Shown here piece by piece: positions 1-64,000 of a DNA stretch of 64,000 bases. A program made the translations under genes and the position numbers. The notes below the pieces were generated by a model that saw only the letters and a list, made by a program, of their open reading frames with translations, ran no database searches and was not told the origin of the DNA. Positions within the stretch are counted from its first letter, which is position 1. Each line of letters opens with the position of its first letter. Location of the stretch: assembly GCF_001641085.1 (NCBI RefSeq), contig NZ_LXIE01000012.1, forward strand, positions 1 to 64,000, read 5' to 3'. The stretch is from Aequorivita soesokkakensis (GTDB lineage Bacteria; Bacteroidota; Bacteroidia; Flavobacteriales; Flavobacteriaceae).

Positions 1-120
1 AAATCTCAAATTCCAAATTCCAAAAAAAAATGTTTTGGTCCCGAAACTTCGGGAGGTACTTGTAATTTGGAATTTATTTGGAATTTATTTGGAATTTGGT
101 ACTTGTAATTTGAAATTTTT
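1..120. repeat. AT-rich short-period repeat with inverted halves
   Basis: The left part repeats CAAATTCC-type units and the right part repeats TTGGAATTTATT units (period about 12), which are reverse complements of each other, so the region can fold back. A CCCGAAACTTCGGG palindrome lies between the halves (about 41-54). The opening 23 bases recur almost exactly near 20152. Nothing protein-like is convincing here. Confidence 0.7.
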
Positions 121-164
121 CAAAACATCATTAGTATCTTTAAACTTATCATATTTCCAAAAAA

Positions 165-1226
165 TTGAAAAGAAACAAATACCATATTATAGGTGTAATG
201 AGCGGCACTTCGCTGGACGGAATTGATTTGGCTGAAATCATTTTTAATTATACTGAAAAAAATTGGAATTTTGAAATTCTAGCTGCGGAAACAGTTCCGT
301 ATTCCTCATTTTGGAAAGAAGAGCTTCGCGAAGCCATAAATTATTCCAAAGAAATGTTGGAAAGGCTCGATTTTAAATACACTGAAAAACTTTCCGAGGA
401 AATTTCAAAATTTATAAAAAAGCACAACATCCTTGAAATTGATGCAATTTGTAGTCACGGACATACCATTTTACACCGTCCCGAAAAAGGATTGACCTAT
501 CAAATTGGCAATTTGCCCCGTATCTCAAAAATGCTCAGCCAAACGGTGGTTTGCGATTTCAGGGTACAGGATGTTGAATTGGGCGGGCAAGGCGCACCAT
601 TGGTTCCAATTGGGGATAGATTGCTTTTTTCAGAATATGATTATTGCTTGAATTTAGGCGGTTTCGCAAATTGTTCCTTTGAAAAAAATGGCGAACGGAT
701 TGCTTTTGATATTTGTCCGGTGAATATCGTTTTAAACAAATATGCCGAAAAATTGGGGCGCGATTTTGACGAAGACGGAAAATTGGGAGCTTCGGGAAAC
801 ATAGATAAAAATTTACTCGATAAATTAAATTCTCTTTCTTTTTATAGTAAAACGCCCCCTAAATCTTTAGGCTTAGAATGGGTAAAAGAACATATTTTTC
901 CACTTTTGGACGCTTCAGAAATTTCTTCCGAAGATATTTTGCGAACCTTTACTGAGCATATTGCGGTCCAGCTTGCCAAACAGTTTCACGAAAACGCTTC
1001 GGTGTTGATAACTGGAGGCGGGGCATATAATTCTTTTTTGATTGAAAGATTGAATAAAATTGCACAGGTAGAAACAGCAATTCCTTTCCGTGAAATTGTG
1101 GAATTTAAGGAAGCCTTGATTTTTGGGCTTTTGGGCGTTTTGAAATTACGTGAAGAGGTGAATTGTTTGGCGAGTGTAACTGGGGCATCAAAAAATCATT
1201 CTTCAGGAAAAATATTCTATCCATAA
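165..1226 (+). CDS. anmK: anhydro-N-acetylmuramic acid kinase
   Basis: Phosphorylates 1,6-anhydro-MurNAc released during peptidoglycan turnover, giving MurNAc-6-phosphate for cell-wall recycling in the cytoplasm. The nucleotide-binding signature GVMSGTSLDGID is at residues 10-21, SHGHT at 97-101, GGQGAPL at 140-146, and a glycine-rich ITGGGAYN segment near residue 285. The 353-residue length is normal for AnmK. Translation must start upstream of the only nearby ATG (198), which lies inside the signature, so TTG at 165 is the best start. The gene precedes an amino-acid dehydrogenase gene that has its own promoter-like box. Confidence 0.93.
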   Translation: MKRNKYHIIGVMSGTSLDGIDLAEIIFNYTEKNWNFEILAAETVPYSSFWKEELREAINYSKEMLERLDFKYTEKLSEEISKFIKKHNILEIDAICSHGHTILHRPEKGLTYQIGNLPRISKMLSQTVVCDFRVQDVELGGQGAPLVPIGDRLLFSEYDYCLNLGGFANCSFEKNGERIAFDICPVNIVLNKYAEKLGRDFDEDGKLGASGNIDKNLLDKLNSLSFYSKTPPKSLGLEWVKEHIFPLLDASEISSEDILRTFTEHIAVQLAKQFHENASVLITGGGAYNSFLIERLNKIAQVETAIPFREIVEFKEALIFGLLGVLKLREEVNCLASVTGASKNHSSGKIFYP

Positions 1227-1265
1227 ATTTTACCTAAAATAAATATAAACCCCTAACAAGTTTTT

Positions 1266-1273
1266 TATATTTG
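1266..1273 (+). promoter_or_regulatory. putative -7 promoter box (TATATTTG)
   Basis: Exact match to the Bacteroidota -7 consensus TAnnTTTG, about 50 bases upstream of the dehydrogenase start. No clear -33 TTTG at the usual spacing. A short CTCC...GGAG hairpin containing GAAGCTTTAGCG follows at about 1282-1303 and belongs to the palindrome family also seen inside pdhC. Confidence 0.5.
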
Positions 1274-1323
1274 TCCTCACACTCCGAAGCTTTAGCGTGG
1301 AGTATCTTAACTTTCCATATTTA

Positions 1324-2550
1324 ATGAAGGAATTACTCAAAAAGTACGAAGACAAAGAACCCGAAATAGTTTTTCATTGGAATGACCCCGAAACCGAGGC
1401 CGAAGGCTGGACTGTAATCAACTCGCTGCGCGGCGGTGCTGCCGGCGGCGGAACCCGAATGCGGAAAGGGCTTGATTCCAACGAAGTGCTTTCACTCGCA
1501 AAAACAATGGAAGTTAAGTTTACGGTCTCTGGACCTGCAATTGGCGGTGCAAAATCTGGAATTAACTTTGATCCTTCAGACCCACGGAAAAAAGGAGTTT
1601 TGGAACGTTGGTATAAAGCCGTTTCGCCTTTATTGAAAGCATATTACGGAACCGGCGGCGACTTAAATGTAGATGAAATTCACGAAGTGATCCCGATTAC
1701 CGAGCAAAGTGGTGTATGGCACCCGCAGGAAGGCGTTTTCAACGGGCATTTTTCACCTACGGAAGCAGATAAAATCAACCGTATTGGGCAATTGCGCCAA
1801 GGCGTTATAAAGGTTTTGGAAAACGTAAATTTTTCACCGGATGTTTCCCGAAAATATACCGTGGCAGATATGATTACGGGCTATGGCGTTGCCGAGGCTG
1901 TTCGTCATTATTATGATATATATGGCGGTAATGTGGAAGGAAAGCGAGCCATAGTGCAAGGTTTCGGAAACGTTGGTGCCGCCGCCGCTTATTATCTTTC
2001 GCAGATGGGCGCAAAAATAGTTGGAATAATTGACCGTGATGGTGGAATTATTAATAAAGACGGATTTTCTTTTGAAGAGATAAAGCAATTATTCCTTAAG
2101 AAGAATGGCAACACTTTGGTAGCGGAAAATATGATTCCTTTTGAAGAAATCAATGATAAAATCTGGAAACTTGAAACGGAGATTTTTGCACCCTGTGCTG
2201 CCTCCCGATTGATTACAAAGGAACAGATTTCAGAAATGATTGAAACGGGATTGGAAGTAATTAGTTGCGGAGCAAATGTGCCGTTTGCGGACAAGGAAAT
2301 TTTCTTTGGGCCCATTATGGAATTTACGGACGAACGTGTAAGCTTGATTCCAGATTTCATTAGTAATTGCGGCATGGCGCGTGTTTTTGCCTATTTTATG
2401 GAACGCAAAGTGCAAATGACGGATGAAGCTATTTTTAACGATACTTCCATCACCATCAAAAATGCTATTCAAAATACATTTGATAATAACAGTACTAAAA
2501 TAAATATTAGCAAAACTGCTTTTGAAATTGCCTTAAAGCAATTAGTGTAA
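1324..2550 (+). CDS. Glu/Leu/Phe/Val family dehydrogenase
   Basis: NAD(P)-dependent oxidative deaminase of the glutamate/leucine dehydrogenase family. From the ATG at 1324 the product is 408 residues. The N-terminal substrate domain has GGAAGGGTRMRKG (37-49) and GGAKSGIN with the probable catalytic Lys77; the Rossmann domain carries GFGNVG at 213-218. A GTG at 1297 would add nine residues, but the ATG gives the more usual family N-terminus. Substrate (leucine, glutamate or valine) cannot be fixed from the sequence alone. nhaD follows after 21 bases and may be co-transcribed. Confidence 0.88.
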   Translation: MKELLKKYEDKEPEIVFHWNDPETEAEGWTVINSLRGGAAGGGTRMRKGLDSNEVLSLAKTMEVKFTVSGPAIGGAKSGINFDPSDPRKKGVLERWYKAVSPLLKAYYGTGGDLNVDEIHEVIPITEQSGVWHPQEGVFNGHFSPTEADKINRIGQLRQGVIKVLENVNFSPDVSRKYTVADMITGYGVAEAVRHYYDIYGGNVEGKRAIVQGFGNVGAAAAYYLSQMGAKIVGIIDRDGGIINKDGFSFEEIKQLFLKKNGNTLVAENMIPFEEINDKIWKLETEIFAPCAASRLITKEQISEMIETGLEVISCGANVPFADKEIFFGPIMEFTDERVSLIPDFISNCGMARVFAYFMERKVQMTDEAIFNDTSITIKNAIQNTFDNNSTKINISKTAFEIALKQLV

Positions 2551-2571
2551 TCTATAATAACCAACAATAGT

Positions 2572-3951
2572 ATGGCATCAATAATAATTTTAATTTTCGT
2601 AATTGGATATCTTTCCATCACTCTGGAACACCCATTAAAACTGGATAAAACAGTTCCAGCACTTATCATGGCCTCACTTATTTGGGCCGTTCTTGCTATT
2701 GGTTTTACTAGCGGTTGGTTTGATATTATTAATAGTGAAGAGCAAGCTTTCAATTTTCTTTCCGGCGGCGAATCTGCAATGGAAGGCTTTGAGGGAACGC
2801 TGCTTCACCATTTGGGGAAAACTGCCGAGATACTTATTTTCCTAATTGGAGCGATGACGATTGTTGAAATAATTGACCTTCACCGTGGTTTTGAAGTTTT
2901 GAAAAGCGCTGTACACACAAAGAGCAAAAGAAAACTACTTTGGATTATTGGGATTCTTGCATTTTTCCTTTCAGCTATTATAGATAACCTTACCGCAACC
3001 ATTGTGTTGATTACCCTTTTAAGAAAACTGATTCATAAAAGAGAAGATAGGCTTTGGTATGCCGCATTGGTTGTGATTGCTGCAAATGCTGGGGGTGCCT
3101 GGTCGCCAATTGGAGATGTTACCACAACAATGCTTTGGATTGCAAAGAAAATTACGGCCGCAGGCTTAATAGAATTTGTGGTTTTGCCATCCATCGTATG
3201 TTTCGCAATTCCATTTTTAATTGCAAGTTATATGCCTGCTTTCCGCGGCACTATTGATGTTGATGCTCGTGAGGATAAAGCAGAGGAAAAACTTTTAAGC
3301 AGTAAAACAATGCTCTTTTTAGGATTGGGGATGATAATTTCTGTGCCAATTTTTAAAACGCTGACACATTTGCCACCCTATATGGGAATGATGCTTGCGC
3401 TGGGTGTTGTATGGCTGGTTTCAGAATACATACATCCCGAAGAAGATTTTAGTAAAGAAAGAAGACATTTATATTCTGCCCACAAAGCTTTATCGCGTAT
3501 TGAAATTTCGAGCATCCTTTTCTTCCTTGGAATATTGATGGCCGTTGCAGGACTTGAAAGCCTTGTTTATGGCGTTGTGAATGGAGAAGAAGTAGGAACG
3601 CTACGTTATGTGGCTGAGCTATTGCAAAATGCCATACCAAATCAAGATGTTGTTATTCTATTGTTAGGGGTACTCTCTGCAATTATCGATAACGTACCGT
3701 TGGTTGCAGCTTCCATGGGAATGTATGATATGCCGATTGATTCGGTACTTTGGCACTTTATAGCGTATTCTGCCGGAACGGGGGGAAGTATGCTCATTAT
3801 TGGTTCCGCCGCTGGTGTTGCTGCAATGGGAATGGAGCGTATAGACTTTATTTGGTATCTCAAAAAAATCACTTGGCTTGCCTTTTTAGGCTTCATTGCG
3901 GGGGCAGGCGTATTTCTGTTGTTTGAAAGAGTGTTATTTCACCACACCTAA
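2572..3951 (+). CDS. nhaD: Na+/H+ antiporter, NhaD type
   Basis: Integral membrane sodium/proton antiporter of the ArsB/NhaD ion transporter superfamily, expected to extrude Na+ and regulate pH in a marine bacterium. The 459-residue protein is hydrophobic throughout with about 12 membrane segments. Characteristic NhaD stretches include AIIDNLTATIV near residue 137, NAGGAWSPIGDVTTTMLW near 172 and a second AIIDNVPLVAASMGMY motif near 363. The two DNxT/DNxP half-motifs are the expected internal duplication. It lies directly behind the dehydrogenase gene and ahead of the exbB-exbD-tonB genes. Confidence 0.93.
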   Translation: MASIIILIFVIGYLSITLEHPLKLDKTVPALIMASLIWAVLAIGFTSGWFDIINSEEQAFNFLSGGESAMEGFEGTLLHHLGKTAEILIFLIGAMTIVEIIDLHRGFEVLKSAVHTKSKRKLLWIIGILAFFLSAIIDNLTATIVLITLLRKLIHKREDRLWYAALVVIAANAGGAWSPIGDVTTTMLWIAKKITAAGLIEFVVLPSIVCFAIPFLIASYMPAFRGTIDVDAREDKAEEKLLSSKTMLFLGLGMIISVPIFKTLTHLPPYMGMMLALGVVWLVSEYIHPEEDFSKERRHLYSAHKALSRIEISSILFFLGILMAVAGLESLVYGVVNGEEVGTLRYVAELLQNAIPNQDVVILLLGVLSAIIDNVPLVAASMGMYDMPIDSVLWHFIAYSAGTGGSMLIIGSAAGVAAMGMERIDFIWYLKKITWLAFLGFIAGAGVFLLFERVLFHHT

Positions 3952-3999
3952 CAATTTCTGAAACCTAATTTCGTTATTCACTAAAACAAAACCTTTTTT

Positions 4000-4698
4000 A
4001 TGTTAAACTTCTTTCTTCAAGAGGGTGCAGAAGTTGCGCAGGATCTTGAACCAATTGCCCAAGAGAAAACCCTTTCAATAATGGATCTTTTATTGACGGG
4101 TGGCATTGCTGGCCAAATAATTATAGTAGTACTTTTCGTGCTACTTTTCGTTGCGGTATATATTTATTTTGAACGGCTTTTCGCAATAAAGGCAGCTTCA
4201 AAAATGGACGGAAATTTTATGAATCAAATTCGCGACCACGTTGCAAAAGGAAATATCCAAGCCGCAAAAGTGCTTTGTGCCCAAAATAATACACCTGTTT
4301 CACATTTAACTGAAAAAGGAATTTCCAGAATTGGAAGTCCTTTGGAAGATATCAATACAGCAATTGAAAATGCTGGACGACTTGAAGTTTATAAACTTGA
4401 AAAAAACGTAAGTGTTCTTGCAACAATTGCTGGGGCAGCGCCTATGATTGGTTTCTTGGGAACTGTAATCGGGATGGTTTTGGCTTTCCACGAACTTGCA
4501 ACCAGTAGCGGCCAAGCCGAAATGGGAAGTCTTGCAGAAGGTATTTATACCGCGATGACCACCACAGTTGCAGGATTGATAGTTGGTATTATTGCATATA
4601 TGGGCTACAACCATTTGGTGGTAAAAACTGATAAAGTGGTGCATCAAATGGAAGCTACAGCAGTAGATTTCCTTGATATTTTAAACGAGCCTGTTTAA
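4000..4698 (+). CDS. exbB: MotA/TolQ/ExbB proton channel protein
   Basis: Inner-membrane proton channel subunit that powers TonB or Tol complexes. In 232 residues there are three membrane segments (about 33-55, 142-165 and 185-207). The conserved pore region reads LATIAGAAPMIGFLGTVIGM followed by an AMTTTVAGLIVGI segment. Its TAA stop overlaps the ATG of the next gene (TAATG), so the channel and its ExbD partner are translationally coupled. With the TonB-like gene downstream this is a complete energy-transduction cassette, able to serve the siderophore receptor and SusC elsewhere in the window. Confidence 0.93.
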   Translation: MLNFFLQEGAEVAQDLEPIAQEKTLSIMDLLLTGGIAGQIIIVVLFVLLFVAVYIYFERLFAIKAASKMDGNFMNQIRDHVAKGNIQAAKVLCAQNNTPVSHLTEKGISRIGSPLEDINTAIENAGRLEVYKLEKNVSVLATIAGAAPMIGFLGTVIGMVLAFHELATSSGQAEMGSLAEGIYTAMTTTVAGLIVGIIAYMGYNHLVVKTDKVVHQMEATAVDFLDILNEPV

Positions 4699-5090
4699 TG
4701 AACTTACGAGGAAGAAATAAAGTTAGCGCCGAGTTCAGTATGAGCTCCATGACGGACATCGTGTTTCTGTTATTGGTATTTTTTCTGCTCACTTCGCCTG
4801 CAATAACGCCAGATGCATTGGATTTAATACTTCCGAAGGCAAAGGGAAAAACTTCAAATGTTCAGAAAGCATCCGTTAGTATCACAAAAGACGGTGCCTA
4901 TTATGTGGACAAAGAACGCGTTAGCGAATACAGCATTGAAAGTGAGTTGAAAAAAGCGCTCGCTGGCCAGGAAGAGCCCACCATAATCCTCCGCGCAGAG
5001 GAAGGCGTGCCTATTGAAGATGCTGTGTTTGTAATGGATATTGCTAATAAGAACAATTTTAAAGTTGTTCTAGCAGTTAGGCCGAATTGA
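4698..5090 (+). CDS. exbD: ExbD/TolR family biopolymer transport protein
   Basis: Partner of the ExbB channel: one N-terminal membrane helix and a periplasmic domain. The helix carries the family signature SSMTDIVFLLLVFFLLTSP, with the essential protonatable Asp in MTD (about residue 18). The remaining 90 residues form the usual periplasmic fold. It starts on the last base of the upstream stop codon. The 130-residue length is normal. Confidence 0.93.
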   Translation: MNLRGRNKVSAEFSMSSMTDIVFLLLVFFLLTSPAITPDALDLILPKAKGKTSNVQKASVSITKDGAYYVDKERVSEYSIESELKKALAGQEEPTIILRAEEGVPIEDAVFVMDIANKNNFKVVLAVRPN

Positions 5091-5181
5091 CCAGTAATCA
5101 TTAGCCAGTCGCAGTAATCAGTTAAGTTTTTAATAAAACTTCAGATTTTAAAAATCAACCACAAACTTTAAGCTTTAAACT
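5091..5181. repeat. intergenic CAGT-type array
   Basis: Holds CAGTAAT, CAGTCG, CAGTAAT and CAGTT units in a row, followed by TTTAAACTT-like iterations up to the TonB start. A near copy of the CAGTCGCAGTA(A/T)TCAGT core occurs at 37808-37827, and a related hexamer array lies inside the SusC gene. Confidence 0.6.
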
Positions 5182-6000
5182 TTGAACTTTTTAGATACAG
5201 AACATAAAAGAAAAAGTATGACCATCACGGTAATCGTGCATGTAATTATTCTTATTCTCTTGTTTTATGTAGGAATGAAATACCTGGATCCGCCGCTGGA
5301 ACAAGGAATTGCAATAAACTTTGGCACAACGGATACTGGCAGCGGAAATATCCAGCCAACTGAAAAAATACAATCAGCACCTCAAAAAACATCGGCTCAG
5401 CCTGTTTCACAACCAAAATCTGAGATAAAAGAAGAAGTAGTTACGCAAGATAATGAAGATGCTCCTGTTATAAAAAAGGAAAAACCTAAAAAGGAACAAA
5501 CTGCAACCCCTGTCAAGGAACAACCTAAAAAGGAAGTTAAAAAACCTGATCCCAAACCAGACAAGTCCACTACAGACGCGCTCTCCAGCATTTTGAACGG
5601 TCCAAAAAGTGATGGTACGGCAAAGGGTGGCGAGGGCAACGACAATAAACCTGGCGACAAAGGGAGTCCGGATGGTGATCCTAATGCAAGTAGTTATTAC
5701 GGCACAGGAAAAGGATTGGACGGCGATGGCAATTATTTGCTTGGGGGAAGAAAAGCTTTAAACAAAGAAAAGTTTGTCCAGGATTGCAACGAAGCAGGAA
5801 CAGTGGTCGTAAGCATTGAGGTGGATAGAAACGGAAAAGTAATTAGCGCCACTCCCGGCGTGCGCGGAACCACAAACAATTCCCGCTGTCTTACTGAACC
5901 CGCAAAACGCGCTGCTTTGGCAACAAAATTTAACGCTGACGATAAAGCACCAGCAAAACAGATTGGCAAAATAATCTACAGATTCAGTCTTTCTCAGTAG
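5182..6000 (+). CDS. TonB-like energy transducer
   Basis: Periplasm-spanning protein that would carry ExbB/ExbD energy to outer-membrane receptors. The 272-residue product has a short cytoplasmic start (NFLDTEHKRKS), a membrane helix at about 14-32, a long Pro/Lys/Glu-rich spacer (about 60-130), a Gly/Asp-rich stretch, and a TonB-type C-terminal domain (about 190-272) ending in IGKIIYRFSLSQ. TTG at 5182 is chosen because flavobacterial homologues, as I recall them, begin with a similar charged LDT-H-RKS segment. ATG at 5218 is the alternative and would remove it. Confidence 0.82.
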   Translation: MNFLDTEHKRKSMTITVIVHVIILILLFYVGMKYLDPPLEQGIAINFGTTDTGSGNIQPTEKIQSAPQKTSAQPVSQPKSEIKEEVVTQDNEDAPVIKKEKPKKEQTATPVKEQPKKEVKKPDPKPDKSTTDALSSILNGPKSDGTAKGGEGNDNKPGDKGSPDGDPNASSYYGTGKGLDGDGNYLLGGRKALNKEKFVQDCNEAGTVVVSIEVDRNGKVISATPGVRGTTNNSRCLTEPAKRAALATKFNADDKAPAKQIGKIIYRFSLSQ

Positions 6001-6063
6001 TAATTTCTCTTTAAAAAACACCTTGATTTTTTCTGTATCTTTAAACTTCAAAAAAAAGATACT

Positions 6064-8562
6064 ATGCTTCGTATTGCTACTATTCTCTTCATTGTAATTT
6101 GTTTTGTGGGATGTAAAAATTCTTCCGAAAAATCCATTTCAAAAAATTCCGAGGAAGAAAAAAGTGAAAAGTATCCTTTCGATCTACTATTTATGCAGCG
6201 TGCATACCCAAGTGGCGAAATAAATACTTCGGCCTATTCCGAAGCAATCCAATGGAAAAGGCAATCTGCAAATAGAAATACAGCAAATGAAATTTGGCAG
6301 TTCAGCGGTCCGTTGAATATTGGCGGAAGGATTACAGATATTGAAATTCCTTCTTCCCAGCCCGATGTTTACTACGTTGGCGCGGCTTCTGGCGGAATTT
6401 TTAAAACCGTAAACGGCGGAGCAGATTGGACGCCAATTTTTGACGACCAGCAAATGCTTTCCATCGGCGATATTGAAATTTCGAAAAATAATAATAATTT
6501 AATTTATGTAGGCACTGGCGAAGTGAACGCCGGCGGCGGCTCTTTGGTTTATGATGGTGATGGAATCTACAAAAGCACAGATGGCGGAACCACGTGGCAA
6601 TCCAAAGGTTTGCCGGACATTGGGAGCGTTGGAAAAATTGTTTTGGACCCAAATAACGATAATACAGCCTTTGTTGGCGCGATGGGACCTTTATTCAGAA
6701 ATAGTAGCAATCGTGGAGTTTATAAAACCACAAATGGCGGAGATAGCTGGCAACAGGTTTTAGCCGTGAGCGATTCTACAGGAATCGTGGATATGGCTAT
6801 TCACCCTACAAACGGAAACATTGTGTATGCTGCCAGTTGGGAACGAATTAGAAGACCAAATAGAAGACAGTACGGCGGAATAACTTCCGGGATTTACAGA
6901 ACTACCGATGGCGGTGCCAATTGGACGGAACTAACAAATGGTTTACCAAGTCTCGCTTCCCAAAAAGGAAGGATTGGTATCGATATTTCGCAATCAAATC
7001 CCAATGTACTTTATGCACGCTATGCCAACGCAAATGGAAATATTCAAGGGGTTTATAAAACTACAAATGGTGGTGATTCTTGGACGGCCGTTAATTCCAG
7101 TCAGTTGACCGATGTTGGGTTTCACTGGTGGTTTGGCGGTATTTTTATTGACCCGACCGATGAAAACGTGCTCTATAATGTAGATTTTGAAGTACAAAAA
7201 TCGACCAATGGCGGTACAAGTTGGAGCAACGTTTTTACGAACGCACACGTGGATCAGCACGCAATGGCTTTCAATGCCTCGGCTTCCAATGAGGTTTTAT
7301 TGGGAAATGACGGCGGCCTTTATTACAGCACCAATGGCGGTGCTTCCGCCACCAAAGATTTAAAACTGCCAATAACGCAATTCAACAGAATGTTTGTGGA
7401 TGCGCAAAACGAAAATAAAATCTATGCAGGCGCGCAGGACAATAGCACGAGCCGCACACAAACTGGAGGGCTGAGCGATTGGAACATCATTTACGGTGGC
7501 GATGGTTTTCAGCCTTTGGTTGACCCTACGAATACCAACATTATTTATGCCCTGTATCAGTATGGAGCTTTGGGAAAATCAACGAATAACGGCGGTTCCT
7601 TCAATAATGCCACAAATGGAATATCCAATGGTGATCGAAAAAACTGGGATACCCCGATTACTTTTGATCCCAATAACTCGCAAACACTTTATTTTGGGAC
7701 AAACCGCCTTTATAAAACCACAAATGCCGCGGGCAATTGGAGCGCTATCAGTCCCGATTTAACTGATGGGCCGCACACTGGAAACTTGACTTTTGGAACA
7801 ATTACCACTATTAGCGTTTCTCAATTTAACAGTCAAGTTATTTACGTTGGAACCGATGACGGCAAAGCCTGGGTGACCCAAGATGGCGGTACAAATTGGA
7901 TTGATATTTCGGCTGGAGTTCCGAACCGTTGGGTTACTAAAGTTTTGGCCTCAAAGGAAAATGCAAATACAGTTTATTTAACGCTTTCAGGTTATCGGTT
8001 TGGGGAAGATGTTGGGCACGTTTACAAAAGCATCGATTTTGGGAATACCTGGGTAGATATATCAACCAGTTTACCGGACATTCCCGTGAACGACATTGAG
8101 CAGGACAGTTTCGGAAATCTTTTTATTGGAACGGACGTAGGCGTTTTGGCCTCAAATGATGAAGGAATAAACTGGAACGTGTTGGGTGAAAATATGCCTT
8201 CCGCAGTGGTTTCCGATTTGTTTATTCACGAAAACTCGCAGTTTTTGTATGCCGCTACTTTTGGTCGATCAACTTATAAAATTGATATTTCAGGAAATAT
8301 TTTGAATTCCAATGAAAATATTTTTACTTCGGAAGTAAAAGTTTTTCCAAATCCAGCTTCAGATTTAGTAACTATTTTTCTGAAAAATGATTCGGAACGA
8401 ACTTCTTTGTTTGTTTATGATGTAATGGGAAGGACTGTAAAACAACAATTTTTTGATAACGGACAAATGAATCTTTCAGTTGCAGATTTACAAGCAGGTG
8501 TATATTATTTAAAAATTTCACAAGCAGGACAACAGACAACAAAGAAACTGATTGTGAAATAA
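6064..8562 (+). CDS. BNR/sortilin-like repeat protein with T9SS type A sorting domain
   Basis: Large exported beta-propeller protein (832 residues). Many repeats of the form TTNGGxxW (Asp-box/BNR, VPS10-sortilin-like) run from about residue 90 to 740. The last 75 residues form a T9SS type A sorting domain (VFPNPASD..., ending LIVK), so the product should cross the outer membrane by type IX secretion and be processed by a PorU-type sortase such as the one encoded at 14523. The N-terminus ends in FVGC (Cys17), a lipobox, which is odd beside a T9SS tail. No catalytic residues can be assigned; the glycosidase label some relatives carry is unproven. Confidence 0.88.
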   Translation: MLRIATILFIVICFVGCKNSSEKSISKNSEEEKSEKYPFDLLFMQRAYPSGEINTSAYSEAIQWKRQSANRNTANEIWQFSGPLNIGGRITDIEIPSSQPDVYYVGAASGGIFKTVNGGADWTPIFDDQQMLSIGDIEISKNNNNLIYVGTGEVNAGGGSLVYDGDGIYKSTDGGTTWQSKGLPDIGSVGKIVLDPNNDNTAFVGAMGPLFRNSSNRGVYKTTNGGDSWQQVLAVSDSTGIVDMAIHPTNGNIVYAASWERIRRPNRRQYGGITSGIYRTTDGGANWTELTNGLPSLASQKGRIGIDISQSNPNVLYARYANANGNIQGVYKTTNGGDSWTAVNSSQLTDVGFHWWFGGIFIDPTDENVLYNVDFEVQKSTNGGTSWSNVFTNAHVDQHAMAFNASASNEVLLGNDGGLYYSTNGGASATKDLKLPITQFNRMFVDAQNENKIYAGAQDNSTSRTQTGGLSDWNIIYGGDGFQPLVDPTNTNIIYALYQYGALGKSTNNGGSFNNATNGISNGDRKNWDTPITFDPNNSQTLYFGTNRLYKTTNAAGNWSAISPDLTDGPHTGNLTFGTITTISVSQFNSQVIYVGTDDGKAWVTQDGGTNWIDISAGVPNRWVTKVLASKENANTVYLTLSGYRFGEDVGHVYKSIDFGNTWVDISTSLPDIPVNDIEQDSFGNLFIGTDVGVLASNDEGINWNVLGENMPSAVVSDLFIHENSQFLYAATFGRSTYKIDISGNILNSNENIFTSEVKVFPNPASDLVTIFLKNDSERTSLFVYDVMGRTVKQQFFDNGQMNLSVADLQAGVYYLKISQAGQQTTKKLIVK

Positions 8563-8594
8563 TACTTTACAATAAACAATAAATTTTACAGACT

Positions 8595-9812
8595 ATCAAT
8601 TATTCCGAAACCATAGCTTGGCTTTTTGCGCAACTCCCAATGTACCAAAGGGTGGGGCAGTCTGCCTATAAAGCAGACCTATCTGCTACTATACAGCTTG
8701 CAAATTATTTAAACAATCCCGAGAAAAACTTTAAAACCATCCATGTTGCAGGCACCAATGGAAAGGGAAGCACGAGCCATATGTTGGCTTCCGTTTTTCA
8801 GGAAGCGGGCTATAAAACGGGGCTTTACACTTCGCCACATTTAAAGGATTTTCGAGAGCGCATAAAAATTAATGGCGAAATGATTCCGAAGAAGGACGTT
8901 TCGGAATTTGTGGAAAAACACAAACTGTATTTCACAGAAAATCAGCTGTCTTTTTTTGAAATGACCGTGGGCTTGGCGTTTGATTATTTCAGAAAGGAAA
9001 AAGTTGGCATCGCCATTGTTGAAGTGGGAATGGGCGGTAGGTTGGACAGCACGAACATACTAACGCCGGATGTTTCGGTTATTACAAATATAGGTTTGGA
9101 CCACACGCAGTTTTTGGGCGATACTTTGGAAAAAGTTGCTGCAGAAAAGGCAGGAATTATAAAGGAAGGCATTCCTGTAATCGTTGGAGAAACTTTACCT
9201 GAAACAAAACAGGTTTTTGAAAAAATGGCTTCGGAAAAAAATGCAGAAATCACTTTTGCCGAAACAAATGATTCTTCAAACTATGCTTCAGATTTAAAGG
9301 GCAGCTATCAGCAAAAAAATATAAAAACTGTTTTGGCAACTTTAAGAATACTTCAAAAAAAAGGCTGGAACATTTCCGAGGAAAACATTCAAAAAGGTTT
9401 GTTGAATACAATTAAAAACACTGGTTTAATGGGGCGTTGGCAGGTTTTGGGCGAAAATCCGAAAGTAATTTGTGATACGGGACATAACACGGAAGGGTTG
9501 AGGTTGGTGATGGAGCAACTTTCAAAAGAAAGTTTTAAAAAGTTGCATATTGTTTTGGGCGTGGTTAGCGATAAAGACTTGGCGTCCGTATTGCCTTTGT
9601 TTCCGAAAGATGCAATATATTATTTCTGTAAGCCAAACATTCCGCGCGGTTTGGATGCTTCGTTATTGCTAACCCAAGCTAGGGGTTTTGGTTTAATAGG
9701 GGAAGAATATATTTCTGTAACTAAGGCTTATTCCGTTGCTCTAGAAGCTGCTGCAGCTAATGATTTGGTCTTTATTGGCGGAAGCACTTTTGTAGTGGCC
9801 GAAGTAGTTTAA
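8595..9812 (+). CDS. folC: folylpolyglutamate synthase / dihydrofolate synthase
   Basis: ATP-dependent ligase that adds glutamate to dihydropteroate and folates. Mur-ligase-like P-loop GTNGKGST is present, followed by the central domain with GLDHTQFLG and the C-terminal domain with VICDTGHNTEG. The first ATG is at 8640, but the preceding frame encodes NYSETIAWLFAQLP, which I recognise as the normal FolC N-terminus. The open frame begins after a TAA at 8580 and holds no ATG, GTG or TTG, leaving ATC (8595) or ATT (8583) as likely initiators. I use ATC because it sits where family members have Met. It is followed by a bidirectional terminator. Confidence 0.9.
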   Translation: MNYSETIAWLFAQLPMYQRVGQSAYKADLSATIQLANYLNNPEKNFKTIHVAGTNGKGSTSHMLASVFQEAGYKTGLYTSPHLKDFRERIKINGEMIPKKDVSEFVEKHKLYFTENQLSFFEMTVGLAFDYFRKEKVGIAIVEVGMGGRLDSTNILTPDVSVITNIGLDHTQFLGDTLEKVAAEKAGIIKEGIPVIVGETLPETKQVFEKMASEKNAEITFAETNDSSNYASDLKGSYQQKNIKTVLATLRILQKKGWNISEENIQKGLLNTIKNTGLMGRWQVLGENPKVICDTGHNTEGLRLVMEQLSKESFKKLHIVLGVVSDKDLASVLPLFPKDAIYYFCKPNIPRGLDASLLLTQARGFGLIGEEYISVTKAYSVALEAAAANDLVFIGGSTFVVAEVV

Positions 9813-9831
9813 AACAATATTTTATAAATAA

Positions 9832-9861
9832 AAAAATCCCGACGAAATCGTCAGGATTTTT
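9832..9861. terminator. bidirectional terminator between folC and tRNA-Val
   Basis: AAAAATCC plus GACG pairs with CGTC plus GGATTTTT around an AAAT loop, with one C/A mismatch. A-rich and T-rich flanks allow use in both directions, for folC (+) and the tRNA (-). Confidence 0.75.
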
Positions 9862-9867
9862 AAAAAC

Positions 9868-9945
9868 TGGTGGGCGATGAGGGGTTCGAACCCCCGACCC
9901 CCTCGGTGTAAACGAGGTGCTCTGAACCAGCTGAGCTAATCGCCC
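9868..9945 (-). tRNA. tRNA-Val (anticodon TAC)
   Basis: On the minus strand a 75-nt cloverleaf plus an encoded CCA: acceptor GGGCGAT pairs with ATCGCCC, followed by discriminator A and CCA. The anticodon arm is CTCGT-TTACACC-GAG-like with TAC at 34-36, and the T arm has GGTTCGAACCC. The gene reads toward folC and shares its terminator. Confidence 0.97.
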
Positions 9946-10093
9946 TTCTTGTTAGCGGTTGCAAATATAAGTTACTTTTTAATTTCACCAAACATTTATT
10001 TGAAATAATTATTGGAAAGAACTATTTGTGGCTTGTGGAAGAATTAAATAAGTTTAACTTTGACTACTTCACCTTTTAAAAACCAAACAGCAC

Positions 10094-11074
10094 TTGAATC
10101 CATTATTTAAAAATATAATTGTAAATGTTGTAAAAAACCGTCAAAAGCATCGGAAACCATCCCAGATTTCCGAACCTTTTGAAAAGCGGGTGAAAAATCT
10201 TGAGGTTGAAGTAACCCACGAAATATGGGATTTTTTCTATCTACTTTTGGGCGTAGTTTCCGCTTCTTTTGGCTTGCGAGGTTTTTTGATGCCCAACAGT
10301 TTTATTGATGGTGGCGTCACGGGGGTTTCGTTGATGGTAAATGAACTGGTAGGTATTTCCTTTCCGCTATTGCTAGTGTGTTTCAACTTGCCGTTTTTGG
10401 CCCTGGCTTATTTTTCTATTGGAAAGCGGTTTGCCGTAAAAAGCGTTTTGGGAATTGTGCTTTTGTCAATTGCCGTAGCCTTGATTCCCTATCCTCTTAT
10501 TACTGATGATCAAATTTTAGTAGCCGCTTTTGGAGGGCTTTTCTTAGGGTTGGGCATCGGGCTCGCTATTCGTGGGGGTGCAATTATAGATGGCACAGAA
10601 GTTTTGGCAATTTTTATCAGCCGGAAAACTAGTCTTACTGTCGGGAATGTAATTATGATTTTTAACGTAATTATATTTATAACCGCCGCCTATTTTCTTT
10701 CCACGGAAATTGCACTTTATGCAATTCTTACATATTTCGCGGCTTCAAAAACGGTTGATTTTGTAATTGACGGTATTGAGGAGTTTATGGGGATTACCAT
10801 TATTTCTGAAAAAAATGAAGAAATACGTATGGCGATCATTGAAAAAATGGGCCGTGGCTGCACTATTTTTAAAGCTGAAAATGGGTTTGCAAAAGAAGGA
10901 GAAACACGAAAACCCGTTGATGTTGTTTATACGGTAATAACTCGTTTGGAAATGAGCAAGCTTCAAACAGAAGTGGATAAAATAGATAGCCAAGCATTCA
11001 TAATTATGACTTCCGTTAAAGATGCCAAGGGCGGAATGATAAAAAAGAAACCTATCAAAAAATTTGACAAATAA
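10094..11074 (+). CDS. YitT family membrane protein (DUF161/DUF2179)
   Basis: Predicted inner-membrane protein of unknown transport role. Of 326 residues, about 1-45 are polar, 50-210 contain five to six hydrophobic helices including GFLMPNSFIDGGVTGVSL and a GLGIGLAIRGGAIIDGTEVLA stretch, and about 220-310 form the soluble DUF2179 domain that often ends YitT proteins. The start is TTG at 10094; no ATG precedes the first helix, so a shorter form is unlikely. It lies between the two tRNA-Val genes. Function is not known beyond the family assignment. Confidence 0.85.
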   Translation: MNPLFKNIIVNVVKNRQKHRKPSQISEPFEKRVKNLEVEVTHEIWDFFYLLLGVVSASFGLRGFLMPNSFIDGGVTGVSLMVNELVGISFPLLLVCFNLPFLALAYFSIGKRFAVKSVLGIVLLSIAVALIPYPLITDDQILVAAFGGLFLGLGIGLAIRGGAIIDGTEVLAIFISRKTSLTVGNVIMIFNVIIFITAAYFLSTEIALYAILTYFAASKTVDFVIDGIEEFMGITIISEKNEEIRMAIIEKMGRGCTIFKAENGFAKEGETRKPVDVVYTVITRLEMSKLQTEVDKIDSQAFIIMTSVKDAKGGMIKKKPIKKFDK

Positions 11075-11120
11075 TCTTTTGCTTGGAATTTGTTATTTGT
11101 ATTTTGGAGCTTTAAAATTA

Positions 11121-11195
11121 GGGTCATTAACTCAGTTGGTTTAGAGTGTCACGTCGACAACGTGGAAGTCGTTGGTTCGAATCCAACATGGCCCA
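11121..11195 (+). tRNA. tRNA-Val (anticodon GAC)
   Basis: A 75-nt cloverleaf: acceptor GGGTCAT with ATGGCCC, T stem GTTGG/CCAAC with loop TTCGAAT, and anticodon stem TCACG/CGTGG enclosing loop TCGACAA. This places GAC at 34-36 and, unusually, C at position 33. CCA is not encoded. A partial copy of the 3' half lies 60 bases downstream. Confidence 0.85.
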
Positions 11196-11226
11196 CAATT
11201 GGATTCTATCTATTTTTTAAAAGAGG

Positions 11227-11267
11227 GTTGGTTCCCCCAAGGTTTCGGGGCAACATGGCCCACAATT
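11227..11267 (+). pseudogene. partial tRNA-Val 3' copy split by a palindrome
   Basis: GTTGGTTC and CAACATGGCCCACAATT repeat the T arm, acceptor 3' strand and flank of the tRNA at 11171-11200. Between them the copy has CCCC-AAGGTTTC-GGGG in place of the T-loop bases. No 5' half is present, so this is not a functional tRNA. Confidence 0.7.
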
Positions 11268-11274
11268 TTTGTTA

Positions 11275-12555
11275 TTAGAAAAGATCCAATATTCTTTCCA
11301 GCGCCATTCCTCGTGAAGCTTTTATAAGGATTGTTGCGTGTTTGGGGGAATTGCTTTCAAGTTCTTTTTTTAAGTCCTCAAAAGTTTCAAATTTATTGAT
11401 ATGGGCAGAATTGTTTACTGTTTTAAAGAAATTGCTTCCCACCAAAAAAACCTTTCCAAATTGGTTTTCTACTAAATAATCCACGATGTTTTGGTGCTCA
11501 ATTTCGGCTTCTTTGCCCAGTTCAAACATATCCCCCAAAAACATTATTTTGTTTTCGCCCTTTGCCTGTTTAAAGTTTTGCAAAGCGGCGAGCATACTTG
11601 TTGGATTGGCATTATAAGCATCCATTAAAATAGTGTTCGTGCCTTTTGAAATTAATTGCGACCGATTATTTGAAGGAATATAGCCCTCAATTCCGGCTTT
11701 TATTTTTTCCTTCGAAACCTTAAAATAAGCTCCAATAGCAATTGCGGCTGCAAGATTTGCAAAATTGTAAGCTCCCACTAAATTACTTTGTATTTCAGTT
11801 CCTTCAAATTCAATTAAAAGATGGTGGGTGCTGTCTATTAATTTAATGTCGAAATCACTTTGTGGTGTTCCAAAAGTGATTCTTTCAATTCCTTCTGAAT
11901 TGGCCAATTGTTTTGGATCGTTTGCATTGACAAATATTTTCCTACCATGTTTTTTTAAAAATTGGTAAAGTTCGGTTTTGCCTTGCACAACGCCTTCAAG
12001 ACTTCCGAAACCTTCTAAATGGGCTTTTCCGAAATTGGTGATATATCCATAATCAGGTTCGGCTATTTCGCTCAGCATTTTTATTTCCCCCAAATGGTTG
12101 GCGCCCATTTCCACAATTCCCAGTTGTGTTTCTTTCTTCATGGCAAGCAAAGTCAAAGGAACGCCAATATGGTTGTTTAAATTTCCCTGGGTGGCAACGG
12201 TCTTGAATTTTTGTGAAAGCACAGCATTTATAAGTTCTTTAGAAGTAGTTTTTCCGTTGCTTCCCGTTAACGAAATTATAGGGAGGCCAAGAAACTCCCT
12301 GTGAAAACGAGCTAGTTGTTGAAGAGTAACCAAAACATTTTCAACCAAAATTGTCTCACCCGTAGTTTTATGAAAAGCTTCTTCATCAACAATAACTTTG
12401 AAAGCACCTTTGTCCAAAGCTTCCTGCGCAAAAAGATTTCCGTTGAAATTTTCGCCCTTTAAGGCAAAGAAAATACAGTTTTCGAATATTTTTCGGGTGT
12501 CGATACTAACGCCGCTACAGTTTAAAAACTCTTTGTGGAGGGAAGGTATATTCAT
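11275..12555 (-). CDS. murF: UDP-N-acetylmuramoyl-tripeptide--D-alanyl-D-alanine ligase
   Basis: Cytoplasmic Mur ligase that adds D-Ala-D-Ala to UDP-MurNAc-tripeptide, the last soluble step of the peptidoglycan precursor. The 426-residue protein has the N-terminal uridine-binding domain with GVSIDTRK, the ATP P-loop SLTGSNGKTTSKE near 94-106, and the MGANHLGEI motif of the central domain, then MDAYNANPTSM in the C-terminal domain. Downstream of gldJ on the same strand but separated from it by a terminator-like hairpin. This murF-gldJ-porU-porV neighbourhood is recurrent in flavobacteria. Confidence 0.95.
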   Translation of the reverse strand: MNIPSLHKEFLNCSGVSIDTRKIFENCIFFALKGENFNGNLFAQEALDKGAFKVIVDEEAFHKTTGETILVENVLVTLQQLARFHREFLGLPIISLTGSNGKTTSKELINAVLSQKFKTVATQGNLNNHIGVPLTLLAMKKETQLGIVEMGANHLGEIKMLSEIAEPDYGYITNFGKAHLEGFGSLEGVVQGKTELYQFLKKHGRKIFVNANDPKQLANSEGIERITFGTPQSDFDIKLIDSTHHLLIEFEGTEIQSNLVGAYNFANLAAAIAIGAYFKVSKEKIKAGIEGYIPSNNRSQLISKGTNTILMDAYNANPTSMLAALQNFKQAKGENKIMFLGDMFELGKEAEIEHQNIVDYLVENQFGKVFLVGSNFFKTVNNSAHINKFETFEDLKKELESNSPKHATILIKASRGMALERILDLF

Positions 12556-12570
12556 AAAATAAATATACTA

Positions 12571-12611
12571 AAAAACCCTCCGAAGCTGAATACTAAGGAG
12601 GGCTGTTTTTT
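12571..12611 (-). terminator. gldJ terminator made of a CCCTCC palindrome
   Basis: On the minus strand, AGCCCTCC pairs with GGAGGGT followed by a T run, right after the gldJ stop. The loop (TTAGTATTCAGCTTC) includes AGCTTC, linking it to the CTCCGAAGCTT palindrome family in pdhC. Confidence 0.7.
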
Positions 12612-12625
12612 ATAGATTTTTATTT

Positions 12626-14302
12626 TTAGTTACGAGGGCGTTTTCCTTTTTTGGATTTTGAACCAACGCGGCTCATTGCGCATCTAAACCCAATATAGTC
12701 TGTTGCCATATCTTGCGGGAAATAACGTCTTTGAGCTGGATCTAACCAATAATCACGGTCTCTCCACGAGCCTCCTTTGTAAACACGAACCTCATTGTCT
12801 ACCAAAGTGGTTCTGTTTGAAGACTTATCATATTGTCTATCTAGTTCTCCTAAGCTGTCTGCGTAAACTTTTTGAACCGGAGAGTTGTACATACGGTGTG
12901 ATCCATCGCCGCTTTCACTTTCATCATCTGCAAAAGATTGATAGTAACGGGAGGAGCGTTTGTCGCCATCTCTGTAATCGCGGTTATCGCTTTCAGAGAA
13001 GTTTGTGCGTAAATAAGTTTCGTTTTCGTCAACTGGTACCTGAAGTATTTCCCCTGGTAAGTTACGTGCTATAATTTTTCCATTGCTCAAAGTGTCATAG
13101 ATTATGGAATCCATAGTAACTATTTTCACTTTTCCATCTTCGCCAATGGCGTTTTTGGTATAAACGTTTCCACGGTAATAGTTGAAATCGTTAAAGTCAT
13201 CATCAACTATTGGACGATAAACATCAGCTACCCATTCTGCAACGTTTCCAGCCATATCATACAATCCAAAATCGTTAGGTTCGTATGATTTTACTTGGGC
13301 TGTAATATCGGCACCATCATCACTCCATCCGGCTATTCCACCGTAATCACCATCACCTTGTTTAAAGTTTGCCATTTGGTCACCGCGAGATCTTCTTTTT
13401 CCAGAACGAGTGTATTGACCTTCCCAAGGATATTTTTTCTTTCCTCTATAAACGTTGTAGTTACGAAGCCCAACCAAACCTAGTGCAGCATATTCCCATT
13501 CAGCCTCAGTTGGAAGCCTGTAACCTGGCATCAAAATTCCATCTTTACGTTGAACGTATAGGTTTGTGCTGTCTTTACTTCTTTTGGCAATAGATTCAGA
13601 TTTTTTACCGCCACGGGTTATTGAATCGTTTCCGCCGTAAACCATTGTTGGGGCGTTTAAATAGGTTTCGGTATTAAAGGTTTCGCCTGGTTCTACTTCA
13701 TAACGAGCATTACGAGCCGTAACTCCTGCTGTTTCCAAAGCCATTTCATTAACACGATCCGTTCTCCAGTTGCTGAACTCTACGGCTTGTACCCAACTAA
13801 CACCCACAACAGGATATTCTGCATATGCGGGGTGACGAAGGTAGTTGTTGGTCATTACTTCGTTGAAACCTAAACGGTTTCTCCAGACCAAAGTGTCGGG
13901 CACTGCACCTTCATATATTCTTCTATAATTTTCGTCAGATGGAGGGAAAACTTTCTTTAACCAGTCTAAGTATTCAAGATACATTAGGTTGGTTACTTCG
14001 GTTTCATCCATATAAAATGACTGAACGTGTTGTTGGTTTGGGGAATTGTTCCAGTCATGCATTGGGTCATCCTGAACTCTTCCCATTGTGAAAGTTCCGC
14101 CTTCAACAAAAACAAGACCTGGTCCTGTTTCTTGTTCTTTGGTTTTAGGATCATACTGAAAACCACCTTCTTTGGCGTTCATCTTCCAACCAGTGGCACG
14201 GGAACTGTTTTTATAGTCCCTAGTTTTGTTGCAGCCAACTAGTAGTGAGGCCACTATTACAGTAACAAATAGCTTTAATGCTAGGTTTTTTCTTAACATC
14301 AT
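12626..14302 (-). CDS. gldJ: gliding motility lipoprotein GldJ
   Basis: Outer-membrane-associated lipoprotein required for gliding and for stability of the other Gld/T9SS motor parts. The 558-residue protein starts with a lipoprotein signal ending LLVGC (Cys24). It then has a formylglycine-generating-enzyme-like (SUMF1) fold seen as FVEGGTFTMG, ETEVTNLMYLEYLDWL, YRLPTEAEWEYAALG, NVAEWVADVY and ending RGFRCAMSRV-like GFRCAMSRV. It is divergent from porU, the classical flavobacterial arrangement. It likely acts structurally rather than as an enzyme. Confidence 0.95.
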   Translation of the reverse strand: MMLRKNLALKLFVTVIVASLLVGCNKTRDYKNSSRATGWKMNAKEGGFQYDPKTKEQETGPGLVFVEGGTFTMGRVQDDPMHDWNNSPNQQHVQSFYMDETEVTNLMYLEYLDWLKKVFPPSDENYRRIYEGAVPDTLVWRNRLGFNEVMTNNYLRHPAYAEYPVVGVSWVQAVEFSNWRTDRVNEMALETAGVTARNARYEVEPGETFNTETYLNAPTMVYGGNDSITRGGKKSESIAKRSKDSTNLYVQRKDGILMPGYRLPTEAEWEYAALGLVGLRNYNVYRGKKKYPWEGQYTRSGKRRSRGDQMANFKQGDGDYGGIAGWSDDGADITAQVKSYEPNDFGLYDMAGNVAEWVADVYRPIVDDDFNDFNYYRGNVYTKNAIGEDGKVKIVTMDSIIYDTLSNGKIIARNLPGEILQVPVDENETYLRTNFSESDNRDYRDGDKRSSRYYQSFADDESESGDGSHRMYNSPVQKVYADSLGELDRQYDKSSNRTTLVDNEVRVYKGGSWRDRDYWLDPAQRRYFPQDMATDYIGFRCAMSRVGSKSKKGKRPRN

Positions 14303-14497
14303 AGATTCAAATATGATAAAATTGGGTTCGCAATATAGTAATTAACGACAAAAACACAATAATATTTTGTTATTATTGCGCTGTGGGGTTTTGAAAGGTT
14401 TTACGACCAATCCCGAATGCAAACGTATTAGTTTTAAAATTATTATCCTAATACTGCTATATAGAAAAACTTTAAAAATTTTGCGCTATACTAAGTG

Positions 14498-14505
14498 TAT
14501 ATTTG
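14498..14505 (+). promoter_or_regulatory. putative -7 promoter box of porU
   Basis: TATATTTG matches TAnnTTTG and lies 18 bases before the chosen porU ATG (14523). Its position supports that start over the in-frame start at 14367. The nearest TTTG upstream (14480-14483) is too close for a normal -33 spacing. Confidence 0.45.
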
Positions 14506-14522
14506 CAGCGTTAATGGTACTA

Positions 14523-17500
14523 ATGAGAAAAGTAATACTTCTTTTTATTTTAATTGCGATGCCTTTTTTAGGAAAGGCACAGTCAAAAAGCATAACCATA
14601 GATTGGGGAGATAGCAGTCCGTCAAGCTCTAATTTTGGTGTAAAAAAATCTTCGGTTTCTTCAAAACAAAAAGCGATTGAGGCTTTGAAACTCCAAATGA
14701 ATACGGAAGTTGTTAGCTATACCACTCAATGGGAAGACAAAGGTTTTTCCGATAAAAATTCAGTTACAGTTTCAAACGTTAAGTATGGGGCGGTTTCTTC
14801 GGCTGAACTGAAAAAAATAAATACAAATACCCTACCCACCAAACTGAAATACAATATAGCGAGTACCTATTCGCGGGATAGGCTTTTCACTATTTTCAGT
14901 ATTTCGCCCATAATAAAAACCAATGGAAGCTATCAAAAAGTGCTTTCATTTGATGTTAAATATCAGTACGGCCCACAAAGCCGTAATTTCCCTCCCGCAA
15001 TTACAAACTCCGTGCTGGCAAGTGGTCAGTGGTTTAAGTTTAAAGTTGATAAAACAGGAATTTACAAACTCGACAAATCATTTTTGAATAGTTTGGGAAT
15101 GAATACGGATGGTATTAATCCTAGAAACCTCAAAGTATATGGAAATGGCGGAAAAACCTTGCCTTTACTAAATGTCGAAAATAAGTTTTTTGACCTTCCG
15201 GAAAATTCAATACAGGTTATAGGCGAAGAGGATGGAAATTTTGATGGAAGCGATTACATTTTGTTTTATGGTACAAATACGGAGGGTTACGTTCCGGAAA
15301 ACGACTCAAACCTAAATCCGTATAGTGATGAATCCTATTATTACGTAACCGTAGATGGGGGGCCGGGAAAAAGGGTGCAAGCAATGAATGAGCCTTCAGG
15401 AGCGGCTGAATTTACGATCAATCAATTTGACGATTATAAATTTCACGAAGTTGACGAAGAAAGCCCAACCAAGTTAGGTAGATTGTGGTACGGCAACCGT
15501 TTTGACATTGAAAGTGAACAGAGTTACACTTTTGAGTTTCCAAAAATTGTTTCGGGAAAACCTATGAAGATTGTTATAAAGGCGGGCGCTGCTTCAGAAA
15601 GCAATACTTCCATGGCTGTTTCCGTAAATAGTACTAGTTTGGACCCACTTACGTTTTCAAGATTGGGTGACCAAGGGCTTTTAAGTTTAGCTAATTTAAA
15701 TACAGAAGTCGCGGCGAGCACAGCAACTGTAACTGTGGACCTTACCTATAATAATGCAGGAAACCCTTCAAGTATTGCCTATTTGGATTATATAGGTTTA
15801 TGGGCAGTTCGCGAATTGAGCGGGGTGGAGGGACAATTGGCTTTTCGTTATAACGCTGCTGCTTCTTTGGCGGGTGTTGGGGAATACCAAATAAGCAATG
15901 CCTCACAGTTTTCACAGGTTTGGGATGTGACCGATTTTCAGTTCATTACCTCCAAACAAAATGAAGGAAATGCAACTTCTTTGAGTTTTAAGCAAACTCT
16001 TGGTGAGGTGCGCGAATATGTTGCCGTAAATCCCAATAATTATTTTCTTCCTATAAAATTAGCCCAATCTGCTGTTCCGAATCAAAATTTAAAAGGAACC
16101 ATATTTAATGACGAATCTGGAAATTTTAAAGATATAGATTACATTATTATCACCGCGCCATTTCTTATTCAGCCTGCATTGCGCTTGGCAACTTATCATA
16201 AAAACCTGGAAGGGCTAAATGTGAAAGTGGTAACCACAGATAAAATTTATGAAGAATTCAGTTCTGGGAAACAGGATATTGGCGCCATTCGGAATTTTAT
16301 TCGGTATGTTTATTTCAATGCTTCCACTGAATCGAAAAGGGTAAAATACATTGGCATTATGGGAGATGCTTCCATTGATTACAAAAATAGGCTTCCCAAC
16401 AACAACAATATTGTCCCCACTTTTCAGACCGTTTCCGGTACCAGTATAAGCCAATCATTCATGTCTGATGATTTTTATGGAAACATGGATGAATTTGAAG
16501 GAACAATTGGAAGGGGGACGAATGATATGGACAAACTGGACATTGCGATGGGAAGGATGCTTGTTGATAATGTTTCCTTGGCAAATGCAATGGTAGATAA
16601 GGTAATTAGGTACACTTCAGAGACTTCCTATGGCAATTGGAGGACAAACTTTGTTCTTGTTTCAGATGATATTGATAAAACAGGGGAAGAGATTTTGGAA
16701 ACAAAGTTGGATGGGCTTGGAGATCGAATATCACAGGAAAAACCCTTTATCAATGTAAAAAAAATACACTCAGATTCGTATCAACAGGAAGCCTCTGCCG
16801 GTGGAAATCGTTACCCTCAAGTTAACGAAGCCATTAAGCAAGCAGTAGAAGTTGGCGCAATAATTCTAGATTATTTTGGGCATGGAGGGGAAGATGGTTT
16901 AGCTGCGGAATATATTTACACTAAAGAAACTGCGCAAGAATTCAAAAATAAGAATAACCTTCCGTGTATAATTACGGTTACTTGTGAGTTTACAAAATTT
17001 GATAATCCATTGCGTATAACAGCGGGTGAATTGACCTACCAAAATAGAGATGGTGGCGCAATTTCATTGGTTACTACCACTCGGGCAATTTTCATTTCAA
17101 CAGGAGTTGAATTTAATGAAGCATTGGCCGGGGAGCTCTTTGGTTATGGCGTTGACGTGCCAAGTCCTCCTGCTGAAGCATTTAGGCGTGCAAAAGAAGA
17201 CAGTATTTCCAGCCCTTTAAGACGTGTGGTTTTTTATATCGGTGATCCTGCCATGCACCTTGCGTTTCCAAAGAAAAGTATTCGATTGACTAAATTGAAC
17301 GGTGTGCCGCTTGGGCAGGCCACTGATACTTTGAAAGCATTAAGCAAAATAAAATTAGAGGGTGAGGTTATAAATGAAGCTGGTTCGTTAATGACAGATT
17401 ACAATGGTGTGCTGGAGGCAAAAGTCTTTGATAAAAATGTAATGCGCCAAACCCTTGATAATGATAACCATAATTTCATAATGGATTTTGTAACCTTGGG

Positions 17501-18359
17501 CGAAGGACTTTTCAATGGGCAAGCTACGGTTACCAATGGAGTTTTTGAATTTGAGTTTGTTGTTCCCCGAGATATCCAAATACCCGTTGGGAAAGGAAGG
17601 GTAAGCCTCTATGCGAAAAGAGATAATGTGCTCGAGGACCAAGCGGGTGTAAACTTGGATTTAAATGTTGGAGGCCTAAATGAAAACGCCCCAGAAGATA
17701 ATGAAGGTCCGCTCATTCGGCTTTATATGAATGATGAAAGTTTTGTGTCTGGCGGGATAACCGACGATTCACCAATATTGCTCGCCAAGTTGGAGGATCC
17801 CAACGGTATCAATACAGCTAGTGGAATTGGGCATGATATTGTAGCTATTTTGGACGGCGATGAAGCCAACCCATTTGTTTTAAATGAATTTTACCAAGCC
17901 GAAGTGGACGATTATACAAAAGGCGCCACTAACTACAAGTTCCGAGATCTTGAAGATGGCTTGCATACGCTAACCCTAAAAGCTTGGGATGTTTACAACA
18001 ATTCTTCCACCGCCGAAATACAATTTATAGTTGCGGGGAACGATAAGCTTGAGATTACACGGGTACTGAATTATCCCAATCCATTCGTTAATTACACCGA
18101 ATTTTGGTTCAACCACAACAGGCCAGACGAAACATTGGAAGTGCAAGTGCAAGTATTTACAGTTACAGGAAAAGTGGTATGGACCCAAAATGCAACTTTG
18201 CCACCATCGGGCAGTTATTTATGCCGAGAAATTACTTGGGATGGCCGCGATGATTTTGGGGATCGCATCGGAAAAGGAGTTTACATATATAAGATAACTG
18301 TTAAATCTACGTTAACCAATCAGCGGGTTGAAAAATTCGAGAAACTCGTCATCCTTTAA
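14523..18359 (+). CDS. porU: type IX secretion system sortase PorU
   Basis: Cell-surface C25-family (gingipain-like) cysteine protease that removes the C-terminal sorting domain of T9SS cargo. From 14523 the product has 1278 residues and begins with a clean signal peptide (RKVILLFILIAMPFLGKAQ). An in-frame ATG-less extension to 14367 lacks signal features. The catalytic pair is visible: His787 in YFGHGGEDG and Cys821 in ITVTCEFTKFDNP. The C-terminus resembles a sorting-domain fold (YPNPFVNYTEFWF, ending KFEKLVIL), as in known PorU. It is followed by porV, its partner in the attachment complex. Confidence 0.95.
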   Translation: MRKVILLFILIAMPFLGKAQSKSITIDWGDSSPSSSNFGVKKSSVSSKQKAIEALKLQMNTEVVSYTTQWEDKGFSDKNSVTVSNVKYGAVSSAELKKINTNTLPTKLKYNIASTYSRDRLFTIFSISPIIKTNGSYQKVLSFDVKYQYGPQSRNFPPAITNSVLASGQWFKFKVDKTGIYKLDKSFLNSLGMNTDGINPRNLKVYGNGGKTLPLLNVENKFFDLPENSIQVIGEEDGNFDGSDYILFYGTNTEGYVPENDSNLNPYSDESYYYVTVDGGPGKRVQAMNEPSGAAEFTINQFDDYKFHEVDEESPTKLGRLWYGNRFDIESEQSYTFEFPKIVSGKPMKIVIKAGAASESNTSMAVSVNSTSLDPLTFSRLGDQGLLSLANLNTEVAASTATVTVDLTYNNAGNPSSIAYLDYIGLWAVRELSGVEGQLAFRYNAAASLAGVGEYQISNASQFSQVWDVTDFQFITSKQNEGNATSLSFKQTLGEVREYVAVNPNNYFLPIKLAQSAVPNQNLKGTIFNDESGNFKDIDYIIITAPFLIQPALRLATYHKNLEGLNVKVVTTDKIYEEFSSGKQDIGAIRNFIRYVYFNASTESKRVKYIGIMGDASIDYKNRLPNNNNIVPTFQTVSGTSISQSFMSDDFYGNMDEFEGTIGRGTNDMDKLDIAMGRMLVDNVSLANAMVDKVIRYTSETSYGNWRTNFVLVSDDIDKTGEEILETKLDGLGDRISQEKPFINVKKIHSDSYQQEASAGGNRYPQVNEAIKQAVEVGAIILDYFGHGGEDGLAAEYIYTKETAQEFKNKNNLPCIITVTCEFTKFDNPLRITAGELTYQNRDGGAISLVTTTRAIFISTGVEFNEALAGELFGYGVDVPSPPAEAFRRAKEDSISSPLRRVVFYIGDPAMHLAFPKKSIRLTKLNGVPLGQATDTLKALSKIKLEGEVINEAGSLMTDYNGVLEAKVFDKNVMRQTLDNDNHNFIMDFVTLGEGLFNGQATVTNGVFEFEFVVPRDIQIPVGKGRVSLYAKRDNVLEDQAGVNLDLNVGGLNENAPEDNEGPLIRLYMNDESFVSGGITDDSPILLAKLEDPNGINTASGIGHDIVAILDGDEANPFVLNEFYQAEVDDYTKGATNYKFRDLEDGLHTLTLKAWDVYNNSSTAEIQFIVAGNDKLEITRVLNYPNPFVNYTEFWFNHNRPDETLEVQVQVFTVTGKVVWTQNATLPPSGSYLCREITWDGRDDFGDRIGKGVYIYKITVKSTLTNQRVEKFEKLVIL

Positions 18360-18369
18360 AAATTAAAAT

Positions 18370-18377
18370 TATATTTG
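18370..18377 (+). promoter_or_regulatory. putative -7 promoter box of porV
   Basis: TATATTTG, a TAnnTTTG match 17 bases upstream of the porV ATG in the 34-base gap after porU, suggesting that porV can be transcribed separately from porU. Confidence 0.45.
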
Positions 18378-18393
18378 TCCAAAATTATTTAAT

Positions 18394-19551
18394 ATGAAGA
18401 AATTATTTATTCCAATTTTATTAGGTTTGGTGGCCTTTAAATCTATTGCTCAAGATAATACAGGTATAGAAAACCGTGTAATCACCACAGGTGTACCTTT
18501 TATATTAATAGCTGCCGACCCACGTTCTGGAGGTATGGGCGATATAGGTGTGGTTACTTCCGCAGATGCTTTTTCACAACAATGGAACCCAGCAAAATAT
18601 GCTTTTTCACTTTCAAAACAAGGTGTTGGCGTTACATACACCCCTTACTTAAATAAGTTGGTTAATGATATATTTTTGGGTAACCTTACTTATTATAACC
18701 GTTTGAGCGAACAAAGTGCTGTAGCAGCAAGTTTCCGTTATTTTAGCCAAGGTGAAATTGAACTTCGCCAAACACCGGATGAAACTCCATTGATTGTAAA
18801 GCCAAACGAACTTCTTTTTGACGTTTCTTATTCCCTTCGTCTTAGCGAACGTTTTTCTATGGCTGTTGCGGGTAGATACATTCGTTCAGATTTGAAATTG
18901 CAAACTTCTATTGCAGATGCTTCTGCGGCAAGTTCAGTAGCTGTGGATGTTGCAGGTTATTATCAAAGTGAGGAAATACCTTATAACGATTTTGATGGTC
19001 GTTGGAGATTGGGTTTCAATATTTCTAACATTGGTCCAAAACTTAAGTATGACGAAGTAGGTTCAGAAAGCAACCTTCCAACAAACCTTGCCCTGGGTGG
19101 TGGTTTTGATTTTATTCTTGATGAATACAATAAAGTTGGTGTTTCAGCTCAAGTTAATAAACTTTTGGTGCCAACACCAAGCGATTCAAACAATGACGGC
19201 TTAATAAACAGTGAAGATGACTATTATAACGAAAGTTTTTTTAGCGGGATGATTTCTTCTTTTGGTGATGCCCCTGACGGTTTCAGCGAGGAGTTGAAAG
19301 AGTTTACTTGGGCTTTGGGTGCAGAATATTGGTATCAAGATGTATTTGCTTTTCGTACAGGTTATTTCAACGAAAGTGACGTAAAAGGAAGTAGAAAATT
19401 TCTATCCTTTGGAGCAGGTTTCCGTTATACCGCAATCAATATTGACGTGTCCTATTTGTTTTCAACATCAAAACTGGCCAACAGTCCACTTGATGGAACC
19501 CTTCGTTTTGGTTTAACATTTAACTTTGGTGATACCTACGACGAATATTAA
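18394..19551 (+). CDS. porV: type IX secretion outer-membrane protein PorV
   Basis: Beta-barrel outer-membrane shuttle that binds T9SS cargo sorting domains and hands them to PorU. The 385-residue protein has a signal peptide ending in SIAQ, the typical N-terminal region TGVPFILIAADPRSGGMGDIG and WNPAKYAF, and amphipathic beta strands ending in RFGLTFNFGD. FadL-like barrel homology is expected. Immediately downstream of porU. The secreted proteins at 6064, 30858 and 42656 are its likely clients. Confidence 0.95.
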   Translation: MKKLFIPILLGLVAFKSIAQDNTGIENRVITTGVPFILIAADPRSGGMGDIGVVTSADAFSQQWNPAKYAFSLSKQGVGVTYTPYLNKLVNDIFLGNLTYYNRLSEQSAVAASFRYFSQGEIELRQTPDETPLIVKPNELLFDVSYSLRLSERFSMAVAGRYIRSDLKLQTSIADASAASSVAVDVAGYYQSEEIPYNDFDGRWRLGFNISNIGPKLKYDEVGSESNLPTNLALGGGFDFILDEYNKVGVSAQVNKLLVPTPSDSNNDGLINSEDDYYNESFFSGMISSFGDAPDGFSEELKEFTWALGAEYWYQDVFAFRTGYFNESDVKGSRKFLSFGAGFRYTAINIDVSYLFSTSKLANSPLDGTLRFGLTFNFGDTYDEY

Positions 19552-19558
19552 AATAGTT

Positions 19559-19655
19559 AAAAGTTGAGGAGTCTATGAGTTGAGTAGTCAAAGAAGTAAA
19601 TTATAATATATTAAACCTCTAAACTTATCGACTTCTAAACTCATCGACTAAATAA
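19559..19655. repeat. intergenic GAGT/GACT-type repeat
   Basis: Contains GAGTCTATGAGTTGAGTAGTC on the left and an oppositely oriented copy of the same words on the right (ACTTATCGACTTCTAAACTC), giving a fold-back. The right part recurs nearly base for base at 28251-28279, also just upstream of a start codon. Confidence 0.65.
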
Positions 19656-20138
19656 ATGAAAAAACAAAAAATTGAAATTCCACTGGAAGTTTTTGAAGCC
19701 GTTTCAGAACTACCAATAGACATTCAAGAATTAATGAATAAGGCGCAGCAAGCACGTGAAAATGCTTATGCGCCTTATTCGCGTTTTAGGGTTGGGGCGG
19801 CACTTCAGCTTTCTTCAGGAAAAATTGTTTTAGGAAACAATCAGGAAAATGCCGCTTTTCCATCTGGCCTTTGTGCCGAAAGGGTTGCGGTTTTTAACGC
19901 CGGTGCTAACTTTCCCAATGAAATAATTACGGCTTTGGCAATAACCGTACGTTCCGAAAACAAGAAAATTTCTGAAGCCATTGCACCCTGTGGCGCTTGC
20001 CGACAATCTTTGGCGGAGTATGAGCAAAAACAGAAAAGCCCAATTGAAATCTACTTTATGGGCGAAACTGGCGAAATCATTAAAGTTGCTTCCGTGATGG
20101 ATTTGCTTCCTTTGGGATTTGATGCAAAATACCTTTGA
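19656..20138 (+). CDS. cdd: cytidine deaminase
   Basis: Zinc enzyme of pyrimidine salvage converting cytidine and deoxycytidine to uridine forms. The 160-residue protein contains the catalytic CAE motif (Cys73, Glu75) and the zinc-binding PCGAC motif (Cys112, Cys115). Residues 38-62 (YAPYSRFRVGAAL and GNN) form the substrate pocket. Its length suggests a tetrameric-type Cdd with a short N-terminal extension. It is located between porV and pdhA, a conserved flavobacterial order, but it has no obvious functional link with either. Confidence 0.95.
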   Translation: MKKQKIEIPLEVFEAVSELPIDIQELMNKAQQARENAYAPYSRFRVGAALQLSSGKIVLGNNQENAAFPSGLCAERVAVFNAGANFPNEIITALAITVRSENKKISEAIAPCGACRQSLAEYEQKQKSPIEIYFMGETGEIIKVASVMDLLPLGFDAKYL

Positions 20139-20148
20139 AAAGCAAGCA

Positions 20149-20235
20149 CCAAATCTCAAATTCCAAATTCCAAATTTGTGATTTGGAATTTCCCCTTCAT
20201 TTGTGATTTGTGATTTGGAATTTGTGATTTAAAGG
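20149..20235. repeat. AT-rich ATTTGTGATTTGGAATTT repeat
   Basis: CAAATTCC units followed by reverse-oriented TTTGGAATTT and TTTGTGATTT units, so the stretch folds on itself. Bases about 20152-20174 match the first 23 bases of the window. The final TTTGTGATTT supplies the -33-like TTTG of the pdhA promoter. Confidence 0.65.
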
Positions 20236-20253
20236 TTTAAAGTGTTATTTTTG
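20221..20253 (+). promoter_or_regulatory. pdhA promoter candidate (TTTG-N21-TATTTTTG)
   Basis: TTTG at 20221-20224 and TATTTTTG at 20246-20253 match the Bacteroidota -33/-7 elements with 21-base spacing. The ATG follows 23 bases later. The -33 element lies within the adjacent repeat. Confidence 0.55.
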
Positions 20254-20276
20254 TTGTCCTTTCAATAAAAGTATAG

Positions 20277-21275
20277 ATGAAGAAAATCACCAAAAAAACG
20301 TATCTGGATTGGTACGAAAACATGCTCTTTTGGCGCAAGTTTGAAGATAAGCTGGCGCAAGTATATATCAATCAAAAAGTAAGGGGCTTTCTGCATCTTT
20401 ACAACGGCCAGGAAGCGGTACTTGCAGGCGCTTTGCACGTCATGGATCTTACAAAGGACCGAATGATAACCGCTTACCGAAACCACGTGCAACCTATCGG
20501 GATGGGCGTGGATCCAAAAAGAGTAATGGCCGAACTTTATGGAAAAGGTACTGGAACTTCACAAGGTTTGGGAGGTTCAATGCACATATTTTCCAAAGAG
20601 CACCGTTTTTACGGCGGTCACGGTATTGTTGGTGGCCAGATTCCGTTAGGTGCAGGCTTGGCTTTTGCCGATAAGTATTTTGACAGAGATTCCGTAACAT
20701 TGACCTATATGGGTGATGGTGCAACTCGCCAAGGCTCACTTCACGAGACTTTTAACCTTGCAATGCTCTGGAAACTTCCAGTGGTTTTTTGTGTGGAAAA
20801 CAATGGATATGCAATGGGAACTTCCGTAGCGCGAACCGCTAACCATACAGATATTTGGAAACTTGGTTTGGGCTATGAAATGCCTTGTAAACCTGTAGAT
20901 GCAATGAAGCCAGAAGTGGTGGCAAAGGAAATGGACGAAGCTATTCAACGTGCGCGTCGCGGTGATGGCCCAACATTTTTGGAGTTGCGCACTTACCGTT
21001 ATCGCGGTCATTCAATGAGTGATGCTCAGCATTACCGAACCAAAGAGGAGGTAGCTAAAAAACAGGAAGAAGACCCAATTACCTACGTGCTTCATCAGAT
21101 ATACGAAAACAAATGGGCAACCGAGGCAGAAATAAAAAAGATTGACCAAAGGGTAAAGGATTTAGTTGATGAATGTGAAAAGTTTGCTGAAGATTCGCCA
21201 TATCCAGAGAAAAATGTAATGTTTGATGTAGTTTACGAACAGGAAGACTATCCCTTTTTATCAGATAAATTATAA
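20277..21275 (+). CDS. pdhA: pyruvate dehydrogenase E1 component, alpha subunit
   Basis: Thiamine-diphosphate-dependent decarboxylase subunit that feeds acetyl groups to lipoyl-E2. The 332-residue protein shows the ThDP/Mg2+ motif beginning GDGATRQGS and ending in VENNGYAMGT, and the phosphorylation-loop-like YRYRGHSMSDAQHYR segment. This is the alpha half of the alpha2beta2 type; the beta subunit and E3 are not in the window. It is separated from the E2 gene by three bases, so the two are certainly co-transcribed. Confidence 0.95.
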   Translation: MKKITKKTYLDWYENMLFWRKFEDKLAQVYINQKVRGFLHLYNGQEAVLAGALHVMDLTKDRMITAYRNHVQPIGMGVDPKRVMAELYGKGTGTSQGLGGSMHIFSKEHRFYGGHGIVGGQIPLGAGLAFADKYFDRDSVTLTYMGDGATRQGSLHETFNLAMLWKLPVVFCVENNGYAMGTSVARTANHTDIWKLGLGYEMPCKPVDAMKPEVVAKEMDEAIQRARRGDGPTFLELRTYRYRGHSMSDAQHYRTKEEVAKKQEEDPITYVLHQIYENKWATEAEIKKIDQRVKDLVDECEKFAEDSPYPEKNVMFDVVYEQEDYPFLSDKL

Positions 21276-21278
21276 AAA

Positions 21279-22979
21279 ATGGCAGAAGTAATAAACATGC
21301 CGCGTTTGAGCGACACGATGGAAGAAGGAACGGTAGCAACCTGGCTTAAAAAAGTAGGTGATTCTGTAAAGGAAGGCGATATTCTTGCAGAAATTGAAAC
21401 AGATAAAGCCACGATGGAGTTCGAATCTTTTTACGAAGGAACCTTACTTCATATTGGCATTAAAGAAGGGGAGACCGCAAAAGTGGATTCGCTTTTGGCA
21501 ATTATTGGGAAAAAGGACGAAGATATTTCAGATTTGATTGACGGATCCTCCTCCGCTGAAGCTTCGGAGGATAAAGGAAAATCAAAAGATGAACCCGAAG
21601 CTTCCGATAAAAAAGAAAACAAGAAAAAATCTTCTGATGAAGAAACTGAAAACGATTCAAATAAAAGTGATGAATCAGCAAATTCTGAAAAAGCTGAGAT
21701 TCCTGAAGGTGTGGAGGTAATTACAATGCCTCGTTTGAGCGATACAATGACTGAAGGAACTGTTGCATCTTGGTTAAAAAAGGAAGGCGACAAAGTTGAA
21801 GAAGGCGATATTCTTGCCGAAATTGAAACCGATAAAGCCACAATGGAATTTGAGTCTTTTTATTCCGGAACGCTTTTAAAAATAGGTGTTGGCGAAGGCG
21901 AATCTGCTTCTGTGGATGCTTTGCTCGCAATCATTGGTCCAAAGGGAACCGATGTTTCCGGGATCGGGGAAAATTTTAAGAAAAGTGGGAAGTCTTCAGA
22001 TAAAAAAGAGAGTGCTTCCGAAGATAAAAAAGAAGAAAAAGAAATCTCAAGTAACGATTCTAAAAAAGAATCCCCCTCCGCTAAAGCTTCGGAGGACAAA
22101 GGAAAATCCGAAAGCTCACAAACAACAAACGAAGGTCGCATTTTTGTTTCGCCCTTGGCTAAAAAACTTGCCGAAGAAAAAGGAATTAACCTGCGCCAAG
22201 TTCGTGGTAGTGGTGAAAATGGTCGTATCGTTAAAAGCGATATTGAAAATTATCAACCTGCTGCTGGCGGTGGACAAGCTTATATTCCTGTGGGAACCGA
22301 AAGTTTTGAGGAAGTGAAAAACTCCCAAATGCGCAAAACCATTGCAAAGCGTTTGGCTGAATCAAAATTCACCGCACCAGAATATTATTTGACAGTTGAA
22401 TTGGATATGGATCACGCAATCGCAGCTCGCGAAGCTATAAATGCAGATCCAGACGTGAAAATTTCTTTCAACGATATGGTTATAAAAGCGTGTGCAATGG
22501 CCTTGAGAAAGCATCCGCAAGTTAACAGCCAATGGACTCCTGAAGCTACAAGAATTGCAAAGCATATTCATATTGGCGTTGCTGTTGCGGTAGACGAAGG
22601 ATTACTGGTTCCTGTTCTAAAATTTGCGGACCAAATGACGTTTTCACAAATTGGAGCACAGGTTAAAGAACTTGCTGGAAAAGCACGAAACAAGAAAATT
22701 ACGCCACAGGAAATGGAAGGCAGTACGTTTACGGTTTCAAACCTTGGAATGTTTGGAATTACCGAATTTACCTCTATCATAAACCAGCCAAATTCCGCAA
22801 TTTTATCTGTTGGCGCAATTGTTCAAAAACCAGTTGTGAAAAATGGGCAAATTGCTGTTGGCAATACAATGACAGTAACCTTGGCCTGCGATCACAGAAC
22901 TGTTGATGGCGCGACGGGAGCAAAATTTCTGCAAACCTTGCGGCAGTATATTGAGAATCCGGTGACGATGTTCGTATAA
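21279..22979 (+). CDS. pdhC: pyruvate dehydrogenase E2, dihydrolipoamide acetyltransferase
   Basis: Core acyltransferase of the pyruvate dehydrogenase complex. Domain order in 566 residues: lipoyl domain 1 (lipoylated Lys43 in ETDKATMEF), linker, lipoyl domain 2 (Lys186 in an identical motif), linker, E3/E1-binding domain (about 286-325, VSPLAKKLAEEKGINL), and the catalytic domain (about 335-566) with DHRTVDG (His539, Asp543). The two Lys/Glu/Ser-rich linkers each contain a peptide of the form S-A-(E/K)-A-S-E-D-K-G-K-S, encoded by the same CTCCGCT(G/A)AAGCTTCGGAG palindrome found in intergenic DNA. Linker insertions of this sort should be structurally tolerated. Confidence 0.95.
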   Translation: MAEVINMPRLSDTMEEGTVATWLKKVGDSVKEGDILAEIETDKATMEFESFYEGTLLHIGIKEGETAKVDSLLAIIGKKDEDISDLIDGSSSAEASEDKGKSKDEPEASDKKENKKKSSDEETENDSNKSDESANSEKAEIPEGVEVITMPRLSDTMTEGTVASWLKKEGDKVEEGDILAEIETDKATMEFESFYSGTLLKIGVGEGESASVDALLAIIGPKGTDVSGIGENFKKSGKSSDKKESASEDKKEEKEISSNDSKKESPSAKASEDKGKSESSQTTNEGRIFVSPLAKKLAEEKGINLRQVRGSGENGRIVKSDIENYQPAAGGGQAYIPVGTESFEEVKNSQMRKTIAKRLAESKFTAPEYYLTVELDMDHAIAAREAINADPDVKISFNDMVIKACAMALRKHPQVNSQWTPEATRIAKHIHIGVAVAVDEGLLVPVLKFADQMTFSQIGAQVKELAGKARNKKITPQEMEGSTFTVSNLGMFGITEFTSIINQPNSAILSVGAIVQKPVVKNGQIAVGNTMTVTLACDHRTVDGATGAKFLQTLRQYIENPVTMFV

Positions 22980-22991
22980 ATTATTCCTTCG

Positions 22992-23019
22992 GTAGGCGCG
23001 CGAGTAATCACGCGCCTAC
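22992..23019. terminator. GC-rich hairpin after pdhC
   Basis: GTAGGCGCG pairs perfectly with CGCGCCTAC around a ten-base loop, in the 54-base gap between pdhC and the SDR gene. There is no T run, so it may be a transcript-end hairpin or a REP-like unit rather than an intrinsic terminator. Confidence 0.6.
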
Positions 23020-23033
23020 TTATATACAAAACC

Positions 23034-23714
23034 ATGAAAAACATAATTATCACAGGTACTTCCCGCGGAATTGGGTTTGAGATGGTAAAATTATTTTCGG
23101 ATGCTGGACACAATGTGTTGGCGCTTTCGCGGAATTCAAAACCTATTTCAGATTTAAAGCTGAAGAATGTTACGGCTTTGGAATTTGACATTGCCAATGA
23201 ATCTGAAATTTTAAAGCTTTCCGCATATCTTCAAACAGGGATGAAATCTGTTGATGTTTTGATAAACAATGCCGGGTTTTTGGTGAACAAACCGTTTGCC
23301 GAAATTACTTCCGAAGAATTTAAAAGATGTTACGATGTAAATGTTTTTGGTGTTGCCTCATTGATGCAGACCGTACTTCCATTTATGAAAAAAAGTGGAC
23401 ACATAGTAAACATTAGTAGTATGGGCGGAATACAGGGAAGCGTGAAATTTCCTGGGCTGAGTGCATACAGCAGCAGTAAAGGCGCAATCATTACATTAAC
23501 CGAATTGCTTGCCGAGGAATACAAAGAAACGGGTCCGTCTTTCAACGTTCTTGCTTTGGGCTCCGTGCAGACCGAAATGCTGGAAGAGGCTTTTCCGGGT
23601 TTTAAAGCGCCGCTTTCCGCAACTGAAATGGCGCAATATATAATGGATTTTTCCCTTACTGGAAATAAATTTTATAACGGAAAAATATTGCAGGTTTCGA
23701 GTACTACCCCTTGA
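23034..23714 (+). CDS. short-chain dehydrogenase/reductase (SDR)
   Basis: Classical NAD(P)-dependent SDR of unknown substrate. Features in 226 residues: cofactor motif TGTSRGIG (7-14), NNAG (78-81), catalytic Ser in VNISSMGG (about 128), and the YxxxK pair Tyr145/Lys149. It lacks the C-terminal extension that would suggest a specific subfamily. It ends convergently with the PepSY gene, the two stop regions overlapping by 11 bases. Confidence 0.9.
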   Translation: MKNIIITGTSRGIGFEMVKLFSDAGHNVLALSRNSKPISDLKLKNVTALEFDIANESEILKLSAYLQTGMKSVDVLINNAGFLVNKPFAEITSEEFKRCYDVNVFGVASLMQTVLPFMKKSGHIVNISSMGGIQGSVKFPGLSAYSSSKGAIITLTELLAEEYKETGPSFNVLALGSVQTEMLEEAFPGFKAPLSATEMAQYIMDFSLTGNKFYNGKILQVSSTTP

Positions 23715-24861
23715 GTGGTTTCTGTTTTTTTTTAGGTTTTTTCTTCAGTTTGTTCAGCCAAATAATGATTCCTGTAACTGGGAGACTTGTTGCTATCAAG
23801 CAGGAAATAAAGTAAATAGTCTTTGAAAACCACCCAAAGATAGTTCCCATATGAATCGCTTTTATAGAGCTTGCGATTTGAACATTCAACGGTTTTTCTG
23901 AAAAAATTTCCTTTGAAATAATAGTGCCATCGCGATCAATTTTCAGTTCATCAACGGCAGTTTCCAGAAAATCTTCATCGTGGTATTTGCGGATGCTAAA
24001 AATATCTTTTTCATCAGCTGGAATTTGAAAAATTGTAGTTCCTTCAAAAGGCAATTCGCTTTCCGTGATTTTTATGACTTCGGCAAAATCTACAGTTTCT
24101 GAAGAGGGATTTGCTTTGGAATCAATTTTTGGTCCACCTCCGCGCCCGCCAAAAACTTCCGTTCCCAAAACTGCGCTTCCCGCATCTTTGTACCATTCAA
24201 AAGACCAAAAAAGTCCGGTGAGCGACATAATCACTAAAAATATCGCCGTGTAAAATCCCAAGGTTACGTGCAAATCGTGGTTTACGCGTTTCCATTTTGC
24301 GCGCCAAGCTATTTTGAAACCGGGTTTTAGATGTTTCCATTTCAATTTTTTCAGTTTCTTCTTTGGAAACCAAAGCACAATGCCTGTGATGGAAAGTATC
24401 AAAAAAATGATAGTGGCAATACCAACAATCGGTCTTCCAATTGACATATCCAAAAGAAGCCAACGGTGCAGTTTGAACATGGTCATAAAAAATCCATCAA
24501 GCACATTTGGCTCCGATTTCGTATAAGTTCCATTGTATTGATCAACAAAAAAAGTCGTTCCGCGCCTGTCCTCTTTGTTTGTTTTAACGGAAAACTCATA
24601 GGGCTTTGTTCTTTCTGGGCTTATGCTTACGCGCGTCACTTCACCTTCAGCGGCAAGGTTTGTTGTTAGTGTTTCTATTGGAAAAACAGTTTCTTTTGGA
24701 GAAACGATCATTTCTTCAGAAAACAAACTTTTTATTTCTTCTTCAAAAGTTAGCACCGTTCCTGTTAAACAAATAATCAGCAGAATGATGCCGCTGCCAA
24801 TTCCCAGCCAAAGATGGATGTCGTTTATAAACTTTCGTACAGTATATTTTTTTGATTTCAT
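23704..24861 (-). CDS. PepSY-associated transmembrane protein
   Basis: Inner-membrane protein of the PepSY_TM family, often found beside siderophore receptors and thought to reduce or process imported iron complexes in the periplasm. From the ATG at 24861 it has 385 residues with the typical start RKFINDIHLWLGIGSGIILL, a PepSY-containing periplasmic loop, HLHVTLGFYT-like HDLHVTLGFYTAIFL in the middle, and a final helix pair with IKAIHMGTIFGW. The conserved His residues may bind heme. An upstream in-frame start at 24897 adds 12 unlikely residues. It is downstream of the TonB receptor on the same strand. Confidence 0.87.
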   Translation of the reverse strand: MKSKKYTVRKFINDIHLWLGIGSGIILLIICLTGTVLTFEEEIKSLFSEEMIVSPKETVFPIETLTTNLAAEGEVTRVSISPERTKPYEFSVKTNKEDRRGTTFFVDQYNGTYTKSEPNVLDGFFMTMFKLHRWLLLDMSIGRPIVGIATIIFLILSITGIVLWFPKKKLKKLKWKHLKPGFKIAWRAKWKRVNHDLHVTLGFYTAIFLVIMSLTGLFWSFEWYKDAGSAVLGTEVFGGRGGGPKIDSKANPSSETVDFAEVIKITESELPFEGTTIFQIPADEKDIFSIRKYHDEDFLETAVDELKIDRDGTIISKEIFSEKPLNVQIASSIKAIHMGTIFGWFSKTIYFISCLIATSLPVTGIIIWLNKLKKKPKKKQKPLKG

Positions 24862-24933
24862 AAAAAGGAAATTTTTAAAACAATATAAAAGGCACAACCT
24901 AAGTCATGCCTTTATAAACTAACACTCAAACAA

Positions 24934-27315
24934 CTAAAAATTATAGCGCAGGACTCCTGCAAAGTTTCGTGGATCGGTTTGATTGATATAACTGGTTCTA
25001 TAGGCGTTGTAACCTATCTTATCAAATACATTATTCAATAAAAATTGAAGACTCCAGTTTTTATTGAATTTGTATTCCGCCTGAAAATTTACCAAGGTGT
25101 AGGCTTCTACATCAAAGGGTTTTTGGTTTGGCACAATTCCTTGATGGGTAACAGGTCCCGACGACCAATCGTTGATAGGGCGTTCTCCGGTAAAATACGC
25201 ACCAGCGCCAACCGAAAGCCCTTCCAAAATGCTATTTCTGAAAGAGTAATTGGCATAGGCATTAAAGGTATGTCTTGGGGTATTTAGCGGTGCAGAACCA
25301 TAAACATAGGAGGTATGCTCTTTATATTGCGCATCAATATATGCGTAACCGCCAATCAGCTCCAGATTTTCAAGTGGCCTTCCGGTAAGTTCTACTTCTA
25401 TTCCTTGGCGCTGGTCGTTTCCGCCTTTTGCGTAATATAAAATGTTTGTCCAAGTTTCGTCATAAACAGGAAGGTTTATGTTTTTGTTGTTGATTTTATA
25501 AAGCGTCAAGTTAAATCGCAGTCGGTCGTTGAGCCAAGTTGTTTTAAACCCCGTTTCCAATTGGTCGTAGCGCTCGTTGCCCAATTCTTCTCCATTTTGA
25601 CCCAAACGTGAAGCTGTTCGTGGATAGGAACTGTTGGTGTATGAAACAAAAACGTTTACATTTTTTATTGGCGAAACGATAATTCCTCCCAGAGGATTAA
25701 AAGCATCGCTACGTGTGTTTTCAACTTCTGAAAGCGTTTCGGTTGAACTGTAACGTGCCCCCAAAAATGTTTTCAGCCAACTGTTCCAAGAAATCACATC
25801 CTGGGCAACAAAACCTAATGAATTTGTTTTTCCGCCGCTCACATTTGCTTCTCCCAAGGCAACATTGGGCAATCTGTGTTCTATGTTTTGAAAAACATTA
25901 ATAGTATCTACAACTCCAGCAGATTGGCTGCTTGTACTAAACCGTGAGGCCCGATAATCAAACCCAACTTGGAAAGTGTGTTTTATAGAACCTGTGTAAA
26001 CATCATCCCCAATCAAGTCAAATTGGAGCACACTGTTGTTGTCATCGCGGGTAGAGGTGGAGTAGCTGCGTTGGCGAATATTGTAAATAGGCATTTCATT
26101 TTCCTCAATAGTTTTTCCCAAACCGGCACCTTTATCATCCAAGCTTAGTGACGAACTATAGAAAGCTCCTTTTAATGTAAGTTTCTCGCTTAATTCACGA
26201 TCCATTCTGATGGCATAGGTAGTATTTTCGGTGATGGAACGATCGTTTTCAAAACCTAAAAATTGTGAATGTGGAAGATCATAAATTGCATTCATATCAT
26301 TTTCAGCCAAGTTTACGGTGCCCAGATCTGGGGTACGGCTGTCGTAATAATGATCCAATTCTAAAGTTACCGTTGTCTTTTCATTTATTTTCCATTCAAA
26401 AGAAGGATTGAAGTAAAAACTTTCCTTTTCCACCAAATCCCTGAAACTATCGGCTCTTTCCAAAGCGCCATTTAAACGGAACGCAATATTTTTTTCTTTG
26501 TTAAGTGGCCCATAAACATCGAATGTAGGACGTATTTGCCCAAAACTTCCACCGCGCAGACTCACGCTTCCTCCGGTAGTATATTTTGGAGTTTTGGTAA
26601 CAATATTTATGATTCCGCCGGGACTTCCCAAATCTGTTGCTACGCCTTGGGTTATGGAAGCGGTTCCTTTTAGAACTTGAATGTTATCCACACCCTGCAT
26701 ATCGGTCAATATACCAACACCGCGAAAATCTGAATGAATCCGTACTCCGTTTTTCAAAATAGGAATTCCCCTAAATCCACGAGAGGACATACTCTCACGT
26801 TTGTTGCCATAAGTCGCGAAGGTGTAAACGCCCGGTACGTTTTTAGTGGCTTCGGCAATGCTCAAAGCACCTTGATCCTCAATCAATTTTTCTGAAAGCA
26901 CTGAGATGCTCTGGATCTGTTCATAAGGTTTAAGAGGCAAACGTGTGATTGATTCAATTTTGTCGGGATGGTCGTTTCGGTTACCGAAAACTTCCACTTC
27001 GTCAAGTTCGTTATCGTGGGTAAGTTGAAAAATGACTCCGTTAAAAACAGGCTCGTTCGGATTAATTGTAATCGTGGAAGCTTCGTAACCAACAGCACTC
27101 GCTGTAAGTTGCCATAGGCCATAAGGAATATTGTTGATTGTAAACTTTCCATCGGCATTGGCCGCACTTCCCTTTTTAAGTTCGGGAAGATAAACGCTAG
27201 CAAAAGGAATTGGATTATTGTCAATATCCGTAACCGTTCCGTTAATTTCTGCCACCTCTTGTGAAAATATAAACTGTACGCACAAGAGGAAAAATAGGGT
27301 GGTGATGAATTTCAT
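24934..27315 (-). CDS. TonB-dependent siderophore receptor
   Basis: Outer-membrane ferric-siderophore importer. The 793-residue protein has a signal peptide ending in FSQE, a carboxypeptidase-D-like beta-sandwich (about 20-100; INGTVTDIDNNPIPFASV), a plug (about 115-235; SISVLSEKLIEDQGA and GSPGGIINIVTKTP) and a 22-strand barrel ending in a C-terminal Phe (GVLRYNF). The plug is the FhuA/FecA-like siderophore type. It is paired with a PepSY membrane protein, and a duplicated TTTAGAxTxGTTTTAAAT site lies upstream, so iron control is likely. It needs TonB/ExbBD such as those at 4000-6000. Confidence 0.92.
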   Translation of the reverse strand: MKFITTLFFLLCVQFIFSQEVAEINGTVTDIDNNPIPFASVYLPELKKGSAANADGKFTINNIPYGLWQLTASAVGYEASTITINPNEPVFNGVIFQLTHDNELDEVEVFGNRNDHPDKIESITRLPLKPYEQIQSISVLSEKLIEDQGALSIAEATKNVPGVYTFATYGNKRESMSSRGFRGIPILKNGVRIHSDFRGVGILTDMQGVDNIQVLKGTASITQGVATDLGSPGGIINIVTKTPKYTTGGSVSLRGGSFGQIRPTFDVYGPLNKEKNIAFRLNGALERADSFRDLVEKESFYFNPSFEWKINEKTTVTLELDHYYDSRTPDLGTVNLAENDMNAIYDLPHSQFLGFENDRSITENTTYAIRMDRELSEKLTLKGAFYSSSLSLDDKGAGLGKTIEENEMPIYNIRQRSYSTSTRDDNNSVLQFDLIGDDVYTGSIKHTFQVGFDYRASRFSTSSQSAGVVDTINVFQNIEHRLPNVALGEANVSGGKTNSLGFVAQDVISWNSWLKTFLGARYSSTETLSEVENTRSDAFNPLGGIIVSPIKNVNVFVSYTNSSYPRTASRLGQNGEELGNERYDQLETGFKTTWLNDRLRFNLTLYKINNKNINLPVYDETWTNILYYAKGGNDQRQGIEVELTGRPLENLELIGGYAYIDAQYKEHTSYVYGSAPLNTPRHTFNAYANYSFRNSILEGLSVGAGAYFTGERPINDWSSGPVTHQGIVPNQKPFDVEAYTLVNFQAEYKFNKNWSLQFLLNNVFDKIGYNAYRTSYINQTDPRNFAGVLRYNF

Positions 27316-27327
27316 TTTGTATTATTT

Positions 27328-27410
27328 TTATTTAGATTGGTTTTAAATTGAGAGCAAATCTAAAACGGAACTTTTAATTTTCAAAGCTTATTTAGAATAG
27401 TTTTAAATAG
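27328..27410 (-). promoter_or_regulatory. duplicated 23-bp putative iron-regulator sites
   Basis: Two direct copies of TTATTTAGA(T/A)T(G/A)GTTTTAAAT(T/A)G at 27328-27350 and 27388-27410, exactly 60 bases apart, each an imperfect ATTTA...TAAAT palindrome. They sit just before the siderophore receptor start. The spacing of about six helical turns would place two dimers on one DNA face. Assignment to Fur is inferred from the target gene. Confidence 0.55.
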
Positions 27411-27547
27411 TAATTTATAATATGTTGAAATCAAAAGAAATGCAAATAATATTTTTTTTAAAAAGCTTTAAAATTTCCTTTAAATTGTTTCAGACCTGCT
27501 ATTTTTGAAGCTGTAAAAATGGATAGAAACCTTCGTTTGGGTATTTT

Positions 27548-28147
27548 ATGACTGATATTCTTGAAAAATACATTCCACAAGCTTCCGTTGCTTCAGCTTT
27601 TGAGTTGATAAAAACACACAATGTTCATCTTAAGATTGTAAATGAAAGGGTTACCCGCCACGGCGACTACAGGAAAATGCCCAATGGCCAACATAAAATC
27701 ACAGTAAATGCCTCGCTTAACAAATACCGCTTTTTAATTACACTGGTTCACGAAATAGCTCATCTGGAAGCTTTCACAAAATATGGAAGACTCATAAAAC
27801 CCCATGGATTGGAATGGAAGCGTACCTTTCAGTTGTTGATGCTCCCTTTTTTGCGCCCCGAGGTTTTTCCTAATCAATTATTGCCTTTATTGGCGCGCCA
27901 TTTTAAAAACCCAAAAGCTTCGAGTGATACAGATGCCAGCCTTGCATTGGCCTTAAAGCAGTTTGACCCAGAGAACGATAAAAACTATATCTTTGAAATA
28001 CCTTTTGGGGGGCATTTTAGATTGTACAACGGTAAAATTTTTAAACGCGGAAAGCAGCGTGTAAAACGTTTTGAATGTTTGGAAGTTGCTACAGGAAGAA
28101 CGTATCTTTTCAATCCTAATGCTGAAGTGGAATTTTTAAGTCGATGA
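27548..28147 (+). CDS. SprT-like zinc metalloprotease domain protein
   Basis: Intracellular protein with a SprT-like domain. In 199 residues the zinc site is HEIAH (His68, Glu69, His72) with a likely third ligand His86 in KPHGLEWK, followed by a C-terminal beta-rich region (KRVKRFECLEVATGRTYLF) lacking the four-cysteine zinc ribbon of longer SprT proteins. Eukaryotic Spartan relatives cut DNA-protein crosslinks, but the role in bacteria is unclear. A TATTTTTG -7-like box is at 27500-27507. The gene is divergent from the receptor. Confidence 0.85.
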   Translation: MTDILEKYIPQASVASAFELIKTHNVHLKIVNERVTRHGDYRKMPNGQHKITVNASLNKYRFLITLVHEIAHLEAFTKYGRLIKPHGLEWKRTFQLLMLPFLRPEVFPNQLLPLLARHFKNPKASSDTDASLALALKQFDPENDKNYIFEIPFGGHFRLYNGKIFKRGKQRVKRFECLEVATGRTYLFNPNAEVEFLSR

Positions 28148-28283
28148 GTCAATGAGTTTATGAGTGGAGCGATTTATGGAATTCAGAAATTGGGGTTTAT
28201 AGAAAAATAAAAACGATAAATTAGTTTAAAAGGGTTACGGTTTGGCTCCTCAACTTATCGACTCCTAAACTCATAGACTATAC
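28143..28283. repeat. intergenic GAGT/GACT-type repeat, second copy
   Basis: Starts inside the SprT-like stop region with GAGTCAATGAGTTTATGAGT and ends with an inverted ACTTATCGACTCCTAAACTC block that matches 19625-19653 with two or three changes. As at cdd, the block ends four to seven bases before the next start codon. Confidence 0.6.
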
Positions 28284-29363
28284 ATGAACAAAGATTATTA
28301 CGCAGTAATTATGGCCGGTGGCATTGGTTCCCGATTTTGGCCAGTGAGCACCCAAGAATTTCCAAAGCAATTCCACGATATGCTTGGTACGGGGCAAACG
28401 CTGCTGCAAAAAACTTTTTCAAGGCTTAACAAAATTATTCCTTCGGAAAATATTTATATACTTACAAATGAAATGTATCTGGAAATTACACTGAAACAAT
28501 TGCCGGAAATTTCAGAAAAACAAGTGGTTCTTGAACCTGCAATGCGGAATACTGCGCCCTGCATTTTGCTTTCCGCTTTAAAAATAAAAAAGGAAAACCC
28601 GAACGCGTTGATGCTCGTGGCACCAAGCGATCACTGGATTGAAGATGAAAATGCTTTTGCAAATGATATTCAAAAATGTTTTGATTCAGCGGAAAAAGAT
28701 AATATTTTACTCACTTTGGGCATTGAACCAACCTTTCCGAATACAGGATACGGTTATATTGAAAGCGATAAAAATGACGCTTCTGAAATTAAAAAAGTAA
28801 AACAGTTTCGTGAAAAACCTGATTATGAAACTGCAAAACAATTTCTTGCTGCAGGAAATTTTCTGTGGAATGCGGGTATTTTTATTTGGAGTGTGAAAAG
28901 TATTGTTGCCTCTTTTGAAAAGCATTTGGCTGAAATGAATTTGTTGTTTTCAAAGGGAATTCCTGTTTTGAATACTTCCGAAGAAAAAAAATTCATTGAA
29001 AACAATTATTCCGAGGCAGAAAATATTTCCATAGATTTCGGGATACTGGAAAAAGCGGATAATGTTTTTATGAAAAAGGCCACGTTTGATTGGAACGATT
29101 TGGGCACTTGGGGCGCGCTTCACGAGAAATTGAACAAAGATGAAAACGGTAATTCTGTTGTAAATGCTGAAACAATTCTAAAAAACTCCAAAAATAATAT
29201 GGTTTTCACCAGTTCAAAAAAACTTGTTGTTTTGGATGGAATTGAAGATTATATCGTTGTGGACAAAAAAGATGTTTTGTTATTATTTCCTAAGAAAAAA
29301 GAGCAGGAGATAAAGGAGCTTTTGAAAGAGGTTTCAACTAAATTTGGTAAAAAATATTCATAG
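28284..29363 (+). CDS. manC: mannose-1-phosphate guanylyltransferase
   Basis: Makes GDP-mannose from mannose-1-phosphate and GTP for polysaccharide and glycoconjugate synthesis. The 359-residue protein has the nucleotidyltransferase signature GGIGSRFWPVS (12-22) with PKQF shortly after, EPAMRNTAPC (about 84-93), APSDHWI, the FREKPDYETAKQFL segment and WNAGIFIW. It is a single-domain enzyme without the fused phosphomannose isomerase domain of long ManC proteins. It abuts the DUF389 gene with no gap. Confidence 0.93.
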   Translation: MNKDYYAVIMAGGIGSRFWPVSTQEFPKQFHDMLGTGQTLLQKTFSRLNKIIPSENIYILTNEMYLEITLKQLPEISEKQVVLEPAMRNTAPCILLSALKIKKENPNALMLVAPSDHWIEDENAFANDIQKCFDSAEKDNILLTLGIEPTFPNTGYGYIESDKNDASEIKKVKQFREKPDYETAKQFLAAGNFLWNAGIFIWSVKSIVASFEKHLAEMNLLFSKGIPVLNTSEEKKFIENNYSEAENISIDFGILEKADNVFMKKATFDWNDLGTWGALHEKLNKDENGNSVVNAETILKNSKNNMVFTSSKKLVVLDGIEDYIVVDKKDVLLLFPKKKEQEIKELLKEVSTKFGKKYS

Positions 29364-30800
29364 ATGGAGAATTCAGAAAATAATGACGAAATAAAGATAA
29401 CTCCGAATGATAAAGAGTTTGAAAGCGTAAAGCTGAACACTTGGGAAAGCATCAAAAAATTCTTAGTTGAGCTTTTTGATATTCAAACAGATTCAGACCG
29501 CGATGCCACGATTGAAGCGGTAAAAAAAGATATTTCCTTTAAAGGACATACAGCTTGGATTCTTATTTTTTCAATATTCGTTGCGTCTATAGGCTTAAAT
29601 GTTAGTAGCACCGCTGTAGTTATTGGCGCGATGCTTATTTCGCCATTAATGGGGCCAATTGTTGGGATCGGTCTTTCCGTAGCCATCAATGATGTGGAAA
29701 CCTTGCGACGCTCGTTTATAAATCTTGGGGTGATGGTTTTTTTAAGCGTGCTAACGGCTTTTCTTTATTTTAAAATTTCACCCTTAACAGAAGAAACGCC
29801 GGAATTGATTGCAAGAACTTATCCAACAATATTGGACGTGCTTATAGCCATTTTTGGTGGTCTGGGATTGATAGTTGCAAAAACAAAAAGCGGGACTATT
29901 GCCAGCGTTATTTTTGGGGTTGCTATTGCCACGGCATTGATGCCGCCGCTGTGTACCGTAGGGTATGGTTTGGCTATTGGCAGCGGCCCTTATGCAATTG
30001 GCGCACTTTATCTGTTCTCAATTAACGCAGTTTTTATTGCGCTTTCTACATTTATAGTTTCAAAAATATTGCGCTTTCCATTGGTGCGCTATGCCAACAG
30101 CAAAAGGCGCAAACGAACTGCCCAAATTGCTTCAGTAATAGCAATTGCGGTTATGGTTCCCAGTGTATGGCTTTTTGTGAAATTGTTGGATCAGCAAGTT
30201 TTTGAGACCAAAACAAAAGAGTTTGTAAAAAACATTATTAAGTATGAAGGCGCTGAGGTTGTTAAGTTTACACAGGATTATAAATCGAAAAATATTGATG
30301 TTTATTTAATTGGCCGCCCCGTTCCCCAAAACAAGATAAATGAATGGCTTTCAAAACTTGAGAAAACGGAAAAGTTGGAGCAAACACATTTACGGATTTA
30401 CCAAGGTGCAGACCAAAGTGGCGAAATGGCCGCGAAACTTTCTGGTGAGATTAAAGCTGGAATCCTTGAAGATTTATACGTAAAAAATGAGCAATTAATC
30501 CAAGATAAAGATGAACAGATTCGCTTTTTGGAAAACCAGATTGCCCTTATAAAAGTTCAAAATGTTCCTTTTAAAGAATTGAGTGAAGAATTGAAGATAA
30601 ACTATGAAGGTGTTGAAACTTTTAGTTATTCAAACAAAATCACAACGAATTTTAAAAAAACGGACACACTTCCGGTAATTAACATACGGTGGAAGAAAAA
30701 TGTAACAACAGCTGAAAAAAGGAACGATTTGAAAAAAATTGAGGCGTGGATCAAATTTAAATTGAAGCTGGACACTCTTCAGGTTTCGGAATATCCGTAA
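29364..30800 (+). CDS. DUF389 (TIGR00341-like) membrane protein
   Basis: Uncharacterised integral membrane protein. In 478 residues, about 60-275 contain six hydrophobic helices with the DUF389 stretches GAMLISPLMGPIVGIGLS and FGVAIATALMPPLCTVGYGL. The C-terminal 200 residues are soluble, with a coiled-coil-like segment (about 370-395, KNEQLIQDKDEQIRFLENQ). The ATG follows the manC stop directly, suggesting an operon, though a functional link to GDP-mannose is not evident. A strong terminator follows. Confidence 0.87.
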   Translation: MENSENNDEIKITPNDKEFESVKLNTWESIKKFLVELFDIQTDSDRDATIEAVKKDISFKGHTAWILIFSIFVASIGLNVSSTAVVIGAMLISPLMGPIVGIGLSVAINDVETLRRSFINLGVMVFLSVLTAFLYFKISPLTEETPELIARTYPTILDVLIAIFGGLGLIVAKTKSGTIASVIFGVAIATALMPPLCTVGYGLAIGSGPYAIGALYLFSINAVFIALSTFIVSKILRFPLVRYANSKRRKRTAQIASVIAIAVMVPSVWLFVKLLDQQVFETKTKEFVKNIIKYEGAEVVKFTQDYKSKNIDVYLIGRPVPQNKINEWLSKLEKTEKLEQTHLRIYQGADQSGEMAAKLSGEIKAGILEDLYVKNEQLIQDKDEQIRFLENQIALIKVQNVPFKELSEELKINYEGVETFSYSNKITTNFKKTDTLPVINIRWKKNVTTAEKRNDLKKIEAWIKFKLKLDTLQVSEYP

Positions 30801-30803
30801 AAC

Positions 30804-30832
30804 AAAAACCCAGCTAAATTGCTGGGTTTTTT
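30804..30832. terminator. intrinsic terminator after the DUF389 gene
   Basis: AAAAACCCAGC pairs with GCTGGGTTTTT around TAAATT, with a T run on each strand. It can serve the convergent genes on both sides. Confidence 0.85.
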
Positions 30833-30857
30833 GTTTCGTTTAAATCTTGGAAGAAGT

Positions 30858-32471
30858 TTAATTCTTTATAAATTTATAACTAGCAGTTTTCTTTTCAACC
30901 TGTAACATTGCAAAATAAGTTCCAGTTCTTAATGAAGAAACGTTTATAGAACCTTCATTTGAAACCTTACTATTCAACACTATTTTTCCATTTACGTCAA
31001 TAATTTGAACTGGATTATTTTCCAAACCTTTCATTGAAAAATAAAGGAGTTCAGAAGTTGGGTTTGGATATAATTTTAGGTTTTCAATAGAATTGTCTGC
31101 AATGGAAAGCGGAAAACTTCCTTCAACAATAATGTGGGTAGTATTTGTATCTGGATTTGGAACGACATCAACGGTTCCTGAAGGCCATTCAATAATCAAG
31201 GTTTCAATTGCGGTGCTTGTCCCAATCCCGAAATGTGCCAATAAAGAATTCATATGGCTGAAACCTTGGCCAGAACGCACTTCGCGCATTTGAGTGCCCC
31301 AATCACCAACAATTTTTACTCTGGCACCAATTCCGTTTTTGTTACTTTCAACGCCTTCCAATCCAACTTTCACCCAATTGTTGGCGTTCCCGTCATTAAT
31401 ATACAGGTTTCCATCGTTAACAACGTCTAAAAAACCATCGTTGTTGAAATCGCCAATTCCTCCTTCGTCAAAGTTTAAATCTTGACCCGTGAATGTCATG
31501 TCACCATTATTGAGGTAAAGTTCTTTGGACATTTCAGAAAAAATATCCACAAAGCCATCATTGTTGAAATCGCCCGATTGGTTCTCCCAAGCGCCGAGAT
31601 CTGTTGGGTTTATGCCCGAACCTGCAATAACGTCGGTAAACATTCCGGTGCCATCATTTTGCATCAAGCGGTTTTGAAAATCGTGGTTAACTATAAAAGC
31701 ATCAAAATCGCCATCGTTGTCAAAATCCTCAAAAACGGTTGACCAAGATTGTGCATTGTCGCGCATTCCGATGTCAAGCCCGTTTTCAGTAAAAGTACCG
31801 TCACCGTTATTGGTGTACATTGCATTGTCGCGGTTTTCATCACCTGGCAAAGCTCCTCCACGGCATTTTGTTAAATACATATCGGCATCGCCATCGTTAT
31901 CATAATCTACCCAAATAGCAGCATAGTTTCCAGGTCTGTCTAAGGTTACAATTAAGGTTTGGTCCAGAATCATATTTTGGCCGCCACCATTGCGGTATGG
32001 ATGGCTAAGATCAACATCATGGCAAACAAAAGCATCCAGCAAACCGTCATTGTTTATATCGGCAAGGGTTGATCTTTGTGAAAAGATATAATCCGGTTTG
32101 GGCACTTCGGTATAGGCAGTTCCGTCTTCATTGGCGAATAAAAAGGAAACGCGTGAATTGTTTCCAAGAAGAAGGTCGTTAAATCCGTTGCCATCAATAT
32201 CGCCCGCAGCTACACTCCAATCTGGAATATTCTGTATTGGGGTTGTAATAAATATTGAATTGAAAGTGTGATCTGGAAGTTGATAGTCAATACCAATTCC
32301 ATTTTCGGAAACCCGAACGTAATCATCAAGATAATCGCCATTCATATCAACAGCTACTTCAGAATAATCGTCATAATTACCAATTAGCCCACTTTGGTTG
32401 GTAAACGTAACTTGGGCCATTAAAGAAGCACTGAATAAAACGGTGCAAAGGGAAAGTAATTTATTTATCAT
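30858..32471 (-). CDS. FG-GAP/VCBS and ASPIC/UnbV repeat protein with T9SS tail
   Basis: Secreted protein of 537 residues. After a signal peptide ending in LMAQ there are seven or so Ca2+-binding DxDGDG-like loops of FG-GAP/VCBS type (for example DIDGNGFNDLL, DYDNDGDADMY, DFNNDGFVDIF). Next comes an ASPIC/UnbV domain (about 370-440; RVKIVGDWG, REVRSGQGFSHMNS, LIIEWPSG), and finally a type A T9SS sorting domain (LYPNPTSE..., ending YKFIKN). It likely forms an integrin-like propeller at the cell surface; the ligand is unknown. It should depend on PorU/PorV. Confidence 0.9.
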   Translation of the reverse strand: MINKLLSLCTVLFSASLMAQVTFTNQSGLIGNYDDYSEVAVDMNGDYLDDYVRVSENGIGIDYQLPDHTFNSIFITTPIQNIPDWSVAAGDIDGNGFNDLLLGNNSRVSFLFANEDGTAYTEVPKPDYIFSQRSTLADINNDGLLDAFVCHDVDLSHPYRNGGGQNMILDQTLIVTLDRPGNYAAIWVDYDNDGDADMYLTKCRGGALPGDENRDNAMYTNNGDGTFTENGLDIGMRDNAQSWSTVFEDFDNDGDFDAFIVNHDFQNRLMQNDGTGMFTDVIAGSGINPTDLGAWENQSGDFNNDGFVDIFSEMSKELYLNNGDMTFTGQDLNFDEGGIGDFNNDGFLDVVNDGNLYINDGNANNWVKVGLEGVESNKNGIGARVKIVGDWGTQMREVRSGQGFSHMNSLLAHFGIGTSTAIETLIIEWPSGTVDVVPNPDTNTTHIIVEGSFPLSIADNSIENLKLYPNPTSELLYFSMKGLENNPVQIIDVNGKIVLNSKVSNEGSINVSSLRTGTYFAMLQVEKKTASYKFIKN

Positions 32472-32539
32472 AATATTATAATTTGGACACTAAAAATAAA
32501 TTAAAATATTTGATAAATAGGGATGTAGAAAGAAAAAAA

Positions 32540-33304
32540 TTAACCTTCTTTCAATTGAACTTCCCGTATTTTTTTGAAAAGATCTGAAGAATATACAAAA
32601 TTGGTTACGTCTTCGTTGTCCGTTTTGAAAATTTCTTGATTGGTTCCCTGCCAAACCAATTTGCCGTTTTTTAGCAAGACAACTTTTTCGCCAATTTCCA
32701 TTACAGAGTTCATGTCGTGGGTTACCACAACCGTTGTAATGTCATATTCGTGGGTTATTTCTTGAATAAGGGTGTCAATTAAAGTTGCGGTTTTTGGGTC
32801 AAGCCCAGAATTGGGTTCGTCACAAAAAAGAAATTTGGGTTTGTTTACGATAGCCCGGGCAATAGAAACACGTTTTTGCATTCCGCCAGAGATTTCTGCG
32901 GGAAATTTTTTGTTCACGTTTTCAAGGTTTACCCTTTTTAGCACCTCGTTCACCCTTGCCAGCATATCTGCTTTTTTCTGTTTTGTGAACATACGCAGCG
33001 GAAACATTACATTTTCTTCAATATTCATGGAATCGAACAGTGCGCCACCTTGAAAGAGCATCCCTATTTCTTCGCGAAGCTTTCTTTGTTCTTCATCATC
33101 CATATTCTGAATGGCTTTGTCTTCATAATAGATTTTGCCCTGCTCTGGTTTGAAGAGGCCAATAAGGCATTTCAATAAAACGGTTTTTCCGCTACCGCTC
33201 TGACCGATAATAAGGTTTGTTTTTCCTTTGTCAAATTCCGTAGTTATCCCTTTCAGAATTTCTTCTTCCCCAAAACTTTTATGTACGTCTTCTACTTTTA
33301 TCAT
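32540..33304 (-). CDS. mlaF: ABC transporter ATP-binding protein, MlaF type
   Basis: ATPase for an MCE/Mla-type lipid transporter that moves phospholipids between inner and outer membranes. In 254 residues: Walker A GQSGSGKT (34-41), ABC signature SGGMQKRVSIARA, Walker B LFCDEPNSGLDP and the H-loop VVVTHDMNS. The start overlaps the last base of the permease gene, so the two are translationally coupled. The substrate-binding MCE protein is not adjacent. Confidence 0.92.
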   Translation of the reverse strand: MIKVEDVHKSFGEEEILKGITTEFDKGKTNLIIGQSGSGKTVLLKCLIGLFKPEQGKIYYEDKAIQNMDDEEQRKLREEIGMLFQGGALFDSMNIEENVMFPLRMFTKQKKADMLARVNEVLKRVNLENVNKKFPAEISGGMQKRVSIARAIVNKPKFLFCDEPNSGLDPKTATLIDTLIQEITHEYDITTVVVTHDMNSVMEIGEKVVLLKNGKLVWQGTNQEIFKTDNEDVTNFVYSSDLFKKIREVQLKEG

Positions 33305-34041
33305 CAGCTAAGCAATAATTGGGTTATAATATAATTGGCCGAAATAATGAGCACACTCGTCCAAACGAAGGAATTGGTACTGGCTCTTCCCACTTCAAGT
33401 GCGCCACCCTTCATATAATAGCCTTGCCATGAAGGAACCGTGGCTAAAATGAAGGCAAAAACAAAGGTTTTAAAGAAAGCATAAAAAAGCTGATAGGGTA
33501 TAAAGCTGTCCTGCAATCCCGAAATAAAGGCAGTGGAACTGGAAAAGCCACCATAAACACCAGCCACCCAGCCGCCCAAAATACCAAGAAACATAGAAAT
33601 TACAATCACGAATGGATAGAACATTAATGCAACAATTTTTGGGAAAACCAAATAGTTTAGCGAGTTGATCCCCATTACCTCTAAGGCGTCAATCTGTTCG
33701 GTAACCCGCATGGAACCAATGCTGGAAGTTATGAATGACCCTACTTTTCCCGCCATAATTATTGAAATGAAAGTCGGCGCGAACTCCAAGATTACAGATT
33801 GGCGTGTGGCAAAACCTATAAGACTTTTCGGGATTAAGGGATTGTCCATATTTAAGGCAGTCTGTATTGCTACAACCCCGCCAACAAAGAAGGAGATGAA
33901 AGCGACAATGCCCAGAGAACTAATAATAAGGTCGTTGATTTCCTTAAAGATAAGATGTTTTAAAACAGATGTTTTGGTGAAACTGCCAAACACCTTTTTG
34001 ATCATCAAAAAATAGGAACCAATATCTTGTAAATACTTCAT
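33304..34041 (-). CDS. mlaE: MlaE family ABC transporter permease
   Basis: Inner-membrane permease partner of MlaF for lipid transport. The 245-residue protein has the MlaE features VGGVVAIQTALNM, FAPTFISIIMAGKVGSFITSSIGSMRVTEQIDALEVMGI (the conserved coupling region, about 80-120) and five to six hydrophobic helices. The gene is cotranscribed with mlaF. Confidence 0.93.
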   Translation of the reverse strand: MKYLQDIGSYFLMIKKVFGSFTKTSVLKHLIFKEINDLIISSLGIVAFISFFVGGVVAIQTALNMDNPLIPKSLIGFATRQSVILEFAPTFISIIMAGKVGSFITSSIGSMRVTEQIDALEVMGINSLNYLVFPKIVALMFYPFVIVISMFLGILGGWVAGVYGGFSSSTAFISGLQDSFIPYQLFYAFFKTFVFAFILATVPSWQGYYMKGGALEVGRASTNSFVWTSVLIISANYIITQLLLS

Positions 34042-34109
34042 AAAAAAGATAGCTATGGCTAAAATACTAAAATTAGCCCACGGATTTTTGAAAAAGCTTT
34101 TTTTAGCTT

Positions 34110-35216
34110 TTATTTACCAAAAAGCGCCATCATTTTGTGGTAAATTTCAATGCTCTCATAAATTCCATTGAAATTTGAAGCGCCCGGCCCTTCCGCAAAA
34201 ACGGGAACCATGGTCCCAGAATGTCCAGTTGTGGAAAAGCTTGGTTTAATTTTGTTGTAATCATTTCCATAGGAAGCTAGCGTGTAACCGCCCGTTTCGT
34301 GGTCTGCAGTAACAATTACAAGCGTTTCACCGTTTTGCTTTGCAAAATCAAGAGCTACGCCCAAGGTTTTGTCAAAATCCAAAAGCTCTTGAATTAAGTA
34401 ATCTGCATCGTTATTATGGCCGCCCCAATCTATTTGGCTTCCTTCAACCATCAAAAAAAATCCTTTTTCGTTTTTTGAAAGTTTTTCCAAAGCAAGTTTG
34501 GTGGCGTTCGGCAGAAAATCGCCACGGCCTTCGCTCATTTTTGGCATGCCGTCATCGGCAAGCAGTATTAATTCACTTTTTTCGCTTATAGTTTTTGGAA
34601 GTTGATCGGTAATCACTTCATAGCCTTTGGCTTTCATTTCAGCCAGTAAATCTTTTCCGTCTTTTCTTTTGGTGAAAAATTTTAAGCCACCACCTGCAAA
34701 AAAGTTTACACCGCTATTTGGTGCAAAAGAGGTAATATCTTCATAAAGTCGGCGCGATTTTACGTGCGCATAAAAGCTGGCGGGCGTTGCATGCTGTATG
34801 GACGAAGTGGCCACAATGCCCGTAGCCAATCCTCTTTTTGACAACTCCTCAACAATTGTGGGCACTGGAATGGTATCTTTATTTACGCCAATGGCACCAT
34901 TATAGGTTTTTACGCCCGTCGAAAAAACCGTTGCTCCTGCAGCGGAATCCGTAATTAAATCGCTAGCAGAAGAGGTTTTGCTCAAGCCAATCGTGTTGAA
35001 ACGTTCAAAATTCGGTTTGCCATTTTTATAATAAATAGCTGTGGAAACTTGGCTCAGGCCCATACCGTCGCCAATCAAAAGGATGATGTTTTTTGGGTTT
35101 TTTACTTCGGAAGAAATATTGGAAACCGTGTTGTCCTTTACTTGAACCGAAACACAGGAAGTTGAAATTATCGCAAAAGTAAAAAGAACAGTGAGGAGGG
35201 AAAGTTTAGCTTTCAT
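34110..35216 (-). CDS. phoA: alkaline phosphatase
   Basis: Periplasmic or outer-membrane phosphomonoesterase for phosphate scavenging. From the ATG at 35216 it has 368 residues and starts with a lipoprotein-like signal ending STSC (Cys21). Metal and catalytic residues are visible: Asp50 in LIGDGMG, nucleophile Ser91 in TDSAAGAT, QIDWGGHNND, VTADHETGG and a final GHSGTMVPVFAEGPGA. An upstream in-frame start at 35327 would place 37 signal-lacking residues in front and overlap the GT gene. No Pho-box was identified. Confidence 0.92.
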   Translation of the reverse strand: MKAKLSLLTVLFTFAIISTSCVSVQVKDNTVSNISSEVKNPKNIILLIGDGMGLSQVSTAIYYKNGKPNFERFNTIGLSKTSSASDLITDSAAGATVFSTGVKTYNGAIGVNKDTIPVPTIVEELSKRGLATGIVATSSIQHATPASFYAHVKSRRLYEDITSFAPNSGVNFFAGGGLKFFTKRKDGKDLLAEMKAKGYEVITDQLPKTISEKSELILLADDGMPKMSEGRGDFLPNATKLALEKLSKNEKGFFLMVEGSQIDWGGHNNDADYLIQELLDFDKTLGVALDFAKQNGETLVIVTADHETGGYTLASYGNDYNKIKPSFSTTGHSGTMVPVFAEGPGASNFNGIYESIEIYHKMMALFGK

Positions 35217-35290
35217 TCTAAAATTTTGTTTGCAAAAATAGGGATTATAAAAATGTTTGGGTGTTAAAGAAAGGTTGTGAAAATTTAAAA

Positions 35291-36145
35291 TTAACGAACA
35301 CCAATTTTTTGGAGAATATTCTTCCAACGCAGATTTCTAATAAATTCTCCTTCCTTTTCAGAAACTATAAAATCCAGTTTTTGATTTTTAGCCTTTTTAT
35401 AACCCTGAATACAATCTATAAAAAACTGAAAATTATTTTTTTTGGAAGCCAGTTTTGCTGAAGCAATAAAAGTTAGCCAAAACCCATAGCGCATTTTGTA
35501 AAAAGCTTCTCCCTGTTTATGCCTTGAAGCTTTTGTGTAAACTTTTCCGGTAGGTTTTAAATGTTTTACGTGTAGCGAAGTATCGGTTTTAACCTTCCAG
35601 CCGTGATATTGGGCGAGGAGTTCATCAACTGTGTCCCAACCCATAGTGTTTTTTAAACCTTTTATTTGTTCAAAACACTCTTTTCTATATGCTTTTAAGG
35701 CACCACGGATGTGGTCTTTATTTGTGAGATTTTCCAAAACCCATTCCCCGTTCTTTTCTATATAGCAAAAACCACCAACCATTCCTACGGAATTATCGTT
35801 TTGAAATGCTGCTGCAATTTTTTCTAAATAATTCTTCGGAAAAATTAAATCTGCATCATATTTACAAATAATGTCGAAGTTGTTGTCGAGTGTTTCAAAG
35901 CCTTTGTAAAAAGCATTGATAACCTTGCTTCCGGGCTCGTGAAGTTTTTCGGAATTGAAAAAAACACTTTCAATAAAAGAGTATTTTTCTGAAAATTGAT
36001 CAATAATTTTTTGGGTGCCATCTGTTGATGCATCATTGACAACAACAATCTTTTTGGGTAGAAGAGTTTGTTCTGCTAAAGAATTCAACGTTTTAGAAAT
36101 ATGTGCTTCTTCGTTATGGGCTGGTATGACTATATAGAAATCCAT
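35291..36145 (-). CDS. family 2 glycosyltransferase
   Basis: Inverting GT-A glycosyltransferase of unknown acceptor (284 residues). Seen: N-terminal IPAHNEEAHISKTL, the nucleotide-binding VVNDASTDGT (about 35-44), and a DxD motif in CKYDADLIFPKNY (about 95). The C-terminal third is basic and lacks membrane helices. Its ATG overlaps the stop of the upstream methyltransferase gene by one base, so the two form a unit together with the KAS III gene behind them. Likely a polysaccharide or glycolipid step. Confidence 0.88.
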   Translation of the reverse strand: MDFYIVIPAHNEEAHISKTLNSLAEQTLLPKKIVVVNDASTDGTQKIIDQFSEKYSFIESVFFNSEKLHEPGSKVINAFYKGFETLDNNFDIICKYDADLIFPKNYLEKIAAAFQNDNSVGMVGGFCYIEKNGEWVLENLTNKDHIRGALKAYRKECFEQIKGLKNTMGWDTVDELLAQYHGWKVKTDTSLHVKHLKPTGKVYTKASRHKQGEAFYKMRYGFWLTFIASAKLASKKNNFQFFIDCIQGYKKAKNQKLDFIVSEKEGEFIRNLRWKNILQKIGVR

Positions 36146-36666
36146 TAAATCCTTTCAGCATAAACCAAGTAATACCGAGGGGTAATTCTTCGAAGAATGG
36201 GGCGTATGCCAATTTTTTTTACGGGATTGGTGAATTTTTCACTTTTCACAATTCGCCAGCCTGCTTTTTCAAGCAACCAATCAAATTGCCAATCCTCAAA
36301 TTCGTGATAGTGGCGGTCCCATTTGTCGGTTTTGCTTCTATAAGCCGAGGCAAACCACAATTTTAAGGGCACGGAAGCAACCAATTTTGTAGCCCGAATA
36401 TCATTTAAAACGTTGAAAGGCGAAACCAAATGCTCAAAGATTTCAAAAGCGGTGACCACGTCAAATTTTTCCGTTTTTACCACAGTTGTCTCTAAATCGA
36501 GATCTTCACCTTTGGTGTTTGTAACGTGAAAACCTTCTTGGGTGAGTATTTTAGAAAAAGGGTTGGAAACGCCCAAATCGAGAATTTTTTCTTCTTTGGA
36601 AATTACTTCGTTCAGAAAATTCAGGGTGTGTTTGTATCTTTTCTTGGGAAACTTGCCTTCGTACAT
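36145..36666 (-). CDS. class I SAM-dependent methyltransferase
   Basis: A 173-residue methyltransferase-like protein. The SAM-binding motif I is degenerate (KILDLGVSNPF), followed by VTAFEIFEHLVSPFNVLNDI (motif II region), LVASVPLKLWFAS and a basic C-terminus. It is shorter than usual for free-standing enzymes. The gene is coupled to the GT2 gene and lies just after a gap filled with GAATTCTGAATTC-type repeats. Target unknown. Confidence 0.8.
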   Translation of the reverse strand: MYEGKFPKKRYKHTLNFLNEVISKEEKILDLGVSNPFSKILTQEGFHVTNTKGEDLDLETTVVKTEKFDVVTAFEIFEHLVSPFNVLNDIRATKLVASVPLKLWFASAYRSKTDKWDRHYHEFEDWQFDWLLEKAGWRIVKSEKFTNPVKKIGIRPILRRITPRYYLVYAERI

Positions 36667-36667
36667 T

Positions 36668-36702
36668 TTTTCAATTCTGAATTCTGAATTCTGAATTCAG
36701 AA
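36668..36702. repeat. AATTCTG/CAGAATT palindromic array
   Basis: Three AATTCTG units followed by their reverse complement (CAGAATTAATT) in the 40-base gap between the methyltransferase start and KAS III stop. The block is a near-perfect inverted repeat. Confidence 0.65.
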
Positions 36703-36706
36703 TTAA

Positions 36707-37765
36707 TTAAACTCTATAAACTATCGCATTAATATTCATTCCCGCGCCAACACTTGCAAAAATAACCACATCGCCTTGCTGGATGGAATGTCCTTTCAGC
36801 TCTCCATTTAAAACCAAATCATATAGCGTTGGAACAGTTGCGACGCTGCTATTGCCCAATTTGTCTATGCTCATGGGCATAATGTTTTCGGGAGGAGTTT
36901 TATCGTAAAGTTTGTAGAAACGGTTTACGATGGCTTCGTCCATTTTTTCGTTTGCTTGGTGGATAAATATTTTTTTCACTTTGTCAATTCCAACTCCGCT
37001 TTTATCCAAGCAGGTTTTCATTCCGTCAGGAACATTATTTAAAGCAAATTCGTAAATTTTTCTACCGTACATTTTTATATAGCGGCGGGCATCCTTTCTT
37101 TCCAAATTATTGCTTTCGCCAAAGAAAATGAAATGTGCTTCCTCAAAAGCGTAGGTCGCGCTAAAATGTGAAAGAAAACCGCCAGCTTCATCCGTAAGTT
37201 CAACAACCGCGGCTCCAGCTCCGTCACTGTAAATCATGGAATCCCGATCGTGCGGATCTACCACGCGTGAAAGGGCCTCAGCCCCAATAACCAAACATTT
37301 TTTTGCCATTCCCGCTTTTATAAAAGCATAGGCTTGGATCATTCCCTCGATCCATCCCGGACAGCCAAAAAGCACATCATAGCCCACGCAAGTTGGGTTT
37401 TGGATTTTAAGATTGTGTTTTACGCGGGTTGCAATACTGGGCACGGTATCGCTCTGAACAGAATCGTGCCTTACGTCGCCATAATTATGGGCCACGATAA
37501 TATAATCAAGTTCTTCTTTATTAATCCCGGCATTTTTGATGGCATTTTCAGCAGCAAAAGATGCAATGTCTGAAGTGGCTAATTTTTTTGGAATATATCG
37601 TCTTTCGTGAATGCCCGTAATAGCTTTAAATTTTTCAATTATTACAGTGTTTTCATTGCCAAAGCGAGTGCCGTCTTCATTGTAAAAATGATGATCGCCG
37701 AAATGCTCGTTCTTGGCAACTTCACTTGGAATATAACTGCCTATGCCTGTTATTTTGACATTCAT
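36707..37765 (-). CDS. 3-oxoacyl-ACP synthase III family protein
   Basis: Thiolase-fold condensing enzyme related to FabH (352 residues). The catalytic triad is recognisable: Cys in DVLFGCPGW (about 126), His in IFIHQANEKM (about 266) and Asn in DKLGNSSVAT (about 299). Active-site glycine motifs SDGAGAAVVEL and ASVGAGMNINAIV are also present. The GCPGW surround and the longer N-terminus separate it from housekeeping FabH, so it may start a specialised fatty acyl chain. It neighbours a methyltransferase and a glycosyltransferase. Confidence 0.87.
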   Translation of the reverse strand: MNVKITGIGSYIPSEVAKNEHFGDHHFYNEDGTRFGNENTVIIEKFKAITGIHERRYIPKKLATSDIASFAAENAIKNAGINKEELDYIIVAHNYGDVRHDSVQSDTVPSIATRVKHNLKIQNPTCVGYDVLFGCPGWIEGMIQAYAFIKAGMAKKCLVIGAEALSRVVDPHDRDSMIYSDGAGAAVVELTDEAGGFLSHFSATYAFEEAHFIFFGESNNLERKDARRYIKMYGRKIYEFALNNVPDGMKTCLDKSGVGIDKVKKIFIHQANEKMDEAIVNRFYKLYDKTPPENIMPMSIDKLGNSSVATVPTLYDLVLNGELKGHSIQQGDVVIFASVGAGMNINAIVYRV

Positions 37766-37796
37766 AAATTGAAAGGTTTCGTTAAAAATACGGAAA

Positions 37797-37878
37797 ATTC
37801 AGTAATTCAGTTTTCAGTCGCAGTATTCAGTAAAAATAATTTATTTTATCTGCCTACTGCGACTGCGACTGATAACTT
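37797..37878. repeat. CAGT/ACTG array between KAS III and gcvP
   Basis: CAGTAATTCAGTTTTCAGT, CAGTCG and CAGTATTCAGT units are followed after 25 bases by the inverse (CTACTGCGACTGCGACTGATA). The ACTGCG hexamer is the same as in the SusC coding array, and the CAGTCGCAGTATTCAGT core matches 5107-5123. Confidence 0.6.
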
Positions 37879-37880
37879 AA

Positions 37881-40730
37881 TTAAGCCTCCATATAAGCTT
37901 CAATAGGATTACAAGTGCATATCAAATTTCTATCGCCATACGCATCATCTACCCTGCGAATCGAAGGCCAGAATTTATTGTCTGAAATGTATTCCAACGG
38001 AAATGCCGCTTCCTGTCTGCTGTATGGGAAATCCCAAGTATCAGCAGTTAGCATTTGTAAGGTATGTGGTGAATTTTTCAAAACGTTATTTGGCTCGTCT
38101 TTATCAGCGGCTTCAATTTCTTTTCTGATAGAAATCATTGCGTCACAAAATTCATCCAAAGCCATCTTGCTTTCACTTTCAGTAGGCTCAATCATCAAAG
38201 TTCCCGCAATTGGGAAGGACACCGTTGGTGCGTGAAAACCGTAATCCATCAATCGTTTTGCGATGTCGGTTACCTCAATTCCTTTTGCTTTGAATGGGCG
38301 GCAATCCACAATCATTTCGTGGGCAGCACGGCCGCGTTCGCCTGCGTAAAGCACTTCATAATGGCCGTTCAATCTTTCTTTGATATAGTTTGCGTTCAAG
38401 ATAGCATTTTGTGTAGCTTTCTTCAAACCGTTCACCCCAAGCATGCAAATGTAGGCATAGCTAATAAGACAAACCAACGAGCTGCCATAAGGCGCTGCGG
38501 AAATTGCGGTGATAGCATTTTCACCACCTGTTTGGATTAATGGGTTTGAAGGCAAAAATGGCACCAATTGTTTGGCAACGCAAATTGGTCCAACTCCCGG
38601 TCCACCACCTCCGTGAGGGATAGCGAAAGTTTTGTGTAGATTCAAATGGCAAACGTCTGCGCCAATTGCGCCCGGATTGGTCAAGCCAACCTGCGCGTTC
38701 ATGTTTGCACCGTCCATATAAACCTGTCCGCCATTTTCGTGGATAATACTGGTTATTTCGCGAATAGCAGATTCATAAACTCCGTGAGTTGAAGGATAAG
38801 TTACCATCAAACAGGAAAGATTGTCTTTGTGTTTTATTGCTTGTGCACGAAGATCTTCCACGTCTATGTTTCCTTCGTCGGTAGATTTTGTAACAACCAC
38901 CTGCATTCCTGCCATTACGGCGCTTGCAGGATTTGTTCCGTGTGCTGAAGATGGAATCAAACAAATATTTCTATGGCTTTCCCCCCGTGATTCGTGATAG
39001 GCGCGAATAACCATCAAACCAGCATATTCGCCCTGTGCGCCACTGTTTGGTTGTAGTGAAGTTCCAGCAAAACCAGTAATTTCAGTAAGCTGTTTTTCCA
39101 GTTTTTTCAGAATGGTTTGGTAACCTTCAGCTTGTTCCACAGGAACAAAGGGGTGCATATTGCCCCACATGGGGTCACTCAACGGAAGCATTTCTGCAGC
39201 TGCGTTCAATTTCATCGTGCATGAACCCAATGAAATCATTGAATGGTTCAGCGAAAGATCTTTGCGTTCCAGTTTTTTGATGTAGCGCATCAAATCTGTT
39301 TCGCTGTGGTATTTATTGAAAACTTCCTGTTGTAAAAACTCGGTTTTACGGGCAACCTCCTGTTGAATTTTATTTCCGGTTTCAAGTTCGGTAATCTTTT
39401 GAAAATCCTTTTTAATGGCTTCGGAAAAGATTGCAACTATTTTATTTAAATCCTTTACGGTAGTGGTTTCGTTAATTGAGATTGAAACCGTTTCGTCGTT
39501 GGGATAGTAAAAATTCACTTCTTTAGCTTCTGCTAAAAACTTGATTTTAGTAGCGTCAGTTTTTATTGCAATCGTATCAAAATAAGTTTCGTTTACTTGC
39601 TCAAAACCTAGTTTTTCCAAAGCATTTGCAAGTGTTACGGCTCCATTGTGAACTTTTCGAGCTATGTACTTCAAACCTTCCGGGCCGTGATAAACCGCGT
39701 ACATTCCGGCCATAACGGCCAAAAGAACCTGTGCGGTACAAATGTTTGAAGTGGCTTTGTCGCGTTTAATGTGTTGTTCTCTTGTTTGAAGAGCCATCCG
39801 TAAAGCACGGTTGCCATCGGTATCTTTTGTAACACCAATAATCCTTCCCGGAATACTGCGTTTGTATTCTTCTTTTGTTGCGAAGAAAGCTGCGTGCGGT
39901 CCACCGTAGCCCAATGGAATTCCGAAACGCTGTGTGGTTCCTACAACAACATCAACTCCAAAATGGCCTGGAGATTCCAGCATTACCAAACTTAAAATAT
40001 CTGCTGCAACGGCAACTTTTATCTGTGTATCGTTAGCTTTTTGGATGAATTCTTTATAGTTATAAACCTTTCCTGTTCTGCTTGGATATTGAAGAATGGC
40101 TCCAAAAAAGCCTTCAGAAAAGTCAAAATCCTCGTGGTTGCCTACAACCAATTCAATTCCAAGCGGAATGGAGCGCGTTTCAAGTACAGAAAGCGTTTGC
40201 GGAAGTACTTCTTCCGAAACAAAGAATTTTGAAGCGTTGCTCTGTTTCTTTTCCTTTTCGCGAACGTTATAAAGTAACGCCATTGCTTCAGCAGCAGCGG
40301 TTGATTCGTCCAAAAGTGAAGCGTTTGCAAGCTCCATTCCGGTTAAATCGCTAACTACTGTTTGGAAATTCAGCAACGCTTCCAGTCGTCCTTGCGCAAT
40401 CTCCGCTTGATAGGGCGTATAGGCCGTGTACCATCCCGGGTTTTCCAAAATATTACGTTGGATTACTGGAGGCGTGATGGACTGATTGTAGCCCAAACCA
40501 ATATATGTTTTGAAAAGTTTATTTTTTGTGGAAAGCTCGGTGATGTGCTCCAGGTATTCCTGCTCGCTCATCGCTGTGTCCAGATCGAGTGCTTTTTTCA
40601 GCAAAATATCGTCTGGAACGGTTTCGTAAATAAGTTGATCAATAGAGCTTACACCAATGGTTTTAAGCATTTCGGGAAGATCGTTTTCCCGGGGACCGAT
40701 ATGCCTTAAAGCAAAAGAATCTGTGTTCAT
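37881..40730 (-). CDS. gcvP: glycine dehydrogenase (aminomethyl-transferring), P protein
   Basis: PLP enzyme of the glycine cleavage system, decarboxylating glycine and passing the aminomethyl group to lipoyl-GcvH. At 949 residues it is the fused (single-chain) form. The N-half carries RHIGPREND at residue 9 and YTPYQAEIAQGR; the C-half has the PLP lysine in CHLNLHKTFAIPHGGGGPG. The H and T protein genes are not nearby, the normal situation in this group. Its 5' region contains a -7-like box on the minus strand. Confidence 0.96.
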   Translation of the reverse strand: MNTDSFALRHIGPRENDLPEMLKTIGVSSIDQLIYETVPDDILLKKALDLDTAMSEQEYLEHITELSTKNKLFKTYIGLGYNQSITPPVIQRNILENPGWYTAYTPYQAEIAQGRLEALLNFQTVVSDLTGMELANASLLDESTAAAEAMALLYNVREKEKKQSNASKFFVSEEVLPQTLSVLETRSIPLGIELVVGNHEDFDFSEGFFGAILQYPSRTGKVYNYKEFIQKANDTQIKVAVAADILSLVMLESPGHFGVDVVVGTTQRFGIPLGYGGPHAAFFATKEEYKRSIPGRIIGVTKDTDGNRALRMALQTREQHIKRDKATSNICTAQVLLAVMAGMYAVYHGPEGLKYIARKVHNGAVTLANALEKLGFEQVNETYFDTIAIKTDATKIKFLAEAKEVNFYYPNDETVSISINETTTVKDLNKIVAIFSEAIKKDFQKITELETGNKIQQEVARKTEFLQQEVFNKYHSETDLMRYIKKLERKDLSLNHSMISLGSCTMKLNAAAEMLPLSDPMWGNMHPFVPVEQAEGYQTILKKLEKQLTEITGFAGTSLQPNSGAQGEYAGLMVIRAYHESRGESHRNICLIPSSAHGTNPASAVMAGMQVVVTKSTDEGNIDVEDLRAQAIKHKDNLSCLMVTYPSTHGVYESAIREITSIIHENGGQVYMDGANMNAQVGLTNPGAIGADVCHLNLHKTFAIPHGGGGPGVGPICVAKQLVPFLPSNPLIQTGGENAITAISAAPYGSSLVCLISYAYICMLGVNGLKKATQNAILNANYIKERLNGHYEVLYAGERGRAAHEMIVDCRPFKAKGIEVTDIAKRLMDYGFHAPTVSFPIAGTLMIEPTESESKMALDEFCDAMISIRKEIEAADKDEPNNVLKNSPHTLQMLTADTWDFPYSRQEAAFPLEYISDNKFWPSIRRVDDAYGDRNLICTCNPIEAYMEA

Positions 40731-40755
40731 TAATTTGCGATTGAAATTTAGGTGG

Positions 40756-40763
40756 CAAAATTA
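40756..40763 (-). promoter_or_regulatory. putative gcvP -7 promoter box
   Basis: Minus-strand TAATTTTG fits TAnnTTTG, 26 bases upstream of the gcvP ATG. A -33 element was not seen. Confidence 0.4.
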
Positions 40764-40861
40764 CAATATTAAACGTGAATTAGCTTCTTTTTGAGTGTTT
40801 GAAAAGTATTATTTTTCAACTAAATAGTAAGGTTATAAACACTTTGGTTATTTTTGGATGT

Positions 40862-41680
40862 ATGAAGTTTCTAAAGCGTGTTTTTGCTTTTTATATTAAT
40901 GCCAGCATCCATGTTGCTTTGGCCGTTTTATCATTATTGGCAATTACGGTTTTGGAATATCATTTAGTGATTCCAATTGAGCTTTGGCTCTTTGTTTTTC
41001 TTGGTGCCTTAACGGGTTATAACTTTGTGAAATACGCCAAAGTTGCGGGACTTCATCATAGAAGTTTGACAAATTCCCTGAAAACCATTCAGATCTTTTC
41101 AGGAATATGTTTTGTTTTGCTTGCGTTTATAGCTTTCAAACTTTCCATAACAACACTTTTGGTCACGGTTGGATTTGGGCTGGCCACTTTTTTTTATGCG
41201 GTACCTTTTGTAAGGCATAAAAACCTTCGAAATTTTTCAGGATTAAAGATTTTTGTGGTGGCTTTTGTTTGGGCGGGGGTTACGGTTATTGTGCCGGTTG
41301 TTGCTTCGGAAGTAACTATTTCATTGGATATTTTACTTACTTTTTTGCAGCGGATTTTAATTGTTGTCGCTTTAATTCTCCCTTTTGAAATACGCGATGT
41401 GCCCTATGATGCCTTAAACCTAAAAACACTGCCACAGCAGGTTGGGGTTAAATCCACAAAGTTGATTGGGGAAGGAGTTTTGTTGCTGTGTTTGGTCTTT
41501 GAATTCTTCAAGGTAAATTCAGATGTGGCCTATATTATAAGTCTGTTGGTTTTTTGTTCCGTTTTGGGATGGATACTTGTGATTTCAAAAACCGAGCAAA
41601 GTAGATACTTTTCATCTTTTTGGGTAGAAGGGTTGCCCATACTTTGGTATTTACTTTTTATTCTTTTTGAAAAACTTTAA
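40862..41680 (+). CDS. UbiA-like integral membrane protein, degenerate first motif
   Basis: Integral membrane protein of 272 residues from the ATG at 40862 (TTG at 40799 adds 21 doubtful residues). Eight or so hydrophobic helices and a motif reading EIRDVPYDALNLKTLPQQVG (about 168-187) resemble the second Asp-rich motif of UbiA prenyltransferases. The expected first motif (NDxxDxxxD after helix 2) is replaced by GYNFVKYAKVAG, so canonical prenyl-diphosphate binding seems lost. Orientation is convergent with the anti-sigma-like gene (four-base overlap). Confidence 0.65.
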   Translation: MKFLKRVFAFYINASIHVALAVLSLLAITVLEYHLVIPIELWLFVFLGALTGYNFVKYAKVAGLHHRSLTNSLKTIQIFSGICFVLLAFIAFKLSITTLLVTVGFGLATFFYAVPFVRHKNLRNFSGLKIFVVAFVWAGVTVIVPVVASEVTISLDILLTFLQRILIVVALILPFEIRDVPYDALNLKTLPQQVGVKSTKLIGEGVLLLCLVFEFFKVNSDVAYIISLLVFCSVLGWILVISKTEQSRYFSSFWVEGLPILWYLLFILFEKL

Positions 41681-41931
41681 GCTTGCGGATTGTTTTTTAT
41701 TTCTTGCTGAAGCCTACTTTTCAGTTGCTCTTTTTCTTCCGGCAGAAGAGTTTTAATATTTGCAGCATTTATGGTTTCGGTAAGTTTTGTGTTTCGTTTG
41801 GCATGGCCGCGACATAATGCACAAATAAGGATGTGCATTTTCAATTTTAATTTTTCGAAGAAGCTGGCCTCATTATATTGGCTTTTGTCACATACGTGAA
41901 CGGCTTCATCACACTTTAAAAAAAACTTCAT
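41677..41931 (-). CDS. putative zinc-finger anti-sigma-like small protein
   Basis: 84-residue protein directly after an ECF sigma gene (gap of five bases). It has Cys7, Cys14 and an H-x3-C-x2-C group (His33, Cys37, Cys40), the spacing seen in zf-HC2/ZAS anti-sigma domains, but no membrane helix. Some annotations of such genes are uninformative, and I assign the role from pattern and neighbour only. It could sequester the sigma factor and release it on thiol or metal stress. Confidence 0.55.
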   Translation of the reverse strand: MKFFLKCDEAVHVCDKSQYNEASFFEKLKLKMHILICALCRGHAKRNTKLTETINAANIKTLLPEEKEQLKSRLQQEIKNNPQA

Positions 41932-41936
41932 ATATT

Positions 41937-42485
41937 TTAATTAAACCAATTTTTCTCCAAACACTCAACCATGGATTTGCGTGCCCGGTGGATTATTACC
42001 CACAAGTTAGACGGCGTAATATTGTATTCTTTACAAATTGCTTCGGTGTCAAAATTTTCAATGGTTTTCTTTTTAAAAATGGTCGCTTGTTTTTCGGGAA
42101 GTTTGTCTAAACATTCCAAAATAACAAGTCCCAATTCTTTGTTTTCCATTCGGTCCTCGGCGTTTCTGTCAAAAGGATCGGCGGCATTTTCTTCCAGCCA
42201 ATCCCCTTCAGAATCATCGTCGCGATACGAAATATGAACCTCTGCCTTTCCTTTTTTTGAATTGATTTTGCGGTAATAATCGATTATTTTTCGCTTCAGG
42301 ATTGAAATGAGCCAAGTGCGTTCCGTGGCCTCGCCCTTAAAGTTTTTTTTCGATTTAAGTCCCGCCAAGAACGTTTCCGAAATTAGGTCTTGGGCAACAA
42401 TAGGATCATTTACCCGAACAATAGTATAATTGTATAGATAATCTGCATAATTGTCAACCCATTTGTCGGGATTCAATAGTTCCAA
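41937..42485 (-). CDS. ECF RNA polymerase sigma factor
   Basis: Sigma-70 family, extracytoplasmic-function type, 182 residues. Region 2 (about 8-75) shows DPIVAQDLISETFLAGLKSKKNF and the -10-recognition TWLISILKRKIIDYYRK. Region 4 (about 115-180) has LPEKQATIFKKKTIENFDTEAIC and an HTH in EYNITPSNLWVIIHRARKSMVECL. The linker between regions carries an acidic stretch (SYRDDDSEGDWLEENAADPF). The gene is upstream of the small cysteine-rich protein, its likely regulator. Confidence 0.93.
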   Translation of the reverse strand: MELLNPDKWVDNYADYLYNYTIVRVNDPIVAQDLISETFLAGLKSKKNFKGEATERTWLISILKRKIIDYYRKINSKKGKAEVHISYRDDDSEGDWLEENAADPFDRNAEDRMENKELGLVILECLDKLPEKQATIFKKKTIENFDTEAICKEYNITPSNLWVIIHRARKSMVECLEKNWFN

Positions 42486-42655
42486 AAGAATAGTTTTTAG
42501 CCTATTTCAAAAATAGGGAAGTTTTCAAAACATATACGAAAATGCCAACCATTTAGTTTGGAATATTTTAATTCCTAAATAGTTAAACTCTTGAAAAGCT
42601 TATATATCTGATGCAGATGTTATATTTTTACATAATTAACTATATAAATTTCCCA

Positions 42656-44113
42656 ATGAAAAAGATTACTACAGGAATTTTGATGTTCCTAATGTTCACA
42701 TTTACGGCGTATGCACAATACGGCAAGCCAACTGCTGATTTAACTTTTGCAACCATGGATGCTGCAGACGCACTTTCCATTCAACAGCTTTACCCAAATG
42801 AAATCACCATTTTGGAAAGTAGAAATAATCAGGCTGCAGTGATTCTGACCGACAATATAATCCACAAAATACACGACAATGTAAAAACCCACGGGCCGGG
42901 CTATATTTTTAGGGCTTCAGAAGAACAAGCATTACAAGCTTTGGAGCCAATTGCAAGAAGAAATCCATTAATAGATTATTCAATTACTGAAGATGAATTT
43001 GTAAACGAATGCCTAGATTTGGTGGATGCCAATAATATTGAAAACGATATTTTAAACCTTCAAAATTACGGCACCCGCTATCACACTAAACCAGAAGCCG
43101 AACAAGCTGTTCTTGACCAACAGGCAAAATGGGACGCAATGATTTTGGCTGCAGGAAGAACGGACGTACACACGCGTATTTTTGAACACGTAAACACTCC
43201 AATGCCTTCCGTTATATTGACAATTGATGGTGTAAACACCCCAGACGAGTTTGTAATCATTGGCGGGCATATTGACTCTTTTTCTTTTCAGGGAAACAAC
43301 AATGCTCCGGGAGCTGATGATAACGCTTCGGGGATTGCTTCCTTAAATGAAATGGTACGGGTATTATTGGAAAAAGACTTTGTGCCAAATAGAACCATAG
43401 AAGTTATGGCATTCGCCGCTGAAGAAATAGGGCTTGTGGGCTCTGCCGAAATAGCTCAGGAATATGCAGCTAATGGCGTAAATGTTGCCGCATTTGTTCA
43501 GTTTGATATGACGGGTTATAATGGATCAAACAGCGATGTTTATATAACAACGGATTCCTATAATAGCACCTCGCTAAACAATTATTTAACAGATTTGATG
43601 GATCATTACAACGCATCCGGGGTTCATAGTTTTACTTATGGGTTTACCGAGTGTGGTTATGGATGTTCAGACCATGCCAGTTGGGCAGATAATGGATATG
43701 ATGCCGCTTTCCCTTTTGAAGCTGCCTTTGGCGAAGACAATCCAAACATTCACACAGCGGGCGATCTTTATTCTTTTTTTAATGAGCCAAATCACGCTGT
43801 AAAATTTGCAAAGCTTGGTCTTGAATTTTTAATTGAAGCTGCAAAACCGCAAACTCTTTCGGTCAATGATTTTTCTGAGAATGCGATCCGGTTTTTTGTA
43901 AAGGACAAAACCTTGAACTATCGTTTGAACAATACTGTTTCAAACATAAAAGAGGTGTCTGTTTACAACGTAGCGGGACAAAGAATAATTTCTGAAAAAG
44001 TAAATACTGAAAGCGGAAGCCTTCAACTAAGCCAATTTGCACAGGGTTTTTACATTGTACATTTTGCTTTAGAAAATGGACATACGTTTGCTAAGAAATT
44101 TATATTGAATTGA
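42656..44113 (+). CDS. secreted M28 family zinc peptidase with T9SS tail
   Basis: Exported aminopeptidase-like enzyme of 485 residues from the ATG at 42656, which begins a signal peptide (ending TAYAQ). The M28 metal ligands appear in IIGGHIDSF, GADDNASG and FAAEEIGLVGS, with Asp and His ligands further on in FDMTGYNG and SDHASW. The last 75 residues are a type A sorting domain (SNIKEVSVYNVAGQRII..., ending KKFILN). The stop codon is followed at once by the first 82-bp paired palindrome. Confidence 0.92.
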   Translation: MKKITTGILMFLMFTFTAYAQYGKPTADLTFATMDAADALSIQQLYPNEITILESRNNQAAVILTDNIIHKIHDNVKTHGPGYIFRASEEQALQALEPIARRNPLIDYSITEDEFVNECLDLVDANNIENDILNLQNYGTRYHTKPEAEQAVLDQQAKWDAMILAAGRTDVHTRIFEHVNTPMPSVILTIDGVNTPDEFVIIGGHIDSFSFQGNNNAPGADDNASGIASLNEMVRVLLEKDFVPNRTIEVMAFAAEEIGLVGSAEIAQEYAANGVNVAAFVQFDMTGYNGSNSDVYITTDSYNSTSLNNYLTDLMDHYNASGVHSFTYGFTECGYGCSDHASWADNGYDAAFPFEAAFGEDNPNIHTAGDLYSFFNEPNHAVKFAKLGLEFLIEAAKPQTLSVNDFSENAIRFFVKDKTLNYRLNNTVSNIKEVSVYNVAGQRIISEKVNTESGSLQLSQFAQGFYIVHFALENGHTFAKKFILN

Positions 44114-44195
44114 TGTCAGGTCGAGCGCAGTCGAGACCTATTTCTTCAGAACGATTTTGCTTAATAAGAACCTCTCGACTGCGCTCGAGGAGACA
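44114..44195. repeat. paired palindrome element A (82 bp)
   Basis: Left arm TGTC-AGG-TCGAGCGCAGTCGAGA-CCT and right arm AC-CTCTCGACTGCGCTCGAG-GAGACA are inverted copies around about 30 bases. Each arm is itself a small TCGA...TCGA palindrome. It begins on the base after the M28 stop codon. Confidence 0.85.
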
Positions 44196-44197
44196 TT

Positions 44198-44235
44198 AAA
44201 AAACCTTAAAAGTTAAATAACTTTTGAGGTTTTTT
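44198..44235. terminator. bidirectional terminator
   Basis: AAAAACCTTAAAAGTT pairs with AACTTTTGAGGTTTTT around AAAT, between the convergent M28 and M3 peptidase genes. Confidence 0.8.
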
Positions 44236-46257
44236 TTAAAGCAATCCCGCCCGTTTCAAAAGTGCTTCGGGATCTGGCTCTTGTCCGCGGAATTTTATGT
44301 AGAGTTCCATCGGGTCCATCGTTCCTCCCTGTGAAAGCACAAAACCTTTAAAGCGGTCAGCTACCTTTTTATTAAAAATACCTTCCTGTTTAAACAATGC
44401 GAAAGCATCCGCATCCAAAACCTCAGCCCATTTGTAACTGTAATATCCGGCTGAATATCCCCCTTGGAAAATATGCGAAAAGGAAGTGCTCATACAGTTT
44501 TCCTTCACATCTGGATAAAGCTGTATGTCATCAAAAGCGGCAACTTCAAAGGCTTTTACGTCTTTTATTCCCGATGGGTCGCTGCCGTGCCAAGCCATAT
44601 CGAGCATTCCAAAACTTAACTGTCGCAATGTCGCCATTCCTTCCAAAAAGGTTGCGGAATCCTTTATTTTTTCAACATATTCCATCGGGATTACTTCACC
44701 CGTTTTGTAATGGGTAGCGAAGAGTTCCAAGGTTTCTTTTTCATAACACCAATTCTCTAAAATCTGACTTGGCAATTCCACAAAATCCCAATAAACACTC
44801 GTTCCCGAAAGACTGGGGTAGTGGGTGTTTGCAAGCATTCCGTGCAATGCGTGACCAAATTCGTGGAAAAGCGTAGTAACTTCATTAAAAGTTAAAAGCG
44901 AAGGTTTGCTGGCAGTTGGCTTCGTAAAATTGCAAACTATGGAAATATGAGGTCTATCGTTTTTACCGTCTTTAATTTGCTGTGGTTTATAGGAAGTCAT
45001 CCAAGCGCCATTTCGTTTTCCTGCACGCGGGTGGAAGTCTGCGTAAAAGATAGCGACCAATTCGCCTTCATCGTCTTTTACCTCGTATGTTTTTACGTCT
45101 GCGTGGTATTTGTCTATGTTTTGGACCTCTTCAAAATGAAGTCCGTATAATTTTTCAGCAACGGTGAATACGCCATTGATTACATTCTTCAATTCAAAAT
45201 AAGGCTTCAACTTTTCATCATCGAGATTGAAAAGTTCCTGTTTTAGTTTTTCTGAATAATAGGCTCCGTCCCATTTTTCCAAATGATCAATTCCGTCAAT
45301 TTTTTTTGCAAAAGCAGTCAATTCATCAAACTCTTTTTGTGCGGCGGGTTTTGCTTTTTCAAGCAATTCATTTAAAAATGATTTTACTTTTTCTGGGGTT
45401 TCCGCCATACGTTCTTCCAATACAAAGTGCGCGTGACTTTTATAACCCAATAAATTTGCCCTTTTATGACGAAGTGTAGCAATCTGTAAAACATTTTGCT
45501 GATTATCCAAATCGTCATTATGAAAACCTTTTGCGCCAAAGGCAATCGCCATTTTTTTGCGAAGCTCTCTGTTATCAGCATAAGTCAAGAAAGGAACGTA
45601 GCTTGGGTAGTCCAAAGTGAAAACCCAGCCATCCTTTCCTTTTTCCTCGGCGGTTTGCGCGGCGGCTTCAATTACGCCATCGGGCAAGCCGGAAAGTTCT
45701 TCTTCATTTGTAATATGAAGTTCAAATTTGTTTGTTTCCGCCAAAACATTTTCTCCGAAAGTAAGCTTCAGCTTAGAAAGTTCGGTATCAATTTTACGCA
45801 GTTCGGTTTTCTTTTCTTCCGAAAGGTTGGCGCCGTTTCTGGAGAAAGCCTTGTATTTTTTGTCGAGCAGCATTTGCTGTTCTTCGGAAAGGTTTAATGT
45901 GTCTTTTTGATTGTAAACCGTTTTTAGTCTTTCGAACAAAGCTACATTCAACAACATATCGTTACTGAATTCCGTGAGCATTGGCGAGATTTCCTGCGCT
46001 ATTTTTTGGATTTCGTCATTGGTTTCGGCACTGTTGAGGTTGAAGAAAATGCTTGTTGCTCTTTCCAGTTTTTCACCTGTATTTTCCAAAGCTTCCACTG
46101 TATTTTTAAAAGTAGGAGCTTCCGAGTTGGAAGTTATGGCATCTATTTCTGCCTTTGTTTCCTCGATCAATTTACTGATAGCGGGGAGAAAGTGCTTGTT
46201 TTCTATTTTGGAAAAGGGAGCGGTATTGTATGGTTGTAATAGAGGGTTATTATTCAT
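44236..46257 (-). CDS. M3 family metallopeptidase (peptidyl-dipeptidase/oligopeptidase A type)
   Basis: Zinc thimet-type oligopeptidase of 673 residues, degrading short peptides in the cytoplasm or periplasm. The catalytic HEFGHALHG motif follows TFNEVTTLF in the third quarter, with LPSQILENW and MSTSFSHIFQGGYSAGYYSYKWAEVL later, all typical of Dcp/OpdA. No signal peptide. Last in a minus-strand series with purK, the nuclease gene and purE. Paired palindromes lie on both sides. Confidence 0.93.
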   Translation of the reverse strand: MNNNPLLQPYNTAPFSKIENKHFLPAISKLIEETKAEIDAITSNSEAPTFKNTVEALENTGEKLERATSIFFNLNSAETNDEIQKIAQEISPMLTEFSNDMLLNVALFERLKTVYNQKDTLNLSEEQQMLLDKKYKAFSRNGANLSEEKKTELRKIDTELSKLKLTFGENVLAETNKFELHITNEEELSGLPDGVIEAAAQTAEEKGKDGWVFTLDYPSYVPFLTYADNRELRKKMAIAFGAKGFHNDDLDNQQNVLQIATLRHKRANLLGYKSHAHFVLEERMAETPEKVKSFLNELLEKAKPAAQKEFDELTAFAKKIDGIDHLEKWDGAYYSEKLKQELFNLDDEKLKPYFELKNVINGVFTVAEKLYGLHFEEVQNIDKYHADVKTYEVKDDEGELVAIFYADFHPRAGKRNGAWMTSYKPQQIKDGKNDRPHISIVCNFTKPTASKPSLLTFNEVTTLFHEFGHALHGMLANTHYPSLSGTSVYWDFVELPSQILENWCYEKETLELFATHYKTGEVIPMEYVEKIKDSATFLEGMATLRQLSFGMLDMAWHGSDPSGIKDVKAFEVAAFDDIQLYPDVKENCMSTSFSHIFQGGYSAGYYSYKWAEVLDADAFALFKQEGIFNKKVADRFKGFVLSQGGTMDPMELYIKFRGQEPDPEALLKRAGLL

Positions 46258-46275
46258 AATTTTTTACTAGTTCTG

Positions 46276-46359
46276 TGTCTGGTCGAGCGCAGTCGAGACC
46301 TAACTACTTGTAGATAATTTTTTACTTAGAATAACCTCTCGACTGCGCTCGAGGGGACA
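46276..46359. repeat. paired palindrome element B (84 bp)
   Basis: Same structure as element A, arms TGTCTGGTCGAGCGCAGTCG... and ...CGACTGCGCTCGAGGGGACA. Between purE and the M3 peptidase. Twelve flanking bases (TTACTAGTTCTG) are shared with element C. Confidence 0.85.
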
Positions 46360-46387
46360 TTTATATAATATTTAAAACTGAATACTG

Positions 46388-46879
46388 CTACTGACCACTG
46401 CGAACTTTCGCAGCACCTTCTTCAACCTTCATTTTTAAACCTTCTTTATAGGCAACAATCTTGTCGAGAACACATTTATCTGAAGATCCAATAATTTGCG
46501 CAGCCAAAATGCCTGCATTTTTGGCGCCATTCAATGCCACCGTGGCAACGGGTACGCCACCAGGCATCTGAAGTATTGAAAGGATACTGTCCCAGCCATC
46601 AATGGAGTTGCTGGATTTTACGGGAACGCCAATCACAGGCAATGGCGATAACGAAGCAATCATCCCAGGAAGGTGAGCTGCGCCACCCGCGCCTGCAATT
46701 ATCACTGAAATTCCGCGGGTGTGTGCATTCTTTCCGTAATCGAAAAGTTTGTCTGGGGTGCGGTGGGCGGAAACGATGTCTACTTCCACTTCAATGTCGA
46801 ATCCTTTTAAAATATCTACGGCTTCCTGCATTACTGGCAGGTCGCTTGTGCTTCCCATTATTATTGCTATTTTGCTCAT
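46388..46879 (-). CDS. purE: 5-(carboxyamino)imidazole ribonucleotide mutase
   Basis: Class I PurE converting N5-CAIR to CAIR in purine synthesis, partner of PurK. The 163-residue protein has GSTSDLPVM (8-16), SAHRTPDKLFDYG (39-51) and GAGGAAHLPGMIASL (about 63-77). The C-terminal codons (S-G-Q-stop) run straight into a CAGT array, so the gene end merges with repeat DNA. In most relatives purE adjoins purK; here a GIY-YIG gene and repeats intervene. Confidence 0.96.
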   Translation of the reverse strand: MSKIAIIMGSTSDLPVMQEAVDILKGFDIEVEVDIVSAHRTPDKLFDYGKNAHTRGISVIIAGAGGAAHLPGMIASLSPLPVIGVPVKSSNSIDGWDSILSILQMPGGVPVATVALNGAKNAGILAAQIIGSSDKCVLDKIVAYKEGLKMKVEEGAAKVRSGQ

Positions 46880-46893
46880 ATTTACTAGTTCTG

Positions 46894-47000
46894 TGTCAGG
46901 TCGAGCGCAGTCAAGACCTACTTCATTATAATAATCCTGTTTAATAAGGACCTCTCGACTGCACTTCGACTGCTTTCAGTACAGGCTATTCGAGGGGACA
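46894..47000. repeat. paired palindrome element C, interrupted right arm
   Basis: Same class as A and B, but 25 extra bases (centred on TCGACTGCTTTCAGTACAGG) split the right arm between CTCGACTGC and TCGAGGGGACA. Without them the element is 82 bp. Confidence 0.8.
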
Positions 47001-47008
47001 TTTTATTT

Positions 47009-47356
47009 CTATGTCTGGTTGAGCGCAGTCGATACCTCATCGGCAGTTGGTCTATATTTTGAATGTGTCATATTCCTACATTCTGCGAGTATTTGAAGCA
47101 TTTCAAAATCCTCATTAGCCAAAGCTTTCTTTTTTTGCGCACTCCATTTTTTTATTTTTTTCTCGAAATATATGGCTTGTTCCACATCATTGAATTCTTG
47201 ATGGAATATTAATTCCAAAGGTCTTCGTTTGTATGTGAAACAAGTTTTGTTTAATCCGTTTTGGTGTTCATCGAACCGTCGTGAAATGTTATTTGTAAAC
47301 CCTGTATAAAGTAAACCATCTGAACATTCCAATATGTAAATGTAATATGATTTCAT
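47009..47356 (-). CDS. GIY-YIG nuclease domain protein
   Basis: Small single-domain GIY-YIG protein (115 residues). The active-site residues look intact: YIY (5-7), YTG (17-19), Arg26, His31 and Glu65 in AIYFEKKIKK. It belongs to the YhbQ/UPF0213-like group of free-standing nucleases whose function is unclear. The last nine residues (EVSTALNQT) are encoded by a solo arm of the surrounding palindrome family. Elements C and D lie at its 3' end, E and F at its 5' end, and it separates purK from purE. No separate DNA-binding domain is present. Confidence 0.9.
   Translation of the reverse strand: MKSYYIYILECSDGLLYTGFTNNISRRFDEHQNGLNKTCFTYKRRPLELIFHQEFNDVEQAIYFEKKIKKWSAQKKKALANEDFEMLQILAECRNMTHSKYRPTADEVSTALNQT
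47012..47037. repeat. solo palindrome arm D
   Basis: TGTCTGGTTGAGCGCAGTCG continued by ATACCT, the left arm of the family with two changes. There is no matching right arm. It is read as the last codons of the GIY-YIG gene on the minus strand. Confidence 0.8.
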
Positions 47357-47387
47357 TTAAGAACAGAAAAGTTTAGTTATACTTCTA

Positions 47388-47469
47388 TGTCTGGTCGAGC
47401 GCAGTCGAGACCTATTTCTTTATAGTATTTCTGCTTCACAATTACCTCTCGACTGCGCTCGAGGGGACA
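47388..47469. repeat. paired palindrome element E (82 bp)
   Basis: Inverted arms around a 30-base spacer, identical in all 82 bases, including the spacer, to element F. It lies 31 bases upstream of the GIY-YIG start. Confidence 0.9.
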
Positions 47470-47499
47470 TTTTTGTTTCAAAGATTGTTAACATTTGCG

Positions 47500-47581
47500 T
47501 GTCTGGTCGAGCGCAGTCGAGACCTATTTCTTTATAGTATTTCTGCTTCACAATTACCTCTCGACTGCGCTCGAGGGGACA
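47500..47581. repeat. paired palindrome element F (82 bp)
   Basis: Exact copy of element E, offset by 112 bases. Its last base is two bases from the purK stop codon (47584-47586). Confidence 0.9.
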
Positions 47582-47583
47582 TT

Positions 47584-48738
47584 TTATCTGCTTATAACTT
47601 CAATTGTCCTCTTAACCTCCTCCGCGATCTTTCGCGCTATGCTGAGGTCTTTGTTTACAATGGTTACGTGCCCCATCTTTCTAAATGGGCGGGTTTCTTT
47701 TTTGCCATAAATGTGGGGCGTAACACCCTCCATCGCCAATATTTTTTCTATGTTTTTATAGACTACCGCGCCTGTATGGCCTTCAGCGCCTACTAAGTTA
47801 ACCATTATGCCGCCCAATTTGCTGTCGGTATTTCCCAAAGGTAAGTCTAATATTGCTCTTATTTGCTGTTCGAACTGGTTGGTGTAGCTGGCCTCTATGC
47901 TGTAATGCCCGCTGTTGTGGGGGCGGGGAGCGACTTCGTTTACGAGGATTTCATCATCCTCGGTCTGAAACATTTCTACTGCTAAAAGACCTACGTGCTT
48001 AAATGCTTCGGAGACTTTTGTGGCTATAGCTCTTGCTTTTTGTGCGACGGTTTCGTCTATACGTGCCGGGCAGATTACGTATTCCACTTGGTTGGCTTCG
48101 GGGTGGAATTCCATTTCCACAACCGGATAGGTTTTTACTTCCCCGGAAGGGTTGCGGGCTACTATTACTGCCAATTCATTTTTAAAGGGGATCAATTTTT
48201 CTGCAATACAAGCGCCTTCTGAAAGCGGAATTACATCTTCGGCGGTGCGGATAATGCTTACCCCTTTTCCATCATACCCGCCAGTGCAGCTTTTCCAAAC
48301 AAAAGGGAAGTGCAATTCCTTACGGACAATGGCTTCGTTCAAATCGTTTTTGTCTTTGTAAACCTTGAAAGGTGAGGTGGGTATTTGGTGTTCTTTATAA
48401 AACTGTTTCTGAATACCTTTATCCTGAATATTTCTAAGCGTCGCAGCGCTGGGATATACTTTTATGCCTTCATTTTCCAACTTTTCCAGCGCTTCAATGT
48501 TTACGCCTTCAATTTCAAAAGTGAGTACATCTACCTTTTTTCCGAAGTTGTAAACCGTTTCAAAATCCATCAAATCGCCTTGCTGAAAATGGTCTGCTGC
48601 TATACGGCAGGGAGCTTCGGCGCTAGGGTCTAGAACGCTGGTGCGTATGTCCCATTTACGGGTTTCGTAAAGCATCATTTTGCCCAACTGCCCGCCGCCT
48701 AGAATGCCGAGGGTGAAGTTGGTGGAGAAGTAGTTCAT
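47584..48738 (-). CDS. purK: 5-(carboxyamino)imidazole ribonucleotide synthase
   Basis: ATP-grasp enzyme that carboxylates AIR to N5-CAIR, feeding PurE. The 384-residue protein has the N-terminal LGILGGGQLGKMM, the ATP-grasp loop FVWKSCTGGYDGKGV and EVAPRPHNSGHYSIEA. The start at 48738 is only four bases from a 30-unit heptamer array that forms the whole leader, and a promoter-like box lies beyond the array. It heads a minus-strand series ending with the M3 peptidase gene. Confidence 0.96.
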   Translation of the reverse strand: MNYFSTNFTLGILGGGQLGKMMLYETRKWDIRTSVLDPSAEAPCRIAADHFQQGDLMDFETVYNFGKKVDVLTFEIEGVNIEALEKLENEGIKVYPSAATLRNIQDKGIQKQFYKEHQIPTSPFKVYKDKNDLNEAIVRKELHFPFVWKSCTGGYDGKGVSIIRTAEDVIPLSEGACIAEKLIPFKNELAVIVARNPSGEVKTYPVVEMEFHPEANQVEYVICPARIDETVAQKARAIATKVSEAFKHVGLLAVEMFQTEDDEILVNEVAPRPHNSGHYSIEASYTNQFEQQIRAILDLPLGNTDSKLGGIMVNLVGAEGHTGAVVYKNIEKILAMEGVTPHIYGKKETRPFRKMGHVTIVNKDLSIARKIAEEVKRTIEVISR

Positions 48739-48742
48739 ATCA

Positions 48743-48956
48743 GTTGTGGGTTGTGGGTTCTCAGTTGTCGGTTGTCAGTTGTTGCTGTTGATTTTTTGGC
48801 TCTTGACTCTTGGCTCTTGGCTCTTGGCTCGTCGCTTTTCGCTAGTCGCTTTTCGCTAGTCGCTTTTCGCTTTTCGCTTTTCGCTTTTCGCTTTTCGCTT
48901 TTCGCTTTTCGCTTTTCGCTTTTCGCTTTTCGCTTTTCGCTTTTCGCTTTTCGCTT
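48743..48956. repeat. in-phase heptamer array forming the purK leader
   Basis: Thirty consecutive 7-base units keep perfect register while the sequence drifts: GTTGTGG, GTTGTCG/A, GCTCTTG, GCTCGTC, alternating GCTTTTC/GCTAGTC, then 13 perfect GCTTTTC units (48862-48952). The minus-strand transcript of purK would begin beyond the array and include it all. The plus-strand frame through it encodes only repeated FAFRFSL and is not a gene. Confidence 0.9.
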
Positions 48957-48966
48957 AAATCGAATG

Positions 48967-48974
48967 CAAAGATA
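48967..48974 (-). promoter_or_regulatory. putative purK -7 promoter box
   Basis: Minus-strand TATCTTTG (TAnnTTTG) immediately before the heptamer array, giving a predicted leader of about 220 bases made almost only of heptamers. No -33 element recognised. Confidence 0.5.
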
Positions 48975-49062
48975 GTAAAATGTGAGTAGGTGAATGGGTG
49001 AGTTTGTGAGTATGTGAATTCCTGAAACTTAAGACGTGAAACGTGAATCGTGAGACGTTATT
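48975..49062. repeat. GTGAGT/GTGAAACGTGA short-period repeats
   Basis: GTGAGTAGGTGAATGGGTGAGTTTGTGAGT-type words up to about 49018, then GACGTGAAACGTGAATCGTGAGACG. The first is the reverse complement of the TTCACAAACTCAC words at 51115 and 63176; the second resembles 53720-53750. Confidence 0.55.
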
Positions 49063-49064
49063 CT

Positions 49065-49514
49065 TTATAGTTTTGGATTAGGGGTGCTATTGCCGCCATC
49101 TAAACACATTTTCCAAATACCGTCCGTTTTCTTTTTCCAGATGGTTACATAATTGCCGTAATATGTTGTGTCTTGTGTTTTGAACTGCCAATCGCCCCAG
49201 CTATATCCTAACTCGCCAGATTTTGCCACTTCTCCATTTATGGGTTGCCAAGTGATGGTTTTGATGTCATTATCTTTATCAAACGAATTTGCAAAAGCCG
49301 TTTTTCCCACTATAGGTAATTGCCCATTGCCAAGTTTTACAAAACTGCTATCGGCAACGGATAAAAGCGCGTTATTGAAACCAATTTCAGTTGCAAGCTT
49401 ACTGGCATCGGTATCTGCCTTTATAATTTGTTGCAAGGATTGGTCTTTGTTATTTTGAGTTTGCTCATTGCAAGCCCAAAAAATTGCAAAAACGAGTAGA
49501 TATTTTAATTTCAT
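49065..49514 (-). CDS. DUF4440/SnoaL-like lipoprotein
   Basis: 149-residue predicted lipoprotein (signal ending FWAC, Cys15). The mature part resembles a DUF4440/NTF2-like fold: DTDASKLATEIGFNNALLSVADSSFVKL at the start and a C-terminal strand pair with YSWGDWQF and YVTIWKKKTDGIWKM. Function unknown; relatives are often small stress or detox proteins. Divergent from the next lipoprotein gene across a long hairpin. Confidence 0.8.
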   Translation of the reverse strand: MKLKYLLVFAIFWACNEQTQNNKDQSLQQIIKADTDASKLATEIGFNNALLSVADSSFVKLGNGQLPIVGKTAFANSFDKDNDIKTITWQPINGEVAKSGELGYSWGDWQFKTQDTTYYGNYVTIWKKKTDGIWKMCLDGGNSTPNPKL

Positions 49515-49584
49515 AATTTTATTATTTAAACAATATTATAAGAGACGCCTTATGGTTGAATAAGTTACGGAAGGGTTTGGGATT

Positions 49585-49624
49585 GATTCCATTTTTTCCT
49601 CTTCTCTTGGAAGAAAGTGGAATC
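49585..49624. other. long hairpin between divergent lipoprotein genes
   Basis: GATTCCA plus TTTTTTCC pairs with GGAAGAAA plus TGGAATC (15 pairs, one bulged G and one G/T), loop about nine bases. Located upstream of both flanking genes, so it may be a regulatory element or leader structure rather than a terminator. Confidence 0.55.
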
Positions 49625-49650
49625 GTATTCAGATATTATTCTTTTTGGTT

Positions 49651-49658
49651 TATATTTG
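49651..49658 (+). promoter_or_regulatory. putative -7 promoter box
   Basis: TATATTTG (TAnnTTTG), 54 bases before the ATG at 49713. Confidence 0.45.
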
Positions 49659-49712
49659 AATAGGTTGTTATATAAACTTTGAATATTTCAATGCGCACTA
49701 AAATCTAAATTT

Positions 49713-50216
49713 ATGAAAAAACTGTTCTCTTTACTGTTCATTTCACTATTGTTTTTGGGTTGTAAAAGTGATGATAATGACAATGTTGAAGAACAGGAGC
49801 AATTAGCAATAATTGGAAATTGGCGGCTCGTAGATTGGTATGACGATGTTCCGCGGGATATTAATGGCGATGGAAATGCCTCTACCGATCTGTATTCGCA
49901 ATGGAACGGCTGCAGAAAGGGGAATATCTTGGTTTTGAAAGAAGATTTTACAACACGCTTAATTTATACCGGCACCAACAATAATCCTAAATGCCCTCCT
50001 GGATTGGAGACCAATGATACATTTACCATAGAACCTTGGTATTATGACAGTAGCTACGAGGAATTGGTTTTTATGGGAAGTGATTATTTAGACCCTTATG
50101 AAATTATGGAGTTGAACGATACCACCCTTGTGCTAAAGGGCTCGGGCATTTTTACTTGCTGTGATCCGGATATATCTTATTTTACCGATGGCTACTTAAA
50201 ATTTCAGCGGGAATAG
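49713..50216 (+). CDS. lipocalin-like lipoprotein, function unknown
   Basis: 167-residue lipoprotein (signal ending LFLGC, Cys17) with a Ser/Asp/Asn linker. The mature part starts IIGNWRLVDWYDD and ends DGYLKFQRE, the layout of small Bacteroidota lipocalin-like proteins in which a GxW near the start opens a beta-barrel. Four more cysteines (NGCRKG, KCPPG, TCCDP) could form disulphides. Ligand unknown. Confidence 0.78.
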   Translation: MKKLFSLLFISLLFLGCKSDDNDNVEEQEQLAIIGNWRLVDWYDDVPRDINGDGNASTDLYSQWNGCRKGNILVLKEDFTTRLIYTGTNNNPKCPPGLETNDTFTIEPWYYDSSYEELVFMGSDYLDPYEIMELNDTTLVLKGSGIFTCCDPDISYFTDGYLKFQRE

Positions 50217-50221
50217 TTTGG

Positions 50222-50304
50222 CGATAATCATTGGCTTGTTGGACGGTTGGATTCTTGGATAGTTTGATATTTTTACCTGCAACCTGCAACCTGCAACCTG
50301 CAAC
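50222..50304. repeat. CTGCAAC heptamer repeat and TTGGAT words
   Basis: TTGGACGGTTGGATTCTTGGATAG is followed by four CTGCAAC heptamers (about 50277-50304). The array runs directly into the stop codon of the methyltransferase gene on the minus strand. Confidence 0.7.
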
Positions 50305-51000
50305 CTAAAGCCTAAAAAGCGTAGTAACAATAACCCCTTTCCCATCATTTAAAACAACAGCCGATAATTCCCGCTCTTCTTTCACCTCAAAATTAAAGTG
50401 TGGTGCTAAAATGTTTACCCCACTTTGTATTTTCAATCTATTCCCTTGTCCGGAAATAATATCCTTATTGGGAATAAAATCTCCTTCGGGGATGTGTTCC
50501 GTTAGGATTACATATTTATAAGCAGCCAACTTGTTTACTATACTTTGTATTTCGGCATTGGATAGATGTTGGAGCACCTGCCGTAGTATCGCACAATCCC
50601 CAGCAGGCAAATTAGCTTCTGCGATGTCCAAACACTGGAACTCTAAATTGGGTGCTTTAAAGGTTTCTTTATTGTGCGCTATCAGGCTTGGTACTATATC
50701 TACTGCAACATATTTTTTAGTGTGATGAACCAATTGTTTGCCTACATTAAAATCGCCACAGCCTAAATCGCATACCGTTAGTGGGTTTTTAAAAGAAATT
50801 AAAAATGAGCTTACTGCGGCTATATATGGATTTACTATTTCTGGACAGTGCGATCCCTCTCCGGAATAGAACTCAGCTTTATCACCGCCCCAAAGGTTCA
50901 TTTCATAAACCTGCTCCATAGCGAGCTTTGTGGGCCAGGGGGTTTTTGGTTTTTTGGGTTGGTTTTCTTTCTTCTCCACGAATAAGGAATTGGTGTTCAA
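50305..51000 (-). CDS. class I SAM-dependent methyltransferase
   Basis: 231-residue methyltransferase. The SAM-binding motif I is clear: VCDLGCGDFNVGKQL (about 76-90), then AVDIVPSLIAHN, the acidic loop FQCLDIAEANLPAGDC and LRQVLQHLSNAEI. The N-terminal 40 residues are charged and probably disordered. The conserved WGG/YSGEGSH segment near 40-50 suggests a small-molecule or peptide substrate. Isolated gene whose stop lies in a repeat. Confidence 0.85.
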   Translation of the reverse strand: MNTNSLFVEKKENQPKKPKTPWPTKLAMEQVYEMNLWGGDKAEFYSGEGSHCPEIVNPYIAAVSSFLISFKNPLTVCDLGCGDFNVGKQLVHHTKKYVAVDIVPSLIAHNKETFKAPNLEFQCLDIAEANLPAGDCAILRQVLQHLSNAEIQSIVNKLAAYKYVILTEHIPEGDFIPNKDIISGQGNRLKIQSGVNILAPHFNFEVKEERELSAVVLNDGKGVIVTTLFRL

Positions 51001-51347
51001 ATGTACTATTAAAAAGCTGTAAGCTTAAAACCCAAATGCTTCGCCCCCTTTTAAGGGGGAGAGCCGCCACTGGCGGAGAGGGGGTGCTTCTTAAGCGTAA
51101 ATCAGCACGTTCATCACTCATTCACAAACTCACTCATTCACAAACTCACAAACTCACATATTCACCCATTCAAAAAAATTACAGCCTTCGGCATACAGTA
51201 GTAGATGTGACCTTTAAACAATTTAAATGTAGGAAAAACCACACACTCAAGTAGCGTTGGGCTCCTCTGAACGACCCCATTAACGGCGATTTTAATTTTA
51301 TCGTTTAGGTTTCCTCTCAATGACCATATGGATGATGGATTGCACCG
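51001..51347. repeat. repeat-rich intergenic region
   Basis: About 51047-51087 is a compound palindrome with CCCCCTTTTAAGGGGG and a nested GCCGCCACTGGCGG part. About 51115-51172 holds TTCACAAACTCAC words. The remainder to 51347 shows nothing recognisable. Small plus-strand frames here are repeat-coded and rejected. Confidence 0.6.
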
Positions 51348-53492
51348 TCATTGCCGAAATATTTTGGCGATGGCCTTACCTATTTCGTCCAGTTTTTCCA
51401 AAGGTTGTTTTATTGTGGCATCGGTTAAATCAATTCCATTTCTATCGGTTTCCCTTTCTTGTAAAGGATAAATAATTATAAAACTATTCTGTTTAAAGCG
51501 CTCATTTAGGTACTTTGGTATTTCAACCATACTATTTTGGTAGGAGGGATTGTTTTTTCTGCTTAAAACAACAATTATATTATCATCCTTATGAAATTCC
51601 TGTGACAGTTTTAAAAATTCCAACCAATTGTCGCATTCCGTAAACTGTGCCTCAATTGGATATTTTAGGTGTATATCCTTTATAAATTTCAAGGTTTCCT
51701 CAGTAGCATAGAATGATAATTTGGCACCGGAATTTTTAGCAATATTCCATAATTTCACTAACCAATATGGAAACCCAATTTCCTTTTCTGCCCTGCTGGG
51801 AACTATCACCACATGTCTTTTTATGGTTGCCAGTGGCTGTACCGATTTATAGATTAAGGTGGTTGTATCGCATTTGCTTAAAATACCTTCAGAGAGCTGC
51901 CCTAAAAAGGAATCAGATATGCCCTTGCTTTCGTGTAGGCCTAATATCAAATCGGTTATTTTCCGCTCTTTTACAACGCTTATTATTCCATTTACTATGT
52001 TGAGATCATACCTAAGTAGTCCGTGCAGGATGGTATCGGTTGCAGAGGCTGTTACAGTGGCCCGGGTGAGTATTTTGTTTGCTATTTTGTCTGCGGAGCC
52101 ATCATTGTATTGGTTGTAAATTATATTCAGGGCGTAGAGACCATCCTTATTTTTAGATGACTTTATAATCACACCTAAATTTACAAGTTCGTCCGTATTC
52201 TCAATGTTGTTAATAGGAATCAAGATTTTCTCTTCTAACAAATACTCATTGTCCAAAGTGCCATATGCCTCTGCCAGTGCAATGTTTTTTGCCCCCCGTT
52301 GCGCTACGAACGAAGCAATGGTACAGGTAAAAAGAATCATAAGGATAGTGCCGTTTAAAATATTTTCACCTAGCAAACGTATGGGTTCCCCAGTGGGGGT
52401 CTCTCCGATGACTATGGAATAACCCACCAAAACCGCGGCAAGGGTAGCTGCAGCCTGCGCATTGCTCAATCCAAAAATAATGCTTCGCTCATCAACGGAA
52501 AGTTTGTAGGTTTTTTGCGTGAGCCAAGCTGCAATAAATTTTGCCAAGGTGGCAACAACAATCATTACGGCACCTACTTTAATTGTTTCCCAATCCTTAA
52601 AAAACACACTGTAGTCAATGAGCATGCCCACGCCAATCAGAAAAAAAGGAATAAAGATTGCATTGCCCACAAATTCTATTCTATTCATAAGGGGTGAGGT
52701 ATGGGGAATAAGCCTATTAAGGGTAAGTCCCGCCAAAAAAGCCCCAATAATGGCTTCAATTCCCGCCAATTCAGCCAATACTGCCCCCAAAAAAACCATC
52801 ATCAGCACGAAGATGTATTGTGAAACGCTATCCTCAAATCTTTTAAAAAACCACCTGCCAATAATGGGGAAGAACACTATCACAATCAGGCCAAAGAGCA
52901 AAATGGAAATGGAAAGGCGTATCCAAAATTCAGTGTTTACTTCACCAGTGGTCATTCCCACAATTATGGCCAGCACCAAGAGTGCCAAGGTATCGGTAAT
53001 CATAGTGCCTCCTACGGTAATGTTTACTGCCCTGTTTTTTGCGACGCCAAGTTTGCTTATCAGCGGATATGCAATAAGGGTATGGGATGCAAACATACTT
53101 GCCAATAAAATTGTAGAGGCCCAAGATAACTCCAGAATCCACCCTCCGGCCAAAATGCCTAACCCCATTGGAACAAGAAAGGTGTACATGCCAAAGACGA
53201 AACTTTTGCTGCTATTCTTTTTAAAATCGGCCAAATCTATTTCCAGCCCCGCTAAAAACATAATATATAGCAGGCCCGCAGTACCCGAAAGGATGATGCT
53301 GCTGTCGCGTTCCATTAAATTAAAACCGTGGGGGCCAATAATTGCACCCGCAATTATAAGTCCGAGAAGGGGAGGTATTTTAATTTTATTGAGAACAATT
53401 GGGGCAAAGAGAATAATTGCCAAAATCAATAGGAACTTTATTACAGGATTGGTAAGGGGTAAGGAAATTTCAAATACGCTCCAAACTAACAT
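51348..53492 (-). CDS. CPA2 family cation:proton antiporter with C-terminal soluble domain
   Basis: Kef/NhaP-like antiporter of 714 residues from the ATG at 53492. About 12 helices fill residues 10-410, including GLIIAGAIIGPHGFNL, MFLAGLEIDLADFKK and GAFLAGLTLNRLIP. The C-terminal 300 residues are soluble and resemble universal-stress-like domains (ILIPINNIENTDELVNL and HVVIVPSRAEKEIGF). Upstream in-frame codons to 53708 translate a dispersed repeat (for example CPEGSRWIVD) and are unlikely to be real. Probably Na+ or K+ specific. Confidence 0.88.
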   Translation of the reverse strand: MLVWSVFEISLPLTNPVIKFLLILAIILFAPIVLNKIKIPPLLGLIIAGAIIGPHGFNLMERDSSIILSGTAGLLYIMFLAGLEIDLADFKKNSSKSFVFGMYTFLVPMGLGILAGGWILELSWASTILLASMFASHTLIAYPLISKLGVAKNRAVNITVGGTMITDTLALLVLAIIVGMTTGEVNTEFWIRLSISILLFGLIVIVFFPIIGRWFFKRFEDSVSQYIFVLMMVFLGAVLAELAGIEAIIGAFLAGLTLNRLIPHTSPLMNRIEFVGNAIFIPFFLIGVGMLIDYSVFFKDWETIKVGAVMIVVATLAKFIAAWLTQKTYKLSVDERSIIFGLSNAQAAATLAAVLVGYSIVIGETPTGEPIRLLGENILNGTILMILFTCTIASFVAQRGAKNIALAEAYGTLDNEYLLEEKILIPINNIENTDELVNLGVIIKSSKNKDGLYALNIIYNQYNDGSADKIANKILTRATVTASATDTILHGLLRYDLNIVNGIISVVKERKITDLILGLHESKGISDSFLGQLSEGILSKCDTTTLIYKSVQPLATIKRHVVIVPSRAEKEIGFPYWLVKLWNIAKNSGAKLSFYATEETLKFIKDIHLKYPIEAQFTECDNWLEFLKLSQEFHKDDNIIVVLSRKNNPSYQNSMVEIPKYLNERFKQNSFIIIYPLQERETDRNGIDLTDATIKQPLEKLDEIGKAIAKIFRQ

Positions 53493-54024
53493 GGTATAAG
53501 TGGACCTAAAGTATTTGTGGGCTATATTGAAATAATTTATACCCTTTCTAAGGCCGAATAAAATTAGCGTATTTATTTTATAATTAGCAGGTGGGTGTGA
53601 AAGAAAATTTGGGGTTATGGGGTTTGGTTTTTTTATTCGGACTCTGGAAATCGGTTGCCTCCTATCGACTATCCATCGACTGCCTTCAGGACAAGCTAAC
53701 CTGAGCATGACAAAAAAGTGAGGTGTGAAACGTGAGCTGTGAATCGTATTTCTGTTTGAATATTTATCCTTCGTATCTCGTCGTTCATACCTTGTCGCTC
53801 TGCCACCTCGATACTAATTTGAAACTGCTGTCACATTTCAAATTCACTCGGTCACATTTGATTCGTTTAAATAGATGTTCTTGAAAGTCCATCAGTAGGC
53901 TCTTTGGTCCTTTAAATATCACATATTACTTTGTAAAGTAAGGTTTAGTCCTTACCAATTGTATTGTCCAGCCCTACTTTTTTATTAGGGTTGCCACTTA
54001 ATTTTAGGTAATTGAAATTAGGTT
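53493..54024. other. 532-base intergenic region
   Basis: About 53670-53705 holds a repeat (ATCGACTGCCTTCAGGACAA and AGCTAACC) that also occurs, mutated, inside palindrome element C. About 53722-53752 has GTGAAACGTGAGC words. A GTAAGG-TTTAGT-CCTTAC hairpin lies near 53938-53957. Otherwise nothing recognised; it presumably contains the promoter of the MauE-like gene. Confidence 0.5.
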
Positions 54025-55509
54025 ATGGAAAAGAACGCAGCTAAAGAAAAAAAAGGTACGGTGTTAATAACCGCTATTGCATTCGCGTTTATGCTATTAT
54101 TTATTTATGCAGCAGTAAGTAAGTTACTCGACTTTGAAACTTTTACCGTGCAATTGGCACAATCACCACTTATCAGTGCATACGCAGGGATTGTTGCCTC
54201 GGTCGTTCCAGGTTTGGAAATTCTCATTGCCGTTTTATTGATCCTTCCAAAATATAGAATCCTAGCTCTTTATGCCTCGTTTACCCTAATGGTCATGTTC
54301 ACGGCCTATATCTATATCATACTTAATTTCTCCGACTTTATCCCCTGCTCCTGCGGTGGGGTGCTCGAAAAATTGAGTTGGACGCAACACCTTATTTTTA
54401 ATATTGTTTTCATAATCCTGGCTGGGGTGGCGGTCTTTTTCACTGCGCAAAGAGGTAACAAAAAGACCTTGCTGATGCTTGCCACCCTTGCCATTTTTGG
54501 TGTTGGTACCGTCACGCTGTTGTTTGCCTTTTCGGAAAAGAAGATGCATCGCAACAATGCGTTTCAGCGGAGGTATATCCCACATCCCATAAAACTGAAA
54601 AATGCAGTTGACTTAGAATACAATTCGTTTTACATCGCCGGGCTTACAGATAGTTTAATCTATTTGGGGAATGTTACCGCCCCTTTGAACGTAATGGAGC
54701 TATCCACAGCATTAAAGGCAGAAAACAACTATAGAATCCAATTGGATAAAATGGATCTTCCCTATACAAACATTCAAATAGAAATTAAACCTCCTAATTT
54801 TTATGTGAGCGATGGTACTATACCAATAATTTTACAAGGAAATATTACTTCTTGGAAGGCAAGGACTTTAATGCAAAGCCAATTTTATTTTTCACAAATA
54901 GTTTCATTGGATACAACCCAATTTGTAATGAGAACTATTGATGGCAGGTCAAAACAAAATGTTATAGCCTCATTTTCCTCTACTGCAGATAGCTTGAAAA
55001 TTAATAACGCGCTATTACAAACAGAAGCGAATTCCATCTTTGCTACCGATGGCCAACTACTGTACGATTCTAATTTTGGAAGAATTATTTATGTCTATTA
55101 CTATCGCAATCAGTTCGTTGTTTTTGGTAAATATCTGAATCTAGACTATGTGGGAAAAACAATCGATACCATTTCTAAAGCACAACTTGACATAATACAC
55201 AATGCTAGTACCAACGAGAACAAATTAAAAGGCGATGCCACTATTGTAAATCAGCAGGCTGCCATAGCTGGAGATTATTTATTCATTGTTTCAGACAGGC
55301 TGGGTAAATATGAAGAAGCTAAAGTTTTGCAGCAGGCTTCTATTATGGACGTTTATACTATTTCCAAAAATAGGTATGCGTTTAGCTTTTACATCTATAA
55401 TTATAAAGGGCAAAAGGTTGCTCGCTTTGCTGTCAACAATAACCAACTGCTAGCGCTTATGGGAGATTACCTTGTAAGCTATCAACTTAACGAAACCTAT
55501 TTTAAATGA
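54025..55509 (+). CDS. MauE/DoxX-type redox membrane protein fused to a propeller-like domain
   Basis: 494 residues in two parts. Residues about 14-170 form five helices with the MauE-type motif CSCGG (Cys108, Cys110) after FSDFIP, suggesting electron or disulphide transfer in the inner membrane. Residues about 190-494 lie on the periplasmic side and look like a beta-propeller of the 6-bladed/BF3164 type (IYLGNVTAPLNVM, IFATDGQLLYDSNFGRIIYVYYYRNQFVVFG). The next gene encodes a secreted four-cysteine peptide on the same strand, so a role in that peptide's disulphides is plausible. The substrate of the propeller is unknown. Confidence 0.8.
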   Translation: MEKNAAKEKKGTVLITAIAFAFMLLFIYAAVSKLLDFETFTVQLAQSPLISAYAGIVASVVPGLEILIAVLLILPKYRILALYASFTLMVMFTAYIYIILNFSDFIPCSCGGVLEKLSWTQHLIFNIVFIILAGVAVFFTAQRGNKKTLLMLATLAIFGVGTVTLLFAFSEKKMHRNNAFQRRYIPHPIKLKNAVDLEYNSFYIAGLTDSLIYLGNVTAPLNVMELSTALKAENNYRIQLDKMDLPYTNIQIEIKPPNFYVSDGTIPIILQGNITSWKARTLMQSQFYFSQIVSLDTTQFVMRTIDGRSKQNVIASFSSTADSLKINNALLQTEANSIFATDGQLLYDSNFGRIIYVYYYRNQFVVFGKYLNLDYVGKTIDTISKAQLDIIHNASTNENKLKGDATIVNQQAAIAGDYLFIVSDRLGKYEEAKVLQQASIMDVYTISKNRYAFSFYIYNYKGQKVARFAVNNNQLLALMGDYLVSYQLNETYFK

Positions 55510-55526
55510 TATTAAATTTTAAAGAC

Positions 55527-55540
55527 ATACAGGCCTGTAT
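55527..55540. promoter_or_regulatory. perfect palindrome ATACAGGCCTGTAT
   Basis: Perfect 14-base dyad between the MauE-like and peptide genes, 65 bases before the peptide ATG. It could be an operator (perhaps for the small HTH protein at 63589) or an RNA hairpin uncoupling expression. ACACCTGTAG downstream partly repeats one half. Confidence 0.45.
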
Positions 55541-55604
55541 CAGGAAATAGATCGAACACCTGTAGAAGAAAGTAGATCATAGTATAAATTTAAATTTTAA
55601 AAAC

Positions 55605-55856
55605 ATGAAAAGTTTAAAATTCAAATGGGCATTGCCACTATTGGCAGTAGCCTTTGCCGTAACCGCAGCTTTTGCGAGCCAAAAGACCAATTCTGGAAAT
55701 TTGGTTTTGGAACAGGGGTATGTACATAGTACACAACCCTGTAAAAAATCTATCCAATGTAATAGTTCGGGTAGTATCCAGTGTACATCAGGAGGTAATC
55801 TTGTTTGGGCAATGGATGGTTCCACAGGCTGTGACCGACCGCTGTTTTTTAATTAA
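55605..55856 (+). CDS. small secreted four-cysteine peptide (DUF6520-like)
   Basis: 83-residue protein with a clear Sec signal peptide (about 1-24, ending AAFA) and a mature chain of about 59 residues. Four cysteines lie at 46, 52, 60 and 76 (C-x5-C-x7-C-x15-C). The Ser/Thr/Asn/Gly-rich setting suggests an extracytoplasmic disulphide-bonded peptide. I associate it from memory with the Bacteroidota DUF6520 group, usually next to a MauE gene; a profile search is needed. It is neither a known toxin nor recognisable as a RiPP precursor. It follows MauE by 95 bases and ends at a strong hairpin. Confidence 0.75.
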   Translation: MKSLKFKWALPLLAVAFAVTAAFASQKTNSGNLVLEQGYVHSTQPCKKSIQCNSSGSIQCTSGGNLVWAMDGSTGCDRPLFFN

Positions 55857-55873
55857 AACAGTTTTTCAAAGAA

Positions 55874-55900
55874 GAAATGGCGCCCAAAAGGCGCCATTTC
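55874..55900. terminator. 11-bp perfect hairpin between convergent genes
   Basis: GAAATGGCGCC pairs with GGCGCCATTTC around CAAAA. T runs are weak on both sides, but the placement between the peptide gene and the S9 peptidase stop (55904) fits a bidirectional transcript end. Confidence 0.75.
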
Positions 55901-55903
55901 CAA

Positions 55904-58516
55904 TTATGGCTTTAAGTACCCGGCCAACCAATTTGAAATCCTATTTGTAAGATCTTTTTGATTTTTGGAATTTTGAATGGCATGGGTTTCATTGGGATAG
56001 TTTAAAAAAGTAACATCCTTGCCCAACCTACGTAAGGCCAGATAGAATTCAATATTCTGTCGCACATCAATATGTACATCATCGGCACCAGACCATAGTA
56101 AAATGGGTATGTTTACTTGCTGTACATGGTCCATGGGAGAATTTCTTTTATAGGCTTCAGGGGCATCAAAATAGGAAGTTCCCATACGCCATTGGTGTTC
56201 TTCAAACCACCAACTGTCTGGCCGGCCATCGTACCCACCTACCGTAAGGTAAAAGCTCCGAAAATCCGTTACTCCCGCCCCAGAGACGATCGCTGCAAAC
56301 ATATTCGTCTGCGTCGCAATAAAGGCTGCTTCATAGCCCCCAAAGGAATGTCCCTGCAGCGCCATTCGGTCCTTATCCACCATTTCAGTTTTTAAAACAC
56401 TTTCCACCGCAGCTTTTACACATTGCAGGGCTGATATTCCGGGATCGCCCAACTTATAGACTATATCTGGATAAAGCACAAAATAACCCTGCCCTGTATA
56501 CACCTTTGGGTTAAACCCGTCCCCATTGTTCATCGTTGGGGTTATATAGTTATAGAACCTGTCCGACAGACGCTCATAAATATGGACTATCATTGGATAT
56601 TGTACGCCTTCCACATAACCGTCGGGATACATGAGTATGCCCTGTAAATCCCGGCCATCAAAACTTTTATAGCTGATAAGCTCCTGCCTCGGACTCACAA
56701 AGTCCTTGTGTTGTAGGTTGCTTTCATATAACAGGGCTTCCTTTCCATCTTCCAGAAAATAGATCCTTCTTGGGATGTCAAACGATTCTTCCTGTACAAT
56801 ATAACTTCCTGCTTCCTTTGCCTGTTTAAGGTTATCAACCTTGGTATCTTTGGTAAATAGGGGAGTAATGCCTTTTTTTGAATTCCAGCTATAGTAGCCC
56901 GAGTGTTTTGGGCCATTGGCTTCCAAAAGGATGTCTTTTTCAGTATCCAATATATCCAGCGTAAATCGTTCGAACCGCTGAAAAGGGTATTCTTCATATT
57001 GTTTTCTATAAAACCTAAAAACTGTTTTATCCTCGCGCCCATTGGTAATACGATGAAATTCCCTCCCATCAACGGAAACTTTCCAAATATCAAATTCGTC
57101 ATAAATATAAACCCATTTATTATCTGGGCTCCAACCCGCGAAACCATAGGGCCAAACGGCATTCGATGAAGAGTGGTCTGTGGTATCCAAATCAAAAGGG
57201 AGATTAACTGATACGTCTGTATGGCTATCCATTGGTATAGTGTACACCCACCACTTTTTATTTTTATAGTAAGCAATGTACTTTCCGTTGGGTGAAGGGT
57301 ATTTGTTTTTAAAATCAATAGTATGTTTTTCGACCATACGTTTTTTATCTTTCGTATTCAGATCCATAACATAAAAATCGGCATCCCCTTCATATTTGAA
57401 CTGTGGTTCATATTGCTTCTTGTCAAAAAGAAGTGCATAATGCTCATTGGGTAAAAGATAGGCGTTCGGCAATTTTTCAGTGGCAATCTGCAGTAGCTCT
57501 TTTTGCTCAGGCTTCCACTGCATTAGCCAAGGCCCCATCGCAGGATCATTGAACCGCAATTGTTGTGGTACGATCCACGGGTCGTCCCCCTTCCAAACCT
57601 GCACCTTGTTTTTTAAGGTATCGATATTACGCTCCAAATAACTTTTTGGGCGCACATAAAAAAATAGCCGCTCCCCATCTGCCGCATAAAAGATTTTACT
57701 TCCTCCTTCCATATAGGTATTCATAGGAAATCCTTTTTGAGAGGGAGGGTGCAGGGTCAGTAGTTTAGGGAGGCTCCCATTTTGAAATTCATGTAGTAAG
57801 GTTCTAGGAGGGTTGCCGGTAGTATCCACTTTAGTTTCCATAAAAGCAAGGCGGCTACTTTTTTCGTTCCAAGCCAAACGGGAAAATGTGCTATCATCAC
57901 TCTTTAGGATAACACTTTTTTGTAGGGATTGGACATCCATCAATACGATCGAATTTTTTTCACCCGTGACAAAAGTAATTGCTGCCCATTTCCCATTTGG
58001 TGAAAATTTGAACCAGCTAACATGTTCCAATTGGGTTGTTTTTCCAGTTTCAAGATCAACAAGAGAGAATCGGTTGTTCGCATCCAAAACACCGGCATAA
58101 TCTCCCGCATCAGAAAAATAGAAGAGCTCCAAATCAGGGAAGTTCTTGCTTTCATTGCGCTCCAAATTTATTAATTGCAGCGTCCTATCGGAATGATAAC
58201 TATATAGCCACTTGGAATTCGGACTAAATTCATATTCTACGGCCTCCTTATATTTCATGACTTTCTTGTTATGGGTGTTTAGTATCATCAAGGTATCAGT
58301 AATCCCAGGATAGTTGAGCCTCCAGGCGGCCCATTTGCCATCATTGGAAAGTATGGGAGCGTACAGATTGCTCCATTTGGAATATTCCTCTTGCGGTATG
58401 CTTTTCTTGCCAACAGCCTGTCCAAAACTGGAGCAGACTGTCGCAAACAAGAAAATGACCACAACTAATTGGCTAATTCTAGGCGTATGGGCACAAATCA
58501 TTTTTTGTATGGCCAT
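55904..58516 (-). CDS. S9 (prolyl oligopeptidase) family serine peptidase
   Basis: Exported peptidase of 870 residues from the ATG at 58516, with a signal-anchor-like segment ending in SSFGQ (about 14-33). Residues 40-590 form a seven-bladed-propeller-like domain with WD-type strands (KWAAWRLNYPG, WSPDNKWVYIYD). The C-terminal alpha/beta hydrolase has nucleophile Ser in GHSFGGYEA, Asp in WSGADDVHID and His in NETHAI, the expected order. The ATG lies one base after the SusD stop, so SusD and the peptidase are coupled. It probably cuts peptides captured by SusCD. Confidence 0.9.
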   Translation of the reverse strand: MAIQKMICAHTPRISQLVVVIFLFATVCSSFGQAVGKKSIPQEEYSKWSNLYAPILSNDGKWAAWRLNYPGITDTLMILNTHNKKVMKYKEAVEYEFSPNSKWLYSYHSDRTLQLINLERNESKNFPDLELFYFSDAGDYAGVLDANNRFSLVDLETGKTTQLEHVSWFKFSPNGKWAAITFVTGEKNSIVLMDVQSLQKSVILKSDDSTFSRLAWNEKSSRLAFMETKVDTTGNPPRTLLHEFQNGSLPKLLTLHPPSQKGFPMNTYMEGGSKIFYAADGERLFFYVRPKSYLERNIDTLKNKVQVWKGDDPWIVPQQLRFNDPAMGPWLMQWKPEQKELLQIATEKLPNAYLLPNEHYALLFDKKQYEPQFKYEGDADFYVMDLNTKDKKRMVEKHTIDFKNKYPSPNGKYIAYYKNKKWWVYTIPMDSHTDVSVNLPFDLDTTDHSSSNAVWPYGFAGWSPDNKWVYIYDEFDIWKVSVDGREFHRITNGREDKTVFRFYRKQYEEYPFQRFERFTLDILDTEKDILLEANGPKHSGYYSWNSKKGITPLFTKDTKVDNLKQAKEAGSYIVQEESFDIPRRIYFLEDGKEALLYESNLQHKDFVSPRQELISYKSFDGRDLQGILMYPDGYVEGVQYPMIVHIYERLSDRFYNYITPTMNNGDGFNPKVYTGQGYFVLYPDIVYKLGDPGISALQCVKAAVESVLKTEMVDKDRMALQGHSFGGYEAAFIATQTNMFAAIVSGAGVTDFRSFYLTVGGYDGRPDSWWFEEHQWRMGTSYFDAPEAYKRNSPMDHVQQVNIPILLWSGADDVHIDVRQNIEFYLALRRLGKDVTFLNYPNETHAIQNSKNQKDLTNRISNWLAGYLKP

Positions 58517-58517
58517 A

Positions 58518-59918
58518 TTAATATCCAGGGTTTTGTGGTTCAAGGTTTGGGTTGAGGTTCAATTCCATTTCCGGGATCGGAAATAGTACGTCCGTAGCCT
58601 TCCAATTCGGCTTGATGGGACCAATAACCTCAGCTGCCCTTTGCGTGCGCCTTAGGTCGAACCAGCGATGGCCCTGCTCGGTGAAAAGCTCATGCCTGCG
58701 TTCATTTTCTAAAGCTAATTTTAAAGATTCTACGGTATTTGCAACCGTTGGATCAAGACCCGCGCGACTTCTGATGCGGTTTATATCTTCTTTTGCTCCA
58801 GAAAGGTCACCAAGGTATAGCCGGGCTTCGGCACGGATTAAAAACTGTTCCGCCAATCGTAGCAACACTGAATATTCATCCCCGCTTCCTTCACGGGTTT
58901 TATATTTATTGGGGTAGAAATATGTTTCATTTCCCACGGCAACCTCCCCAATCCATTGAAGTCTTCTACTGTCCTCGGCTTCAAAAGAAGCAACCAATTC
59001 CGGATTCAGCGCCACAAAGGCTGGCGTTTCTTCAAAAATAAAAGTTAGGGCTTCCCAAGTAGGGTTTCCAGCTTCTGGCTTGAGTTGCCAGATCGTGGAT
59101 GGGTTGGTCGCAGTAAATACCATTTCGGTTGTATCTCCTAGGTTTAAGGAACCGTCATTAATGAGTTCAGAGGCAACAGCCGAGGCAGCAGTGTAATTTT
59201 GTTGGTATAAATAAGTCCGAGCTAGTAGCGCGTTTGCAGCTTGTGCTGTGGGTCTAGTGTGTTCGTAGTTTTCTTGACCTGTCAGCCATGTTTTTGCTTC
59301 CAACAGGTCTTGAACCAAGATTGGATATACCTCATTTTCGGGCAGGCGTTTCACGTCTTTATTAATTCTGTAATCTGTAGTGGTGATATAGGGTATGGGT
59401 CCAAAAAGCTGTAAGAGGTGAAAGTGGAGGTATGCCCTTATAAACAATGCTTCCCCCATAAACGCATTCTTTTCCATTTCTGAGAGCTCCTTGGAATTCT
59501 GTACACCTTCCAATATACTGTTGGTGGCGTAGACAAGGTTATAAGTATCATTCCAAATGGATGCCACCTCCGTATTGGATGCTAATATGGAATGCCGATA
59601 AAATGTTTCGGCATCTTCCCCGGGCACCCCGTAATAATCAAGTTCATCGGCATATAAACCCAGTAGCACATTTAAACCGTTCGTCTGCCCGGTAATGAGC
59701 ACATTGTCGCGTAATTTTGAGTAGATGTTCGCAAAGGCTGCATGTACCGAAGCGGCATCATTAAATACTGCGGTGCCCATTAACTCTGATTGTGGAAAAT
59801 CTACTTCGGTAAAACTATCACAAGCGGTTATTGTTAGACAGGTACCCAGTAAAATGGGATACATGTTTAAGGCACGCATCGCTCTAAATTTCTTTAGTAT
59901 TTTTAATATATTTTTCAT
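58518..59918 (-). CDS. RagB/SusD family nutrient-binding lipoprotein
   Basis: Surface lipoprotein of 466 residues that caps the SusC transporter and binds the cargo. Lipoprotein signal ends LTITAC (Cys33). The SusD fold is seen in helical repeats (MEKNAFMGEALFIRAYLHFHLLQLFGPIPYITT) and C-terminal NRIRSRAGLDP, ENERRHELFTEQGHRWFDLRR. The ATG at 59918 is preferred over a TTG at 59927. It directly follows SusC with a 12-base gap. Confidence 0.92.
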   Translation of the reverse strand: MKNILKILKKFRAMRALNMYPILLGTCLTITACDSFTEVDFPQSELMGTAVFNDAASVHAAFANIYSKLRDNVLITGQTNGLNVLLGLYADELDYYGVPGEDAETFYRHSILASNTEVASIWNDTYNLVYATNSILEGVQNSKELSEMEKNAFMGEALFIRAYLHFHLLQLFGPIPYITTTDYRINKDVKRLPENEVYPILVQDLLEAKTWLTGQENYEHTRPTAQAANALLARTYLYQQNYTAASAVASELINDGSLNLGDTTEMVFTATNPSTIWQLKPEAGNPTWEALTFIFEETPAFVALNPELVASFEAEDSRRLQWIGEVAVGNETYFYPNKYKTREGSGDEYSVLLRLAEQFLIRAEARLYLGDLSGAKEDINRIRSRAGLDPTVANTVESLKLALENERRHELFTEQGHRWFDLRRTQRAAEVIGPIKPNWKATDVLFPIPEMELNLNPNLEPQNPGY

Positions 59919-59930
59919 CGGTTGCAAGTT

Positions 59931-62900
59931 TTATAATGTTAGTTGGAATCCCATGGTGAGCTTTCGCATAGGAGGTAAAAACCCCGTGAGTTGTTCTGGG
60001 TCGCCACTGTTGAATTTTGTAAATAGAAGTAGGTTTTCTCCCTGTAAGTATATTTTACAATTGAGGCTTCCTTCCCTGCGTTGTGGCAGGCTATAGGTCA
60101 AGGAAGCATTGCGAAGGCGGACAAAGGAGGCATCTGTTATAGATGCATTACTGAACATATATCTTGAATGGGCAATTAGGGCATCAAAATTGTAGCCCGC
60201 GGTAAATAATTGGGTCTCAGATTGATCCCCTTCGTTTTGCCATTGATCCGTAACAAAGTCGGGTTGGTTTGCCATTTCCCCAGGCGATGCACTTCCCAAT
60301 ACATAGTTATAACCGTCACGCTTGGTAAATTGAAAGAGGAAGTTGAGTTCCAGATTTTTATAGGAAATACGATTATTTATACCGCCGTACCATTTGGGTG
60401 CGGTATCCGCAATGTACTGCCTATCCTCAGGGGCACTAATTTCACCATCCCCATTATAATCCTCAAATTGATAGACTCCCGTTTCGGGATCAACACCCGT
60501 AACATGGTACAGTTTTTTGATATTCAAGGACTGTCCCACAACATATTGGTTGGCATAAGTGGAATTTTCCAAATTCGGAAATGCAATAAGCTTGTTTTTT
60601 GGTACGGATAGATTGATACCAGTGTCCCAATTCCAGTCCTTGGTTTTAACAGTGTGGGTATTAAGGCTAAATTCAAGACCGCTATTTTCTACCACAGCCC
60701 CTAAGTTTGCTTGTATTGATGGAAAACCGGTAGTGCCGGGTAGGGGGAGACCCACCAATTGGTTGGAGGATCGGTTATTGTAATATTCAAAAACAAGATT
60801 TATCCGATCCCTAAAAAAGTCAAGGTCAAGCCCCCCACTAAACTTTTTGTTTGTTTCCCATCCAAAATCTGGATTAAAGATCCGTGTTGGTTGAAGGCCG
60901 CTCACATCATCATAAAGCGTTCCTGTGGAACTATAGGTTTCCAAATATTGGTAGTTACCTATTTGGTCGTTCCCCGTTATGCCATAGCTGGCGCGAAGTT
61001 TTCCTAAACTTAAAAATGAAGCCTTATTTTTGATAAACGCCTCTTCTGAAAATAGCCAAGCAGCTCCAACGGCCCCAAAGTTGGCAAACCGTTTCCCGTC
61101 GCCGAAGCGGCTAGAACCATCCCTTCGCCCCGTAAGGTTTATGATGTATTTATTGGCCAGGGTGTAATTTATGCGTCCAAAAAAAGCTTGGTATTTATAT
61201 TCCGTCAGTGCATCCCGGTTGACGCTAAGTGTATTGGCCGCGGCCAAATTATAAATAAGGCTATTGTTTGCAAAGCCTCTCGCGAAATGCGATAGCACAT
61301 CATCGGTCTGTTTTTTATAGCTAGCGCCCACTAGCACATCCAATTTCGACTTTTCAAGGGTTTTATTCCACTTTATCTGGGGTTCAACCAACCAAGATTC
61401 CTTTTGTGCCCTATTGGTGTAAATGGAGGAGTAGCTACTGCTTAAGCCATACGATGGATCGTACTTGGTATTTGGGCTGGTTCGCGACTCATCTAGCCCA
61501 GTTGTGGTATAACCCATATTCGTTAGTAAAGTAAGCTCGGGAAACACCCTATAGGATAGACGTGCGTTGGTAATGAGATTCTTTCTATCGGTTAGGTATT
61601 TTCCCTCCAATTCAGCCAGCGGATTGGCGAAAGTGCCGTTCTCAAAATTCAGGTTACCTTCTGAATCGTACAGTTGGGGGGCATTGGGCGCTAAAAACCT
61701 CGTTAGCTGGGTAAGGTCAAGGCCCGGAAGGTCGTTTTGCTCCACCGCATAATTTGCTGAAAAGTAGAGCTGAAATTTGTCGTCGGTGCTTGTATGGTCT
61801 AGATTGGCGTGTACCGAAAGTCTTTTATAATTAAAATCCTTTGGAAATACCGTGGTTTCTTTGTGATAACCACCACTTAAAAGAAAACGGGTGTTCCCAT
61901 TTCCTCCCGAAACAGTTGCCTGTGCATTTGTTAAGTAGGCAGTTCCACCTATGAGTTCTTTTTGCCAATCGGTATATCGGTTGGGGTCCCAGGTGCCGTT
62001 TACGTCATAGGCATCTTCGGGATATTCGTTAAAACCGTCATTGGCAAAAGCTTCCCTTCGCATTTTTAAGTACTGGTCCGTTTTCATATAATTTATAGTA
62101 TTAGCCACCTGTGCCATGCCTGTATACGTACTTAAACTGAAGGCCGTCTTACCATCTTTTCCTTTTTTGGTAGTTATCAGTATCACTCCATTGGCGCCAC
62201 GTGAACCGTAGATTGCGGTAGCATCGGCATCTTTTAATACTTCAATACTTGCAATGTCCTGCGGATTTAAAAGGCTTAAGGGACTTATATTACCGCCAGG
62301 AATTGTAGTGGCACCTACAGTAGAGAAACCCATAGTTTGGGAATCGTAGGGAATTCCATCAATGATGTAAAGGGGATCATTTCCTGCAGCAATGCTGTTT
62401 TGCCCCCTAATACGTACCTCGTAACCCCCGCTTGCAAGTCCGGTGGTCTGCACAATATTCACCCCTGCCATTCTGCCCTGCATAGCGGCAAGAGGATTGG
62501 AGACAGGCTGGTTCTCAATTTCGGCAGCGGTAATGCGAGCGATACTTCCTGTTTTCTCCCTATCGGAAACTTTGTAGTAGCCGGCATTGATAACCACAGC
62601 ATCCAAAGCCTGCGCATCCACCTCCATAACAACATTAAAAACAATGTCTCCATCACTACCACTGCGACTGCGACTGAAACTGAGACTGCGACTGCCACTG
62701 AGACTGCCAACTGAAACCTCCTGCGTTTTATAGCCCACATAGGTAAACACCAACGTATCATTTGCGGAGGCGCTAACGGAGTACCGCCCTTCCAGATCGC
62801 TAATGCTCCCCCGGGCGCTGTTCTTTACCAAGACGTTAACGCCACTAAGAGGGTCCGCGCCTGAGGTAATAATGCCACTGATTGTTTTTTGTGGCTGGTT

Positions 62901-62984
62901 CTGTGAAAAAGTAGGGGAGTTGTAGGTTAGGAAAAGGGCAAAAGATAGTGCATAGGCATAGCTTCGCCTGTAATTATTTTTCAT
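59931..62984 (-). CDS. SusC/RagA family TonB-linked outer-membrane transporter
   Basis: Outer-membrane importer of 1017 residues, powered by TonB/ExbBD. Signal peptide ends FSQNQ. The carboxypeptidase-D-like N-domain (about 33-120; ISGIITSGADPLSGVNVLVKN) is followed by a plug (about 130-250; AVVINAGYYKVSDREKTGSIARI, IRGQNSI, GANGVILITTKKGK) and a barrel ending in LTMGFQLTL. A dipeptide run of Ser-X (about residues 93-110) is encoded by nine in-phase hexamers. The partner SusD and S9 peptidase suggest peptide rather than glycan uptake. No glycoside hydrolase is nearby. Confidence 0.93.
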   Translation of the reverse strand: MKNNYRRSYAYALSFALFLTYNSPTFSQNQPQKTISGIITSGADPLSGVNVLVKNSARGSISDLEGRYSVSASANDTLVFTYVGYKTQEVSVGSLSGSRSLSFSRSRSGSDGDIVFNVVMEVDAQALDAVVINAGYYKVSDREKTGSIARITAAEIENQPVSNPLAAMQGRMAGVNIVQTTGLASGGYEVRIRGQNSIAAGNDPLYIIDGIPYDSQTMGFSTVGATTIPGGNISPLSLLNPQDIASIEVLKDADATAIYGSRGANGVILITTKKGKDGKTAFSLSTYTGMAQVANTINYMKTDQYLKMRREAFANDGFNEYPEDAYDVNGTWDPNRYTDWQKELIGGTAYLTNAQATVSGGNGNTRFLLSGGYHKETTVFPKDFNYKRLSVHANLDHTSTDDKFQLYFSANYAVEQNDLPGLDLTQLTRFLAPNAPQLYDSEGNLNFENGTFANPLAELEGKYLTDRKNLITNARLSYRVFPELTLLTNMGYTTTGLDESRTSPNTKYDPSYGLSSSYSSIYTNRAQKESWLVEPQIKWNKTLEKSKLDVLVGASYKKQTDDVLSHFARGFANNSLIYNLAAANTLSVNRDALTEYKYQAFFGRINYTLANKYIINLTGRRDGSSRFGDGKRFANFGAVGAAWLFSEEAFIKNKASFLSLGKLRASYGITGNDQIGNYQYLETYSSTGTLYDDVSGLQPTRIFNPDFGWETNKKFSGGLDLDFFRDRINLVFEYYNNRSSNQLVGLPLPGTTGFPSIQANLGAVVENSGLEFSLNTHTVKTKDWNWDTGINLSVPKNKLIAFPNLENSTYANQYVVGQSLNIKKLYHVTGVDPETGVYQFEDYNGDGEISAPEDRQYIADTAPKWYGGINNRISYKNLELNFLFQFTKRDGYNYVLGSASPGEMANQPDFVTDQWQNEGDQSETQLFTAGYNFDALIAHSRYMFSNASITDASFVRLRNASLTYSLPQRREGSLNCKIYLQGENLLLFTKFNSGDPEQLTGFLPPMRKLTMGFQLTL
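62655..62708. repeat. in-phase hexamer array inside the SusC coding sequence
   Basis: Nine ACTGNN hexamers (ACTACC, ACTGCG, ACTGCG, ACTGAA, ACTGAG, ACTGCG, ACTGCC, ACTGAG, ACTGCC) on the plus strand, read on the minus strand as a Ser-X run in the N-domain. The unit length preserves frame. Confidence 0.8.
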
Positions 62985-63255
62985 AATTTTGCATCAGTTA
63001 AGTGTTACACATTATTTTAACTACTGGCCTGCTCCAACGGTCGTCGAAAACTGGGAGCGGGTCATTTTTTTGGTAGTGAGATGTGAGAAGTGAGACGGAT
63101 TACATCCCCATAGCCCCCTTCGAAGGGGGGACTGGTTGATCACTTCAATTCATCATTCACCATTCAAAATCTCGCAAATCCGCAAACTCACAAATTCACA
63201 AACTCACAAATTCACAAACTCACAAATTCACCATTCACGAAAAAACGCTTTAAAA
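62985..63255. repeat. SusC upstream region with hairpin and repeats
   Basis: CCTGCTCC pairs with GGGAGCGGG (about 63031-63063), followed on the plus strand by a T run. Then come an AGCCCCCTTCGAAGGGGGG palindrome near 63109-63127, and TTCACAAACTCACAAA words at about 63176-63236. The SusC promoter was not identified. Confidence 0.55.
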
Positions 63256-63267
63256 GAAAGTTGAGAA

Positions 63268-63465
63268 GAAAAAACCGACCAAGCCCCAAACAAAAAGGAC
63301 GCAGGTCTCAACTTATGCCATTGGGGTACTGGTATACCTTGCAACAATAAGTGAGAAGCCCACGTCCCGGGTCGTGAGCATCCATGCTTATCATCTCGTT
63401 GCAAAAATTACCAGTTTTCAATGGCGAGATTCAAAGCGAATGCTTCTAATGTTTTGCTTTTAGAA
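63268..63465 (-). ncRNA. candidate structured RNA with a long rod-like stem
   Basis: A 109-base rod (63317-63425) is built of nested stems: GCCATTG/CAATGGC, ACTGGTA/TACCAGT, TTGCAAC/GTTGCAA, ATAAG/CTTAT and CACG/CGTG around TCCCGGGT, separated by 3-4-base symmetric loops. On the minus strand a 5' hairpin (CTTCTAA/TTAGAAG) and a final T run (GGTCGGTTTTTT) frame an RNA of about 200 bases, with a -7 box just upstream. The ends and strand are inferred. The known families I compared (SRP, tmRNA, RNase P, TPP, cobalamin) do not match; 6S RNA has a similar length and cannot be excluded. Confidence 0.5.
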
Positions 63466-63471
63466 GAGTCG

Positions 63472-63479
63472 CAAATATA
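63472..63479 (-). promoter_or_regulatory. putative -7 promoter box of the RNA candidate
   Basis: Minus-strand TATATTTG, a TAnnTTTG match, a few bases before the first hairpin of the candidate RNA. No -33 element at the usual spacing. Confidence 0.4.
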
Positions 63480-63515
63480 TGTTATTAAGACAAATATAAT
63501 AAAATATTTTAATCA

Positions 63516-63529
63516 TTCGCTTTAGCGAA
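63516..63529. promoter_or_regulatory. TTCGCT-TT-AGCGAA palindrome
   Basis: Perfect dyad 60 bases before the small HTH gene. Its CATTCGCTTT half occurs inverted at 63433-63442 in the RNA candidate. Possible operator or hairpin. Confidence 0.45.
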
Positions 63530-63588
63530 CAGATATTTTTTGATAATTCAGTTGATTTGGGAGGCATTACTAATGTAATAGGTGTAAG

Positions 63589-63891
63589 ATGGGTGAGATA
63601 CAAAAAGGCGAGTTTAATACCAATAACGCTTTAGTTAATAAATTTCTGTGTGCTTTTATTTATGATAAATTCATAAAGAACCCAAAAAATTCTGATGGTG
63701 CCGTAATCAGTCAGAACCAATATGCTATACTTTGTGGATTATCTTCTTCCACTCTTACCAAATTAAAACTACCGGAAGGTTATGATATACCTATCTCCAC
63801 TATTTATTCTATATGTAGGCACGAAAAATATTCTTTACAAAAATTTTTTAAAGAATTTGAAAAAAAATATGGAGTTAATATTCCTCAGTAG
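63589..63891 (+). CDS. small helix-turn-helix-like protein, function unknown
   Basis: 100-residue protein with no signal or membrane segment. Residues 45-68 (ISQNQYAILCGLSSSTLTKLKLPE) have the pattern of an XRE/Cro-type helix-turn-helix; the flanks are Lys/Phe/Tyr rich. I do not recognise the family with certainty. Its position beside the SusC-peptidase-peptide block and the palindrome at 63516 suggest a local regulator, but this is inference. Its strong A/T bias and high Lys content differ from the block on its left. Confidence 0.65.
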   Translation: MGEIQKGEFNTNNALVNKFLCAFIYDKFIKNPKNSDGAVISQNQYAILCGLSSSTLTKLKLPEGYDIPISTIYSICRHEKYSLQKFFKEFEKKYGVNIPQ

Positions 63892-64000
63892 TAACTGATA
63901 GGATAATTTATTATTTCTAAGGAGCTGTGTTATAGGACGGGACGGTTTAAGCTTAAGTAACTGGCATTCTGGAAACGCATTATACATTTACACCCAAATC
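63892..64000. other. window end without a recognised feature
   Basis: 109 bases after the HTH-like stop codon. No gene, repeat or hairpin was recognised before the sequence ends. Confidence 0.5.

Follow-up and report, generated by a model that had tools for sequence, protein, structure and literature searches.

As judged by sequence comparison, a gene set in a convergent layout, often together with a structured leader RNA, is conserved in many Bacteroidota. In the window (the whole 64,000-nucleotide stretch of Aequorivita soesokkakensis DNA that was analysed), a MauE-propeller protein and a DUF6520 peptide are encoded on the forward strand, convergently with SusC, SusD and an S9 peptidase on the reverse strand (Table 1), and the same five-gene order is found at 29 of the 33 other same-genus DUF6520 matches scoring above the cut-off. 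Among 50 RNA-linked DUF6520 loci in other genomes, all 50 have SusC and all 50 have SusD, while MauE is present in 45. When every DUF6520 match is counted in genomes picked via the RNA, a module-type MauE lies within 3 kb of 65/81, leaving 16/81 without one at that distance. The initial annotation had let its reading be judged by whether the peptide family keeps MauE, SusCD and S9 neighbours, and these counts bear out the company of peptide, MauE and SusCD. Two other parts of that reading are not supported: the S9 enzyme as a fixed part, and direct repeats as the borders of the block. Three observations speak against the latter: the CACAAACTCACA-type repeats at 63181-63224 also occur beyond the block, at 48997-49016 and 51123-51158; at the left edge of the block there is a single match (78%, at 53839); and a near-identical block (L043) lacks the repeat array at that place.

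Table 1. Features of the block and its leader region, in window coordinates
Feature	Position	Strand	Evidence
MauE-type redox membrane protein (PCSCGG) fused to beta-propeller	54025..55509	+	PF07291, AF2 model, Foldseek, alignment
DUF6520 secreted-type peptide, 83 aa, four cysteines	55605..55856	+	PF20130, cysteine positions
S9 prolyl-oligopeptidase-type peptidase	55904..58543	-	PF00326 E 1.5e-28, catalytic motifs
SusD-type lipoprotein	58518..59927	-	PF14322 and PF07980
SusC-type TonB-linked outer membrane transporter	59931..62984	-	TIGR04056, 708.9 bits (cut-off 368.25)
U-tract directly behind ALT, terminator-like end	63292..63296	-	
Core of conserved pseudoknotted leader RNA	63297..63446	-	Alignments, pair counts, covariance model R1 139.5 bits
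Helix ALT, shares bases with P4	63297..63367 (5' strand about 63362-63367, 3' strand 63297-63302)	-	Hand-counted coordinates
Hairpin P4 (GCTCACG / CGTGGGC)	63358..63379	-	Pair counts; coordinates hand-counted
TAnnTTTG promoter-like motif, 33 nt ahead of RNA core	63472..63479	-	
Small divergent HTH-type protein	63589..63891	+	Weak Pfam match, homologue in L118

The first gene was described from the outset as a CSCGG-bearing MauE-type membrane protein fused to a propeller-like domain, and this description holds. Residues 13-138 place the protein in PF07291 (E 5e-31; 108.1 bits against a cut-off of 27), the PCSCGG motif is present in the translation, and CSCGG is invariant in an alignment of 29 MauE-propeller sequences. 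In the AF2 model (pLDDT 85.6, pTM 0.68) the remainder of the protein forms a beta-propeller, for which Foldseek gave a best E of 1.9e-8; a search by sequence for relatives of solved structure returned two matches, at E 0.1 only. The cysteines of the 83-residue peptide, at positions 46, 52, 60 and 76, fit exactly the C-x5-C-x7-C-x15-C spacing noted earlier, and the peptide is in addition a member of DUF6520 (PF20130; 39.9 bits, cut-off 25.4), a family in which two cysteines are invariant across 44 aligned peptides. Its predicted fold is weak (pTM 0.42), its model had no structural match at E 0.001, and a literature search for DUF6520 by name found no paper.

Cysteine number in the peptide matches the presence of the propeller. 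Within the 50 RNA-linked loci, the propeller was found in 33/33 with a four-cysteine peptide and in 0/17 with a two-cysteine peptide, and the match holds inside a single genome, G430 (L258 versus L252 and L257). Action of MauE on the peptide gains support because of this match. The weight of the match is lowered, however, because on the SusD tree both characters change only about 3 times, giving 2-3 independent pairs and no significance, and because one locus outside the 50, L073, has a two-cysteine peptide adjoining a propeller.

We propose, at a probability that we place just short of even and on the strength of sequence comparisons, that the block is a single module for producing a small disulphide peptide and getting it back, with the RNA gating the importer. 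The DUF6520 peptide would be exported, and MauE would oxidise its cysteines and pass the electrons to the membrane, the propeller serving those peptides that have two disulphides. SusC and SusD would then import the mature peptide, alone or with bound cargo, and S9 would open or degrade it in the periplasm. Transcription of SusC-SusD-S9 would begin just ahead of the RNA, which would pick either hairpin P4, allowing read-through, or helix ALT with the U-tract, causing termination, while the small divergent HTH protein may act on the shared promoter region.

The families of the exported S9 peptidase and its coupled SusD and SusC were all confirmed, with export suggested by a signal-like N-terminus read by eye. 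In the S9 protein, the serine motif GHSFGG lies at 731, and candidate motifs for the catalytic Asp and His lie at 819 and 853. It is not a lasso peptide isopeptidase proper, scoring 97.7 bits on NF033523 against an equivalog cut-off of 400. In 48 RNA-linked DUF6520 loci, the slot after SusCD is filled by S9 (25), M16 (10), met-zincin (9) or other genes (4), so that a peptidase of the three families occupies 44/48, and S9 may be replaced by M16, met-zincin, thioredoxin or amidohydrolase. RagA takes up peptides, and the PDB relatives of the window SusC include RagA and other SusC homologues of known structure. This resemblance, the mostly general peptidase families of the slot genes, and the proposal that a SusCD with a peptidase takes up peptides in Flavobacterium psychrophilum (PMC9723704, from the portion consulted) would suit a role of SusCD and the peptidase in importing foreign proteins or peptides as nutrients, with DUF6520 as a helper, either a redox carrier or a small subunit, whose oxidised or reduced state MauE would maintain. 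We consider this unlikely, though deserving of attention: the peptide is diverse and MauE-propeller conserved (mean column identity 30% versus 57%), as expected of a product and its maker, and DUF6520 does not generally accompany SusCD.

The structured-RNA candidate ahead of SusC was supported by the folding of the single window sequence (z -3.6) and then by strong covariation over 27- and 81-copy alignments, pseudoknot and ALT included; ALT alone is weaker on 27 copies, its doubly changed pairs being equalled in 46/500 shuffles and its pair types in 200/500. In sequence, the RNA has the features of a candidate terminator switch: two competing helices, P4 and ALT, the latter followed by the U-tract. 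No Rfam match exceeded the gathering score at the RNA of the window, of L043, L084, L078, L070, L065, L072 and L053, or of ten weak-copy loci. The TAnnTTTG sequence, which we take to be the Bacteroidota -7 motif, precedes the RNA in 52/54 copies, and a simple promoter and terminator scan was uninformative. Because the U-tract is present in 102/103 copies, and because the FopS small RNAs of Bacteroides repress SusC translation (PMC11697453, in part), the RNA might be no cis switch but a small RNA of its own, terminating at the U-tract and acting on other transcripts. We think this rather improbable, as most of the loci examined have the copy on the same strand as a SusC or sigma-factor gene and ahead of it. 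FopS is alike in placing SusC under RNA control; however, in the consulted portion of that source it acts in trans and has a simple fold, a single-stranded 5' part with a terminator hairpin, unlike the large pseudoknotted leader here. The small HTH protein called earlier, weak when taken alone (HTH_26 E 0.16), is backed by its homologue in L118 (phmmer 2.2e-38), which matches HTH_26 at E 1.7e-4.

In the RNA-picked genomes, the RNA lies within 15 kb of 50/81 DUF6520 matches, convergent in 50/50 at a median distance of 7,560 bases, and 31/81 matches are without it. Samples not picked via the RNA gave 29/42 and 13/23 above-cut-off DUF6520 matches with the RNA nearby, all convergent. The RNA is not specific to the block: 56 of 114 strong copies are near neither DUF6520 nor MauE, and it also heads ECF sigma/FecR-SusCD operons, genes for sigma-like proteins of ~258 aa and small unknown proteins. 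L052, L054 and L081 have a SusC with upstream room yet no RNA match, and viral contigs searched for the RNA gave no exact pattern match.

In another reading the peptide is not a scavenger but serves as a signal or antagonises neighbours, with recovery by SusCD and S9 ending or reading the signal. More than one module occurs in 14 of the 31 genomes that hold the 50 RNA-linked loci, and in 13/17 two-cysteine loci a PAS/AraC-type regulator and a DUF7793 protein follow the peptide and MauE (a count by eye, with a Pfam check for L253 and L242), both of which would be in keeping with signalling. By contrast, MauE in the window module has no regulator of this kind next to it, and no immunity gene was recognised; we hold this reading to be quite unlikely. 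SusCD genes are common in the phylum, but a chance neighbourhood is refuted, its probability being negligible, because the order is kept across genera and families and because, in 296 genomes, DUF6520 and the RNA occur together in 14, DUF6520 alone in 4 and the RNA alone in 17 (Fisher p 1.9e-12, relatedness not corrected for).

Several known systems resemble the proposed peptide module in part. Isopeptidase-type lasso clusters (astexin, sphingopyxin) pair an S9 prolyl-oligopeptidase-type enzyme with a TonB-type transporter and a small peptide, and have sigma/anti-sigma pairs (PMC9266682, in part), as do some RNA-linked relatives here, such as L088 (ECF sigma, FecR, SusC, SusD, S9); the present block differs in that a cysteine peptide and MauE take the place of a lasso fold, and SusCD that of SusC alone. 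The FusA/FusC and YddB/PqqL systems likewise combine an outer-membrane importer with a periplasmic protease (PMC6793856, in part), and M16 fills part of the slots in relatives, whereas the window has S9 beside its transporter, SusD as a partner, and a peptide and MauE of its own. The MauE-containing candidate RiPP families of Streptomyces from decRiPPter place MauE beside a cysteine-rich small precursor with at least 8 cysteines (PMC7794033, in part), compared with 2 or 4 here, where SusCD and a peptidase are added. Polysaccharide utilisation loci share the SusC/SusD pair; here a peptidase stands in place of a glycoside hydrolase, and the Pfam search of the six block proteins found no glycoside hydrolase family, as the initial annotation had said, and zero carbohydrate-active enzymes beside SusCD. 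Literature searches on MauE with SusD, TlpA or insulinase, XRE with SusC and structured RNA, small RNA with SusC, and SusCD with quorum sensing returned nothing recognised as the block. The consulted portion of PMC9723704 mentions, without listing them, structured 5' elements that precede other genes, and the leader RNA may already have been sighted in its supplement.

A wider claim, which we regard as doubtful, is a Bacteroidota-wide self-peptide economy, in which every module would secrete a MauE-matured disulphide peptide of its own, bring it back with cargo or as a signal via a private SusCD, and open it by means of an exchangeable peptidase or thiol protein; a new pseudoknotted switch RNA, together with interchangeable small HTH proteins, would control whether the importer operon is transcribed through. 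By these counts the functionally uncharacterised family DUF6520 gains a constant set of partners and a role that can be tested, and there is a suggestion that, besides food, some SusCD pairs may bring back peptides made by the cell itself. With a folded RNA lacking an Rfam match in the tested copies and standing ahead of SusC in many genera, control of the importer becomes directly testable.

The leader RNA lies on the minus strand with S9, SusD and SusC, facing the MauE-propeller and DUF6520 peptide genes on the plus strand, and is followed by a small divergent HTH-type gene. All genes and the RNA listed for this block in the initial annotation were located in the window. By contrast, its proposal that direct repeats mark the block borders was abandoned because the CACAAACTCACA-type copies (10 matches observed against 0.22 expected) are scattered and show no tie to the block. 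An AF2 model with 29 homologues as input agreed with a propeller fold and matched propellers in Foldseek (best E 1.9e-8), supporting the modelled C-terminal part of the MauE protein as a propeller; genomes G046 and G048 encode the MauE part and the propeller separately, in two adjoining genes. A second stretch, just ahead of the SusC start, was kept in many same-genus loci (blastn) and judged by eye to be able to fold as a hairpin.

Positions of the block, the RNA and further features in the window and in two related loci
Feature	Sequence	Position	Strand
Block from MauE-propeller to HTH-type gene	window	54025-63891	
Leader RNA core	window	63297-63446	-
Second kept stretch	window	62985-63069	
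CACAAACTCACA-type repeats	window	48997-49016, 51123-51158, 63181-63224	
Leader RNA	L072	2152-2301	
Two peptides	L073	3508-3783 and 9900-10190	

Among 99 relatives, 27 had a PF20130 (DUF6520) match, 25 of them over the cut-off; in the phylum sample of 296 genomes, 23 had one, 18 of them over the cut-off. Same-genus matches over the cut-off numbered 34 with the window's own, and 29 of the 33 others carried MauE-propeller, peptide, S9, SusD and SusC in identical convergent order, including locus L046, whose peptide was missed by phmmer and found by reading the sequence. As for the exceptions, the block runs off the contig in L038 and L079, about 7.5 kb separates peptide from S9 in L076 with SusCD absent from the stretch examined, and none of the five module genes was seen around the DUF6520 match of L061 (G012:C40). 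The block at locus L043 (G023) is almost the same as that of the window, with identities of 100% for the peptide, 96% for S9, 94% for SusC and 92% for SusD. In other genera, the slot gene behind SusD was thioredoxin-type (L056, L057, L060, L070 and L073), M16 (L065, L066 and L067) or a DUF4953/DUF5117 met-zincin (L069). The RNAs of L072 and the window were about 91% identical (blastn) while their MauE-propellers were just 49% identical; RNA kinship does not track protein kinship here.

A 150-nt RNA core ahead of SusC was kept across 27 aligned copies, in which 94.6% of cells pair in hand-placed helices, compared with 87.9% in shuffles and 32-48% when the helices were slid. The covariance model R1, derived from this alignment and these helices, gave 97.2% pairing over 81 named-locus matches in an alignment itself fitted to the R1 structure, with both-sided changes in 17 of 30 pairs and 0 of 500 shuffles as high. 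The helices outside R1 (a UCUC/GAGA pseudoknot, a GGU/ACC stem around a loop pairing in P2, and the helix ALT) were 96.9% paired in the 81 matches and 45-70% when slid, with both-sided changes in 11 of 15 pairs and 0 of 500 shuffles as high. Since P4 and ALT have one strand in common, they cannot both form at once. ALT alone was 98.7% paired in the 27 copies, with a covariation score reached by none of 500 shuffles; support was weaker from doubly changed pairs and pair types, matched by 46 and 200 of 500 shuffles, respectively. A U-tract with at least four T in six followed ALT in 102 of 103 copies versus 47 at a control position 40 nt further along (95 versus 19 for five or more T). The sequence TAnnTTTG, which we take to be the phylum's -7 motif, was present before the core, usually at a distance of 30-34 nt, in 52 of the 54 copies inspected, which comprised the 27 aligned ones and 27 from the 80 named loci. 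Judged by sequence, the RNA has the make-up of a leader that would end or continue transcription. No Rfam family matched it at gathering score in the copies searched.

R1 matches occurred in 37 of 99 relatives and, in the phylum sample, in 31 of 296 genomes, spread over 16 of 140 genera. Of the 80 named loci, 73 (a raw count) had an open frame of 58 aa or more that began on the opposite strand 20-320 nt upstream, and 75 of the 80 offered more than 400 nt of upstream sequence; HTH_26 and HTH_3 were found in 47 and 40 of the 73 frames at a Pfam E of 0.01. Among 67 chosen downstream frames (68 less one duplicate locus), 42 had a TonB plug and seven a sigma-70 region 4. R1 copies above 100 bits were near DUF6520 or MauE in 58 of 114 cases and near neither in 56. 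These downstream frames and the strong copies away from DUF6520 and MauE indicate that the RNA serves more widely as a leader of SusCD-type operons. At L085, L088 and L089 it precedes an ECF sigma gene, followed at L088 by FecR, SusC, SusD and S9. In G046 (L097-L100, L117 and L118), it stands ahead of genes that encode small proteins of some 80-120 aa, of which the one scanned, at L099, had no Pfam match. Some weaker copies (L094, L101, L103, L108 and L111-L116) are found 44-82 nt ahead of other genes, several secreted-type, and no divergent HTH gene was recognised next to them; they perhaps point to a wider RNA class.

Co-occurrence was examined with a DNA pattern drawn from the RNA. At least 119 stretches matched in the genome collection and 80 became named loci, spanning Flavobacterium, Chryseobacterium, Maribacter, Zunongwangia, Niabella, Sphingobacterium, Sunxiuqinia and others. 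Fifty of these loci supplied 49 genomes, selected for carrying the RNA, with 81 PF20130 and 149 R1 matches; PF07291 (MauE) was found in all 49 among the matches listed. R1 lay within 15 kb of 50 of the 81 DUF6520 matches, all 50 convergent (median spacing 7,560 bases, range 6,289-14,178). Module-type MauE was within 3 kb of 65 of the 81 DUF6520 matches, and DUF6520 within 3 kb of 61 of 81 MauE matches, a set restricted to open frames with a length of roughly 150 or 500 aa, the rest being excluded by frame length or weak score. In genomes not selected for the RNA, it was within 15.5 kb of 29 of 42 DUF6520 matches over the cut-off in relatives and 13 of 23 in the phylum sample, all convergent; both counts include the window's own matches, and a few genomes are common to both. 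Some matches without RNA are at contig ends; L052, L054 and L081 have SusC with space upstream and no RNA match there. Unless said otherwise, counts are raw tallies with kin genomes included.

The 50 RNA-linked modules (two regions clipped at a contig end, one beginning at one) contained SusC and SusD in all 50, MauE in 45 and the propeller in 33. Family counts for the 48 slot genes found and scanned were S9 25, M16 10, met-zincin 9, thioredoxin 2 and amidohydrolase 2. The peptide had four cysteines in 33 of 33 propeller loci and two in 15 of 15 propeller-less loci; L244 and L247, read by eye, add two further loci with two cysteines. A profile built from the propeller detected it in every one of the 33 four-cysteine loci and in none of the 17 two-cysteine loci. 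Among the first relatives beyond the window's genus, six were four-cysteine with propeller and five two-cysteine without; the exception, L073, breaks the rule with a two-cysteine peptide beside a propeller plus a second peptide with five. Propeller presence follows cysteine number in a tight association, but with few independent changes: a SusD tree with 71 rows requires just 3 changes for either trait, and the 2-3 independent pairs, in the same direction in nearly every pairing, are too few to reach significance. AraC-size and DUF7793-size genes were seen by eye behind peptide and MauE in 13 of 17 two-cysteine loci; at two of them, L242 and L253, Pfam identified a PAS/AraC-type regulator, and at L253 it also matched DUF7793.

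The nearest worked-out logic for such a block is that of isopeptidase-type lasso clusters, for which a siderophore-like role is put forward (PMC9266682), and that of FusA/FusC import with M16 (PMC6793856). In Streptomyces, MauE accompanies cysteine-rich precursors and is proposed as their modifier (PMC7794033). The layout, in which the genes for a cysteine peptide and MauE face those for an importer and a peptidase or thiol protein, suggests that a single molecule is both made and recovered: the MauE and peptide side would make it, and SusCD with the peptidase or thiol protein would take it back. The DUF6520 peptide itself may be the SusCD ligand, a reading not much likelier than a helper role.
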